Below, in pieces: positions 1-64,000 of a stretch of 64,000 nt of DNA (positions within the stretch are counted from its first letter, which is position 1; each line of letters begins with the position of its first letter). This stretch comes from Limonium bicolor. Its lineage: Eukaryota > Streptophyta > Magnoliopsida > Caryophyllales > Plumbaginaceae. Where the stretch lies: the NCBI GenBank assembly GCA_023374045.1, contig CM041777.1:481841594-481905593 (forward strand). The letters run 5' to 3'. The notes beneath the pieces are model-generated. The model worked only from the letters and a program-made list of their open reading frames with translations, made no database searches and was not told where the DNA came from. Position numbers and translations under genes: made by a program.

Positions 1-338
1 ATATCGACCGGATCGGAGTGTGATCCGGCCGGATGAGTAATTAAATATCCCACTTATATGTAAATGCCAGCCTGACAATTAAAAAGAAGGACAGGCTGGC
101 AACTCTCGATTTGACAATGTAAAACACTATAAATAGGGGTTCAACCCCACAATAAAGGACACGTTCTCACACTCGAAACTACACATTGTTGCATTGTCTG
201 CACGATTCTCTCTCTCTCTTAAGCTCAGGCACACAGTAACAAGGTAACTCGACGAAGCACAAATGGCCTAGCAGTAGAATAGGAATTCGATTAGAGATTT
301 GGATAGGAGCTTAGGGAATTTAGGAATTTACTATTTCA
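1..338 (+). repeat. 5' LTR of Tat-lineage element A (partial, window starts inside it)
   Basis: Bases 1-177 recur at 10981-11157 with about one mismatch, which identifies this as an LTR. By comparison with the 3' copy about 83 bases lie left of the window, giving an LTR of about 420 bp. It ends in CA at 337-338, just before the primer-binding site. A dyad (CCGGATC...GATCCGG) lies at about 8-30 and a TATA box at 128-135. The very low divergence between the two LTR copies suggests a recent insertion. Confidence 0.92.
128..135 (+). promoter_or_regulatory. TATA box of element A LTR promoter
   Basis: TATAAATA sits in the context CACTATAAATAGGGGTTCA, which is shared with the element B LTRs at 39461 and 50401 although the rest of the LTRs has diverged strongly. 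Transcription should start about 30-35 bases downstream, near 160, which would mark the U3/R boundary. The start site is inferred. Confidence 0.75.
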
Positions 339-340
339 TT

Positions 341-357
341 TGGCGCCGTCTGTGGGA
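341..357 (+). other. Primer-binding site of element A
   Basis: TGGCGCCGTCTGTGGGA starts two bases after the LTR end. The same 17-mer stands at 39683 in element B. This is the usual minus-strand priming site position, and the sequence is common in plant Tat-type Ty3/gypsy elements. I do not assign the tRNA with certainty. Confidence 0.85.
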
Positions 358-493
358 AACGAATGGCTCAAGATCTTTCTTGGCAACCACGAGTCCACCG
401 GAGGTAACCTGATTTTGAATGAAACAACGAAGTTTTGAAACTTTTAAGGTTGTGTCTCTTGCAGGAAAAAGCGAGGAAAGTACGCGTGCGAGG

Positions 494-1882
494 ATGGCTC
501 CAAGAACAAGGAAGACGCCCCGACCTGAGGGCGAGACCTATAATGTAAGAACAACCGAAAACAACAGAGCGGAAACTGAAGATGTGATCTCCAAGCAAGC
601 GTTGGAGGAGATGCTGAAAAGCTTAGTCAGAACCATTGATGAAAGGATAGTGGAGGGGAATGAGGTCCTGCAGCAAGAGCTGATGCAGCGAGATGTAGAA
701 TACCAGAAGAAATGGGAGGACATGACTGAGGCGCTCGAATCGCTCAAGAATCGCGGCTCCGAGGCGAGCAACAGCCGGAAGAAAGAGCAGCTAGAAAAAA
801 CTCTGATCATCAGCGACGAGACTGAGGAAGATGATTCGATCGACATGACTCTTTACCCCTTCTCCGAGAGAATCAGGAAGGCAAAGCTTCCTCCTCACTT
901 CGTTGCACCTGCAGTGGAAAAGTATGATGGAACGGGGGACCCTGCTCTTCACGTTCAGAAGTTTATGTTCGCGATGAACACGCAGGGGATAAGTTCTCTC
1001 GCCCTCTGCAATTTGTTTCCGGGAACATTATCCAAAAGAGCGCTCGGTTGGATCTCAACAAGACCCCCGCAGTCGATCTCAAGTTTTAAGCAATTGACTG
1101 AGGAGTTTCAGCAATACTTTGCCGCAAGCAAAAAGATCAAGAAGGAAACGATAGAACTAATGGATCTCAAACAGAGGAAGGGGGAGACAGTGAAAGAATT
1201 TAGCGAGAGGTTTCATAAGCAGGTAGCAGAAATCGATGACATTGATGAAAAGATCCTAATCAAGGCTTTCGGAAACGGGCTAGCACAGCCAAGGCTCGCC
1301 GGGAAGATCGCGACAAAGGCCCCAAAAACCCATGGAGAGCTAGCCGAAATGATTCATGAGTTTCTAAAGTCAGAGGTGGCGGAAAATAAGGCCAGAGATT
1401 TAGCAAATAGCTTCAAAGCGGTTAACGACAAGAAAGGAGGGTCGAATGGGAATGGCTCTTCCAGCAACATATCAGGAAGTTCATCTGGAGGAAACGCAAG
1501 ATACAAGCCTTACTACAAAGCTCCACCCCAGGCGCCTCAGTTTCAGAACGCCCGAGTTGCCGTTCAGATTGATCCAGGCAGGTATGCGGCGGCAGTCAAA
1601 GAAGGATATCTGCCTCCACCAAAGAAGCCTTATCCAGGGGAGATTCCGGTAGCCTTCTGTGAATACCATGGCTGCAAAAGTCACAGAACCGCAAACTGCG
1701 CCACTCTGGCCAAAGAGTTGAGGATCATCGAAGAGGACAAAAAAAGCAAGGGAAAGCAGGTGGCAGGCCAACAGAAGCAATATGGCAGGCAAAATCAGTC
1801 CACCTCTCGAAATCACCAGGAGGAAGAGATCCACCCTGAGCTTAATCACGGCAAATCAGTCGGTATGATCTCAGGTTTGTAA
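494..1882 (+). CDS. gag: Gag polyprotein, Tat-lineage element A
   Basis: This is the capsid/nucleocapsid protein that packages element RNA into cytoplasmic particles. The start is taken at MAPRTRK because element B begins with the same motif at 39818; an in-frame ATG at 419 lies in a leader with intron-like signals. The 462-residue frame is intact. An N-terminal charged helical segment (about residues 25-110) is followed by the conserved capsid core (about 125-300, including YDGTGDP, LFPGTLSKRAL and FSERFHKQVAEIDD), a Gly/Ser-rich linker, and a Cys/His knuckle near residue 390 with the order C-H-C-H-C (CEYHGCKSHRTANC). It ends GL-stop. The stop lies inside a predicted intron that starts at 1875, so spliced RNA would run on into protease. 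Confidence 0.9.
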   Translation: MAPRTRKTPRPEGETYNVRTTENNRAETEDVISKQALEEMLKSLVRTIDERIVEGNEVLQQELMQRDVEYQKKWEDMTEALESLKNRGSEASNSRKKEQLEKTLIISDETEEDDSIDMTLYPFSERIRKAKLPPHFVAPAVEKYDGTGDPALHVQKFMFAMNTQGISSLALCNLFPGTLSKRALGWISTRPPQSISSFKQLTEEFQQYFAASKKIKKETIELMDLKQRKGETVKEFSERFHKQVAEIDDIDEKILIKAFGNGLAQPRLAGKIATKAPKTHGELAEMIHEFLKSEVAENKARDLANSFKAVNDKKGGSNGNGSSSNISGSSSGGNARYKPYYKAPPQAPQFQNARVAVQIDPGRYAAAVKEGYLPPPKKPYPGEIPVAFCEYHGCKSHRTANCATLAKELRIIEEDKKSKGKQVAGQQKQYGRQNQSTSRNHQEEEIHPELNHGKSVGMISGL

Positions 1883-2062
1883 GAGGGTGGAGAAGTTTCT
1901 TCGTTTCTCTGGTGTTAGGTAGGCCCAGTCATGCCAACAATAAAGCAAGAGCGGTGTAATTGAACTTTTTTTCTTTTTAGAAAAGACCTATGTTGTAAAA
2001 ATCTTCCGGAATCTTCCGGTAATGAAAATCTAATAAACTTTTTCTCTTAAGCAAATTCTCAG
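1875..2062 (+). other. Predicted gag-pol intron, element A
   Basis: The donor is CTCAG|GTTTGTAAG and the acceptor AATTCTCAG|GTCTC; the segment is 188 bp and AT-rich. Removing it joins the last Gag codons to the protease frame, and the reading passes through residues (SGLFSEVGP) that match element B around its own intron. Unspliced RNA hits TAA at 1880-1882, just inside the donor. A second acceptor at 2073-2074 is also in frame. AATAAA-like motifs inside could also end Gag-only transcripts. The segment fits regulation of the Gag:Gag-Pol ratio. No RNA evidence is available here. Confidence 0.7.
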
Positions 2063-2432
2063 GTCTCTTTTCAGAGGTAGGACCGTTGACCCCGAGCGAA
2101 AGAAAAAGGCATATTCATGCGGTACATCAAGAGCTACCGGAAAGAAAAATCGCCAAGCGAGAGAATCTTCCCAGATTTTCTTTACAGACGAAGACGAAGA
2201 AGGGGTGTTATACCCTCACAATGATCCACTGGTCATTCGGGCGCAAGTAAATGACAGGATGATGGAAGGAATCCTGATAGACAGCGGGGCTGGAGCGAAT
2301 GTTCATATCGGCCGAGGCAGTTAAAAAATTGGAGATTCCAGAGAGCAAGATTAAGCCATATTCGGCGGTACTCGGAGGCTTTTTGGGGGCGTTTCCACCA
2401 AGTCTTCAGGGAGCATAGACTTCACATTAACA
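2063..2432 (+). pseudogene. pol: Protease region of pol, element A (two frameshifts)
   Basis: This aspartic protease releases the mature element proteins. The active-site motif DSGAGANV is at about 2280-2303. Compared with the intact element B frame (41394-42090), A has one extra base right after that motif and another indel near 2385-2392 in the Gly-rich flap region, so protease cannot be read continuously. The C-terminal signature YLGRPGINAF is back in frame at about 2508. Indels of one base could be decay or assembly error. Confidence 0.8.
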
Positions 2433-3811
2433 TTGGGATTGGGAGACGAACGAAGAACTGAAAAGCTCACAGCTTTCATTGTTCCAGGACTTTCCGGATA
2501 CAATATGTATCTTGGCCGGCCAGGGATTAATGCTTTCAAAGCAATATGCAGCACTCACCACCTGAAAATGAAGTATCTAACCAGGTCTGGAAAGGCGGTA
2601 ACCATTAATGGAAGTCAAAAGATGGCTCGGGTGTGCGAAGTCCGCATCATGGAGGGAATGCCGGAAGAAGAGATGATCAAAACAGTGGGGTCGGAGAAGG
2701 AATTCAAGGGAAAGCTCCCTCTCCCGCCAGAGCCGGATCAAAGAGCAGAAGACCGTGGAACCTCTAAAGAGTCACCACAAGAGGTACACCTAAAAACTGA
2801 CCCTTCTAAATTTTTTAAAATAGGAAATGCGTTCGGCAGTGGGGAGCAAACTCACCTGATGAGATTCCTGGAAAAAAGAAGGGTAACTTTCGCCTGGAGT
2901 ACGGACGAAATGCCAGGAGTAGATCCAAGCGTTATCCAGCATGACCTGCGAGTGGATCCAAAGCACCCAGCCATCCGGCAAAGAAGAAGAATAATAGGAG
3001 AGGAAAGAGACTTTGCGGCACGTGCTGAAGTGCAAAAACTGCTTAAAGCCGGATTCATCAGAGAGGTGTCCTATCCCAAGTGGTTGGCTAACGTTGTGAT
3101 GGTCAAAAAAGCAAATGGCAAGTGGAGAATGTGTGTGGACTTCACAGACCTGAACAAAGCATGTCCTAAAGACTTTTACCCATTACCATCGATAGATAGA
3201 CTGGTTGCTTCAACGGCTCAAAGTTCTGTCTTAAGTTTCTTGGATGCGTTTTCAGGATATAATCAAATAAGAATGAATGAGGAGGATTCGGAAAAAACAT
3301 CTTTTATTACCTCGGCCGGAACCTTTTGCTACAAGGTGATGCCTTTTGGATTAAAAAATGCGGGTGCAACCTTCCAAAGAATGATAGACAAAGTGTTCAA
3401 ACAACAGTTGGCCCGGAATGTAGAGGCATATGTCGATGATATCGTGGTAAGAAGTAATTCCTGGGTACAACACATGGAAGATTTAAAAGAAACCTTTGAC
3501 ACCCTAGACAGATTCCAAATCAAGCTGAATCCGGAAAAATGTGTATTCGGAGTTACAAAGGGGAAGTTCTTAGGCTTTATCGTTGGGCAAAGAGGGATTG
3601 AAGTGGATCCCGAAAAAACTCAGGCAATCCTCGATCTGTCACCACCAAAGAACATTAAAGATGTGCAAGCATTGAACGGGAGGCTCACGGCTTTAGCAAG
3701 ATTCTGCTCAAAACTCCAAGAAAAGTCAATACCATTTTTTAGCATTTTACAAAAAAACAAGAAATTCCAGTGGAGTCAAGAGTGTATAGACGCCTTTGAC
3801 AGGATAAAGAG
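2433..3811 (+). pseudogene. pol: Protease C-terminus, reverse transcriptase and RNase H start, element A
   Basis: This is the reverse transcriptase segment of Ty3/gypsy pol. In order: protease end (YLGRPGI), a linker, the RT entry motif (KWLANVVMVKKANGKWRMCV), finger and palm motifs (LDAFSGYNQI, MPFGLKNAGATFQRM), the catalytic YVDD box at about 3429-3440, the thumb (LNPEKCVFGV), and the connection to RNase H (ALNGRLTALARF). Catalytic aspartates are present. The open frame runs on to 3896 but leaves the true frame near 3810, where element B has one more base. No ATG is needed because it is part of Gag-Pol. Confidence 0.88.
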
Positions 3812-4439
3812 ATGCTCAAAGAGTTACCCAAGCTGGGTGTTCCGGCACCTGGTCAAGACTTGTATCTCTACCTCTCTGCCACAGATTGGGCGATAGCGGC
3901 TGTGTTAATAATGGAGGAGGAGAAAAAAGAGATGCCAGTATACTACACCGGAAAAATCCTAACTCCAGCGGAAAGCCGCTACACCAACATTGAAAAAATA
4001 TTGTTTGCATTAGTCGTTGCATCCCGAAAGCTTCGACCTTATTTTCAGTCACACCGGATATTCGTTAGAACAAATTGGCCACTAAAACAGATAGCAAACA
4101 ACCCAAACGCATCCGGGCGAATGGTTAGTTGGACTGTCGAGCTCACCCAGTACGAAATCCACTTCCTTCCTCGAACAGCCATAAAAGCACAGGCCTTGGC
4201 GGACTTTATAACTGAAACTACCTTTGCCCAAAAACAAAGAGAACCAACCAACCCGTACGTTATCCTAGTTGACGGAGCTCGATGCAAGACTGGAGCGGGG
4301 GCCGGAATAGTGGTCCAAACGCCGGATGGAAGAACTCTTAACTTTGCATTCCGGCTGGAATTTGAAGTAACCAATAATGAAGCAGAATATGAAGCCCTCA
4401 TACAGGGATTGGAGGTCGCCACTGCCTTAGGGGCAACAG
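3812..4439 (+). pseudogene. pol: RNase H and archaeal-type RNase H (5' part), element A
   Basis: Two RNase H domains follow one another. The first is the normal Ty3/gypsy domain (LYLYLSATDWAIAAVL, TNIEKILFALVVASRKL, up to ALADFITE near 4215). The second, from about 4255, has VDGARCKTGAGAGIV, TPDG, FEVTNNEAEYEALIQGL: the archaeal-type RNase H that marks the Tat lineage. The frame is cut at 4440 by an intron-like insertion that element B lacks. RNase H removes the RNA strand during cDNA synthesis; why Tat elements keep two is not settled. Confidence 0.85.
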
Positions 4440-4546
4440 GTTTTTCTAATAATAAAACAGGAGTTCTCATTTGTGTCTATAGGAATTTTTCTTTACATGC
4501 CTCCTAAAGGGGGAAAGTGGGACTTACCTCTTTGTTTGTTATGCAG
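4440..4546 (+). other. Intron-like 107-bp segment in archaeal-type RNase H, element A only
   Basis: The boundaries are CAACAG|GTTTTTC and TTTGTTATGCAG|AGTTAG. Removing it joins GCA ACA G to AG TTA GAA, which restores exactly the frame and residues found in element B (A-T-x-L-E-I-Y-S-D at about 43651-43683), where there is no insertion. The segment is AT-rich, has a pyrimidine tract before the AG, and contains in-frame stops. It may be a real intron gained by A or lost by B through retrotransposition of spliced RNA, or a small insertion that looks like one. Confidence 0.6.
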
Positions 4547-5767
4547 AGTTAGAAATATACTCAGACTCAATGCTAGTGGCGACAAAACGATAACATTTAC
4601 GAAGTCAAAGAGGAGAAGCTTGGAAAATACTTGGCCAAAGTCCAAGAGACGAAGGCAAACTTTCAGAGATGTGAATTAAGACATCTTCCTCGAGCAGAAA
4701 ACATAGAGGCCGATGCGTTAGCTAAACTGGCCAGTATGGCCGAAAGAATGCCCAGTAAAGTCTGGATGGAAATAAAGGCAAACTCAAGTCTGAAGGAGAT
4801 CCGAGTATGCACCATTGAATCAGACGCGATAGCCAAGTCTTGGATGGCACCCATTGTTGAGTACATACAAAGCGGAAACTTGCCACAAGATGAGAAAGAA
4901 GCGGCAAAAACAAGGCGAAGGGCTGCATCTTTCTTTTTAGAACAAGGACAGCTCTACAAAAGATCATTCGCGAGGCCAGCACTTAAGTGTGTTACCATAG
5001 AAGAAGGAGTAAGGCTCATGGAGGAGCTACATGAGGGGACCTGTGGGAACCACCAAGGAGAAAGGGCAATAGTCCACAAGATCCTAAGGCTGGGATACTA
5101 TTGGCCAAGGATGAGGGAATTTTCAAAAGAATACATACGGAAATGCATAAAATGTCAGGAACACGGCCACAAAATACACAGCCCCCCATCCACACTAAAA
5201 GCCATATTGTCCCCGATCCCATTTGCCATGTGGGGATTGGATATCGTTGGACCTTTTCCGGAAGCATCTCCCGGAAGATATAAATTCATTTATGTGGCCA
5301 TTGACTACTTCACCAAATGGGTAGAAGCCATGCCAACAGTATCCATTACCGCAAGAAAGTCACAAGATTTCGTCTGGAAGTATGTAGTCTGCAGATTTGG
5401 GATCCCGAAAGTAATAATAACAGACAATGGAACTCAGTTCAACTGTAAAAGCTTCCGGGAATTCTGTGAAGAATGGAAGATTGACCTGAGATTCGCATCG
5501 GTCGCCCATCCACAAGCAAACGGCCAGGTAGAAAATGCGAATGGACAAATTGTCAAAGCTATAAAAAAGAAGTTGGACAGCAAAAAAGGGAGATGGGCGG
5601 AGTTGCTACCTCAGGTTCTCTGGTCCTACAGGACAACCGAAAAAGGCCCAACAGGGGAAACTCCATACAGGTTGACCTACGGTCTGGAAGCAATTGTTCC
5701 GGCTGAGATTATAGTCCCATCGGTTAGATGGGAATCCTTAATGAAGAAAACAACAGTGAAGGGGTAA
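4547..5767 (+). pseudogene. pol: Archaeal RNase H end and integrase, element A
   Basis: Resuming after 4546 the frame gives the last RNase H strand (EIYSDS), then loses about two bases near 4586. From 4620 it is open: linker HLPRAENIEADALAKLAS, then integrase. The zinc-binding HHCC domain is at about 5020-5165 (LHEGTCGNH...CIKCQ). The catalytic triad is present: D in GLDIVGPF (about 5237), D in ITDNGTQF (about 5421), E in NGQVENANG (about 5530). Integrase inserts the cDNA into the host genome in the nucleus. The frame is left near 5760, and the C-terminal part continues in another frame. Confidence 0.88.
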
Positions 5768-6059
5768 AAGACGGCCTTGACCTGCTTGAAGAAACCAGGA
5801 CTATGGCCCAAGTCCGGATGGAAAGGGATAAGCGAAAGTGGAAAGATATTTTAACCAGAAAACAAGGGAAAGAGGCTTTGCTCCAGGTGAACTGGTCCTT
5901 CGGGAGGTAAAGCAACCAAAGAAGCTAGAGCCCCAATGGGAGGGACCATTTATAGTACAACGGCGAACAGGGCAAGCTTCATATCGTCTGAAAAATAGTG
6001 AAGGATACGAATTGCCTCACTCATGGCATGCCGAGTGCCTCAAAAAGTTTTATGTATAA
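5768..6059 (+). pseudogene. pol: Integrase C-terminal region, element A
   Basis: From 5838 the product reads RERGFAPGELVLREVKQPKK, then WEGPFIV and a C-terminus ending in HAECLKKFYV before a stop at 6059. This is the GPY/F-type module of Ty3/gypsy integrases; element B ends with the same residues at 45171. It is separated from the catalytic core by a frameshift around 5760-5838. No chromodomain is seen, as expected for Tat. Confidence 0.85.
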
Positions 6060-6119
6060 AAACATTCTTACTAAAAGCAATAAAATGAGGTATTCCTTTA
6101 AAGCAAAATTTTTAAATGT

Positions 6120-6540
6120 ACCATCCGGCCAGTGTGCCTACAAGGCTATCATGCCTTGAAATGTACCATCCGGCCAGTGTGCCTAACAGGCTATCATCCT
6201 TGAAATGTCCATCCGGCCAGTGTGCCTACAGGCTATCATGCCTTGAATGTACCATCCGGCCAGTGTGCCTACAGGCTATCATGCCTTGAAATGTACCATC
6301 CGGCAGTTGCCTACAGGCTATCATGCCTTGAAATGTACCATCCGGCCAGTGTGCCTACATGCATCTGCCTGAAATGTACCATCCGGCCAGTGTGCCTACA
6401 GGCTATCATGCCTTGAATGTACCATCCGGCCAGTGTGCCTACAGGCTATCATGCCTTGAAATGTACCATCCGGCCAGTGTGCCTACAGGCTATCATGCGG
6501 CTTGAAATGCACCATCCGGCCAACATGCCTATAAAAACTA
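6120..6540 (+). repeat. Minisatellite, about 10 copies of a 44-bp unit
   Basis: Copies beginning ACCATCCGGCCAGTGTGCCT start at 6120, 6165, 6208, 6251, 6295, 6337, 6378, 6421, 6465 and 6511, so the period is 41-46 bases. The rest of the unit reads GCCTACAGG-TATCATGCC-TTGAAATGT. It starts 60 bases after the pol stop. Element B has a 44-bp repeat in the same place. Tandem repeats in the 3' untranslated region are known for Tat-lineage elements. Confidence 0.95.
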
Positions 6541-6804
6541 AGAGTTTACTTAAAAAAAAGCTTAGAGCAAGAGCATAATGATCTTCCATATAAACAAGGG
6601 GGGAGACCTGCAAAACATTTGGAAATCCGGTCGCTCCGGATAAAGCCAAATGAAGAATGTATAAAGCTAATTCGTAGGAAAGTTACTTAAAACGATTAAG
6701 GGATACAAAAGAAATGGCAAAACGCCAAACATTACCAAAAACAGTAGTCCAAAGTACAAATATACAAGATTCCTGCGTTAAACAAATTACTATCTAAAAA
6801 GCAT
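6541..6804. other. Spacer between minisatellite and antisense gene, element A
   Basis: No coding frame is supported. A short perfect dyad, ATCCGG-TCGCT-CCGGAT, lies at 6625-6641. The convergent plus-strand pol and minus-strand gene end on either side, so polyadenylation signals for both are expected here; I cannot fix them. Confidence 0.5.
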
Positions 6805-7341
6805 CTATTCCTTAGCAGGCTTCTTTACAGCAGACTCTTTGGACACGCTCTCAGCAGAAGTAGATTTTCCAACAGCTTGACGAAAGCCCGCAACCTCCTG
6901 GCGCATGCCGCTATCGGGGGAAGGAAAGAAGCTTGACCAGGCCCAAAGACTGTCTCACCAGGAATACGACCAAACTTCTCAAAGTCTTCAAGAAAGTTGC
7001 TCTTCCGGGCGACATTATCAAACTCCAGTTCATTATACAGGTCGTCATCCAGTACTTCCCCCCTCTTCAGAAAGTACTTGGAGATGGCTTGGCGACAAAT
7101 GTTAGTAATCTTCCGGCTCTGAGAGCCGAAAGCCTTCTTTAGATGAGCAATGATAGTTCCTTGTTTCTTCAGCTCCTCTTGGGCCCGACGGGCATAGGCT
7201 GTATGTTTGGCAACGTCCTCCTCAAGCTGCAAAACCTGAGCTCGGTAAAGATCGCGGTCAGAACCCGCGGCAGAAAGTTCCTCATTCAGCTTATCAATAC
7301 GATCGCTGAGCTTCTCGACATGTCTTAAAGACTTTCAGAAT
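6805..7341 (-). CDS. Antisense gene exon 5, element A (C-terminus)
   Basis: A coiled-coil tail (EEDVAKHTAYARRAQEELKK) leads to a conserved block: ICRQAISKYFLKRGEVLDDD, LYNELEF, FEKFGRIPGETVFGPGQASF. Element B has CRQIVSRFF, EVMDDGLYRELSF, LEKFGRLPGETCLVPGQASF. After a frameshift near 6912 the likely true frame ends in KESAVKKPAKE at a stop ending at 6805. The predicted acceptor at 7342-7343 leads into an in-frame stop, so this copy is damaged. Confidence 0.6.
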
Positions 7342-7435
7342 CTGTTTTTAAAAAAAGAGGGGAAAAGGAAAGCAGGATCGGTAAGAATAAGGCATAAGGA
7401 TGAAAAACGGCGGGAAAAAGACCAATAAAACTCAC

Positions 7436-8327
7436 CCTTGGCCGGAACCTTAGCACTTTCAGGTTGACGGAGGGCCATGGCCTCCTCTAAAGCCTTCACC
7501 TTCCCCTCCAGAGAGGCCTTCTCGGCTGCAAGAGCGGCTTTGCCTGAAGAAAGAGTCGTGTTTTCATCCGTCAAGAGTTGCTTGGCCTCCTCTAAAGCCT
7601 TCACCTTTCCCTCCAGAGAGGTCTTCTCGGCCGCAAGAGCAGCTTTACCCTCAGAAAGAATCGTGTTCTCATCCATCAAAGACTGCTTCTCTTGGTTAAA
7701 AGCAATTCGAGTTTGCTCATCCAGAACATTCTTTTCCTCGGTCAATGCGGTGAGCTCTTGAATAAGTTGGGCTTTGTCTCCCACCAAAGCCTCATTCTGC
7801 TCAGTCAAAGCTTTTTTGTCCGCCTCAAGGGACTTAATTTCTTTCTCAAGGGCGACATTCACACCAGCAAAGTAAGCCTTATCTGAAGTAAGGGAATCTA
7901 CGTCCCTTTTGTGAGCAGCTTGTACCTGCCGCAACAAAATTTCCAAGTCAGACAAAGCATGCTCTGGTATCAAAACATTCTTTTCACCGGAAGACTTGTG
8001 GGGTACCTGCTTCAGGATACCCTCTGTGTGGAGGCTCTGGTTTCTCAGAGCAAACATCTCTTCCCGCAAATTCTTTAACTTTGATTCGTATTCATCTCGA
8101 AGACGAACACATTCATGGCGAGATGACCGCAATTCCTTGTTCAAAGTGTCTGTCCTATCTTTCACCTTGCGGTCAATATCATAGTTTACAATATCCATGT
8201 AGCTATCATGGTTAGAACGGGTTTGCTTCAACTCGGCTTCAGTATTATCGGCCTGACTTTTTTCACGTTGCAGGTCAAACTGAAGATCCCGAGTCTGAAC
8301 TTCGGCGCTTTGGGCCATAGACATAAC
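7436..8327 (-). CDS. Antisense gene exon 4, element A (long coiled coil)
   Basis: About 290 residues with strong heptad character (Glu/Lys/Leu/Ala-rich): VRLRDEYESKLKNLREEMFA, HALSDLEILLRQVQAAHKRD, then an internal repeat of about 40 residues (LAAEKTSLEGKVKALEEA and LAAEKASLEGKVKALEEA). The DNA repeat is visible at 7470-7540 and 7580-7650. A coiled coil suggests self-association or a structural partner. Acceptor TTTGTAG at 8328-8329; donor CAAGG|GTGAGT at 7435. Confidence 0.7.
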
Positions 8328-8407
8328 CTACAAAAAAAAAAGAACATAAAAGCTTAAAAAAAATATATCAGAAAGGCATGGGAGGATGGGAGGAAGACGG
8401 CGCTTAC

Positions 8408-9054
8408 TCGAAAAATGCTTTGCCACATCAGATTGAAGACATCTCCCGTGGGAATGGAATGACGCATGATAGCATCGGCTGCTCCAACCCCAGCTCTCAG
8501 TTTTTCCTTGGTGGCAGTAACAATGGATGGAGGAGCGAAGATCCCATCCGGATGATCAGACAGTCTTATCGCTTCCTTCCAGGCATCGGTATATCGAGCA
8601 ACATCGAAGGGGATCTTGCGCAAAGGTTGCCCACGGTAGTAAAACCATCCCTCCTTCTGAGAAGGACCGGTGAAGCCCTCCTGAACAGGGGGAGGTGGAG
8701 AGGAAGAGGGGGCAGCAACATCCTCCCCTGGAGAGGAAGAGGGGGCAGCAACATCCTCCCTTTGCCTGTCTTCCCTCAGCTTACTTCGAAGCTCTGGGTT
8801 CTCGGGCACAGCTCGGTATTCCTTCACCCCCTCGGATGCTGATCCACCGACCCCAGGGATGTCTTGTGGGACTGAGGTGCCAACAGTCCCACGGTCACTT
8901 TCAGTCTCAGAAGACTCCGCTAGAACAGCCTTCGGCTTTGGCACAGTTTTCTTCCGGCGTCTATGAGTATCGGAAGCTGGAACAGCAGGAGAAGGGTGGG
9001 CCGGACCGCAAACAACCTCGTTGTCAGTAACGGTGATGGGTGCGCCTTGAGAGC
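8408..9054 (-). CDS. Antisense gene exon 3, element A
   Basis: A disordered Ser/Pro/Arg-rich segment contains RRRKKTVPKPK (possible nuclear localisation signal) and a 30-bp tandem duplication (EDVAAPSSSP twice, plus strand 8689-8760). It ends in a conserved block: GWFYYRGQPLRKIPF, WKEAIRLSDHPDGIFAPP, ADAIMRHSIPTGDVFNLMWQ. Element B has GWCYHRGQPLPVLP, WKEAIRRSGSPDGLFAPL, ADAIMRHSFPLDASLNHMWQ. The donor is TTTCGA|GTAAGC at 8407. Confidence 0.7.
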
Positions 9055-9130
9055 CTGAGAAAGAAAGGGTCAGCATAGGATGAACAAGAAGGAAAGGCAA
9101 GAGTTTCCTTCAAATAAGAGAGAGCAATAC

Positions 9131-9571
9131 GTGGGTTAGTATCTTCCAAGATAGCACCATGGGCCGGATCGGAAGAGAAATACCCTGCCAAGTCAGGAAA
9201 CAATTCACAAATGGGGGTTGGGTGACCAGATCCCTGCCCTGAACGAGAGGCAGACCCCTGGCCTGAATCAGGAGTAAGAGGGAGAAAGACGCGACGCCCA
9301 GACCCTGGACTCACGTACCAAGTACCTGGCAAATCACCGCTTGAACGGGCTGGAGACCCAGTAATTTTCTTTTTCTTCTGACCAGGATGGTCCTTGTCTT
9401 CATCGTCCCCTTTGCCTCTTCTTGGAGGGGTGGCATTCCCAAGGAGCCTCGTGGCCACGTCAACAGCCGCATCAACAGATGCATAATAGTCAACTTGCTC
9501 ATCCCCCATCTTGAAGCCGACAAAATTCCAGCTGTTGAAGGGCCCCACCTTATCTCCTTTAGAAAAGAAAT
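9131..9571 (-). CDS. Antisense gene exon 2, element A
   Basis: It starts after acceptor GGCAG at 9572-9573 and encodes FSKGDKVGPFNSWNFVGFK, an acidic stretch (DEQVDYYASVDAAVD), a Lys-rich stretch (GQKKKKITG) that could be a nuclear localisation signal, and GSGRRVFLPLTP. Element B exon 2 has the matching VGPFHSW, KVDYYATLEAVEE and GSGRRVFLPLTP. The donor CCCAC|GTATTG at 9130 keeps phase with the exon 3 acceptor at 9055-9056 (76-bp intron). Confidence 0.65.
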
Positions 9572-9645
9572 CTGCCGGAACGATGGGAAAGTGAGAGAAC
9601 AGGTCAAAGGTAAAATTTAAGTAAAACTGGCCAAATAAGACTTAC

Positions 9646-10402
9646 TGTGATATTTTTTCAATGATTCCAGGCGCTGGGGTAAAAAATACGGAGACCGTAG
9701 GCTGTTTTTTGCTTATCACCTTCAGGATTTTCGAGATAGGTATTTCTTGCGCCGGGGAAGGAGGACAGCTGAATTGGCCTTTCGGGATCAAGGGGCAATA
9801 GGGAACTCCCAAAAATCGGCCTGGTGGTGGGACAATGACGAACCATCGGGAGTTCCACCCGGAAGACGCTTTCTTATAATCGAAGAGAGAAAAGCCGGCC
9901 TTCGCCTTGATAGTCAGGCTATCAGGATCGTCCCTTGTGGTATAGAATTGGACGAATTCGGTCGCTTCTACCCGAATTTTGCTCTCCTCACAGAGGAGAA
10001 CATAGGCATGGAGGTAAGAAATTGCCTTCGGGTGTAGGTGAGCAAGCATGCAGCAGCGCCGAATCAGGAACCCAGAACAAATGGATGAGGGGGCACGGTC
10101 AGGCCGCGAGGGAAAAAGTCCGCATAAACGGCATATCCAAGCCCGAAATCATCGTAGGGATGTGAGTCGGCGGAAGGAAGGAAGATGCAAGTACCCAGTG
10201 GGACTTCGACGTCTTTCAAACAGGAGAGAAGGGAGGAGGTATCCAAGGAGGATGGAGAAGGTTCTCGGTCAGCCGAGAAAGGCGCGGTAGATTTCAGGTG
10301 AGTCGGGCGAAACCCTTGGGGTGAAAAGGTACCTTGAATCGCCTCTCTAGCAGGGACGAAATTCGCAGCTGCCTTGTTTTTCTTCGAGCTAGACGACGCC
10401 AT
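9646..10402 (-). CDS. Antisense gene exon 1, element A (Transposase_28-like domain)
   Basis: The exon encodes an N-terminal Ser/Lys-rich tail and then a conserved globular domain: GTCIFLPSADSHP, GYAVYADFFPRGLTVPPHPF, HPKAISYLHAYVLLCEE, FVQFYTTRDDP, FSLFDYKK, WNSRWFVIVPP. Element B has matching blocks (GYAVYSDFFLRGMTVPPHPF and so on) with conservative changes. This copy lacks one A near 10068 that the duplicate at 11664 has, so it breaks at FVLGS. The donor at 9645 is CACA|GTAAGT. Confidence 0.75.
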
Positions 10403-10897
10403 CAGAGTAAGAAAATGGAGAGCAAAGCGAAGCGAAAAGAGTGAAAGATTCGAAAAAAGGATGCAAGGAGAGGCGACGGAGTCTGGGCGAACAAGGAAAG
10501 AAGGTATCTGAAAGAGTTCGAAGCTAAAGCTTTGGAGAAAAACGATTCCCGCCCAGTTGATAAAAATTAAAGGGAGATCCTGCACCTTCCTAGAAACAGG
10601 GCGCCGACACAAAAGCGACTCTGCAAATTCTACATCGAAAAGGCGCAGGCACGGGCCAGGCACGGGCAAGAGCACAATTAGAAAGAGAAAGTTCTTTTTC
10701 CTTTTTTTTTAAAGAACAAAGAAAAAGAAAAGAGAACTTGTGGGACTAAGGGGAAATGATAGCCGGAAGAATAAAAGGCCCCAGCAGGAAGAGCAAAAGG
10801 CCATAGCGTCAGAATAAAAAAAAAGCAACAAAAGCACACGCTGAAAGAGAAAGTTCTACTTTTTACGTTAATATATCAAAAGTAGAACTTGTGGGAC
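10403..10897. promoter_or_regulatory. Leader of antisense gene and 3' UTR of element A, with two hairpins
   Basis: This is noncoding. Two inverted repeats are each followed by AACTTGTGGGACT: 10690-10747 (arms rich in AAAGTTCTTTTTC and GAAAAAG...GAACTT) and 10851-10898. The second has perfect 13-base arms, AAGTTCTACTTTT (10851-10863) and AAAAGTAGAACTT (10878-10890), with a 14-base loop, and runs straight into the 3' LTR, where the polypurine tract should be. Element B has the same arrangement. The region should also hold the promoter for the minus-strand gene. Confidence 0.7.
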
Positions 10898-11165
10898 TGA
10901 TGAAGAGGGAAAAGTACGAGAATAAGGAAGAATAGAGCATCCGGCTCCATGTGCCAAGAAGGAACAGCTTAGAACAAAGGATATCGACCGGATCGGAGTG
11001 TGATCCGGCCGGATGAGTAATTAAATATCCCACTTATATGTAAATGCCAGCCTGGCAATTAAAAAGAAGGACAGGCTGGCAACTCTCGATTTGACAATGT
11101 AAAACACTATAAATAGGGGTTCAACCCCACAATAAAGGACACGTTCTCACACTCGAATTACACAC
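10898..11165 (+). repeat. Truncated 3' LTR of element A (U3 only)
   Basis: It starts TGATGAAGAGGGAAAAGTACG and matches the 5' LTR from 10981 (window base 1) to 11157. It then stops about 50 bases after the start of the TATA box (11108-11115), close to the expected transcription start, and jumps to a second copy of internal sequence. R and U5 are missing. The exact LTR start could be 10898 or 10901. Confidence 0.85.
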
Positions 11166-12418
11166 AAGAAATCTGCCGGAACGATGGGAAAGTGAGAGAA
11201 CAGGTCAAAGGTAAATTTAAGTAAAACTGGCCAAATAAGACTTACTGTGATATTTTTTCAATGATTCCAGGCGCTGGGGTAAAAAATACGGAGACCGTAG
11301 GCTGTTTTTTGCTTATCACCTTCAGGATTTTCGAGATAGGTATTTCTTGCGCCGGGGAAGGAGGATAGCTGAATTGGCCTTTCGGGATCAAGGGGCAATA
11401 GGGAACTCCCAAAAATCGGCCTGGTGGTGGGACAATGACGAACCATCGGGAGTTCCACCCGGAAGACGCTTTCTTATAATCGAAGAGAGAAAAGCCGGCC
11501 TTCGCCTTGATAGTCAGGCTATCAGGATCGTCCCTTGTGGTATAGAATTGGACGAATTCGGTCGCTTCTACCCAATTTTGCTCTCCTCACAGAGGAGAAC
11601 ATAGGCATGGAGGTAAGAAATTGCCTTCGGGTGTAGGTGAGCAAGCATGCAGCAGCGCCGAATCAGGAAACCCAGAACGAATGGATGAGGGGGCACGGTC
11701 AGGCCGCGAGGGAAAAAGTCCGCATAAACGGCATATCCAAGCCCGAAATCATCGTAGGGATGTGAGTCGGCGGAAGGAAGGAAGATGCAAGTACCCAGTG
11801 GGACTTCGACGTCTTTCAAACAGGAGAGAAGGGAGGAGGTATCCAAGGAGGATGGAGAAGGTTCTCGGTCAGCCGAGAAAGGCGTGGTAGATTTCAGGTG
11901 AGTCGGGCGAAACCCTTGGGGTGAAAAGGTACCTTGAATCGCCTCTCTAGCAGGGACGAAATTCGCAGCTGCCTTGTTTTTCTTCGAGCTAGACGACGCC
12001 ATCAGAGTAAGAAAACGGAGAGCAAGAGCGAAGCGAAAGTGTGAAAGATTCGAAAAAAGGATGCAAGGAGAGGCGACGGAGTCTGGGCGAACAAGGAAAG
12101 AAGGTATCTGAAAGAGTTCGAAGCTAAAGCTTTGGAGAAAAACGATTCCCGCCCAGTTGATAAAAATTAAAGGGAGATCCTGCACCTTCCTGGAAACAGG
12201 GCGCTGACACAAAAGCGACTCTGCAAATTCTACGTCGAAAAGGTGCAGGCACGGGCCAGGCACGGGCAAGAGCACAATTAGAAAGAGAAAGTTCTTTTTC
12301 CTTTTTTTTAAAGAACAAAGAAAAAGAAAAGAGAACTTGTGGGACTAAGGGGAAATGATAGCCGGAAGAATAAAAGGCCCCAGCAGGAAGAGCAAAAGGC
12401 CATAGCGTCAGAATAAAA
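11166..12418. repeat. Partial tandem duplication of element A 3' internal region
   Basis: Bases from 11166 repeat 9565-10820 with roughly 1% difference (single substitutions and one-base indels, e.g. 9766 C versus 11367 T; 10068 versus 11667). The copy holds antisense exon 1, intron 1 and a few bases of exon 2, plus the first hairpin. It runs into a gap where the second LTR copy would be expected. It may be a real rearrangement (template switch, unequal exchange) or a haplotype/repeat misassembly next to the gap. Confidence 0.9.
11246..12002 (-). pseudogene. Second copy of antisense exon 1 (element A duplication)
   Basis: The start codon is at 12002 (MASSSSKK). Unlike the first copy it is open through FVLGFLIRRCCMLAHLHPKA, but it then loses frame near 11571 where one G of the first copy is missing (ACCCAATTT instead of ACCCGAATTT). 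Each copy therefore has one private indel. Intron 1 with donor at 11245 is kept. It belongs to the same Transposase_28-like domain. Confidence 0.75.
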
Positions 12419-12918
12419 NNNNNNNNNNNNNNNNNNNNNNNNNNNNNNNNNNNNNNNNNNNNNNNNNNNNNNNNNNNNNNNNNNNNNNNNNNNNNNNNNN
12501 NNNNNNNNNNNNNNNNNNNNNNNNNNNNNNNNNNNNNNNNNNNNNNNNNNNNNNNNNNNNNNNNNNNNNNNNNNNNNNNNNNNNNNNNNNNNNNNNNNNN
12601 NNNNNNNNNNNNNNNNNNNNNNNNNNNNNNNNNNNNNNNNNNNNNNNNNNNNNNNNNNNNNNNNNNNNNNNNNNNNNNNNNNNNNNNNNNNNNNNNNNNN
12701 NNNNNNNNNNNNNNNNNNNNNNNNNNNNNNNNNNNNNNNNNNNNNNNNNNNNNNNNNNNNNNNNNNNNNNNNNNNNNNNNNNNNNNNNNNNNNNNNNNNN
12801 NNNNNNNNNNNNNNNNNNNNNNNNNNNNNNNNNNNNNNNNNNNNNNNNNNNNNNNNNNNNNNNNNNNNNNNNNNNNNNNNNNNNNNNNNNNNNNNNNNNN
12901 NNNNNNNNNNNNNNNNNN
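12419..12918. other. Assembly gap, 500 N
   Basis: Exactly 500 N, the same as the two other gaps, so the length is a placeholder. The left side is element A duplication and the right side is an unrelated minus-strand element. Confidence 0.99.
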
Positions 12919-13430
12919 GTCCTGAACATAGCCGCGGATACATCACTCCCTCGTCGAACTCGTGATACATAGCCATGGCGGTGATGATCTGAGTCGAAGG
13001 CTCCCGGGCCTCTGGCGGTAAGATATTGAACCCCAGATGGACTCCGAAGAAGCAGTCGATGCTCGGCACACAGAATTCTGCCTTGTGCCGCTCCAACCAT
13101 TCATCCCGACAATCACATCAAGCCTAGTCAGTCGAACTCTATCAAGTCGATCGAAACTCTTCACCCCTGATTTGAACAATAGCACCCGGTAGTAGCGGGT
13201 AATCGGATCCGCTCTTTCGACGGGAGAGTAACCACGAAGTCTGGCATCTCTTCACCGTCTAACCCCAGCCTCTTCGCAAATGAGCGAAATGAATGTGTGT
13301 GAGGCTCCAGAGTCGAACAAGATTGATGCATCCACGCCATTCACTGGGAAGGTACCGGTGAGGATCGTGCCGCTCTTGCCGGCTTCTGCCTTATTGCAGA
13401 CACTTAGTGTACCTCCCGTTCCGAGTGCAC
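12919..13430 (-). pseudogene. pol: Protease region of minus-strand Del/Tekay-like element
   Basis: Reading the minus strand, the product has GTILTGTFPVNGVDASILFD, SGASHTFIS with the DSGA aspartic protease motif at 13303-13314, and further on GMNGW...HKAEF and ITAMAMYHEFDEGVMYPRL before the gap. The pattern is that of chromovirus (Del/Tekay-type) Gag-Pol, where protease follows the zinc knuckle. Several frameshifts and a stop after EEAG show decay. RT would lie in or beyond the gap. Confidence 0.65.
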
Positions 13431-14405
13431 AGCCCTAATTCATTGGCAAACTAATAAGTATTGGGTAACAACACGGTTTATATGCTTCAAAACTCCACTT
13501 ATTCATTAACACACTCCTTTTTACAAACATTCATTGGCTTATACTGTCGCCATGATACACTTACAACATCCTTAATACATACTGTTTTATCACATAATTA
13601 TACAAGGCTTAAAACTGTCTGAAGGTCAGGTTCAAACGTCCGGGTTTCAGGGTGTGGCATTGATCACTGCCGACGTGCGGTATTCAGTTTGATCTTTCTG
13701 ATGCCATGGTATAGCATCCTTGATTGCCCACCCATGATTAACATCTCCCGATTTTAGCAGTAGCTTCTTTGCGAGGTCAGCACGCTTCTGCTCGCCATAC
13801 AGAACACTGCGGTATCACCAATGACCAAGACACCACGGGTACTCCCTTACTTAGAGACTCGGGTGACTCGTCCTTGTCTTGGTGTATACCTAACCGTCCA
13901 CCTTTTGTAGAAGTTACCAATGCATAAATCTGCTTTTACACTTGGAATTGAATCCGCTTCAACTTGTTGAGCAATTCCCACGGCGGATATTAACGACCGA
14001 TGAACTCCTCTGGTATACTTGCTACTGTTGCTCCATCTTCAGCTCGAACTCTTGATATGACTTGGTGTAAGGGTTCCAGTCCTTACCCATGCACATCATC
14101 TTCAATTGCATCCTTGCTCCGTTGGGTATTCGGGTTGTGTAAAAAACCCTCCTGGTTTGCTCCAAGTTCGTCGCATCGTTCTATGATATGGATCTGTGCC
14201 TCCGGGTCAGTATCCATTTAGAAGTATCATACCGGCTGATGGACCTGACATGCTCCAATGGGAAGTCGGTGGATGCTGATGGGGTTGCTTCAGGGTTTGG
14301 TGTGAGTGGGATTGGATAAACATATATTGAAAGTTCCTTTAAGTTAGAGTACTCTAATTAGGTAAATCTCACACTATACTTTATTTATTCACCTCACATG
14401 GTTGT
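13431..14405 (-). other. Degraded internal region between gag and protease, minus-strand element
   Basis: No continuous frame is supported. Minus-strand pieces around 13960-14220 (TDPEAQIHIIERCDELGANQ and FELKMEQQ-like text) hint at a decayed coding stretch. The 14280-14405 and 13435-13620 parts are AT-rich with many one-letter runs. I cannot say whether they are insertions or original sequence. Confidence 0.35.
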
Positions 14406-15780
14406 TTATTTAAACTCACTCACACACATGATGAAATGCGGTTGCAGACACTTATTCATTAACAATTTAGGCGGTACCTTGTCTAGAAGATGGCCCTGGC
14501 GCCTCAGACCGGTCCCACCACATTCAGGGTGGCCTTGTTGGACCCGACCCCCCCCTTCTGGGACTCCGTGTACCCCTGATCTGGGGGTGGCTGGTTCGCC
14601 GTCTTTGGCATCGGTGGTCGCAGTGGCCTTACCCTTCCCATTGCCCTTGGGCCTGAAGTTCCTACTGTTCGGGTTCTGCCAGCATTCATGGTCGCGGTGA
14701 CCCATTTCTTACAGTACCGGCACTGAACATCATTAACCCTTGCAGTCCTTGCCGGGGTGGTCGCGTGCACCAATTGCAGTAATAGTGGCGCTCCGGTCCA
14801 GAGCCGTGCTAGCTGCTATCACAATACACCATTAATACTTGTTTCACACTTATTAACATATACTAACTTATTACACGGGATTAGACAATTACCTTAGGTG
14901 GTAAGAACGTAGGGGCTTGGCCGCAACTCATAGGTGAGCTGCAAAGGCTCCCTCAGCAGTGGTGGTCTGGGTCTGGCCCTTGCCACTTGTGTGCTTGTCC
15001 TTTCTGGGACTGGGGGTATGATTTCTTCTTTTTCCCTCCCCACTGCCCTTGCGTGCCTTGGCCTCGTCTGAGCCTTGCGCTGAGCATCTCCTCGTCCCTC
15101 AGACGGACGGTGATCTCCACAATAGCAGCGGCATGAAGCACTCCTGCAAAGTGGTATATCCAGTAGGCCCCATGCCGTAGCGTAGGCGATAGTTCAGTCC
15201 GTTGTAGAAACGGTTCACAAGGATCCGTCCGAGTAACCCAGATCCGGTAGCAGGTGGATAAGTCCGATGAAGGCTGAGTATACTAGTACTCATCTACCGT
15301 CATCTTACCCCTTGTCTCAGGTTGTCCAACTCCAGGCGCTTGGCCTCTTGCACATGTATAGGGTAGTATTTGGCTCGCAGAGCGCCTGTACTCCCTCCAC
15401 TGAAACGCCGGGTCAGCAACTCTACCCTCGCGCACAAGCTTCCACCAGTTTTGTGCGAGCCTTTCAAGTAGTAAGCAGCAAGTCGTACCTTGACCTGCTC
15501 AGGTGGTGCTAGGGTTTCGAAGGCGGTCTCCATCTCGGAGATGTATGCCTCGAGCTTATGGGGATCGGTCTCCCCACTGAATGAGGGCGGCCTCAGATCA
15601 GCCAACGCCTTGACCCAATTGGTCTCTCGTGGCGGTGGTGGTGGTGGCTGAACTCCGGGCTTTGCCCTTGCTGTATAGCAGCAACTAAATCGGGTACCAA
15701 CTGGGCTACGGCGGCTGCAACTGCCTCAGCCATGGTCTGTGACGTGTATCTCCATCCTGGCACCCATACCTCCAGTACCG
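14406..15780 (-). pseudogene. gag: Gag of minus-strand Del/Tekay-like element (frameshifted)
   Basis: On the minus strand the capsid part reads RPPSFSGETDPHKLEAYISE, FETLAPPEQVKVRLAAYYLK, then YYPIHVQEAKRLELDNLRQG near 15300-15350, matching the plant gypsy 'retrotransposon gag' domain. After several frame changes comes an Arg/Lys-rich stretch (15000-15090) and a CCHC zinc knuckle near 14690-14740 (CRYC...GHRDHEC, read across one frameshift). Translation probably starts near 15735. Gag packages the element RNA; this copy is dead. Confidence 0.7.
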
Positions 15781-16017
15781 CGCCCGCGGCCTATTACCTC
15801 GTGGTCTACCTGCCATCTGTATTCATATGAACATCTCATTAGCAATATGCTTGACACACTTATCGGTCGATGGTTATAACTTCTTCCCGACAATAAGGTA
15901 TTCCACACTTAGTTAGTGGTCAACCTTTCCAAATATGTTCACTTAGGTATCTGTAGTTAGGTTCCCTAACTCGGTATATCCCTAAGCTCGGTATTCTAGT
16001 CATCAGAGCGATACTTC
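15781..16017 (-). other. Leader of minus-strand Del/Tekay-like element
   Basis: This is untranslated sequence between PBS and gag on the minus strand. Bases 15955-16017 (read in reverse: GAAGTATCGCTCTGATGACT) match the leader at 34321-34380 after the plus-strand PBS, so the two elements belong to one family. Confidence 0.7.
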
Positions 16018-16029
16018 GCTCTGATACCA
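16018..16029 (-). other. Primer-binding site (tRNA-iMet type)
   Basis: The minus strand reads TGGTATCAGAGC, four bases after the LTR end. This is the standard initiator-methionine tRNA PBS of plant Ty3/gypsy chromoviruses and many copia elements. Confidence 0.92.
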
Positions 16030-16033
16030 TTTT

Positions 16034-19000
16034 TGTAACACCCTACTACGCACAAACTATACTTGGAATCGCAGCGGAAGATAAACAACTAAACGGTAAC
16101 TAAACGATTGGTGCTACAATGCCGTCAACCACCCACGTGGCTAACAAGGCTGAATAAATACAAATGTACCGGTCTGATGATCAGACTCCCGAGCATAGAA
16201 CTAACAACCATATATTACATCAACATAATACAGAGTGTTTACAAAATCCTTCACTGTATACCATCACTGTAATCCATCATAACAAGTATATAACACACCA
16301 CGGGAGCAGGCGCATCCCGGGCAAACATCCAAAGTACTCCAAAAGTAAACTACTCTCTAAGATCTAGAGCACTCTGCCTCTTCGATCCTCATCCTGCAAT
16401 AAAAATATGGAGCCCCCGAGGGGGTCAGCACCTTTGCTGGTATGGCTAACGCGCAGCCCATCGGCTACCGGGATACGCGCAACCAATTGTCATGATGACA
16501 TGATATTTATTTTAAAACACAACACATAACATATAAACATAACACAGGTATTGTACACATCATAACACACATCACCACATACAATTCCTTTTAGGAGAGA
16601 ACCAACACAGTTAGTCCCCATTGAGAGCCTAGAGAATGTTGCCACGCTCATACTTAGCTCGTTACATAACTCGTTACCGTCCGGTTAGATTGAACGGTTA
16701 ACTTAACACAAGGTGCCTCGGATATAGTGATCCAAGCACACCGAAACAAAAACATAATGCCCCTGTGGCCCGACGTGAGTCAGTAAAATAGCCTTGGTTA
16801 AGCTAAAGGGAAGGTTAGAAACCAAATTGGAACTAACCATAACATACAGAGAGATCGAACCGGTTTATGACATCGACTCCCATACTCACACGCGTGGCCG
16901 GACAGACCGGATCCTCACTTCCCCGTTAGCCCTTGTTAGTAGCTCATCATTGAACACAACACACAGTTCACAATCATAGGTCAAGTCTTGTTAGACCCAC
17001 ACAAGGGAAGAGAGAGTCACACTTAACAACATAATATATTTAACAACTGTAAACTCTTTACATGGTTTAATCTTACAAAGTCATAAACACACAGAAAAAA
17101 CAAACAACACACAAGCCGGTGTAAACCGGTAGGCAACAGACTACAAGAAAACCATACTCGGTCCTTGCCTCGACTGGTTTCCACCTTGGAAGAATCCTAA
17201 ACACATTAGTAACGTCGGTTAATTAACGCACTAGTCCATTGTTAACATTATCTACTCAACACTACTAGTTTACTTTTATTTTACACTTGTTACAACTTTT
17301 CATCCTTTTTAATTGCCTTTAAAACTCACCTAACATGTCTTGCTTAACCTCATATATCTTACTAACCAACTACTATTTTAGGTAACAATTCCATCTTAAA
17401 ACAATAATTTTTGGTCCATATAGTGCCCTGTCCAAACTTGTCCGAGCTTCCAAGTTCGGACACCAGCCGTGATTTTAGACAGAAAACAGACACATGTCCG
17501 AACTTGTGTCCGGACTTCGGAAGTTCGGACATGAGAGGAAAATCCTAACCAGACATCCATACGTCCGAACATGTGTCCGGACTTCCAAAGTTCGGACACA
17601 GTTCGAGGATAATCCCTAAGAAATAACAGGTGCGTCCGAACTTCCAAGTTCGGACACTACTAAATCTAGAAAACTGTAAGCGTAACAGGGCATGTCCGAG
17701 CTTCCAAGTTCGGACGGGAAGTTCGGACGTGCCATTATACTCAACTTCTAAGCCTTTAAACACTTAACCAATTTCTCCAAGCCTCCAACACTTATAGTAT
17801 CTTCTCCTTAAGTTTTCTAAGTGGCCTTCCTTGCCTATTCCAACATTATTCCTAGATATTTCTTCCACACAACATCATTACTTTAACATCATTTCTTACA
17901 AACTAAAACTCCTTAAGTCATTCTTGAAATCCCTTTTTTCCTAAGCTTACACTTCCTCCTTATTTTACCAAGTTTGCCTAAGCCTTCATCTAAGTCCAAA
18001 ATGACTTTGGTACATACTAAAACCTCAAGATCATGCCTAAGTCCTTATTCCACTCTAGAACACTTCCTAGTTCATCAAAATTCCTTTACAACATCTTGAA
18101 CTCCTTATGCATTTTCTAAATTTCGACATAGTTTCTCCTAGCATTTTGTTACACCTTAGCACAATTTTTCATCATTAATCATCCTAGAACACTAAGAACA
18201 CCAAGACACTTTCTTACACAACTTCACCAAATTCCACACTACATCACAATATAGTGCATAACTTAAATTGCATGGCACTTAGGCCCTTAAAATGCATGGC
18301 TCTTAGGCCCTTAAAGTGCTTAAACTCATAAACACTGAATTTCCACAATATATATGCCTTTAACCTGCGATTACATACAACAAGACATATGTATTTTACT
18401 AGTCTCCTTGAGAACATTTACTAGGTCATTTACCATGTGCTCTTTAGGTAGTTTTAATAAGCAATTATAGCTCATTTCTCCTAAGGCATTTAACAACATT
18501 AAGTTAGTAGATTTACCTCTTTTCCACCACACTTCCTTCTTGTTTCCTTACAAAACCGTATGGTATTTTGTTCCTTGTCAAGTTCTAAACAATATACAAA
18601 CATTATAATGAGTATTCAGCTATAAGCTTCATCTCATTGTAAACCCTAATTTGACATTGTTTCAAAAACATTAATGTAGTTGTTTTACCTTGATCTTTGA
18701 AGAGAGTTTGAATATATAACAAGAGAGGACTCCACCTAGTCCATGAAGAGTTGAAATGAAGCTAGAACAAAGTCACACAAAGAGCTATATCAATGTGTTT
18801 TCGGTTAAGGTAAGAACATGGAGGAGGAAATGATTTTTCTTTGAGATTCCTTACCTAGAAGCAAAGGAGAGTAATAATATGTCAAAATACAAGATCAAGC
18901 TCCTTCAATGGTGGAACACCTTGGCACCGAAATGGAGCCTTGGAGTTTTGAGAAGATAGGAATGAAGAGCTGATGAGAGGAAGAATTGGTGGTCTTTGTT

Positions 19001-19795
19001 TTTGATTTGTACAAGTGAGCTAGATTTAGCAAGTGGTCAAAGTTGGAACTTCCATGGTGGTAGTAGTATTACCGAGAGAGAACAAGGAAGAAGGAAGAAG
19101 AGTGGTGTTTGCAAACCGTGGAATGAAGGAAAGAAATGAGAAGAATAGGATTTGCTTTTAAGAAGATATTTATGTTTATAAAGTAAAAAGTAAGTTACTT
19201 AGTTTTCTTTACTTATATTTATTATCAACTAAAGAGTGGTGAGTCACACACTTATAAAAACCGGCCCCTTTATTAGTGAGGTGTTTTAGTCTTTGTTTGT
19301 CAATTTAATTACTTAATAAACATATGTTACAAACTAGCTAAAAAAGTACTATTCACCTAAACAAGGCACTTAGAAGTGAAATTTTTGATTTCCCACTAAT
19401 ATAGCCACCCAAATGTGATACTATATAGTACACATATATATTTAAGAGTAATGATGGACATTTAGCCATTCAAAACTCATTTACAAGACAATTTTTCAAA
19501 AACGTGCTTTAAGACTTCTTAAAGCACATTTTGTGTTTTAACTTGTTTTCAAACTTGGTTTTCTTTGGTAATTGGTTTAATAAGTTCATTAGTATATAAA
19601 TGAGGTCTTGGTAAGCTCATTAGGTCTTACTCAAGTTTATCCCAAGCTTAGAGCACATTTTAGCTCTTATTGACTTTAAAGCACATTTGTGTTTCCTTTT
19701 GTTTAAATTGTTTAGTAAGGTTTCTAAGACTCTTTTTAGTCTTATTACACCCTATTTAGGTGTTTAAACAACATAACTAGGTTTGGGGTATTTCA
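16034..19795 (-). repeat. 5' LTR of minus-strand Del/Tekay-like element (3.76 kb)
   Basis: On the minus strand it begins TGAAATACCCCAAACC (19795) and ends GGGTGTTACA (16034), directly before the PBS. The 54885-58662 solo LTR is homologous along its length, including the 16035-16990 block with GGTAGCCGATGGGCTGCGCG (minus strand) and the dyad array. No gene is visible inside; small open frames are chance. The matching 3' LTR is not in the window. Confidence 0.9.
17430..17735. repeat. Array of five inverted-repeat motifs inside the LTR
   Basis: Units of the type GTCCGAACTT...AAGTTCGGAC start near 17438, 17494, 17571, 17633 and 17693, spaced about 55-75 bases. Arms are 7-10 bases and pair across short spacers such as CC or a second GTCCGGACTTC. 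The same array is present in the solo LTR at 56310-56635 and a sequence-unlike one at 32190-32360. Confidence 0.85.
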
Positions 19796-20104
19796 CCCAC
19801 TATGGTGTCGAACTCATCACGATAATGAATAGTAAAATACAAGTTGGTGGAACCCATCCTGGGGTATTGAGGTGACCCCTCTTTTTCGACGCATGACGCC
19901 GGGAATGGAGGATTGGCAATGGAGAAGACGCTCTTCAATATGTGGTGATAAGAGAATTCACTAATAAACCTTAAAGAATCAAGGAAAGATTGGCACCTAC
20001 ATGATATGGTCACGGGACCTAACTATATCCCCAGACCTGGTGCACGAGGAGAGAAAGAGAATACACTTTATGGAAACAAGGGAAAAGGAATGAAAACACA
20101 CAAC
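19796..20104 (-). pseudogene. Unassigned remnant, probably downstream part of the Athila element
   Basis: The minus strand has an open stretch (19777-20013) including FLDSLRFISEFSYHHILKSV and GSPQYPRMGS. Its place, on the far side of a truncated LTR from Athila integrase and on the same strand, suggests it is the next part of that element. I do not recognise the product. Confidence 0.35.
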
Positions 20105-20824
20105 ACTCGAATGATCTCATAAGTGAGGATCTTTGGTATAATATACCTATACACACGTTCTATTAGTTACATGATTGTTGTTGCTATAATAGCAACTTGT
20201 TCTGCTTGGTTGCATGTTTGATGTTGCTATGATGCCAACATGTTATGCTTGGTTGCTCGGTTCTAATGCTTTGCTACCTTGAAGTGTGTATGATATTATG
20301 ATGTGTTGTGGTGTGCTATACTGCTTTATTATAGCATTTAATTTGACTTAATAATATTCGACCAAGTAGTCGTGTAGCCCGGCAACATACGGGCTACACA
20401 TATTCATACTCAGCATAGTTTTGCTGAGTCCTTTATTTTTACAGGTGATCAGCTGGAACGTGTCGGAGTGTAGGTGAAGGACTATCATGGGGGTAGTTTA
20501 TCTGGGCAAGACTTTTAAGTAGAATGTTTAAATGTATTGGTTGTGACTATGTAGCACTAAACGCTGGATGTACGTTTCAGTTTGGGTTGTTTAATTAAGT
20601 ACTTATGCTGTAGACTCTCGGTACTTAGTTGTATTTCATGTTGTACTTGGATTTGGTTAAGGTTTTAATTCCAGTCATTCAGGCCGTAACTTGGTGTTGG
20701 TAGTGTGATTATGTCAACCACGTCTGTGGCACCCGGATGGAGTTACGAATCCGCTGCATATACTTATCGTGATATCGTGAGGCGCATTGTTTGTACTGCT
20801 GTTGAGTTATTCGGGGGTGTTACA
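20105..20824 (+). repeat. Truncated LTR (3' part) inserted in the Athila remnant
   Basis: It ends TTCGGGGGTGTTACA at 20824, the family's LTR terminus, and carries the conserved block GTAGCCCGGCAACATACGGG at 20372. Athila integrase resumes at the next base, with no PBS, so this is a solo LTR or fragment. The left end is not recognisable and no TSD is found, so it is 5'-truncated. Confidence 0.7.
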
Positions 20825-21818
20825 GATTCAACCTCGATCATCAAATTCAGTGGCATCTCATGCTTCCGGGATATGTTCCCTAGCATTTGGCAACGATCAC
20901 GGGAGGCAATAAAGGTGTGGCAGTCCTTATGAAGCGTTTTCCAGAAGAACCCGGATTGTAGTACCTTAGCCGATGTCCTTGCTGGCCTGTGATGCCCTTC
21001 TACCTCAAGAGAGTGGCGAAGTGGCAGTGGGTGAGAATGTTTTGCACTTCGCTCATCGGTATGCATCTCCTGATCATCCCGTCGGTACAGACTCTACAAA
21101 GGTAGGGGTCATCCCAGCAGTAGTGTTTGATGTCGGCGAAAAATTTCTTCATCTGCTGGTATGTCATCTCATACGACACTACTCCCCTCACCAAGTAGTT
21201 TGCGATGTCGATAAACCAAGGCCCAGGTTTCTCCAATTGTGAACACGGTTTCATCTGGAAAGAGCTCATTAATCGGGGTACCATCATCCGGTGTCTTCAT
21301 ACGAGAAAGGTGATCACAACAACATTTTGAGTGCCCGGTTTATCTCTAACCTCAATTTCAAACTCTTGGAGCAGAAGGATCCACCTCAACAGTCTCGACT
21401 TGGCGTCCTCCTTGGTGAGCAGATATTTGAGAGCAGAGTGGTCTGTGTGTACAATCACCCTACTACCCAAGAGATAGGAACGAAACTTATCTAATGTAAA
21501 GACCACCGCTAGAAGCTCCTTCTCGGTTGTGGCATAATTTTTCTGAGCATCATTAAGGGTCTTGCTTGCATAGTAGATAGTCCTCTGAATTTTCTCCCTC
21601 TTCTGACATAGGGCTGCTCCCACTACATAGTCACTTGCATCAAACATTATTTCAAAGGGAAGGCTCCAATCCGGTGATACAACTATCGGGGCTGAGACAA
21701 GTCCTTCCTTGAGGGTGTTGAAGGCCTTTAGACATTCCTCGTTGAATTCAAATTTGGCATCTTTGGCTAAGAGGTCACACAGAGGTTTAGAGATTTTAGA
21801 GAAGTCCTTAATGAACAT
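20825..21818 (-). pseudogene. pol: Athila-lineage pol fragment: RNase H and integrase N-terminus
   Basis: From 21818 downward the minus strand encodes [20 protein letters not shown], then the RNase H region ([62 protein letters not shown]), which is typical of Athila. From 21290 to 20825 follow the integrase linker and zinc domain (KKFFADIKHYCWDDPYLCRV, CTDGMIRRC, then KVLQSGFFWKTLHKDC and RCQMLGNISRKHEMP) in shifted frames. Two inserted LTRs bound it. It is a relic without function. Confidence 0.88.
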
Positions 21819-23850
21819 TGAAATACCCCAAACATTAATTACCTTAATTAATAAGGAATTAATTTAAATAAAAGGAAATAATCAGTATTATCCATCTAAT
21901 GATCAACATTCATTATGGAATATTATTATGAAAATATATTGTCCAAGATTGACACTAAATCATACATAATTCTCTAAACAAAGAGAGAACATTATTAAGG
22001 AGAAATCAACTCCTAAAATTATTTAAACATGTAACACATCAATACATGTGAAAAGACCACAAACAATGTGGAGAGATTATATAAATTATTTTTATAACCA
22101 AAACTAAGTTCCTAGTGTATTAACTACTCTAATACACTCATTTTAACAAGGAGATAATATATGCCATAATATAACATATAAACTTAGTCTAATGTACAAC
22201 AATTAAGTGTAACATTATAATGTTACCAAAATTTCAATCCCCCAAAAAAAAAAATCATTAAGGAGCCGGCTGCATTGGTATAAGGGAGGATTTAAAATGG
22301 TGTTAGGCAAATAAAATAAGACAACAAGTACATGTAGCTTACATACCTAGTCTTATTATAATGCTACTTTCTTTACAAAATATCTTTCTTCCTCTCTCTC
22401 ATCCTTACACAAAATCGACAGCCATCCCTTCCCACTTGATCAATTAGTCGTAAAAGAGTGAGCAAAGAGAAAGAAAATAAGAGTAAATTAAGGAGGAAAG
22501 AGAAGAGACTTGTACTTGCTTAGAATAAACTAATACTTTAAGAAATCTTCTACAATACATAACATATCCTACCCCCATTCCTTCTTCTTTGCCAGCACAC
22601 AACCCAGCCACTCTCTCTTTCTCCTTCCAGCCGTGAGGTAAGGCTTCTCTTTTCCCTTTTGCTTTGTCTTTTAAAACTCCATTAAAGACATTAAGGTTTA
22701 CCTTATGAACAATCACATAAAATAATGGGTTTAAATTGGAAATCTGGGGAGTATAATATATGGTTAGAAACCTTATGATATAAGGAACATTATAATGTAT
22801 AAAATGCATTGTATAATATTAAGGTAAATCCTTGATAAAAGATTTGTGAATAAATGACACAAATAGAATCATAAGTTCCTACACATGAAATAACAAAAAG
22901 AAATCATTATATGAATGAGTTCTAGGATTCATATAAGATAGTATGGAAGTAAGGATTATAATATAAGGTTGGGAACCTTATAAAGTTAAAGGAAATAATA
23001 TAATATGTTTATGACATTATATGTAGCAATATAACAACTAAGATTATAACCTTAGTAAATAATATGTAAATACTAACATATTGGGAGTTAATATATCTCA
23101 CATAAAAATAGAAATATCATTAGTATAAATTGGAATTATAATTCATTTTGAATTACACGGATATATGGAATGAGTGGAAATGGTTATTGAATCATAATTA
23201 ATGAATTAGAGGTATATTATGAAGTCGAAATTCATTATCACATGTGACTGCCACATAAATAATGATGTTCTAATTACCTCGGATCACAGTTAATAACCGA
23301 GTAAAATTAATCAACATACGGGGTTAGGATACCGGGGGTATTAGCTCTGTATTATATATAGCGCCTTACGTTAGTGCTAGTCGTATTAACGCTACTCGGT
23401 ATATGCATGTACGTAAATCAGCACTTCGAGGGATAACTGGAGCACGTGAATCGTCACGCTAGTGATTTTACGGTGAATGGTATGTTAATTGTGTGGTCTA
23501 AGCGTCCTGAGGGTTTCCTCGGGTTCAGACATTGTGTGTTTAAATGTTAAGAGTGATATCTGTGATTATGCATGTGATCATATAAACTGTATTACTCGAT
23601 ACTGTTGCGTTTTATTGTACGCGAGCGTTATGGAACATGAAGTTTACAGCTAAACTTAAACATGACTTAGATGGCTTTTAGGTATCACGAGAACCTAATT
23701 AGCAATCAATCAAGGATGGTTTACACCTAAAGATTAGATCTTAGGTTAATGGTTAAAGGAACTTAGTCACATGACGGGTTTGGATGGGAAAATCCAGTTA
23801 GTCTCGGCTAACTGGTTGTGCAGCGTGATCACGACGAGGGACCTTGGTTT
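21819..23850 (+). repeat. Truncated LTR (5' part) inserted in the Athila remnant
   Basis: It begins TGAAATACCCCAAAC at 21819, right after Athila pol sequence (possible TSD AACAT at 21814-21818). It is AT-rich, and the block GTGAATGGTATGTTA...TTCAGACATTGTGTG near 23470-23540 matches 29850-29925 in the solo LTR. No GGGGTGTTACA end is present; it fades into a GC-rich repeat at about 23850. No gene is seen. Confidence 0.75.
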
Positions 23851-23854
23851 TAAA

Positions 23855-24013
23855 ATGCGCGCATTAGGCGCGCCTGATGCGTTTTGGATGCGATGCGAGC
23901 ATCAAAACGCATCCATGGCAGCGAGGCGAGTTTATTCCGGATGCGCCCGTGATGCGCTCCGATGCGCTCCGATGCGCCCGATGCAACCCTGATGCTCCCC
24001 GATGCGCCTTAAG
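23855..24013. repeat. GATGCG-rich degenerate repeat with hairpin
   Basis: About 160 bases made of variants of GATGCGCTCC (for example three near 23950-23980), very CpG-rich in an AT-rich setting. GATGCGTTTT (23877-23886) pairs with AAAACGCATC (23904-23913). It sits between a truncated LTR and Athila RT, where about 170 codons of RT are missing. Origin unknown. Confidence 0.75.
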
Positions 24014-24825
24014 CTTGTTTTTACCATCAAGAAAGCAATAGAAGTCTTGTCCGGATAACCTCTTTAGCATTTGGTCGATGAAGGGTAAAGGGAAGTGATC
24101 CTTCCTTGTGGCCGTGTTCAACTTCCGGTAGTCGATGCACACTCTCCAACCGGTTGTTGTTCTTTGAGGGACCATCTCACCCTTAGCATTGGATACCAAC
24201 GTGATTCCTCCCTTTTACGGTACCACTTGAGTCGGGCTCACCCATTGACTGTCAGAGATAGGTAGATGATTCCAGAGTCGAGCAGTTTCAAAACTTCCTT
24301 CTTAACCACTTATTTCATGTTTGGATTTAGACGTCTCTGAGGTTGAACTAGTGGTTTGTAGTTGTCCTTCATGAAGATCCGGTGCGTGCACAGATGTGGC
24401 ACAATACCCTTTATATCCGAGATGGACCACCAATAGCTCTCTTGTGGTCTCGAAGCACCTTCAATAAATTGTCCTCTTGTGCTCATGTGAGAGAGGAAGA
24501 AATAATAACAGGAAGATCACAAGGTTCAGTTAAATAAGCATATTTTAAAAGAGAAGGCAAGGTTTGTTTCAACTCCACGGTGGGAGGCTATTAGACCGAA
24601 GTAAGGAGTTTTTGTACAGTTCGCTTCAAGGGTTCCGGTGGTGGGTAGTGTGTTCGGTATGGTGTTAACCTCCTGTCTAGTGCCGCTACCATCTATCTCA
24701 CCTCCGGTTCATTTTCTCTATCTCCACAAGTGTCAATCAGCGCAATAGCAAGGGCATCACAATCAAAGCAAGTAAATACTTATCTTGTAAAATAAGTCAA
24801 CAACATCTATGGCAAAAACAGCTTC
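24014..24825 (-). pseudogene. pol: Athila-lineage pol fragment: RT N-terminus
   Basis: Read on the minus strand, 24600 downward gives KQTLPSLLKYAYLTEPCDLP, VIISSSLT, AQEDNLLKVLRDHKRAIG, HRIFMKDNYKPLVQPQRRLN, then GWRVCIDYRKLNTATRKDHF and FYCFLDG at 24015. These are the Athila RT entry motifs up to the first catalytic block. The YVDD/FMDD part is absent, replaced by the repeat and LTR fragment. Several stops and frameshifts are present. Confidence 0.85.
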
Positions 24826-26246
24826 TGAAATACCCCAAACCTTAATATGTTAATTAATTATGTAATTATAATTTTCTAAGGCTAATTAAGTCCTTAAGAT
24901 CATTGGTGAAGAAATAAAAATCAAAAAGAAAAAGAAAATGCGTGAAAGTCACAAAACGTGAAAACGCGTATTTAATTATTGGAGGAGGTATATAACCTTG
25001 ACTAGGGTATAAATATATTTTTATACCCTAATTACACACTAAGGTAATGTGGGAAAAATTCCGGAAGAAAACGGATCCAAATAATGCGTTAAAACGCTAA
25101 CGAGTCTAAAGCGTGTTTTTCGAGAAAACCCGAAAACGTGACTTTAAACAGTCAAATGACCCCGTAAAAATTATAGCTGATCATATAACTATAAATAAAC
25201 ATTAATGAGAGTATAATAACCATTAAAATTAAATAAACGAGAAAATTCCGGAAAACGGACCCGGTTAGTGAATAGTGCTAAAACCGGGTAAATAAACGAG
25301 CGTTTTCTGTAAAAAACGAAAAACGCTCCAGCATGTGTTACTGTAAGGGGGCCGGTTTTAATATGTTAATTAGCTCTCACACTCTTGACTAGTTAGCTAG
25401 TTAAATAAGTCAAAAAGCATTAAAACAAAAAGTAACTTATACCCCCACCCACTCTCTCTCCTCTCATTTCTTTTTCCCCTCTCTTTCCTCTTCCTTCTTC
25501 CTCCAGCGTTTTTTCTCTTCCTCCCTCTGTTGCTGTCGCTTTGCAACTTCTCCACCAACCATCCATGGTTCTTCATCTTCTCTCCCTTGTACAAGCTCCA
25601 TTAAAGCTCGAATCACAAAAATAAACACATATTCTTCTTCCTCTCATCCCCCTCTATCATTCCCTCTTTTTAAAATTCCAAAAGGATGAAGTTGACCTCC
25701 ATGGGTTTTCCCCATTGAAGAACAAAGCACACCATTATGAAGCTTGGAGTCTCCTCTTTCAAACAAGGTAAAGATCTCCATGAAAGACCTCACTTTCCCT
25801 ATCTCTTAAGTATGGCCGATTTTGCCTCTCTCTCTTACCTTGTTTTTTCTTGATTTTGAGCTTCATTTCAACCCTCCAATGGTGGAGTAATACCCTTCTT
25901 GATTCAAGGGTGAGAACCTCTCTTAAAAGGCCCAAAAAGGTAAACCCTAACTTTGTGTTCTAAGCCCTTTGATTGAATTGAGATTTCCTAAGGGTTTAGA
26001 TAATTAATTGAGTATGTTTTTGGTGTTTCTTGAATGTTGGGGTGGAGTTTGGAAACTCCATTCCCTCTTGACCGATTTTGAGAAGATGAGGAGCAAGAGG
26101 GGAATTAAGGAGAGACTTGTGAATTAAGGTAAGAAATCTACCTTAAACCTTGTTTTTAATTGTTTTAGAGTTTGGGATGGGTAAACAAATTAATGAACCC
26201 AAATTATGGATTTAAATCTATGTTGGAAATGTGTTTGGTTGATTTT
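24826..26246 (+). repeat. 5' LTR, first part (split by a nested solo LTR)
   Basis: It starts TGAAATACCCCAAACC at 24826 inside the Athila remnant. It is interrupted exactly at 26246 by a complete solo LTR with TSD, and the other half continues at 31429-34303. The combined length is about 4.3 kb. It is mostly AT-rich noncoding. The minus-strand frame at 25397-25594 is only a CT-rich stretch and is not a gene. Confidence 0.75.
26242..26246 (+). other. Target-site duplication, left copy (ATTTT)
   Basis: ATTTT directly before TGAAATACCCC is repeated after GTGTTACA at 31424-31428. Confidence 0.85.
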
Positions 26247-29200
26247 TGAAATACCCCAAACTAATAAAATATGGATTAAATATTTAATCACATTGATTAA
26301 GGCCTAAACATGCCTTAATAGTCAACTGAGGACAACAGTGGTCAACACAAAGCAAGATGTTGCACCCTTTGACTGTTTAGGGTAAATAAATACCCAAATG
26401 AACTTCTTAGGACCTAAGTTTTTCCTAAGCTTATTAACACATTACTAAACATGTTACAATTTTGTACAACACTCCAACACAAAGAACAGGCATTTACATG
26501 CTTCAAGGTCAAGTAGGGCAAAAATGTGCTCTAAGAATACCTTAAAGGTCTAATGACCTCTGAATGATATAAAATTGGATACCATGATCAAATATCATGT
26601 AAGGAACACAACAAAACTGTTCTCAAAGAAAAAAGCTCAGAAACACCCTGCGACTCAAAATGTGCACTAAAATTTCTTAAAGCACGTTTTTTGTGTATGA
26701 GCTCTAAGATAATGACTTTTTGTCACTGTAAAGACTATATTAAGTTCTTTATAACATTAATGTGACATGATAGACTATATTATAAAGTCTAAATCAAATA
26801 TTAAAAATAAAAATCAAAATGGGCAATTTAGTATGAATAGTAACCCAAATAGTACATTTTTAGGCAAATTGACCAAGTTTGGTCAATGGTCAATTAATTG
26901 ACCCTTATCCATAGCTGTCGGCAGGCAAGGAGGTGGGGAGACAGCTCACACACCATTAGTTGCTAATTATTTACCTAACACCATTTTACTATAGCAAAAG
27001 TTACTTTTCAATCATTTAAGCTTCTTTCCTCTCATTCTCTTGCCTCTTGTCCCATTCCATCCAATCCAGCAGCTCTTCCAAACCCTCTCAAGCTGTGTTC
27101 TTGAGTATGGAAGACAAATCTAACTCTTAAGCACCTAAGGTAATGGTTTAAGGCTTATTTTAGCTTTTTTTCTTCATCTCTTCATTACCTACACCTAGAT
27201 CTCGTGACTTATCACTTCCTATGGCTTATTCTCAGTGTTTTAAGGTTAGAACAAACACCAATCTCGGCTGAAGCAAGTATAGGGACCAATGTTTCCCAAA
27301 TTTGCATTTTAAGGTAAAAACATACCTTAAGCTTCTCCTTTCTCCATCCAGTTTTCTTCTCTTGATTTTTATGAGTTTATACACTCATAATCTTCATATT
27401 TACATGTTCATTTAGTTGGTTAGCCATTTGGAGCAAGGGTGGCCGAGATCTAAAGCAAATACCCTTCTTTAAGGCATTTTGCCAAGGTAAAACCTATTAC
27501 CATAGCAGCTTGTTGTTGTATAGCTATTTCCTATGTTGATATGGTGAATTTAACACCATTTGGTGTGTTTTATTCAGGCCGAATTCCTTTGGAAGTTCCC
27601 TTGCATTTTAAGGTGATTTTTGCCTTAAATCTTACATTAATTGTTCCTTATGGTTAAGTTCAAGCTTGGAGTATAACCATATCTTATTTTGGTGTATTAA
27701 ACATGTCTAAATGATGTGGTGAATTTTCCTTCAAGCTGCCGAGTTGTTACAAGGAAATCAAGGTATAAACACCTTAAAACTTATGATTTTATGACTTCTT
27801 AGCATATATATTAATTATGCCAAGAGTGGAGTTAATAATATGGGTTATATTAACCTAAAAATGGAAAAAAATGACTAAGATAAATTAAGCTAGTCATTTA
27901 AGTGATTTAATTAACATAATGGTCAAATTATGACATTATATGGAAAAATAATTAAGCTACAGCAAGGCCGTGAGCTTATACTATATTTTGAGCAATTTTA
28001 TGTGTAATTTTATGTTGTTAAGTAAGGTTGTAATAAGGCCATGTCATTAGGCCATTTTAATTTAAGTTTAAAGCTTATTGAGTTTAATTTATGCTTATAT
28101 AATTAAGTTTGGGGCCAAACCGTAATTACTGAATCTAAAGCCGTGGGCTTAATTTAGAGGAATTTAGGGTTTTTAAATGAATTTAATAAAATTATAACAT
28201 TTTATAAGTTTTGTGTCAAAATTGTAAAAATAGAAAAGTATGGGGTAAGATTGGTAATTACCGAGAGTTTGGGTCCAATTTGGTATTAGAAGTCAAAGTT
28301 GACTATATAGGAGACTTTGACCAAGTTTGGAGAATTTAAGAAATTAAAATACTACCTTATATTAAGATAGTTATTAAATTGTGAAAGATTTATAAGAGAT
28401 GGGGTTATAATGTAATTTCCGAAACTTTGGGGTACTAAATGGGATTTAGTACAGTCTTTAAGTTATTAGGAATTTTTAGAAGTTTATTTGGTTAAATTTG
28501 GAGTTTATATGGATTATATAAGTATAATATATGATATTTTATAACATTGTTACAAATGGGTAACAAATGGGTAAAAACCGAGATTTATAGAAAGTATAAG
28601 GTTAGGAATAATATTTATAACCTTTTGGTATAGTTTGGTAATTTTTGGAGTTATATATAAGTTTTTACAAAGATATATGTATAATATATAGTTTTTATGG
28701 CATTAGAAAACTATGTATTATAAATTGGGAAGACTTGGTATATATTCAAAGTTTGGTGGTAGGAATTTAATTAAAACAGTCCTAGGGTCTGTTCGAAAAT
28801 TATAGCCTTTAAAAAACTATAGGTTATAATTATATTAAGGTTTAAGGATTATAATATAAGGTATGTATTATAAGTGTAACAATGAAATATAATTTGGGGT
28901 TGATTTGTAATTTATGGAAGTATAGTGGTAGAAAATAAAAACCGAAAGTATAAAGGGTTGTTTGGTATTTATTAACAATGTATAACTATAGGTTATAATT
29001 GTTTTAATGACATAAATGTCATAATATATGTTATATAGCTATAATATAACATTATATTAATTATGTGGTGGATTTTGTAAATACTTAAGAAAATAGGTGT
29101 TGTTCGGAAATATTAACATTTTTAAATGAAATTTATAATATGGTTTTAATGTTATAAGAATTATAACATTTATAATATAAGAGGTATTCATTAAAAAGAA

Positions 29201-31423
29201 TGAATATATATTATTAAGACTTACCATATAATAAAAAGTTCCATAATACATGTATATAAATAAATATATGTTAAGGTGGAAAAATATAATATGGTTTAAT
29301 AACCATGTATTATCATAATTTAAAATGATATAAGGTGAAAGGAAAAAGAATTACAAACATTAGATATGGAAGTTCTAATGTTAGGAGTATACATGGAATA
29401 ATAAGGATTTATATAATTCAAAGTATTGTTTACATATGAATTATACCACATTGAACTTGGAAAAACAAACCTTAGAAAAATAAATACTAAGGTGAGATGT
29501 ATAATACATGATAAAGAATTATACATGTAGTATAGAAACAAACTATATAATATACAAGGGTATACTAGTTACATGCGATAATAAAGATCAACATTAAGTA
29601 TATTAATATACGACACAAGACTACGCATGTAATATAACATTTTTCCAAGCTCGAGTTAAGCCGAGAAACCCGACAAACGTTGACAGTTATAACGGGGGAA
29701 TTAACCGTGAGGTTTTAGCGACGGTACGGGGTACCGTAGAGTTATGTTGTTATACGGGATTCTAATTGGTAGTGTTGTGTATTGTTAGACTGTTAGAGAC
29801 GACACGAGGAGCATCGGATCTAGCTGATTCATACTCCACCGTAATACTTTCAGGGTGAACGGTATGTTATTTATGTGGCTTGTTTGTCTCTGAGGATTTC
29901 CTCAGTTCAGACATTGTGTGAAAATCTGTGTTAAGATTGGATGTCTGCTTGTGTGAATTAATATGCTTGAGCTGTGTATTAATGCTGCTTTATTTTTATT
30001 ACTGTTGATCGATAACAGTACCGTTCGTATATATGAACATATTATAAAACGAACTAGCGGCAATGATGCTATCTTATATGTGTAATATAAGGAACGTAAG
30101 AAAAACGTTGTAGCATTAGGATTATAATATATATAATATATATATTATCCGAGACTTATATACGGAGCACTGGCCTGTTTAACGCCGCTCTCGTATCTAA
30201 CACTGGATCCCGAGTCGACATACTCAGGATTGGACTAATGACCTTAGTCTGCTGTGTTAAGATGAATAGTAAAACGATGCGATGGAATAAATAAGTTTAT
30301 CAAGAGGATGTGGCTCTTGCAGTGAACTGTGATCCATTAACGATACTAGGATACCGTGTGGTAACCGTAAGTGTCTGGATAAATTTCCAACGAACTACAG
30401 ATGGTTCGTCGGTCGGAGACTCTACCGCTGGAGTGGCTACTGCCGTGGGTGACCCGCCATAGGAGATGGGTAACTTAGAGACACATCGTTCTAACGAGAC
30501 GTTGTCGTTAAGCATGACCGAACAATTACAAACGACTATATTAGCTCATACATTAGGCGAACACTATTTGGGCTTGTATGCCAAAGACGGGAAATTATAC
30601 TTGTTTATAATTCTCGTTGCTTCGCCTTGTTGCTCAGTGGTTATGCTTTGTAATTATGTGTGGTATGTTGTTGGATTTATTTGAACGAGCCATTGTGCTC
30701 GTATTGTGTTGTGAATTGATTGAGTCGAGTCGCTGTGCTCGTGAGTGGATTATTGTGGATTATTTGGTCGAGTGAGTCGCCGTACTCAGTTATGAACTAT
30801 CAAGTGTTTGTTGAAACAGAGTCCTTGTACTTATATAAGCGTTGTAACGTATTCAGTGGTTTATTACGATTCGATGTGTGAAGCCGGGGGCTTGTTTGCT
30901 AATTGAGTTTATTGCAATATATATTGTTGCTTTACAGTTTTTTATATTAAACTACTTGCATGAAAATGAATTGCATGCTCTCGACCAATTAACTGAGGGT
31001 CCGAGGGGGCATGACAGTCATGTAGTAACATACTCAGCAGGGGCTGATTCCATACCACAACAACCATTTTTGCAGGTATGCAGCTTCCGGTGTCGGCAAA
31101 GAGAGGGACGCGCTGGGTAGTTTAGTTACAGTTGTTTTAATATGCACTGTTGCATTTGATTCGAACTTAGAAACATGTATACGATTGGGATACTTAGAAT
31201 GCTCACTGTGAATGTATTTTATATATTGGCTTGGGAAGGTTAGATCTATCTCTTGTTGTCACTGTGGGAAATTGTTTCGTATTTATGGATATATTAGTAA
31301 GCACGTTATTACTCGTATGGGCGAGTGAAAACGGTGACACCAGTAGTTCAATTGTTGAGATTAGCGCTACGATTACCGTGTTAAGTAAGATGATTAGGAG
31401 CCGATTAGAGTAGGGGTGTTACA
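26247..31423 (+). repeat. Complete solo LTR, 5.18 kb, Del/Tekay-like family
   Basis: It starts TGAAATACCCCAAACTAA, ends TAGGGGTGTTACA and is flanked by the 5-bp duplication ATTTT, with no PBS after it. That is the signature of LTR-LTR recombination after insertion. The interior is AT-rich, noncoding, and homologous to 53134-54884 plus 58668-60080. The 30930-31423 end matches the minus-strand fragment 38461-39023. No gene is supported; the short open frames (e.g. 30300-30684) have no recognisable product. Confidence 0.88.
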
Positions 31424-31428
31424 ATTTT

Positions 31429-34303
31429 AGAGAGGTTTGGGAATTAATGGTTTGAATTGAGGGCCTTGGAGCCAAATGAGTTGTATTTGTGTTTATATTG
31501 TGGTTTATTGAGATTTTGGGGATTATGTTGTTGTTGATGGACTTTGAGGATTTATTATGTGCTGGTAGGACCCTTGAAAGGGTGTGGCTAGATTAGGAAT
31601 GAAAAGGGTGAGAATTGGTGAAAATGGATGTGTAAGGTTTATGGGGAAGTTTTGGCGAAATTTTAGTAGAAAATGAGTGTTTCGATGATGGCTTGGTGAA
31701 TGGGAGAACCTTGGTGTTCATAGTGTTGGGTAGAGTGGATTAATGGCCTTATAATGGTAGATGGAGAATGGAGATAAGAGAGTGCAAAATCTGTAGCATA
31801 ATGATGCTAGGTGAATTGGAATTTCAAGAAAAAGAGTTGGTGTTTGTAACTTGTGAAACAAGGAGTGAATGTGGGTTTTGGATAATGCAATTGTCTAGGA
31901 ATGAATTGGTTATGGTCAAAAATGATTTGGAGAGGTGGTAGGAGAGTTGAGACCATCAAGAGGGAGTTAGAAGTGCATTAGTGTGCAAAGTGCAAAATGT
32001 GAAAATTGAATTTGTTGAATTTGAACAAGAATTGGGTGGTGGATTAAACCAAGGATTGGGAGTGGTTTAGAGCATGTTTTGAGGTGTTTATTTATGTAGG
32101 AAACTTGTGGAAAGTTTATGGAATGATTAGAGGTGGATTAAGGGTTGATTTGGGGTTGAAAAATGACCTTAGTAGCAGTTTTTAGTAGGGTCCGGGACCT
32201 AGGATATGTACCAAGTCCCGGACCGCATCAAAAAACATGCCGTGAGTGAATGCAGGAATTGGTCCGGGACTTAAGTCCAGGACCAAGTGTGTCAAAAATG
32301 AGCCGAAAGTGCATTACAGGGGTGGTCCGGGACCTTGGGTCCGGACCAAGTCCTGGACCAGAACAAAAATGGCTTAAAATGTGTTTTAAAGTGTTCTAAA
32401 GGTGGGGGATTGATGGGTAACGGTTTTGAATATTGTGAAGACCTTGTTTGGTGACTTTTAAAGGTCCTAAGAAGTATAAACAAGTGTTGGAAGTGATTGA
32501 GAAAGTTGTGAGTTTAAGTACACAAAGTTAAACCGAAATAACGGGGTAAGTACGGGAGTAATAGAAGTTTACACACCGTAAGAGTTTGTTGTTAATGAAA
32601 CATTTTAATAATAATACCAGGTGTTCGGAAACTAACCGGGGAGCGTGAGGTGATGCGTTGGAGTAAATCCTCGGGAACACGGTAGATAACCCATGGTGTA
32701 AGGTATGGTTTTCTTGCAACCTGTGTTCTACCGGGTTACACCGGCTTGTATGCCAACTTATTTTTCTGTGTGTTTCCCACCTTGCAAGATAAATCATGAA
32801 ATGAGTTTATAGTAATTCATTAATGTGGCGTAAATAATTCCGATACCGTTTAACCTTAATTATGTGTTAAACCGTAGCTAACCGACTCTAGGATCACATA
32901 AGCGATCGGTATTCGGATTAAACGTCCCAACCTACGGGAACGTTCTAACTACGGCTATCCGTGCGTTAGTGTATATTGTGGTTGTGTGTGTGATGTGTGT
33001 GGTTTTGTTTAGTATATTGTTATTTAACGAATGTTGTTGTGCATGTTTGTCGAATGGGATATTGCCTCCCTTGTGTGTGATTAACCAAGTTTATAACACC
33101 ATACGGTGTCATGATGTGATAAGTTCCATAAAGGAACTTCTAACTAATATGTATATATTATGGGGGGGTGAGGAATCCGGTCGTTCCGGTCGCGCGCGTT
33201 GTTTGGAAGTTATCTCTATATTTAAATTAACTCCCACTCTGTTATGTTATGGATGTTTTTCCTCCTTGGATTACAATCACCCACGAGCTTAACCAAAGCT
33301 TACCTACCTTGATTATTATTCGGGGCTAGGGGGAATACTGTTATGTTAAGGTTGTTTTCCTTCCTTAGATTACAACCACCCGCAAGCTTAACCAAGGCTT
33401 ACCTATCTCATCATTATTAGAGCTAGGGGGAAATTGTGTATGATGTGATCGGGCCTATATTACGGCCTACACATCTAAGTGAAGTAAATGTGTACGGTGT
33501 GCTCGGACTTATATTTTCTCCGGCACATCCTAAGTAAGGTGTACGTTCTCTAAGAAGAACGGTGTTAAGTTGTATACATGTTGTTATTTGAAGTATGTTG
33601 TTATGTTGTGTATGTTGATCTCCGAAATCAACCTCGTACAAATATAAGGGGTAATTAAGTATAACCCGATTAAATGGGTGTGTGTCGTCTAACAAGGAAT
33701 AGCTCCATTAGGGTAGAACCCTCAAGGGTCAATAACACAATAATGTGATCTAACCGATGTGATGTGCTAATCTTATGTTTGTATCCTGTACATTGGATGT
33801 GTGAATTATAAGCATGACTTGTATGTATAGTTTCATGCATGTTTTAAATATATGTAACCGCATGCTCAGATGACAAATAGTTGTGCGTGGCCCGGTAGCA
33901 TACGGGCTGCAGGATTACCATACCAGCAAAGGTGTTGACCCCCTTTGGGGGCCCCCATTACTTTTCAGGTACAATGAAGCTGGTAGCCGTTCGAGAGTAG
34001 GACGGGTTAAATGTTTATGTACGGGTGGCTATTTAGTTTAGCGCGATATTGATAATGGAATGTATTAGACTCGGTACAGTTTGGATTGTAGATGTATTTG
34101 TATTCAGATTATAATGGATTTGTAAATGTAAGTGTAGTGCTCGGTAATCTTGTCCATCAGACCGGTACGTTGTGTATGTAGTAGCCTTGTTAGCCACGTG
34201 GGTGGCTAACGGCGTGTAACACCCATTGATTTAGTCAGTGTTTATGATGTAAGTTCCGCTGCGATTAATGGTTAAGTGTGGTGTTATTAGTTGGGGTGTT
34301 ACA
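31429..34303 (+). repeat. 5' LTR, second part
   Basis: It continues the LTR begun at 24826 after the nested solo LTR and its TSD. It ends TTGGGGTGTTACA at 34303, followed by AAAAG and a tRNA-iMet PBS. The block GTGGCCCGGTAGCATACGGG at 33887 and GTTAGCCACGTGGGTGGCTA at 34190 match the minus-strand LTR near 16470 and 16130. A GC-rich dyad array lies at 32190-32360. No gene is seen. Confidence 0.82.
32185..32365. repeat. Three GGTCCGGGACC-type inverted repeats in the LTR
   Basis: GGTCCGGGACCT...AAGTCCCGGACC, GGTCCGGGACTT...AGTCCAGGACC and GGTCCGGGACCTTGGGTCCGGACC lie at about 32189-32224, 32261-32284 and 32325-32360. Their place in the LTR corresponds to the GTCCGAAC arrays of related LTRs, but the sequence differs. 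Confidence 0.8.
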
Positions 34304-34308
34304 AAAAG

Positions 34309-34320
34309 TGGTATCAGAGC
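34309..34320 (+). other. Primer-binding site (tRNA-iMet type)
   Basis: TGGTATCAGAGC, five bases after the LTR end at 34303. It shows that the LTR is a 5' LTR with an internal region to its right. Confidence 0.93.
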
Positions 34321-34832
34321 GAAGTATCGTTCTGATGACTGAATTACCGAGCTTAGGAAGTACCGAGTTAGGATTTTAGTACTTTGGGATAAGGGTTGAG
34401 CGATAGCGTGAGAGATACGCTAATTAGGAATTACCAGTGTGTACTGGAAACCTACAATATCCGTCCCGCCCTCCACAAACCCTGTTTTATAACTTGGGAA
34501 AGAACGCCAGAGAGATGGAAGTCCTCTCATACTCGGGAAACCCAATCCGGCTGTCATTAAACATCTCTGTAAGTACGGAGAACCTGTCATACGGTAGATT
34601 CCAAAAAGTGGGAATCCCGGAGATGGTTTCTACCTGAACAATGTTAACCGCATTAAATAGCGAAGAATGAAGGATCCTACACAAAAGAGAGTGGAATTTC
34701 CGGCAACCTGGGTCGACATGCCGAGCAGTCGAGAAAAACCAGCTTGCAACGCACCAACCGTGCAACAGACGAGAAGTGAAGTAATGAAACCCGAGACGAG
34801 TGTATACGGGACTACAAATGTTAAATAATACA
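34321..34832 (+). other. Leader of plus-strand Del/Tekay-like element, cut by gap
   Basis: 34321-34385 matches the leader of the minus-strand element (GAAGTATCGTTCTGATGACT). From about 34440 to the gap I find no Gag-like frame; the sequence may be rearranged. Confidence 0.6.
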
Positions 34833-35332
34833 NNNNNNNNNNNNNNNNNNNNNNNNNNNNNNNNNNNNNNNNNNNNNNNNNNNNNNNNNNNNNNNNNNNN
34901 NNNNNNNNNNNNNNNNNNNNNNNNNNNNNNNNNNNNNNNNNNNNNNNNNNNNNNNNNNNNNNNNNNNNNNNNNNNNNNNNNNNNNNNNNNNNNNNNNNNN
35001 NNNNNNNNNNNNNNNNNNNNNNNNNNNNNNNNNNNNNNNNNNNNNNNNNNNNNNNNNNNNNNNNNNNNNNNNNNNNNNNNNNNNNNNNNNNNNNNNNNNN
35101 NNNNNNNNNNNNNNNNNNNNNNNNNNNNNNNNNNNNNNNNNNNNNNNNNNNNNNNNNNNNNNNNNNNNNNNNNNNNNNNNNNNNNNNNNNNNNNNNNNNN
35201 NNNNNNNNNNNNNNNNNNNNNNNNNNNNNNNNNNNNNNNNNNNNNNNNNNNNNNNNNNNNNNNNNNNNNNNNNNNNNNNNNNNNNNNNNNNNNNNNNNNN
35301 NNNNNNNNNNNNNNNNNNNNNNNNNNNNNNNN
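34833..35332. other. Assembly gap, 500 N
   Basis: Placeholder gap of exactly 500 N between a gypsy leader and a CACTA end; the two sides do not belong together. Confidence 0.99.
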
Positions 35333-35716
35333 CGTCGTGGTTTCTTTCTTAAAAGATGACGCTCTTCCAACAAGAATTAGCGATGGAATAGTCCGTAGCC
35401 AATTCGTCGCTAACATAAGACCAAACGAGGTCGTTTTGTTTCTTAAAAAATCCATCGCCAAATAAAACAAATTTAAAATTAAAATGTCTAAGGATTTAGC
35501 GACGAATTGAATATCGTCGCCATTTAGCGACGGACGTTCCGTCGCTAATCCATTGCAAATGATGGCGCCAGATGACAAATTTTGTGCACTGTTGTTCCCA
35601 CCCGCTTTCTGTCACTAGTCTGTCTCGAAACCGTCACTAAAAGTGTCCGTCTCTAATCCGCCGCAAATTCGTCGCTAGAATAAAGTCCGTCGCTAAACGC
35701 ATGTTTTCTAGTAGTG
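35333..35716. mobile_element. Terminal part of a CACTA (En/Spm) transposon
   Basis: It ends TTTTCTAGTAGTG at 35704-35716, the reverse complement of the plant CACTA terminal inverted repeat CACTACTAGAAAA. Inside are subterminal motifs GTCGCTAA and TTAGCGACGG in both orientations (e.g. 35361, 35405, 35496, 35525, 35537, 35660, 35690), the expected transposase-binding region. The other end and any transposase are lost in or beyond the gap. GTT directly after the terminus may be one copy of the 3-bp TSD. Confidence 0.85.
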
Positions 35717-36314
35717 GTTGTTAATCGTGTGTGTCAATTCATGCATTCTCCCACTGATCATCATTGGCGTGCTGTCAAACGCATTCTTCGCTACCTCAAT
35801 GGTGCTCAACATCATTATCTTCACTTCACGCCGATATCCACGACCTCTTTGTTAGCTTATTCAGATGCTGGATGGCTCTCCGACCCTGATGACAGCCGTT
35901 CACAATATGGGTATGCCATTTATCATGGTCCGAACCTTATCAATGGGACTTCAAGAAAACAAAAAGTAGTTGCTCGCTCGAGCACTGAAGCTGAATATTG
36001 TTCACTCGCCTATACTGCTGCTGAACTTTCATGGCTACGACATCTTTTATCAGATCTCTCATTATCTCTCTCCATTCCTCCAAAAATCTTGTGCGATAAT
36101 GTAGGAGCTATTTTTATGAGTAAAAATCCCGTTATCAGCACCAGGTCCAAACACATTGCTCTCGATTTTCACTTTGTTCGAGAACAAGTTGAATCTGTAA
36201 CTCTTCGTGTTGCTCACGTGTCCTCCGTTGATCAAATTGCTGACTCTCTGGGTAAAAATCGTCTTCTTACTCTTCGTCACAAGCTTCATGTTTGTCCAGC
36301 CCTTGAACTTGACT
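35717..36314 (+). pseudogene. pol: Ty1/copia RNase H, C-terminal part of pol
   Basis: The frame is open from the CACTA junction: VCQFMHSPTDHHWRAVKRIL, AYSDAGWLSDPDDSRSQYGY, then KVVARSSTEAEYCSLAYTAA, ELSWLRHLL, ILCDNVGAI and ISTRSKHIALDFHFVREQVE. The RNase H acidic residues (D in YSDAGW, E in STEAEY, D in CDN) are present. The 5' part of the element was displaced by the CACTA insertion and the gap. The lineage looks Ale-like. Confidence 0.88.
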
Positions 36315-36554
36315 GGGGGGGGGGGGGGGGTAATAACAGTCATTTCTTTCAGTTCCTATAAATGAGTAAGATTGGAACATTTCATATGTAATTATTCGTA
36401 GGTTGTTAAATCTGTTTCATATTTTTCTTCTGATAGTTATCTCTTTCTCCTAATAGTTAGTTCTCTTTATGTTGTTTTTTTGTGTATATATATCGATGTA
36501 CTTCAAGGTATTCAAACATCAATACAAATATCCTTTCACAAGTACTCTCACACT
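36315..36554 (+). repeat. Copia polypurine tract and 3' LTR
   Basis: A run of 16 G (36315-36330) follows the RNase H frame where the polypurine tract belongs. The likely LTR runs from TAATAACAG (36331; the usual leading TG is missing, possibly miscalled by the G run) to CTCTCACA near 36554, about 224 bp, with ATATATATCGATG upstream of the CT-rich end. No 5' partner is in the window. Confidence 0.65.
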
Positions 36555-37125
36555 GAAATTTGTGGTGATAGCAAAAACTGGGTAAAGGTTGTCACCAACA
36601 AGCACGAAGCTAGCCGAAGATTCGCCGTCTAGTTCACTAGCGTTAGGGGATGATGAGGCACCAGCGGGAGGAAAGAAAGATGTAATAATGTGGGGGAATC
36701 AAGAGGAAATATGGTGGGCGGTCATGAGGGTATTAGGAGGAAAGAAAGATGTGCGGAGATTGTGGGTCACAATATACGGGTTGAGGGGATAGGAGAGAGC
36801 GGAGGTGTGTTGTAGAGTGCACTGACGTGTGGTGGCGGCGATGGAGACAAAGCTTGCTGGAGAAGACGGTGGCAATTTGAGGACGGTGATGAGGGAATCA
36901 GTAGGAAAGAAAGAAGACTAGGAAGTGGGAAAGAAAGGCGGGGCAGGGTGTGTCTGTGTTTTAACTTTTAACGACTGTACAACACGGCTAAGGCAGGATC
37001 CATGTTTTAAAATTTCCCCGTGTTTTTATATTTGTCCTCTCCAAGATATATTGAATTGAAGTATCAATCCTTTAAATAAAAAAAACATTTGAAGTATCAA
37101 TCCTGCTTGGCTAAAAGAATATGTA
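36555..37125. other. Unassigned DNA
   Basis: I see no supported gene. GGAGGAAAGAAAGATGT occurs at about 36667 and 36737 as a short direct repeat, with a weaker version near 36904. The open frame at 36589-36792 has no recognisable product. Confidence 0.5.
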
Positions 37126-37366
37126 TGTTATAATGTTGAGAAATGAGAGTAAGGGAATATAGGAGACAATGAAGGAGGAAATGGGCATAATTCTTGTATT
37201 CCATTATACGTCCTTATATAGTACACAATATCAACCTTTGAGTGGTAGGAATACAAAATATGAATGGTCTCTAATAAAGAGTCTAAGGAGGTTACGAGAG
37301 TTTCATAGATGAAGGGTTTAGGGTAGACCAAAAGACATGTGAATGTACATCTACTAAATAGGGTCA
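37126..37366 (-). repeat. LTR of a second copia element (minus strand)
   Basis: On the minus strand a purine-rich tract (ATCCAAGGGTGGAG) is followed by TGACCC... at 37366, and the segment ends ...CATTATAACA at 37126, 241 bp. It has a TATATAAGG-like box near 37215 (minus strand). It lies downstream of a decayed copia RNase H on the same strand, so it is a 3' LTR. Confidence 0.7.
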
Positions 37367-38060
37367 CTCCACCCTTGGATGTACATCCTATTATGCTGCC
37401 TCGTTAAAAACCTTGCCAGGAAAAAATCATTGGGACAAAGACCATGGTCAAGGAAAAAAGGGTACAATTTAAAATGTCTTTCTCCCCCTCAATTTAACAA
37501 AGTGTCTCTTTGATGTTGCATACCAATATCACGAACAAGCTCCTTAAAACTCTTGTAGGAAGTAACTTGGTAAATAAATCAGCTAGATTCTAATCGGACC
37601 GAATCTTGCGAACATCAAGAATACCCTTGGTCAAAAGCTGATGGATTAAGAAGAATTTTGGTGATATTTGCTTCGTTCGATCACTTTTGATGTATCCTTG
37701 ACTTATGCAATGCACGCATAATTATCCTTGAATATCACCGCCGGCTTTTTTGAATCTGAACGAAGGTCACAAAAATCAATATATGATGGATAACTGATCT
37801 GAGCCACACACATTCTCTTCCCGATTTTTATAGAGTGATCAATTTGTCATTATTTGATGAAGTTTCCACTATAGTCTGCTTCGTTGAACACCATGAAATG
37901 GCAGTTCCACCATATATATCATAGCACTCATCTTCGTACAGAAATCTCATGATAGAATTCTTATTAAAACTTTGCTCAGAAAACTCTGTGGTGCAAAAAA
38001 CCAAAACAATGAGAAAACATAACCACATAAAGATTCCCCCCCCCCTGAATTTGACATATA
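37367..38060 (-). pseudogene. pol: Copia RNase H / pol C-terminus (minus strand, decayed)
   Basis: The minus strand from about 37930 reads YGGTAISWCSTKQTIVETSS, RECVWLRSVIHHI, then KPAVIFKDNYACIA, TSKVIERSKYH and NLADLFTKLLPT near 37560, the end of a copia RNase H and its C-terminal tail. There are several stops and frameshifts. After it comes the typical copia stretch with CCTTGCCAGG and ATTGGGACAAAG (plus 37410-37440) before the LTR. Confidence 0.75.
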
Positions 38061-38460
38061 TGAATGTGTGCCAACATTCATTCCACAAATATGTCATCAA
38101 TTATCATCATTTTGACGTTGATGAAGAGGGAGAATTATGGTGATGTATGTTTACCGAGAATCATCACCTTACTAAATGGTAAGTCTTATATCACCATTAA
38201 ATCATTCACAAGTATAACATATATAATGGATTCTTGACCTGAGCTTCACACATTTCTTTTCTAGCATATAAAGGATACTAATTTTGTGTGATCCAATTTG
38301 CTCCTAGGGTCTATTTGATATTCGCATAAGATGAATATCCTTTTAGTAGTCATGCATTATCAACATAACTTTACTCAACTCATATACATGAGCCTAATGC
38401 AAACAAACAATGCACTCTCATGTATTTGAACTTAATATCTACATATGTGCCTTCTTAGAG
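38061..38460. other. Unassigned AT-rich DNA
   Basis: It may be more of the decayed copia element, but I find no convincing motif. A run of nine or more C at 38038-38046 lies just before it. Confidence 0.4.
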
Positions 38461-39023
38461 TGTAACACCCCTACTAACTCGGCTCCTAATTGTCATATAA
38501 TCGTCGTACATAATATTTAAATCACAACGGTAATAACAAACTGTCGTACTAATGGTGTTACCGTCATCACTCGCCCATACGAGTGATAACGCGTTACATG
38601 ATAATCAACATACGAAACGTATTTCCGCAGTGACCACAAGAGATAGATAGCAGTGCTTAAATAAAACCAAAATATATACAACATAAGTCCGTCTTATACA
38701 TAATTCCGTACATGTGAGCATCTAAACGAACGTACACCTCGGTTCACAAAACCCGAGTCCAAAATAACGACCGTATCAGTCTGTACCAAGGCCTATCCAA
38801 AAGTATCGCTAAACAACAGTCGCGCCCCGCGTCGACCCACAGCTAGTCTCCTGAAAATAAACATGGTTGTGGTATGGAATCATCCCCTGCTGAGTACGTT
38901 ATCACATGCCCCGTCATGCCCCCTCAAACCCCTCAATTAATTGGTCGAGAGCATGAGATCCATTTACATACAACACCGTTTTAACAATTAAACTGTAAAA
39001 CAATTCAACAGTAATAACCATAC
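38461..39023 (-). repeat. LTR fragment (3' end, minus strand) interrupted by element B
   Basis: The plus strand begins TGTAACACCCCTACTAAC (reverse of the LTR end) and matches 30930-31423 in reverse, including GTCGAGAGCATGAGATCCAT. It stops at 39023 where element B starts. The flank left of 38461 (AGAG) is not a PBS, so it is a solo or 3' LTR. Confidence 0.82.
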
Positions 39024-39104
39024 TGAAGAGGGGAAAATACGCCCAGAAGACCCAAAAAGAGAGCAACAACCCAACAGAGCAAAGAGCAGGGAAAGGGAGG
39101 CCAA

Positions 39105-39325
39105 GGCAACGACCGGGCGTCCCCGTCCAGGCCCAGGTAGGCCGCAAGCAACGACCGGTCGTCTGTGACCGGTCGCCATAGGAAGCATTTCGATCGGTCA
39201 TTTACGACCAGTCGCCAGGAGTACGAGATATAGTATAGAAGGCGCCCGGTCGTTTGTGACCGGGCACCAAATACACCAAATATAGCACGGATACGACCGG
39301 TCGCCTGTGACCGGCCCGTAAGAGG
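39105..39325. repeat. GACCGGTC inverted-repeat array in element B LTR
   Basis: Units CGACCGGTCG-TCTGT-GACCGGTCGCC (39152), CGATCGGTCATTTACGACCA (39191), CCCGGTCGTTTGTGACCGGG (39245) and CGACCGGTCGCCTGTGACCG (39294), about 40-55 bases apart. Each can fold as a hairpin, and CGACCGGTCG is itself a perfect 10-bp palindrome. The array lies in U3, upstream of the TATA box. Confidence 0.88.
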
Positions 39326-39460
39326 GCAAAACAAGTACGGGTAGCGACCAAAAGATAGGGAAATTAGGGTAAGATATTTATCAGATATTTTTAGGCTCGC
39401 CAAGATATTTATGTGCCAACCTGGCACAATGTAACGGGCTAAAAGGCCAGTGATAAACAC

Positions 39461-39468
39461 TATAAATA
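39461..39468 (+). promoter_or_regulatory. TATA box of element B 5' LTR
   Basis: TATAAATA in CACTATAAATAGGGGTTCAC, the same block as in element A. Start of transcription is expected near 39495. Confidence 0.75.
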
Positions 39469-39682
39469 GGGGTTCACCCCCTCAAAAAAGGCACGCGAAC
39501 AGTACCCGAGAATCCTCACTGTTGCATTGCGCTGTCACGAATCCCTCTTTCTTTCTTCTCACCCCTTTTTTCGGTAACAAGGTAACTCGATAGAACTTGA
39601 AGAGCTTGATGATAGATTAGGACCCTGATTGAGGAATTGGGAGAAGACTGCTTAGGAACCTAGGGATTTATACCATTTCATT

Positions 39683-39699
39683 TGGCGCCGTCTGTGGGA
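39683..39699 (+). other. Primer-binding site of element B
   Basis: TGGCGCCGTCTGTGGGA, two bases after the LTR end, identical to element A. Confidence 0.87.
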
Positions 39700-39817
39700 A
39701 GAGAACAGCTCAGATCTAGCAACCACGAGTCCACCAACAAGAATAATAACTTTGGAAAACATACGAAGTCGACACATCTGAGAGCAAAATTGTGTTTTTT
39801 GCAGGTTAGGTACGAAG

Positions 39818-41171
39818 ATGGCACCCAGAACAAGGAAAAATCTGCAAACCAACGACGGAAGCACTGGGCCCGAGGCAACCCACGACTCCATTTCCAAAAA
39901 AGACTTGGAAAACATGCTGGCGAGCCTCACTAGATCAATCGACGAAAAAATCGTGGAAGGAAACGAGCTCCTGCAACAGGAATTGATGCAGAGGACGAGG
40001 AATTCCAGCGAAAGTGGGAGGAGATGTCCGAGGCGATAGACCTCCTGAAGGGACGGGATGCGGCCGGAAGCAATGACGGGAAAAGAGGCACCCGTGGGGA
40101 GGCCTTAATCACCATCGAAGAAGAAGATGATGATACCATTGACATGAGCCTGTACCCCTTCTCTGAGAAGATCCGCAGAGCTAAACTCCCGCCTCACTTC
40201 GTCGCCCCGGCGGTGGAGAAGTACGATGGCACTGGGGATCCCGCTCAGCACATAAAGAAGTTCATGTTCGCCATGAACACCCAGGGGATTAGTTCCCTCG
40301 CCCTGTGCAATTTGTTCCCTGGAACACTTTCCAAGAGGGCCTTGAGCTGGATCTCGTCCAGACCACCCCAGTCGATCTCCAGTTTCAAACAGCTGACCGA
40401 GGAATTCCAACAGTACTTTGCGGCCAGTAAGAAGGTGAAAAGAGAAACGATAGAGCTCATGGATGTAAAGCAGGCGAAGGGAGAGACTGTAAAGGAATAC
40501 AGCGAGCGGTTCCACAAGCAGGTGGCTGAAATCGACGACATCGATGAGAAGATACTGATCAAAGCCTTCGGTAATGGCTTGGCCCACCCACGCCTCGCTG
40601 GAAAGATAGCCACCAAGGCGCCAAAGTCGCATGGTGAGTTAGCTGAGATGATCCACGACTTCCTCAAGTCGGAAGTTGCGGAGAATAAGGCCAAGGAGCT
40701 CCTCAACAGCTTTAGAGCCCCAGCTGTGGGTGAGAAGAAGGCAGGCCAGACAGGTGGGGCGGTTGCGGCCGGAGGATCGCACCAGGGGGGAAGCCGATAC
40801 AAGCCTTATTCCAAAACCCCGACCCCCCAGGGACAGCAAGCCTCGAGCTCCAGAACTTTCCCGACGGTATCGATAGACCCAGGAAAATATGCCGCCGCCG
40901 TAAGAGAAGGGCTTCTACCCCCACCAAGAAAACCCTTCCCGGGAGAGGTGCCGGTGGCCTTCTGTGAGTACCATGGGCACCGCAGCCACAGAACCGTAAA
41001 CTGTGCGAACCTCGCCAAGGAGCTAAGGATAATTGAGGAGAACAAGAAGAAAGGAAGGGGAGGCCAGCAAGGCAGCACCATGGTAGCCAGTCCTCTCGGC
41101 CAAAACCAGAGGGAGAGGTCCACCCCGAATTGGACCATAGCAAGTCCTTCGGGGTAATTACAGGTCTGTAA
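39818..41171 (+). pseudogene. gag: Gag of element B (frameshifted)
   Basis: It starts MAPRTRKN, as in element A. One base is missing near 39990 (after LLQQELMQR), and the frame resumes at 40024 with the acidic segment and the capsid core (YDGTGDPAQH, LFPGTLSKRALSW, YSERFHKQVAEIDDID), then the Cys/His knuckle CEYHGHRSHRTVNC at about 40962-41003. A second frameshift lies near 41075-41110; the original frame ends HPELDHSKSF...ITGL-stop at 41171, matching element A, rather than the stop at 41157. Core protein identity to A is high while third positions differ. Confidence 0.88.
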
Positions 41172-41393
41172 ATTGCCTAGGGTAATTCTCTAGGATAGGG
41201 GGCGAAGTCCCCCCTTTTAGAAGAAAAAAAAATCACCTCTGTACCCGACTGGGGGCTGTAATTCGTTACTGTTTTATTAAAGCTTTCTTATATATGAGTA
41301 GTTGCATCCCGATAAAGTTTCACATATCTCGAAATCCACGATAAAACAACAATAAAAAAAAACTAATGAAATCCTCCTTGAGAATGCTTACAG
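41164..41393 (+). other. Predicted gag-pol intron, element B
   Basis: Donor ATTACAG|GTCTGTAAATT, acceptor TGCTTACAG|GACTATT, 230 bp, AT-rich. Removal joins ...ITG to LFSEVGPLTP in frame, as in element A. The Gag stop TAA lies at 41169-41171, just inside the intron. The intron sequence is largely unlike that of A while position, phase and the stop after the donor are kept. Confidence 0.72.
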
Positions 41394-42090
41394 GACTATT
41401 CTCAGAAGTAGGGCCCCTGACCCCCAATGAGAGGAAAAGACACGTCCACGAGGTTCACCGGGAACTCCCGGACAAGAAGGATACGAAGCACCAAAAGCTC
41501 CCCCCAATCTACTTCACCGAGGACGATGAAGACGGAGTCCTGTACCCGCACAACGATCCACTGGTCATAAGGGCTCAGGTAAATGACCGCATGATGGGAG
41601 GAATCCTGGTCGATAGCGGGGCAGGTGCAAACGTCATTTCTGTCGAGGCAGTAAGGAAACTCGAAATACCGGAAGATAAGATCAAACCTTACTCAGCCGT
41701 ACTGGGAGGTTTTGTAGGAGGAATCTCGGCTAAATCTACAGGGAGCGTCGACTTCACCATTACCCTAGGGCAAGGGGACGAGAGGCGCACGGAAGAGCTG
41801 ACGGCCTTCATCCTTCCCGGGCTCTCTGGGTACAACATGTACCTCGGGCGGCCGGGAATAAATGCCTTCAGAGCCATCTGTAGCACCCATCACCTGAAGA
41901 TGAAGTACCTGACCAGGTCAGGGAAGCTCGTCACGGTAAGAGGGAGCCAGAAAGTCGCGCGGGTATGCGAGGTACGGATCATGGAAAACCTACCAGGAAA
42001 TGAGACTGTCAAAACCGTGGGGTCTGAGAAGGAATTCAAGGGAAAGCTCCCCCTCCCCGACGAAACGACGGAACGGTACGGGGCCCCCGC
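41394..42090 (+). pseudogene. pol: Protease, element B
   Basis: The frame is intact from FSEVGPLTPNERKR through the catalytic motif ILVDSGAGANVIS (about 41606-41644), the flap-like AVLGGFVGGISAKSTG and the C-terminal YLGRPGINAF, to GKLPLP near 42055. It needs the predicted splice to be joined to Gag; an ATG at 41366 lies inside the intron. Relative to A about 105 bases between protease and RT are missing and the frame shifts near 42095. Confidence 0.85.
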
Positions 42091-42880
42091 TGATCTCCCA
42101 AAAGAGGGCCACGTTCGCCTGGAGCACGGAAGAGATGCCCGGAATAGACCCAGACGTTATCCAGCATGACCTCAACGTAGACCCCGCGCATCCAGCAATC
42201 CGCCAAAGAAGAAGGGTGATCGGGGCCGAGAGGGACCAGGCTGCTCGAGAAGAAGTCAAAAAACTCCTGCAGGCGGGCTTTATCAGAGAAGTGTCTTACC
42301 CCAAGTGGCTGGCGAACGTAGTCATGGTAAAGAAATCTAATGGGAAATGGAGAATGTGTGTGGACTTCACCGACCTGAATAAGGCATGTCCCAAAGATTT
42401 TTACCCATTGCCATCGATTGACCGACTGGTCGTCTCGTCAGCCCAAAGCTCCGTCCTGAGCTTCCTAGATGCATTCTCCGGGTATAACCAGATAAAGATG
42501 AACGAGAAGGACTCCGAGAAAACTTCTTTCGTCACCTCGGCAGGAGTCTTCTGCTATAAGGTGATGCCATTCGGGCTAAAAAACGCCGGCGCGACTTTCC
42601 AACGAATGATAGACAAAGTGTTCCGGGAGCAACTCTCGAGAAATGTGGAGGCCTATGTGGATGACATAGTCGTGAGAAGCCCGTCCAAGGAGCAGCACAT
42701 GAAAGACTTGGAGGAGACATTCACCACGCTTGACAAATTCCAAATCAAGCTAAACCCGGAGAAGTGTGTATTCGGAGTCACCAAAGGAAAATTCCTTGGT
42801 TTCATCGTTGGGCAGCGGGGAATAGAGGTCGATCCAGAAAAGACCCAGGCGATTCTCGACCTCAGCCCCCCAGGAGCATC
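42091..42880 (+). pseudogene. pol: Reverse transcriptase, element B
   Basis: From RATFAWSTEEMPGIDPDVIQ the frame is open. RT motifs are KWLANVVMVKKSNGKWRMCV, LDAFSGYNQI, MPFGLKNAGATFQRM, YVDDIVV with the catalytic pair near 42654-42665, and LNPEKCVFGVTKGKFLGF. One base is lost near 42877 (DLSPP then a wrong frame). Protein similarity to element A is very high. Confidence 0.88.
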
Positions 42881-43612
42881 AAGGACGTCCAGGCCCTTAA
42901 CGGGAGACTCACCGCCCTAAGCAGGTTTTGTTCAAAATTGCAAGAAAAGGCAATCCCGTTTTTTAACACGTTGAGAAAGAACAGCAAGTTCCAGTGGAGT
43001 CAAGAATGCAAAGAAGCCTTCGAGAAGATCAAAGAAATGCTTCGAGAGTTACCCAAGCTGGGAGTCCCAACGCCCGGTCAAGACCTCTATCTCTACTTAT
43101 CCGCATCGGCCTGGGCGGTGGCAGCAGTCCTAATCATGGAGGACGAAAAGAAGGAGATCCCCGTCTACTACACAGGAAAAATCCTGACTCCCGTAGAAAG
43201 ACGCTACACCAATATTGAGAAGGTCTTCCTGGCTCTAGTGGTGGCGTCCCGGAAGCTGCGACCGTACTTCCAATCGCACCGAATCCTTGTAAGGACCAAC
43301 TGGCCGTTGAAGCAAATAACGAACAACCCCAGTGCGTCAGGACGCATGGTAAGTTGGGCAGTTGAACTCACCCAATACGAAATCAACTTTTTACCAAGGA
43401 CGGCGATCAAAGCTCAGGCCCTAGCAGACTTCATAACGGAAACCAGCTTCGACCAAGAAGAAGGAAAGCCACCCGCCCCATTCATCATCCAGGTAGACGG
43501 TGCTCGGTGCAAAACGGGAGCGGGAGCGGGGATTGTAGTCCAGACTCCCGACGGACGGGACATCAATTATGCCTTCCGACTGGAATTCGAAGTAACTAAC
43601 AACGAGGCGAGT
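42881..43612 (+). pseudogene. pol: RNase H and archaeal-type RNase H start, element B
   Basis: SIKDVQALNGRLTALSRF leads to the first RNase H (LYLYLSASAWAVAAVLIMED, YTNIEKVFLALVVASRKL, ALADFITE) and the second, archaeal-type domain (FIIQVDGARCKTGAGAGIVV, FEVTNNEA). One base is missing near 43608. No intron is present where element A has one (4440). Confidence 0.87.
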
Positions 43613-45171
43613 ACGAAGCTCTCATTCAAGGCCTAGAGGTCGCCATCGCCCTAGGTGCGACAGACCTGGAGATATACTCAGACTCCTTGCTGGTCACCCG
43701 CCAGCACGACAACATATACGAGGTCAAGGAAGAAAAGCTCTGGAGATACTTGCTAAGGGTTCAAGAGCTAAAGGCCAGCTTCTCGAGATGTGAGCTGAAA
43801 CACCTTCCTCGGACAAAAAACACCGAAGCGGACGCGCTGGCGAAGTTAGCAAGCATGGCCGAAAGGATACCAGGTAAGGTGTGGTTGGAGACAAAGACCA
43901 ACCCGAGCGTAGACGAGGCACGGGTCCTGATGGCTGAGCCCCTCGTGCCAGAAGAATTTGGATGACCCCGATCGTGGAATACATCCTTGAAGGGAAATTG
44001 CCCTCGGAGGATAAGAGGCCAGGACCCTGAAGCGACGAGCGGCATCATATCTTTTTCGAAGAGGGCGCCTCTACAAAGACGTTCGCCAGGCCCGCCCTCA
44101 GATGCGTCACGGACGAAGATGGAGGTGAACTTATAAAGGAGGTACATGAGGGGTTTTGCGGAAACCACCAGGGAGAAAGAGCCACGACCCACAAAATCAT
44201 GAGGCTCGTACTACTGGCCGAGAATGCAAAACCACTGTAAAATACATTCGGAAATGCGTCAGGTGCCAGGAACACGTCAGCAAAATACATAACCCCCCGG
44301 CTGGCAAAAGGCCATACTGTCCCCGATCCCGTTCGCAATGTGGGGATTGGACATCATGGTCCCTTCCCAGAAGCATCTCCCGGGAGGTTTAGGTTCGTAT
44401 ATGTGGCCATTGATATTTCACAAAATGGTGGAGGCAATGCCACAACCGTGTCCATCACAGCCAAGAGATCGCAAGAGTTCATATGGAAACACATTGTATG
44501 TAGATTCGGGTGCCAAGGACCATAATAAACCGACAATGGGACGCAGTTCAATTGCGACAGTTTCCGGGAGTTTTTGTGAACAGTGGAAAATCGAGATAAG
44601 ATTCGCGTCCGGAGCGCACCCCCCCCGGCTAACGGGCAGGTCGAGAACGCAAACGGCAGATCATCAAAGCCTTGAAAAGAAAGTTAGGAAGCAAGAAAGG
44701 AGGATGGGCCGAACTATTGCACACCAAATCTTATGGTCCTACCGAACGACGGAAAAGGGACCGACGGGAGAAACACCTTTCAGATTAACTTACGGCCTGG
44801 AGGCGTCGTTCCAGCTGAAATTATGATCCCGTCGGTTCGTTGCGAGTCCTATGATGAGCAGTCAACAACGAAGGGGTAAAAGACCGCCTAGACCTTCTCG
44901 AAGAAGAGAGAGCCGTGGCAGCCGCCCGGATGGTAAAAACAAGAGGAAAGTCGAGAGGTACTTCAACCGCAGGGTCAGGGAACGAAGCTTTGTCCCCGGC
45001 GAGCTTGTCCTAAGGGAGGTTAAGCAGCCCAAAAAACTCGACCCCCAGTGGGAAGGTCCTTACATTATCCATCAGAAGGTTGGACGGGCTTCATATCACC
45101 TGAAAAATGTCGAGGGATACGAACTGCCCCATTCCTGGCATGCGGAATGTCTCAAGAAATTCTATGTATGA
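43613..45171 (+). pseudogene. pol: Archaeal RNase H end and integrase, element B (many frameshifts)
   Basis: ATDLEIYSDSLLVTRQ closes RNase H, then HLPRTKNTEADALAKLAS. Integrase is spread over three frames: zinc domain near 44145-44275 (CGNH, CVRCQEHV), core with GLDIM near 44342, TDNGTQF-equivalent near 44530 and ENAN-equivalent near 44645, C-terminal part 44940-45171 (RERSFVPGELVLREVKQPKK, WEGPYII, HAECLKKFYV). At least six indels, several in short runs of one base. It cannot encode an active enzyme as it stands. Confidence 0.82.
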
Positions 45172-45248
45172 AAATCGATGTAACTCATTGACAACATCAA
45201 TAAAGAAGTTATTTTTGGAAAAATTCGAACGCAAAAGAAACAGGATGT

Positions 45249-45395
45249 AATGCCCTGGAAAAGAAACACCCGGGCCATGCCCTACAGGATGCAATGCCCT
45301 GAAAAGAAACACCCGGGCCATGCCCTACAGGATGCAATGCCCTGGAAAAGAAACACCCGGGCCATGCCCTACAGGATGCAATGCCCTGGAAAATC
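45249..45395 (+). repeat. 44-bp minisatellite of element B (3.3 copies)
   Basis: Units begin AATGCCCTGGAAAAGAAACA at 45249, 45293, 45336 and 45380 (the last partial) and go on with CCCGGGCCATGCCCTACAGG. It starts 78 bases after the pol stop. The common text GCCCTACAGG-ATGC-AATGCCC and the 44-bp period relate it to the element A array. Confidence 0.93.
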
Positions 45396-45971
45396 TGCTA
45401 CGAGTTGTCGCACTCAAACAAGAACAAGAACGGAAAACCCATCTCTGGAAACTCTGGGAGCTCTGGTCGCCTGTAATGGGTGAATCATTAGGTGTGGGAC
45501 GCCACACCGTACCTCGGCTGAATCCCCCCTTGCAAACTCTTTCTCCCTCTCACGAGAAAAAGGAAAGGGGGGGACAACCACGAGTACCATCGCTTGGCTA
45601 CCAAAAGCAAGGATAGGGAAAGAACACACAGAAGCGCCCGGTCACCAAAGAGCGACCGGGCGAGGACCGAAACGACCGGTCGTCAAGAACGACCAGGTCG
45701 CGTCCTTAAGATAAAAACGGAACGACCGGTCGCTCGAGCATGACCGGTCTCATCCGCAAAACAAATCGGCTAAGAAAAAAATCGGTAATGCGCACAATCA
45801 AAAGCGACAGGTCTAAGAAAACGACCCGTCACGAAACAAAATGGCACCAATTAGCAAAACATCTGGCGAGTAATTCCATTAATCGTTGGAAACATGTACA
45901 ATATCGAAACAAAAGAAAGAGACAAAGAAAGCTAACTAAGCCTAATCTAAAAACTTCTCTGGTCTAATCTC
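45396..45971. other. 3' untranslated region of element B with internal dyad array
   Basis: No gene. Between 45636 and 45835 are GC-rich dyads of the same GACCGGTC type as in the LTR: CGCCCGGTCACCAAAGAGCG with GACCGGGCG, CGACCGGTCG at 45672, CGACCGGTCG at 45723, and a weaker CGACAGGTC...GACCCGTC at about 45805-45830. The convergent pol and antisense gene end on either side. Confidence 0.8.
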
Positions 45972-46514
45972 CTATACAGTATCAAGATTCGCGGGAGCAG
46001 CCCCTTGTACGCTCTCCGAAGACCCAGACCTCCCGGGGGACGATCGGAGGCCCACACCACCCTGATGCGCGGTACTCCCGGGAGGAAGAAAAGACGCCTG
46101 GCCAGGGACAAGGCACGTCTCCCCCGGAAGGCGCCCGAACTTCTCAAGCACCTCATAAAAGGAGGTCTTCTGCGCGACCTCTTGGAAAGACAGCTCCCGG
46201 TAAAGGCCGTCATCCATAACCTCCCCCTTTACCCGTGAAGAACCTCGAGACAATCTGCCGGCACGACTTCACCATCTTCCCACATTGAGAAGTGAAGGAC
46301 TCCTTCAGGTGAGCAAGCTTCGTGCTCTGCTGCCGCAGGTCCTCTCGCACCCTCCGAGAGTAAGCCTCGAGGCTGGCCACTTGCTGCTCCAAGGTCTGAC
46401 CGTAAGCCCGGTACCGGTCACGGCTAGAGTTTGCGGCAATCAACTCCTCCTCGAGGTCGTCGATCCGCAGGTTTAACTTCTCCAGTCCCTCAATGGGATT
46501 CCCAGGCCTCGAGC
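45972..46514 (-). CDS. Antisense gene exon 5, element B (C-terminus)
   Basis: IEGLEKLNLRIDDLEEELIA, QQSTKLAHLKESFTSQCGKM, KSCRQIVSRFF, then a frameshift near 46215, EVMDDGLYRELSFQEVAQKT and LEKFGRLPGETCLVPGQASF, and a variable tail to a stop at 45972. The CRQ...FG-PGET-GPGQASFLPP block is the best conserved C-terminal signature between A and B. Confidence 0.68.
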
Positions 46515-46598
46515 CTAAGCAAAGAAAGAAAGGAGGAAAACTTTTGTCAAAAAGAGCAAGAAGGACAATAAGGAACGAATAAGGAGGCGAAGAATCAC

Positions 46599-47336
46599 CT
46601 CTCGCAGCCAGCTCGGAGTTTTCTAACCGCAGCCTAGCGGACTCCTCCTCCAACACCCTTACTTTCTCTTCGGAGGAAAGCAGTTGTTCCTTGCAAGCCG
46701 CAAGCTCACCAGACAACCTGTGGAGCTCGGCAGATAGCTTCTCTTTCTCGGAGGCCAGGACCTCGCTCAACCGGGCCGTCTCTGCCGCCTTCGCCTCGAA
46801 AGACGACAACTCTCCTTTGAGGATAGCATTCGCCTCAGAAGCAGAGCAAAGCTCTTGGGAAAGTTTGGCCCTATCCTCAGCAAGCAACGCCTTCTCCGCG
46901 AAGACCCTCAACCTCTTGATTGTGGGCAGCTCGGGCCTGTCCCACCAAGTACTCCAAGTCAGAAAAGGCAGGCAACCGGGCGACAGCAAACAAACTCACT
47001 TCGTACCTTTTCAAAAGACGCGGCTCCCGTCTCTAGCGACCGGACCTGACCCTTGAGGGAAAGGTTTTCTTCACGCAGCTTCTTCAACTGCTCTTCATAC
47101 TTGTCGCACTGCTTTGTGCACGCCCGCCGGGCATCACCCAGCTCCTTCTTCATGGAAGCGGTCTGCTCGTGCACCCGCCTGGAAATCTCCTCTTGAACAT
47201 GGTCAACGAAGATGCTGTTGGAGGACCGCTCTATCTTCAGTTCCTCCTGGGCATTGCGGGCCCGGCTCTCCTCCAGGCGTAGCTTCGAGAGAAGGGATTG
47301 CACGTGCACATCCACACCCTGTGCAAAGGCCACCGT
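46599..47336 (-). CDS. Antisense gene exon 4, element B (coiled coil)
   Basis: A heptad-rich protein: VDVHVQSLLSKLRLEESRAR, EELKIERSSNSIFVDHVQEE, CDKYEEQLKKLREENLSLKG, then after a frameshift near 46980 FSDLEYLVGQ-like text and LSEVLASEKEKLSAELHRLS, KVRVLEEESARLRLENSELA. It aligns with the element A coiled coil at SDLE and in heptad pattern but differs in length, so this part evolves fast. Confidence 0.66.
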
Positions 47337-47420
47337 CTGTACAAAATAAAAATAATAAGTAGAAGAAAGTAAAGGAGGAAAGGAAGCAACCCGAAAGTTA
47401 AGAAAGGATGGGCCGCTCAC

Positions 47421-48084
47421 TCGGTAGATCCCCTGCCACATATGGTTAAGCGAGGCATCCAGCGGGAAGGAGTGTCGCATGATGGCGTCCGCTCCACCCC
47501 CCCGATCCTCAACCTCTCTTTGGCCGGCCGTGGTCGTGGTCTTCAGAGGGGCAAAGAGGCCATCAGGAGATCCGGACCTGCGGATGGCTTCTTTCCACAG
47601 CTCGGTATAGGAGGATGACTCCGTCACGGGCAGCACAGGAAGAGGCTGACCACGGTGGTAGCACCAGCCATCCTTTGCAGACGGGCCGCAGAAAGAATCA
47701 CGGGCAGGCGGAGGAGGTGAAGACGGTGTGGCGGTCCCGGCACCCTCCCTCCCTCGCCTCCGAACGAAGCTTTGAATCCGCAGGCTCCCCCTCAGCCGTA
47801 CCCGGCGCAGGCCCGCTCTGCCACCGCCGCACCCGGGTACTGAAGCCCCGGGCCCCGAGGGGGCAGTCTCCTCCAAAGGCTCCTGTTCCGGAGTAGTATC
47901 TGAAGCACCCGACCCGTCAAGATGAACTATGTCGGAGGCCTTCGTCCTTTTGGCCATATGCTTCACCCTACCCTTTGAGGGAAGAGTCTTCTGACGATGC
48001 TGAGTAGGAGACAATTGACCGGGCGCCTCGACCGGGCCAGGTTGCCCAGCTCCCTCCCGACCCTGGCCTTCTCAGCCTCGGGAG
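47421..48084 (-). CDS. Antisense gene exon 3, element B
   Basis: A disordered Pro/Gly/Arg-rich stretch with KGRVKHMAKRTKASD, then the conserved block GWCYHRGQPLPVLPV, LWKEAIRRSGSPDGLFAPLK and GADAIMRHSFPLDASLNHMW. The donor is TACCGA|GTGAGC at 47420, at the same codon as in element A. Confidence 0.68.
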
Positions 48085-48289
48085 CTGCAAAGCACAGAAA
48101 CATACAAAACCAGGTAAAAAAAGAGAGCTAGACATTGGCGGCAGGTAACAACCAAGGCAACGAAGAAGTAAATAAAAAAAAAAGGAAAGAAGAGAAGATA
48201 ACAGGTAGAACACGAAGGATAAGACCGCACATGCACGCCCTCTCTCGTCCCACGGACTAAGAATAAGATCTGACCCGGGCGTAAGAGGA

Positions 48290-48602
48290 AGAAATACCCG
48301 ACGGCCGGAACCTGGACTAGTGTACCAAGTACCTGGTTGGTTTGAAGTATCAGACGACCGGGCCTCTAGAGTCCGAGGGGAACCCCCTTCCCCATCCTTT
48401 GCCGGTCTCGGCTTCTTTGCCTGGCGATCAGCTTCGCCCCCAGACCGCTTCCGACCAACAACGACCGCCTCTTCCTCACGAAGAGCCGACTCCTCCACAG
48501 CTTCCAGGGTGGCGTAGTAGTCCACCTTTCCTTCCCCGGTCTTGAAGGACACCAGCTGCCAGCTGTGGAAAGGGCCAACCTTCGCCCCGAGCTGAGGAAA
48601 AT
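48290..48602 (-). CDS. Antisense gene exon 2, element B
   Basis: FPQLGAKVGPFHSWQLVSFK, an acidic part (KVDYYATLEAVEESALREEE), a basic cluster (GRKRSGGEADRQAKKPRPAK) that looks like a nuclear localisation signal, then GTWYTSPGSGRRVFLPLTPG. The 3' end is uncertain; element A's exon goes on about 60 codons further. Confidence 0.62.
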
Positions 48603-48682
48603 CTGCGACCAAAGGGGGTAGGTAAGTACGGAGCAAGGCAAAAACGATAAAGAAAGTAGAAAGGGGAGAGGAAAACTCTTAC

Positions 48683-49424
48683 CCTCAGAGTGTGCAAGCG
48701 AGGCCAGGCGCGGACCGGTGAAATTCCTCAACACTCGGATGAAGGTCGGCCACCGCCTTCAGGGCCCGGGACATGGTAAGCTCCGACTTCGGAACTGTGG
48801 GACTATGCAGGGAGCCCCTGATAATTGAGGGGCAATAGGCGACCCCGAGATACCTCCCGGCGGGTGGGAGGATGACAAACCACCGGGCGCTCCAGCGTTG
48901 AGCGAGCTTCTTGTACTCAAAGAGTGAATATCCGGACCGACCGGATATGGTCAAGTTGTTGGAGTCGACTCTGCTGGTAAAGAACTGAACGAATTCCGTA
49001 GCAGAAAGCGCAACCCCCTTCTCGGCGCAAAGAGCAATGTAAGCATGAAGGTGACACACTGCCTTCGGGTGAAGCTGAGCAAGCGTGCAGCAGCGGCGGA
49101 TTAGAAACCCCATTACAAACGGGTGGGGAGGAACCGTCATCCCACGCAAAAAGAAATCGGAGTACACAGCGTACCCACGACCGAAGTCGTCCAGGGGATG
49201 CGAATCTTCAGAAGGAAGGAAAATCTGCGTCCCTGTGGGAACATCCACCTTCTCGAGAAGCGAATCGAGAGCCTTCACGTCCAGAATGCTGGGCAACGGT
49301 TCCCGATTACTGGAATAAGCGGACTTAGGTTTTAAGAGAGTCGGGCGGAATTTCCCATCGGATTTAAAGCCCACGATGGCACTTTTGGCGGAAACACAGA
49401 CGATCTGGAGCTCGAAGACGCCAT
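48683..49424 (-). CDS. Antisense gene exon 1, element B (Transposase_28-like domain)
   Basis: After a frameshift close to the start the frame is open: KFRPTLLKPKSAYSSNREPL, GTQIFLPSEDSHPLDDFGRG, YAVYSDFFLRGMTVPPHPFV, MGFLIRRCCTLAQLHPKAVC, HLHAYIALCAEKG, FVQFFTSRVDSNN, YSLFEYKKLAQRWSARWFVI. The order and spacing equal element A exon 1. The donor is CTGAGG|GTAAGAG at 48682, phase 1, and it fits the acceptor at 48603-48604. Confidence 0.78.
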
Positions 49425-49964
49425 TGAAACAGCGAAACGAAGCAGAGAAGAGAAGGCAAAGCGAAGAGAGAGAGAGAAAGCGGAGATAGCGGAGCGAGAA
49501 GGAGAGAATTTGAAAGCTTGTGAAGTGCGAAAGTTGGAGGAAAGAGAAAAATGTTGCCCTCCCAACACCCTTTAAAAGGAGGTAACACAATTTCCGAAAT
49601 ATTTAAAATATAAAAACAAACAAAGGGCGCTTTTTGCAGGAAATTGCAGAGACTCTGCACATTCTGCAGTGACGGCTGGCGTGCGCGAGACGATAAAAAT
49701 TCGGCAACGGCCACTTCGTACGAACGCAGGCGCGTATGGAGCACGGGCATGGCGCACGCGCATCGCACGGACCCTAGGAAGTCCCATCCTTTTTCCGAAG
49801 GAAAAAGATGGAACTTGTGGGACTGGGAGACAGGAAACGAGGAGGCAAGGCCCAACGAGAAAGCAAAAAGCAAAATTTTTACCCTCACCCTCTAAACCCG
49901 GCCAAAAGAGTCAAGTTCTAAGTTCTACTTTCCTCGCAAGACGCAAAAGTAGAACTTGTGGGAC
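49425..49964. promoter_or_regulatory. Leader of antisense gene and 3' UTR of element B, with two hairpins
   Basis: Noncoding. Hairpin 1 (about 49783-49811, arms CCATCCTTTTTCC and GGAAAAAGATGG) is followed by AACTTGTGGGACT at 49812-49824. Hairpin 2 has 12-base arms AAGTTCTACTTT (49920-49931) and AAAGTAGAACTT (49946-49957) with a 14-base loop, and AACTTGTGGGACT at 49953-49965 touching the 3' LTR. Arms equal those of element A; the loops differ. Confidence 0.72.
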
Positions 49965-50571
49965 TGATGAAGAGGGGAAAATACGCCCAGAAGACCCAAA
50001 AGAGAGCAACAACCCAACAGAGCAAAGAGCAGGGAAAGGGAGGCCAAGGCAACGACCGGGCGTCCCCGTCCAGGCCCAGGTAGGCCGCAAGCAGCGACCG
50101 TCGTCTGTGACCGGTCGCCATAGGAAGCATTTCGATCGGTCATTTACGACCAGTCGCCAGGAGTACGAGATATAGTATAGAAGGCGGCGCCCGTTTGTGA
50201 CCGGGCACCAAATACACCAAATATAGCACGGATACGACCGGTCGCCTGTGACCGGCCCGTAAGAGGGCAAAACAAGTACGGGTAGCGACCAAAAGATAGG
50301 GAAATTAGGGTAAGATATTTATCAGATATTTTAGGCTCGCCAAGATATTTATGTGCCAACCTGGCACAATGTAACGGGCTAAAAGGCCAGTGATAAACAC
50401 TATAAATAGGGGTTCACCCCCTCAATAAAAGGCATGCGAACAGTACCCGAGAATCCTCACTGTTGCATTGCGCTGTCACGAATCCCTCTTTCTTTCTCTC
50501 TCCCCCTTTTTTCGGTAACAAGGTAACTCGATAGAACCTGAAGAGCTTGATGATAGATTAGGACCCTGATT
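49965..50571 (+). repeat. 3' LTR of element B (cut by gap)
   Basis: It starts TGATGAAGAGGGG (or TGAAGAGG at 49968) and matches 39024-39630 with few differences (e.g. CAGCGACCG versus CAACGACCGG), TATA at 50401. About 65 bases and the target-site duplication are lost in the gap. Confidence 0.93.
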
Positions 50572-51071
50572 NNNNNNNNNNNNNNNNNNNNNNNNNNNNN
50601 NNNNNNNNNNNNNNNNNNNNNNNNNNNNNNNNNNNNNNNNNNNNNNNNNNNNNNNNNNNNNNNNNNNNNNNNNNNNNNNNNNNNNNNNNNNNNNNNNNNN
50701 NNNNNNNNNNNNNNNNNNNNNNNNNNNNNNNNNNNNNNNNNNNNNNNNNNNNNNNNNNNNNNNNNNNNNNNNNNNNNNNNNNNNNNNNNNNNNNNNNNNN
50801 NNNNNNNNNNNNNNNNNNNNNNNNNNNNNNNNNNNNNNNNNNNNNNNNNNNNNNNNNNNNNNNNNNNNNNNNNNNNNNNNNNNNNNNNNNNNNNNNNNNN
50901 NNNNNNNNNNNNNNNNNNNNNNNNNNNNNNNNNNNNNNNNNNNNNNNNNNNNNNNNNNNNNNNNNNNNNNNNNNNNNNNNNNNNNNNNNNNNNNNNNNNN
51001 NNNNNNNNNNNNNNNNNNNNNNNNNNNNNNNNNNNNNNNNNNNNNNNNNNNNNNNNNNNNNNNNNNNNNNN
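50572..51071. other. Assembly gap, 500 N
   Basis: Placeholder gap of exactly 500 N, inside the 3' LTR of element B. Confidence 0.99.
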
Positions 51072-51921
51072 CTTGAAGTTTTGAAAAGATAGAAAGGAAG
51101 AGCTTGAGCTAACTAAGAGATATATGTACTTGGTTTTGATTTTGGAGCTTAAATGAGTAAGTAGTGGCCAAGAGAAGGTGGAGCTAGCATGGAGGTTTCT
51201 TCTTACGTGAAAGAGAAGAAAGAGAGCAAGAGAAATCGGTGGAGAAGATGAAGAATGAAGAAAGGGGGAGAGAGGACTACTAAAGGTGAGATATTATGTT
51301 AAAAAGGTGAATAGTTAACTTACTTACTTTAGCTTTCTCTTTACTTAGCTAGATAAGTGTGGTGAGTCACACTTAAAAACCGCCCCCCTTGGTCAAATAA
51401 GGTAGGTTGTGGTCTTTGTTGACCATTTAATTGACTTACTTTGATTAATGTGTTAAACTAGCATTATTTGGTTACTATTCACTAAACAAGGCACATAATT
51501 GTGAAATTTTTGATTTCCCATTGATTTAGACTTCCTAATGTGATACTAATTAGTACACATGTTAATTAAAGAGTAATGATGGACATTTAGCCACTCAAAA
51601 CCTATTTACAAGACAATTTTTCAATAATGTGCTTTAAGACTCCTTAAAGCACATTTTGTGTCTTAACTTGTTTTCAAGCTTGGTTTTCTTTGGTAATTGG
51701 TTTAAATGACCATTAGGATATTACTAAGGTCTAATAATGATATTTGGGTGCTCACCCAAGTCTCTCCAAGCTTAGAGCACGTTTTTGCTTAAACTGCTCT
51801 TTTGATGTTTCCTTATGTTTTCTTTGATTAAAAACGTTTCTTAATATTTCTAAGGCATTCTTTAGCCTCCTTATATCTTATTTTATCACTTAAACACCAT
51901 ATCTAAGTTTGGGGTATTTCA
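51072..51921 (-). repeat. LTR fragment (5' end, minus strand)
   Basis: On the minus strand it starts TGAAATACCCCAAAC at 51921 and runs into the gap. It matches 57812-58662 and 18950-19795. No gene is seen. Confidence 0.8.
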
Positions 51922-52300
51922 TTCAAGCTTTCACTTTTAAATTCGGTTAATAATGTTAAAAAATGCAAAAATAAAGAAACTTGTGTATTAGGTTAAATCA
52001 ACTTTATAATAAGCCATAAATGACATAAGTTGACGAAAATTAACTTAGCGGGGTAGTGAAAGTAATTTGAACTTGGAAACGTTATATACCAAGCCCCGAA
52101 CCCAAACTTTAACCTGTCATAATTTACCATATATAGATTAAGATTAGGTGGCGACTTGTAATAGGTTCCAGTGAGCTAACTTAGGTTTTAATAATTATTG
52201 TTTTATAACATAGTATTAAACTTAGGTTATAAGCGGAACTAGAACTTAATCATACCCTAATCACCCCGAATCGACATAGGTTAAGGTTTGAAAATGGAGG
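51922..52300. other. Unassigned AT-rich DNA, probably copia-derived
   Basis: It lies between an LTR fragment and a copia pol remnant. I find no motif. Confidence 0.35.
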
Positions 52301-53133
52301 CTCATAGTAGTGATATCCATAAGTAGAAGTAGTGTGAGTTGGACCCTACAAGTCCATAAACAGTAAGTAAAAACATTCAACAAGAGTATTACTCAGAAAG
52401 TGAGGGTGAGCATGGTTCTTTTGTTGGCAGCAGGGGATACATAACCCGGATGTAACAACCTTAGAAACAGGTAAATCAAAACTGTTAGCAGTACGTCTAG
52501 TAATAATATCCGATGAATGCCTCATCCTCATATGCCATATGTTGGTGGGAGCAACAACTAAGTAACGTAGGTGAGGTGAAGGTGCTGACAAAACTAGTGG
52601 AAAAACAACACCCCATCTCTAACTATTATATGGAGAAAGGTTATCTTGGACTCCATATCCTTTAAAACAAAATGATCAGTATGAAATTCAAAAAATGCAC
52701 TGTTATCTTCAAAGAATTTTTTGTCAAAATTTAACTGCTTTTGTAAATTTGAAGTATACAATATGTCATGGAGATGAAAAATCTTTTCCAGGATATGAAA
52801 GAGATCATGTACCCTAATTATATATATTCATGTTTGAGCCATCTCCCAAGGATATGTTGTCTGTCCCACTGTAATCACTAGCCGAAAGGTTGAGTTTGCT
52901 ATAATCACCAGTGAAGTGGGGTTGGTAGTAGTATCGGGTAACCAATAAGTTGGGACTGCTCTTCAAGTAGCATTGATAGTCATGCTTAAGAGTGGCTTAG
53001 ACTGGTAAGAGTACTTAATTCTATGATAGCATTGTTTTACAACATGCCTGCGTTTGTCACAGATCTGGCAAATAGGCCTTGTATCTTGCTGCCAGTGAAT
53101 AGTAATGGTTTTGTGTTTCCAGGAAAATTGATG
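52301..53133 (-). pseudogene. Ty1/copia gag-pol remnant (zinc knuckle, protease, GAG_pre-integrase)
   Basis: On the minus strand: CCHC knuckle CQICDKRRHVVKQC near 53030-53075, a decayed protease region (52860-53000), the post-protease segment near 52620-52780, then the GAG_pre-integrase/integrase zinc region IWHMRMRHSSDIITRR, LPVSKVVTSGLCIPCC, KNHAHPH and FMDL at 52346-52540 (H-H-C-C ligands visible). Many stops. It is cut at 53133 by the LTR that begins at 53134. Confidence 0.72.
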
Positions 53134-54884
53134 TGAAATACCCCTAACCTTAAAAACTTAATTAAATGATCTATTAATGATCTGTGATGGTTGATAAACA
53201 TCTAAACGCCATTGGGGAACAATCTAAAGATCTCAACAAGGCAAAACATGCCTTAAGATCAGTAAAGCCAAAAAATGTGCTTTAAGACACCATAGAGATT
53301 GTATGACCTCAAATAGGATCCAAAGTGGATTCCTAAGTATTATAATGAAGTAATTAACATTATAAAACCATTATCAAAGGAAACCAAGCTCTAAAACATC
53401 TTCTAACACAAAATGTGCTTTAAAATTCCTTAAAGCACGTTTTTGAGAAAATTGACTTTCTGAGTGGGTTTTGAGTGGTGTTAGGCATTGGATTAGACCT
53501 TGATATACTAATGTACTATAATGTACCACATTAGAGGGTCTAAATCCAAGATTTCAAAAAAAAATCAAAAATATGGCATTCATTTGTGAATAGTAACCCA
53601 AATAGTACATTTTTAAGCAAAAATGACTAAGTATGGTCAATGGTCAATTAATGACCATCCCTACCCTTATGAAGTCAGCATCATGGAGCAATGAAGGACA
53701 GCACATTCAACTTTAACACAAAATATCTAGCTAATTTGGTGAATCACCATTTTACTAATCCATTTTATACTTTTTATTCATTTAACCACATTATCTTTCT
53801 TTCTCTTGCCTCTTGTCCCATTCCAGCCGAGCCATCAGCATTCCCAAACCCTCTCAAGATGTGTTCTTGAGCATTCAAGGCAAATCAATCTCTTTTGCAC
53901 CTAAGGTAATGGTTTAAGGCATATTTTAGCTCTTTTTCTTCATCTTTCCATTACCTACACAAGGAGCTCATGATCTATCACTTTCCATTGCTCATTCTCA
54001 GAATTTTAAACCATGAACAACAATCATTCTCAGCTGAAGCAAGTCTTGGGACCAAGGTTGCCAAAATTTACATTATAAGGTAAAAACATACCTTAAGCAT
54101 TTCAATTCTCCATCCGGTTTTCTTCTTCTGATTTCTATGAGTTTATTCACTCATAATCTTCTTATTTACATGTTAATTCAGTTGGTTAACCATTTGGAGC
54201 AAGGATGACCGAAAATCAAAGGTAATATCATTCTTTAAGGCATTTTGCCAAGGTAAAACCTATTACCATGGCAGCTTGTTGTTGTCTAGCTATTCCCTAT
54301 GTTTATATGGTGAATTTAACACCATGTGGTGTGTTTAATTCAGGCCGAAACCCTTTGGAGACTACCTAGCATTTTTAAGGTGATTTTTGCCTTACATCTT
54401 ACATTAATTGTTCTTTATGGTTAAGCTCATGCTTGGAGTATAACCATATCTTATTTTGGTGTATTAAACATGTCTAAATGATGTGGTGATTTTTCCTCCA
54501 AGCTGCCGAGTTGTTACTAAAGATAAACCAAGGTATAAACACCTTAAACTTATGATTTTATGATTTTTAAGCATATATATTATATGTGCCGAGAGTGGAG
54601 TTGTTAATATAGGTGATTTTAACCTAAGTGTGGAAAAAATGACTAAGATAAATTAAGCTAGTCATTTAAGTGATTTAATTAACATAATGGTCAAATTATG
54701 ACATTATGTGGAAAAATAATTAAGCTACAGCAAGGCCGAGAGCTTATAGTATAATTTGAGCTATTTTATGTGTAATTTTATGTTATAAAGCAAAGTTGTA
54801 ATAAGGCCATGTCATTAGGTCATTTTAATTTAAGTTTAAAGCTTATTTAATTTAATTTATGCTTATATAGTTAAGTTTGGGGTC
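53134..54884 (+). repeat. LTR, first part (same family as the 26247 solo LTR)
   Basis: It starts TGAAATACCCCTAACC at 53134 and is homologous to about 26250-28110 (e.g. AAATAGTACATTTTTAGGCA-like text and the TTACCATAGCAGCTTG block). It is split at 54885 by a minus-strand solo LTR. No gene. Confidence 0.82.
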
Positions 54885-57800
54885 TGTAACACCCCTACTA
54901 CGCACATAACACTACTTGAAATCGCAGCGGAATTTAAACATCTAAACAGTAACTAAACGAATGGTGCTACAACGCCGTCAACCACCCACGTGGTTAACAA
55001 GGCTAAATAAATACAATTGTACCGGTCTGATGATCAGACTCCCGAGCATAGAACTAATAACCATATATATACATTAAACAAAATACCGAGTATTTACATG
55101 CATCCTTCATTGTAAAACATCACTGTTAGTCATCACTGTAAACCGTCATAACCAAATATATATCACGCCACGGAAGCACAGGCGCATCCCGGGCCAACAT
55201 CCAAAAGTACCCAAAAGTAAACTGCATCCTAGAATCTAGAGCCACTCCGCTTCTTCGATCCTCATCCTGCAGTAAAAGAAATATGGATCCCCCGAGGGGG
55301 TCAGCAACCCTTGGCTGGTATGGTTAACGCACAGCCCATCGGCTACTGGGATGCGTGCAAACTATTTGTCATGATGACATGGCATTCATTTTAAAACACA
55401 CAACTTATACATATATATCACATCATGGGTATTGTACATAACATCACATACATCACACAAGAACAATTCCTTATAGGAAGAGAACCAACACAGTTAGTCC
55501 CCATTGAGAGCCTAGAGAATGTTGCCATGCTCATGCTAAGCTCGTTACATAACTCGTTACCGTCCTGTTAGATTGAACGGATAACTTAACACAAGGTGCC
55601 TCGGATATAGTGATCCAAGCCCACCGAAATAACACATAGTATGCCCCTGTGGCCCGACGTGAGTCAGTAAAATAGCCTTGGTTAAGCTAAAGGGAAGGTT
55701 GGAAACCAAATTGGAAAACAACCATAACATACAAAGAGAATCGAACCGGTTATGACATCGACTCCCATACTCACACGCGTGGCCGGAACAGACCGGACTC
55801 CTCACTTCCCCCGTTAGCACTTGTTAGCAGTTCATCATTGAACTCAATACACAATTCACAACAATAGGTCAAGTCTTGTTAGACACACACAAGGGAAGAG
55901 AGTCATGCTTAACAACATAATAATATTTAACAACTGTAAACTCTTTACATGGTTTAATCTTACAAAGTCATAAACACACAGAAAACAAACAACACACAAG
56001 CCGGTGTAAACCGGTAGGCAACAGACTGCAAGAAAACCATACCTTGGTCCTTGCCTCGATTCGTTTCCACCTTGAGAGAATCCTAAACACATTAGTAACG
56101 TCGGTTAATTAACGCACTAATCCATTGTTAACTTGTTACTTCACATATCTATTTTATTTTATTTTCATACTTGTTATAACTCTTCACCATTTTAATTACC
56201 ATTTTAACACTCCTAACATGTCTTAATTAACCTCATATCATCATTACTAACTAACCACCATTTTTAGACATCATTTCCCCACTTAAAACAACAATTTTGG
56301 TCCATATAGTGGCCCGTCCGAACTTGTGTCCGAACCTCCAAGTTTGGACGCAAGCCGTGACTTTAGACAGAAAACAGACACACGTCCGAACTTATGTCTG
56401 GACTTCGGAAGTTCGGACGTGAGCCGAGAAAATCTAGACAGAAATCCATGCGTCCGAACATGTGTCCGGACTTCCCAAGTTCGGACACAGTTCGAGGATA
56501 ATCCTAAGGAAGAATGGGTACGTCCGAACTAGTGTCCGGACTTCCCAAGTTCGGACACTGTTCGCGAGTGAGGATTCTTTTACCCAACAGAGCCTGTCCG
56601 AACTTCCACATCCGGACGGAAGTTCGGACAAGGCATATTACTCAATTTCTAAGTCTTTAAACACTTAACCAAATTTCTCCAAAGCCTCCAACACTTATAG
56701 TATCTTCTCCTAAGGTTTCTAAGTGGTATTCCTTGCCTATTCCAATCATTATACCAAGATATTTCTTCCACACAACATCATTTCTTACAAGCTAAAACTC
56801 CTTATGTCATCCTTGAAATCCCTTTTTCTAAGCTTACACTTTCTCCTTATTTTACCAAAGTTTGCCTAAGTCTTTACCTAAGTCCAAAATGACATTGGTA
56901 TACACTCAAACCTCAAGATAATGCCTAAGTCCTTATTACACTCTAGAACACTTCCTAGTTCATCAAAATTCCTTTAAAACATCTTGAACTCCTTATGCAT
57001 TTCCTAAATTTCGACATAGCTTCTCCTAGCATTTTGTTACACCAAAGCACATTGTTTTCACCATTAAACACCCAAGAACACTAAGAACACCAAGAACACT
57101 CTCATACACAAAACTTCACTCAAATCTCACTACATTAAAATATAATGCATAACTTAAATTGCATGGCACTTAGGCCCTTAAAGTGCTTAATTAAATCATA
57201 AACACTGAATTTCCACAATATATATGCCTTTGACCTGCAAATACATACAACAAGACATATATTCTTTTACTAGTCTCCTTGAGAACATTTACTAGGTCAT
57301 TCACCTTTTGCTCTTTAGGTAGTTTTAACAAGCATTATAAGCTCATTTCTCCTAAGGCATTAAAACAACATTAGGTTAGTATATTTACCTCTTTTCCAAA
57401 CAACTTCTTTCTTGTTTCCTTATAAAACCGGTAAGGTATTTGATTCCTTGTCAAGTTCTAAACAATATACAAGCATTGAAATGAGTATACAAGCCCCAAG
57501 ATTAAACTCATTGTAAACCCTAGTTTTACATTATTTCTAAAATATTAATGTAGTTGTTTTACCTTGGTCTTTGAAGAGAGTTTGGATATCTATGAAGAGA
57601 GGACTCCACCAAGTCCTTGAAAGGTTGGAATGAAGCTAAAACAAAGCCATATAAAGAGCACCTTCAATGGGTATTTTCGGTCACAACAAAAACATGAAGG
57701 AAATGAAGTTTTTATTTGAGATTCCTTACCTAGAAGCAAAGGAGTAATAATATGTAAAAATACAAGCTCAAGCTCCTTCAATGGTGGAACTCCATGGCAC

Positions 57801-58662
57801 CGAAATGGGGCTCTTGAAGTTTTGAGAGATAGAAATGAAGAGCTTGATGAGAGGAAGAGATTGGTGGTGTTTGTTTTTTGATTTGGACAAGTGAGCTAGA
57901 TTTTACAAGAGGTCAAGCTAGAGTTTTAATGGTGGTGGTGAGTATTACCGTGAGAGAGCAGCAAGAAGGAGGATATGGAGTTGGAACCGTGTGAAATGGA
58001 GGAAGAAATGAGAAGGTAAGTTGCTTTTGAAGATATTTGTTAATAAAGTAAAGTAAATAGTTTAACTTGTCATCTTTATTTAACTAATGAGCTAACAAGG
58101 GTGGTGAGTCACCAACCTTAAAAACCGGCCCCCAATAGTAATATGAGGGTATTTTTCTTTGTTGAACATTTAATTACTTAATACAACATATGTTACAAAA
58201 TAGCTTATTAAAACTACTATTCATGAAAACAAGGCACATAGAAGTGAAATTTTTGATTTCCTATTGATATAGACATCCAAATGTGATATTATATATATAC
58301 ACTATTATTTAGAGTATGATGGACATCTAGCCACTCAAAACTCATTTACAAGACAATTTTTTAAAAATGTGCTTTAAGACTCCTTAAAGCACATTTTGTA
58401 TTTTAACTTGTTTTCAAGCTTGTTTTTCTTTGGTAATTGATTTAATATGTTCATTAGTATATAAATGAGGTCTTGGTAAGTTTGTTAGGTCTTACCCAAG
58501 CTTATTCCAAGCTTAGAGCACATTTTAGCCCTTATTGACCTTAAAGTAGTTAATTGTGTTCTTTATGGTTTAAATTGTTTACTAATGTTTCTAAGACTCT
58601 TTTTAGTCTTAATACACCATATTTAGGTGTTTAAACAACATAACTAGGTTTGGGGTATTTCA
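54885..58662 (-). repeat. Complete solo LTR, 3.78 kb, nested (TSD GGGTC)
   Basis: The minus strand begins TGAAATACCCCAAACC (58662) and ends AGGGGTGTTACA (54885). GGGTC flanks it at 54880-54884 and 58663-58667. It is homologous throughout to the 16034-19795 LTR and contains the same GTCCGAAC array. No PBS on either side. Small open frames inside are chance. Confidence 0.92.
56310..56640. repeat. GTCCGAAC/GTTCGGAC inverted-repeat array in the solo LTR
   Basis: Five units start near 56316, 56384, 56451, 56521 and 56595, e.g. GTCCGAACATGTGTCCGGAC followed by TTCCCAAGTTCGGACAC. The array matches that at 17430-17735 with different spacer text. Confidence 0.85.
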
Positions 58663-60080
58663 GGGTCAAATGGTAATTACTAGTAAAATATAAAGCCGTG
58701 GGCTTAATTTAGAGGAATTTAGGGTTTTTAAATGAATTTAATAAAAATTATAACATCTTATAAAGTTTTGGGTCAAAATTGTAAAAATAGAAAACTATAG
58801 GGTGTAATTAGTAATTACCGAAAGTTTTGGTCCAATTTGGTATTAGAAGTCAAAGTTGACTATATAGGAGACTTTGACCAAGTTTGGAGAATTTAAGAAA
58901 TTAAAATACTACCTTATAATAAGATAGTTATTAAATTGTAAAAGATTTATAAGAGATGGGGTGATATTGTGATTTCCGAAACTTTGGGGGTACTAAATGG
59001 GATTTAGTACAGACCTTAGGTTATTAGGAATTTTTAGAAGTTTATTTGGTTAAATTTGGAGTTTATATGAATTATATAAGTATAATATATGATATTTCAT
59101 ATCATTGTTACAAATGGGTAACATATGGGTAAAAACCGAGAATTATAGAAAGTATAAGGTTAGGAATGACATTTATAACCTTTTGGTATAGTTTGGCAAT
59201 TTTTGGAGTTATATATAAGGTTTTATAAAGATATATGTATAATATATAGTTTTAATGACATTAGAAAACTATGTATTATAAATTGGGGAGATTTGGTAAT
59301 TATACAAATTTATGTGGTGTGAATTTAATTAAAACAGACCCTAGGGTCTGTTCGGTAATTATAGCCTTTAAAAACTATAGGTTATAATTATTAAGGTTTA
59401 AGGATTATAATATAAGGTATATATTATAAGTGTAACAATGAAATATAATTTGGGGTTGATTTGTAATTTATGGAAGTAGTGTGGAATATAGTGAAAGCCG
59501 AGAGTATAAGGGCTGTTTGGTAATTTGTAACAATTTAAAACTATAGGTTATAATTGTTTTGAAGACATAAATGTCATAATATATGTTATATAACTATAAT
59601 ATAACATTATATTAATTATGTGGTGGATTTTGTAAATACTTAAGAAAAATAGGTGCTGTTCGGTAATAAGAACATTTTTGAATAAAAATTTATAATATGG
59701 TTTTAATGTTATAAGGGGAGTAACATTTATAATATAAGAAATATTCATTAAAAGAGAATGAATATATTATAAAGACTTACCATATAATAAATAGTCCCAT
59801 AATACATGTATATGAATAAATATATGTTATGGAGTGGAAAAATATAATATGGTTCAATAACCATGTATTATTAATTAAAAATGATATAAGATAAAGAGAA
59901 AAGAATTACAAACATTAGATATGGAAATTCTAATGTTAGGAGTATACATGAAATAATAAGGATTTATATAATTCAAAGTATTTTTACGTATGAATTATAC
60001 TACATTAAACTTGGAAAAACAAACCTTATGAAAATAAATACTAAGGTGAAATGTATAATATATGATAAAGAATTATACAT
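58663..60080 (+). repeat. LTR, second part, cut by the 60081 insertion
   Basis: It continues the LTR after the nested element and is homologous to 28115-29525. It stops at AATTATACAT (60080), where the equivalent site at 29520 reads on without a break. It does not resume before the window ends. Confidence 0.82.
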
Positions 60081-61639
60081 TGATGAGTGTCAAATGAGCA
60101 TGTTTTAGGGGTGTATTTCATATGTTTAATCAACACGTTTCATGCTCATTTCTCCACTCGGGCTTGTTTTCCTCTAGTTTTGTGTTTCATTGGTGTCTTA
60201 CACATTTATTGTTTAAACAGGGAATAACATAGATAGGAGTAAAGTAGATGAAGAGAGGAACGCGTGGGCGCAAACGGATCGAAAATCGGAGCTTAAACGA
60301 AGAAGATACAGCATTTCGAAGTTAGCCTACTGGCATCGACCGACCCATAGGGCTGGGTCGGTCGGACTTAAAAAGACGCGATTTTCATCCCCAAGCTACT
60401 GGAATCGACCGACCCATAGGTCTGGGTCAGTCGGCTGGTCGGTCGGACTTAAAAAAACGCGTTTCGGCCCCGAAATTGCTTCTAGACGCGATCGACCCAC
60501 GGGACCGACCCAGGGTGGGTCGGTCGGGTCAAAAATTAGCCGAGATCTGCGTTTTGAAACGAGGAATTTTGGGGAAAACTTCCCCATTCTTCATTCAGTC
60601 GAGTTCCGCCCCAAAAACAGAGAGGAAGGGCGATTCTAAAGGAGAAAAGAAGAGGAGAAGAGAAGAAGAAGAAGAAGAGAAGAGAAGGAAGGAGAAGATA
60701 AGCTCACCTCCTTCCAAGCTCCATTAATGGCTACTTCTATCCCTTGCTCTTTTATTTTCTCTCCTATGGCTGTGTAGAATCATTTGTAGCTAGGGCTTGG
60801 GGATTTTATCCCAAAATCCCTAAACTCCATTGTAGATTCTTGAACTCATTTATGGTTTTATTTTGGTTCTTGTGCTGAATACTGATAATAATTGTGTGTT
60901 TGAGGCTCTTGAACTTGTCACCCATGATTTGGGGATATGTTAAGGGTTTTGCCCAATTTGTTATCTTTGTGTTGAATTGGTTGGTTTGTCTTGAATTTGT
61001 CGAAATGAGATTCTGAGATAGATTATAGGTTGCTGATTAATTAGGCACTATGTGTTAAACTGGCTGGTTTGGCCTACCGATTAGTTGAGCATTATTGTGG
61101 ATTTCTGTCAACATGTGATTCTGAGATAGAAATCTGGACCGTCAGGGACTAGAACAGCGTACTCTAATATCGATGATTTCGAGATTGGATTACACTGCAA
61201 CTTAAGGGGAATTTGTGCTTAATGCTATCAATTGACTGGGTACTTGGAAGATCCGCCAAGTTCCAACTCCGTTGGTTAGGATTAGTAGACCTTGATTAGG
61301 CTATTAGCTAATTTAGCGTTCCCGTTGTTTAGCCATGAGTTCGAGAGTTGACCATTGGTAGTAAAGGGAAGATGGGTACAAATATCCATCCCGGGCTACA
61401 CCTATCCTAGATAGTTAGTTTAGTGTTTATTGCTTTTCTTTATTTCTCCAATTACAACCCAAAAACCCAAAACCCTAATTTACATTTATGCACTTTTGTA
61501 TATATCCTGTCGCACATTTACTAAGCTTATAATTAGCTAGACAGTTACGAAGTCCTGTGGATACGACCTTGTTGTACTACAATGATTGGGTTCACTGCCC
61601 ATAGTTAGCAAGATAGTTTCACCACTATTTTGCTCAACA
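60081..61639 (+). repeat. 5' LTR of an Athila-like element (1.56 kb)
   Basis: It starts TGATGAGTGTCAAATG and ends GCTCAACA, seven bases before a tRNA-Asp type PBS. The U5-like part carries GAAGTCCTGTGGATACGACC near 61549, typical of this group. A GC-rich dyad array lies at 60330-60535. The purine-rich stretch at 60620-60700 is not a gene. Confidence 0.82.
60330..60535. repeat. CGACCGACCCA inverted-repeat array in the LTR
   Basis: CGACCGACCCA (60336-60346) pairs perfectly with TGGGTCGGTCG (60353-60363). A second, imperfect copy is at 60406-60431 and a third, more complex one at about 60488-60531, spacing about 70-85 bases. Confidence 0.88.
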
Positions 61640-61645
61640 AGTTTT

Positions 61646-61660
61646 TGGCGCCGTTGCCGG
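61646..61660 (+). other. Primer-binding site (tRNA-Asp type)
   Basis: TGGCGCCGTTGCCGG, the PBS typical of Athila-type elements, thought to pair with tRNA-Asp. Confidence 0.85.
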
Positions 61661-61777
61661 CGACTTCGGTCCAACTATCTGTTTATTATTTGTTTAGTTT
61701 CTGTGCATATTTTTCATTTCTTGTATTCCCCCTTTTGTGTATAAATTTGTGTTACTTTTTTTAGGAACCTATCTCTG

Positions 61778-62940
61778 ATGGATGGTCTTGATGATCAAGC
61801 AGAAGATTGTTACGACTACACCTCTGGAGCAACCTATGACCAATACATTGATTGTCAAGGGTGTGGATCCTTTCATATGTGCCCTCCTTGTGAGGATCTA
61901 ATCTCAAGATCGGAGACTCTCATGGAGAACCAGTTTTTATCTGTCAATCCAAACCCCACTAAACAAGACATCGGTCGATGGATCAGGTGCCAAGAGTGTG
62001 GAGGAAACCAGAAGAGTGCTTATTGTTCTAAGATCACGGCAAGGGTAGATTCACCCACTCTGGAGGATCTTAGTGCTAGAATGAACACCATCGACAAGAA
62101 CCGGCTCATTACACTAGCTCGAAGGGAGCAACAACCAGAGAGTGAAATGGTCCATGAAGTGGAGCAGCAGACTAAGGAAAAAGACCTCGACATGAACCAA
62201 CTGAAGCTCTATGCCAAATTAGTAGAGATGAACGCGATGATGGAAGGTTTACTAAACCTTGCATCGCAGCAACCGGAGAGCGAAATGGTTCATAAAGTGG
62301 ATCACCTTACTGAGGACTTGAGTTGCTCTCTATCACCTCCCCCGTTCGAACCTGAGCAAACGTCATTCAACCATCTGCCTGAGTTTGAAGACAAGCCATC
62401 AGAGGACCGCTTCCACCTTGACTTCATGGAGTCTCCTCCCTTTGAAGTCAACTACCATTATTTCCCCTCCTTCTCTATGCTCCACCCAGAAGATGAGGAT
62501 GGATACATCCTCAACCTTGAGGAGGAGGAGGAGATGCCGCCTCCATCCGAGCCATCAGAGGAGAGTGCTATAATCAACTTCAAGGAGCCACCTCCCTCTG
62601 AAGTTGATTTTCATCAAGGCTCTTCCCATGAGCCTCACCAAGAAGTTGAGGACATTTACATCCTCGAATTTGAGGAGGAGAGGAGCCATCAAACTTTGAT
62701 CTTCACTTGAAGGATCAAGGCCCCCACCCGTGCACTAATGAAGTTGGGTGGAAGCTCAACGTACACCCGCTAAGTGTGGAGGCCACCTTCCCATTTGATC
62801 CGGGACCAAAGATTGAAGACAAAGTCAGCCCCGGAGTTCACCCTACACCGCTCACTGAGGATAAGGATGTTTACACTCTTGAATTTGAAGAGGAGGCTCC
62901 ACCACAGTTTGATCCTCGTACCAAGGATCACCCACCTTAA
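61778..62940 (+). CDS. Acidic repeat protein of the Athila-like element (one frameshift)
   Basis: The product is not recognised. The first frame (61778-62710, 310 residues) starts MDGLDDQAED and has two Cys clusters (CQGCGSFHMCPPC and CQECGGNQKSAYC), possibly zinc-binding. Then come a repeated segment (QPESEMVHEVEQQTKEKDL and QPESEMVHKVDHLTEDL) and several copies of an acidic module of the form PPSEVDFH...EDIYILEFEEE. Near 62680 one base changes the frame: the text to 62940 (DVYTLEFEEEAPPQFDP) is another copy of the module, so the original frame probably ended at 62940. There is no capsid core and no pol follows, so the element is likely non-autonomous. Confidence 0.6.
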
Positions 62941-64000
62941 CACTTCCACCTGATGATTGATCGGTGGAGTTTCACTTTCACATCCTAAGTGTTGAGGCCA
63001 CATTTCCTTTTGATCCGGGTCGTTCTTCATTGCTAGATGATGCCCGCCCAACCCACCCGTTGAAGCCGACTTCAACGTTCATATTCGATCCTGGATGACT
63101 TCACGGTGGTATGGTCTAGCCAAAGACCTTAAATAAGGGCCGCTTACCGGGAGGCAACCCGAATTTCATTTCGTGTCTTGTCTTTTAAATTCCGTTGGTT
63201 TAGATTTTGCATTGTTTTCAATAATGGGCTATTTTGGCATTCTTTGTACTTGCCCTTTTACGCCCAATTGGTGGCGTCTGTGTTGTGAATATTTTGGAAA
63301 TAGGTAAGCCCCTCTGAAAAAGGGATGAAATTAGGAACACTTACAAAGGAACCTCTGGCGAAATTTTCCAAGAGGACCTTCATCTCCAACGATTGAAGGT
63401 AGCACCTCAACGACCCCTCTCACTAGCAATTGTGCGGGCACCCTATCTTCCATCCACATCTTATCGGGGAGTACTCGTTTCACCCTTTAATATTTGCCCA
63501 CAACGACTCCACTATTTTTATTTCCTGTTTTTGTTTTCATTCTCCTTTGGTTTTGTTTTTGCTAACCCTTAACTCCAGTTGTAGTTTGGTTGCTTTTAGT
63601 GTTTTATGCGGGTGCAACTTCAAGTCCACACCGCAATCAAGCAATGCTACTTGAGGCTGAAGCTCAAGTGTGGGGGAGTTCTACAAACTGATAGCAATAG
63701 CAATCTCAGGGGAGTAGTAGTTTCTTTTAGTTTTCATTCTCTCTTCTCTAATTTTGAATCTGCAAATCTGGGGATAGCTGCTGTGGTATAATGGTGTTTA
63801 TGTCCCTTACGTTTCCTCTTTTGCCTGCTTCCTGAAAAGGTCTTCTGAAACCTTCCCCGGTTTGTTTGGTGAACAATGAGGACATTGTTCAAGTTAAGTG
63901 TGGGGGAGTGACCTTTTCGGCAAATTACATGCTTAAATGTAAGATCTCTCTGTGTATCTTGTGATTGTCCAAAATCAAAAACTTGGACCCTTGTGTTGTG
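62941..64000 (+). other. 3' internal noncoding region of the Athila-like element
   Basis: No pol is seen. Landmarks: GGGCCGCTTACCGGGAGGCA with ACCCGA at 63138-63164 and the purine-rich motif AAGTGTGGGGGAG at about 63667 and 63896, common in the 3' parts of this group and likely related to the polypurine tract. The base after the second motif does not match the 5' LTR start, so the 3' LTR lies outside the window. The short open frames at 63430-63791 are not supported. Confidence 0.55.

Follow-up and report, generated by a model that had tools for sequence, protein, structure and literature searches.

A candidate facultative intron at the gag stop codon of Retand-type LTR retrotransposons in Limonium bicolor

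In the Ogre elements of the Tat clade, known from Pisum and Medicago, an intron that is partially spliced separates Gag-Prot from RT (PMC6317226). Among Ty1/copia elements, BARE1 and EVADE separate Gag from Gag-Pol by alternative splicing near the gag end (PMC3735527, PMC12786077), and Bianca has two ORFs that lie about 172 bp apart on average (PMC6317226). In the abundant Retand lineage, gag and pol form a single ORF in 37 of 63 clusters and two ORFs in the remainder, a large minority (PMC11963269); the account of these clusters names no mechanism that would join the two ORFs, and the main text of that paper lacks the word "intron" and has "spliced" only in a cited title. No report of an intron between Gag and Pro in Retand was found in the literature searched, which covered few subscription journals. 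An intron at the Gag stop would be a specific answer to the question of how many plant gypsy elements produce Gag in excess of Pol.

Our analysis concerns a stretch of 64,000 nucleotides from Limonium bicolor (the window), which holds two retrotransposon copies, A and B. Element A appears to begin within its own 5' LTR at the window edge, and B spans about 39024-50571, with LTRs that are 97.9% identical. In A, Pfam identifies Retrotrans_gag, RVT_1, RT_RNaseH, RVT_3, Integrase_H2C2, and rve; the domains matched in B are gag, RVT_1, and RNase H. The Tat clade is defined by an additional RNase H (aRH) alongside the normal RH (PMC6317226). In A, RT_RNaseH is followed by RVT_3 (E=5.1e-6, above the cut-off; the C-terminal portion of this domain, located in the following ORF, falls just below), and the order RT_RNaseH, RVT_3, Integrase_H2C2, rve over 3800-5764 places the aRH between RH and INT, as in Retand and Ogre; the use of this order as a lineage trait follows PMC6317226. 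Retand elements are also described as having an antisense Transposase_28 ORF and, in about half of them, tandem repeats after pol (PMC11963269). Both copies have a weak match to such an ORF between pol and the 3' LTR, each under Pfam's own cut-off, and both have tandem repeats after pol (Table 1). The repeat units, each just after pol, differ between A (43 bp) and B (44 bp). Ogre carries an extra ORF1 5' of gag (PMC3305785, PMC1142308); A has none there, about 150 nt separating the LTR/PBS region (about 343) from the Gag ATG at 494. Nor does A have an intron at the Ogre position, as one ORF continues from protease into RT. Among Ty3/gypsy elements, A belongs to the Tat clade and is best placed in the Retand lineage, on the basis of domain order in A and of structural traits found in both copies.

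Table 1. Positions of the gag, intron-like, and lineage-related features of elements A and B in the window
Feature	Position	Strand	Details
gag of A (Retrotrans_gag)	494-1882	+	PF03732 E=2.1e-13; translation ends ...SVGMISGL, then stop
Candidate 5' splice site of A	1872-1882	+	CAG/GTTTGTAA; 7/9 matches to CAGGTAAGT; also forms Gag stop
Proposed intron 1 of A	1875-2062	+	188 nt, phase 1, GT...AG
Candidate branch point of A	2030-2034	+	CTAAT, 29 nt before acceptor; sole CTRAY in segment
Candidate 3' splice site of A	2053-2062	+	AAATTCTCAG; segment ends ...TCTCAG
Start of pro-pol exon of A	2063-2165	+	GLFSEVGPLTP..., conserved in B and P0001; frame broken downstream
Protease C-terminal part and reverse transcriptase of A	2355-3896	+	one ORF; RVT_1 E=1.5e-33
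Proposed intron 2 of A	4440-4546	+	107 nt, GT-AG, inside additional RNase H
Post-pol tandem repeats of A	6114-6522		43 bp x 9.4
Antisense Transposase_28 ORF of A	11571-12344	minus	PF04195 E=0.0012, 19.5 bits
Candidate donor of B	CAG/GTCTGTAA	+	Gag stop 41169-41171; 7/9 matches to CAGGTAAGT
Corresponding proposed intron of B	41164-41393	+	230 nt, phase 1
CTAAT of B	41363-41367	+	27 nt before acceptor; only CTRAY in segment
Start of pro-pol exon of B	41394-42169	+	GLFSEVGPLTP..., open through protease motif DSGAGANV
Post-pol tandem repeats of B	45240-45393		44 bp x 3.5
Antisense Transposase_28 ORF of B	48685-49602	minus	PF04195 E=1.6e-5, 25.5 bits vs cut-off 26.2

The window contains further repeats. 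A 1.25-kb direct duplication (9565-10819 and 11166-12418, 98.8% identical, with an LTR fragment between the copies at 10981-11164) ends at a 500-N gap and may have arisen through misassembly where element A ends. Three pairs of long repeats with 81-91% identity (16034-19795 and 54885-58662, 26496-28114 and 53246-54882, 28112-29526 and 58663-60080) look like fragments of a single additional repeat family present in two places, and an RNase H domain on the minus strand at 21300-21863 (PF17917, E=1.7e-36) belongs to a further retroelement.

Gag of A ends in IHPELNHGKSVGMISGL, and its stop, TAA at 1880-1882, occupies positions +6 to +8 of the donor GT at 1875. B's Gag ends in VHPELDHSKSFGVITGL with the same TAA at donor +6 to +8. 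The initial annotation of this DNA, made from A, had claimed that the donor site itself forms the Gag stop and that skipping 188 bases to an AG restores the frame; both observations were confirmed. CAG/GT splits the final Gag glycine codon (GGN) in both copies, and the sole difference between them in the donor-stop block is synonymous (TTG or CTG, Leu). Past the acceptor of A (CAG/GTCTC) the frame reopens as GLFSEVGPLTP and reads G-LFSEVGPLTPSERKRHIHAVHQELPERKIAKRE, so that excision of 1875-2062 joins MISG to LFSEVGPLTP. The segment of B ends in TTACAG, its excision joins VITG to LFSEVGPLTP, and the frame then reads G-LFSEVGPLTPNERKRHVHEVHRELPDKKDTKHQ, 70% identical to A over 33 codons (pS 1.11, pN 0.15). 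Both segment lengths are 2 mod 3, and the segment bodies hardly align outside the splice signals. A second in-frame AG lies 12 nt 3' of the acceptor in both copies (2074 in A, 41405 in B), but its use would delete GLFS, residues that are retained in a fused relative, P0001, described below.

Synonymous divergence between the two copies has reached saturation (pS 0.85-1.11, pN 0.05-0.15 over the four segments used; gag core pS 0.90, pN 0.05), and because dS is saturated we report pS and pN and set dN/dS aside. Low pN despite saturated pS indicates that the shared layout is old and that both flanks evolved as coding sequence. Alignment of family members for phase and for the stop after the donor, proposed as a check in the initial annotation, gave the expected result: B retains the donor, the stop, the phase, and the coding sequence past the acceptor, in a comparison of two copies from one window and one protein (P0001). 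The claim that the restored frame runs on into a protease conserved in B stood for the start of the second exon; A is not cleanly open through the whole protease, as a further break in its frame precedes the catalytic DSGAG motif. Neither copy is intact, A's pro frame being broken after the conserved exon-2 start and B's Gag near its end, and for this reason neither could make the fusion now.

Searches of the protein database, one of which scored only the 7996 candidates with the greatest word overlap, yielded three relatives (P0001-P0003). P0001 comprises 653 residues and comes from a 13,909-base ENA contig. It shares 58-59% identity with the Gag of A and B and continues into protease as one protein (...DHSKSFDFGVITGLFSETEPLTTKEKKRHVHEVHEELPP...); its DNA may be uninterrupted, or the protein may reflect a gene model. 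Its fusion point (...GVITG-LFSETEPLT) falls at exactly the predicted junction residue. P0002 and P0003, each from a contig of 24,665 bases that may be one and the same, do not reach across the junction and thus speak neither for nor against it. A search of viral contigs found no relatives, prokaryote genome contigs gave two distant RT matches (36% identity, in bacterial bins) that were left out of the analysis, and plasmids gave three records carrying distant RTs.

We enumerated GT-AG joins near the Gag end and scored them against P0001, with donors at 1800-1884 (A) and 41100-41174 (B), acceptors at 1890-2119 (A) and 41180-41449 (B), and pairs under 60 nt excluded. The 57 pairs in A include 26 open joins, of which 1875/2062 ranks first (161 versus 152 for the runner-up); the 72 pairs in B include 18, with 41164/41393 at the top (181 versus 167).

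P0001 also bears on an alternative in which Gag and Pro-Pol are separate proteins and the spacer is kept, with Pol made by reinitiation at a spacer AUG or from another subgenomic RNA. Foamy viruses, which make a separate Pol from a spliced RNA, provide a precedent. In B, the open pol frame contains two ATGs shortly before the acceptor (41366 and 41384, within 41294-41384), which leaves reinitiation as the strongest remaining alternative for that copy. However, A has no pol-frame ATG from the frame opening at 2026 to 2172, about where the frame breaks; the ATG at 41366 in B overlaps CTAAT, and the residues that would be added before GLFSEV are not common to A; and P0001 is a single fused protein. 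We regard separate production as unlikely.

The composition of the segments is consistent with an intron at this site. Their U content is 0.346 in A and 0.287 in B, and none of the windows sampled over the remainder of gag-pol reaches these values (0 of 673 in A and 0 of 684 in B; overlapping, step 7). They are AU-rich (0.64 and 0.63 versus 0.45-0.53 in the flanks), with a GC content of 0.36-0.37 versus 0.47-0.55. Splice sites and branch points were scored against their general consensus motifs. By this measure the segments have the GT-AG edges, donor (7/9) and branch-point consensus, and U-rich body of a U2-type intron. Only 3 of 234 GT sites in 344-6057 of A score at least 7 against the donor consensus, the one at 1875 included, as do 6 of 237 in B, again counting its own donor. 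At +3 and +4, where A is usual, the donors carry T/C and T, which counts against the intron reading. The probability of a CTRAY 18-45 nt upstream of the acceptor in both copies is 0.113 x 0.130 = 0.015, from mononucleotide shuffles.

Short direct repeats flank each segment: TCTCAGGT at 1869-1876 and 2057-2064 in A, and TTACAGG at 41158-41164 and 41388-41394 in B. The last six bases of the exon are the last six of the intron within each element and differ between elements (TCTCAG and TTACAG), which could be due to chance, homogenization, or separate insertions at the same AG/GT. The probability of 2.7e-4 obtained for the boundary repeats was calculated post hoc with A and B taken as independent and was discounted; the repeats could imitate splicing in RT-PCR through template switching.

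Such 7- to 8-nt repeats would likewise be left by an insertion with target duplication, and the spacer might then be something other than an intron, a small mobile element or a product of decay, within a once-fused gag-pol of dead copies. The fused relative without the segment, the poor alignment of the two segment bodies, and the imperfect inverted pairs inside the segments (1893-1909/2024-2040, 76%, in A; 41185-41195/41375-41385, 91%, in B) agree with this. However, none of the inverted pairs lies at the segment ends adjoining the boundary repeats, and they differ between A and B. The two copies share the site, the phase, the stop, and CTAAT despite synonymous saturation, and the downstream pol amino acids are conserved. 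A known structured RNA was rejected as the identity of the segment, as an Rfam search of the window at the gathering threshold matched no family, which also counts against an insertion. We judge an insertion somewhat less probable still than separate production of Pol. No BLAST self-match of at least 100 nt, a limit that shorter or more diverged matches would escape, links the segment to its flanks, and a recent tandem duplication is thus unsupported.

Frameshifting, readthrough, and bypassing fare worse. Either of the first two is said to be the common route in gypsy elements (PMC3735527), but here the pol frame is closed after the Gag stop for 143 nt in A and 173 nt in B, so a frameshift at the gag end cannot reach pol, and further stops in the gag frame within the segment (three in A, eight in B) keep simple readthrough from reaching it. 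Both are excluded by sequence in these copies, and a programmed event of either type joining Gag to Pol is extremely improbable. This agrees with the initial annotation, which proposed a switch that needs neither. Alternatively, ribosomes could leave at the Gly-Leu-stop and land on matching sequence 188-230 nt downstream. The take-off and landing sequences are alike in A (TCA GGT ... TCA GGT), and the stop lies near the take-off codon, as in the bypass of T4 gene 60 (PMC5009743). However, the T4 bypass spans 50 nt rather than 188-230, the landing Gly codon differs in B (GGA, not GGT), and bypassing leaves the U-richness, the CTAAT, and the GT-AG edges unaccounted for. We consider it very unlikely.

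A second intron-like insert is present in A at 4440-4546 (CAG/GTTTTT...TTATGCAG/AG), where it splits the RVT_3 domain; B is without an insert at the same place. Without these bases A reads IQGLEVATALGATELEIYSDS, compared with IQGLEVAIALGATDLEIYSDS in B, and this placement is the best of 14 open joins (26 pairs enumerated) for a B-like peptide; the other placement, 4422-4528, was set aside. We take this insert as further support for the intron reading at the gag end. The insert has a U content of 0.39, matched by none of 709 sliding windows, and four YTNAY motifs, one of them, CTTAC, 20 nt from the acceptor. Its donor matches the consensus at only 6/9 positions, a score reached or exceeded by 22 of 234 GT sites, its own included.

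Taken together, 1875-2062 and 41164-41393 are probably a facultative spliceosomal intron separating gag from pro in Retand-type LTR retrotransposons. The geometry of the sites, the phase, the stop, their conservation, and the exact match of the join to the fused relative can be read from the sequences themselves. If the intron is retained, translation would end just beyond the exon at the donor-built stop, giving Gag (...ITGL/ISGL); if it is spliced out, Gag would be fused to Pro-RT-RH-INT. The earlier reading, in which retention makes Gag and splicing makes Gag-Pol, is thereby supported as the best explanation of the sequence. Full-length, intron-containing RNA would act both as the genome and as the message for Gag, while the spliced form would be the message for Gag-Pol, and we propose that splicing efficiency would therefore set the ratio of Gag to Gag-Pol. 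We infer that splicing occurs, that it is partial and sets this ratio, and that the unspliced RNA is packaged. The weak donor positions +3 and +4 may fit partial splicing; the same positions encode the Leu common to both products.

More speculatively, Retand may have evolved a gag-pol intron of its own, separate from that of Ogre, with a donor that doubles as the Gag stop. The intron codons GGT YTG TAA might have been chosen so that both products share ...GL, perhaps the same end as that from protease cleavage at GL/FSE. It is also possible that two-ORF Retand elements share this switch and that the boundary repeats and the A-only second intron reflect recurrent intron gain and loss.

A partly spliced gag-pol intron is already known in kind from Ogre; the position, the lineage, and the donor-as-stop layout look new. 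The two-ORF Retand elements resemble A and B in the antisense Transposase_28 ORF and the post-pol tandem repeats described for them (PMC11963269). Bianca belongs to another superfamily, and the account of it in PMC6317226 comes without splicing evidence. In BARE1 and EVADE the logic is reversed, splicing giving Gag alone and the unspliced RNA giving Gag-Pol (PMC3735527, PMC12786077). The initial annotation was right to cite Ogre as a precedent for this kind of switch, but the Ogre intron sits between Gag-Prot and RT (PMC6317226), whereas the one proposed here lies between Gag and Pro, and A has none between Pro and RT. Consequently, retention would here give Gag without protease, in contrast to Ogre. 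At 274 bp, the mean gap between the Ogre ORFs (PMC6317226) is similar in magnitude to the segments of 188 and 230 nt found here. An intron at the Gag stop would raise in plants the retroviral problem of exporting and packaging intron-containing RNA, and it would permit a comparison with Ogre within one clade.
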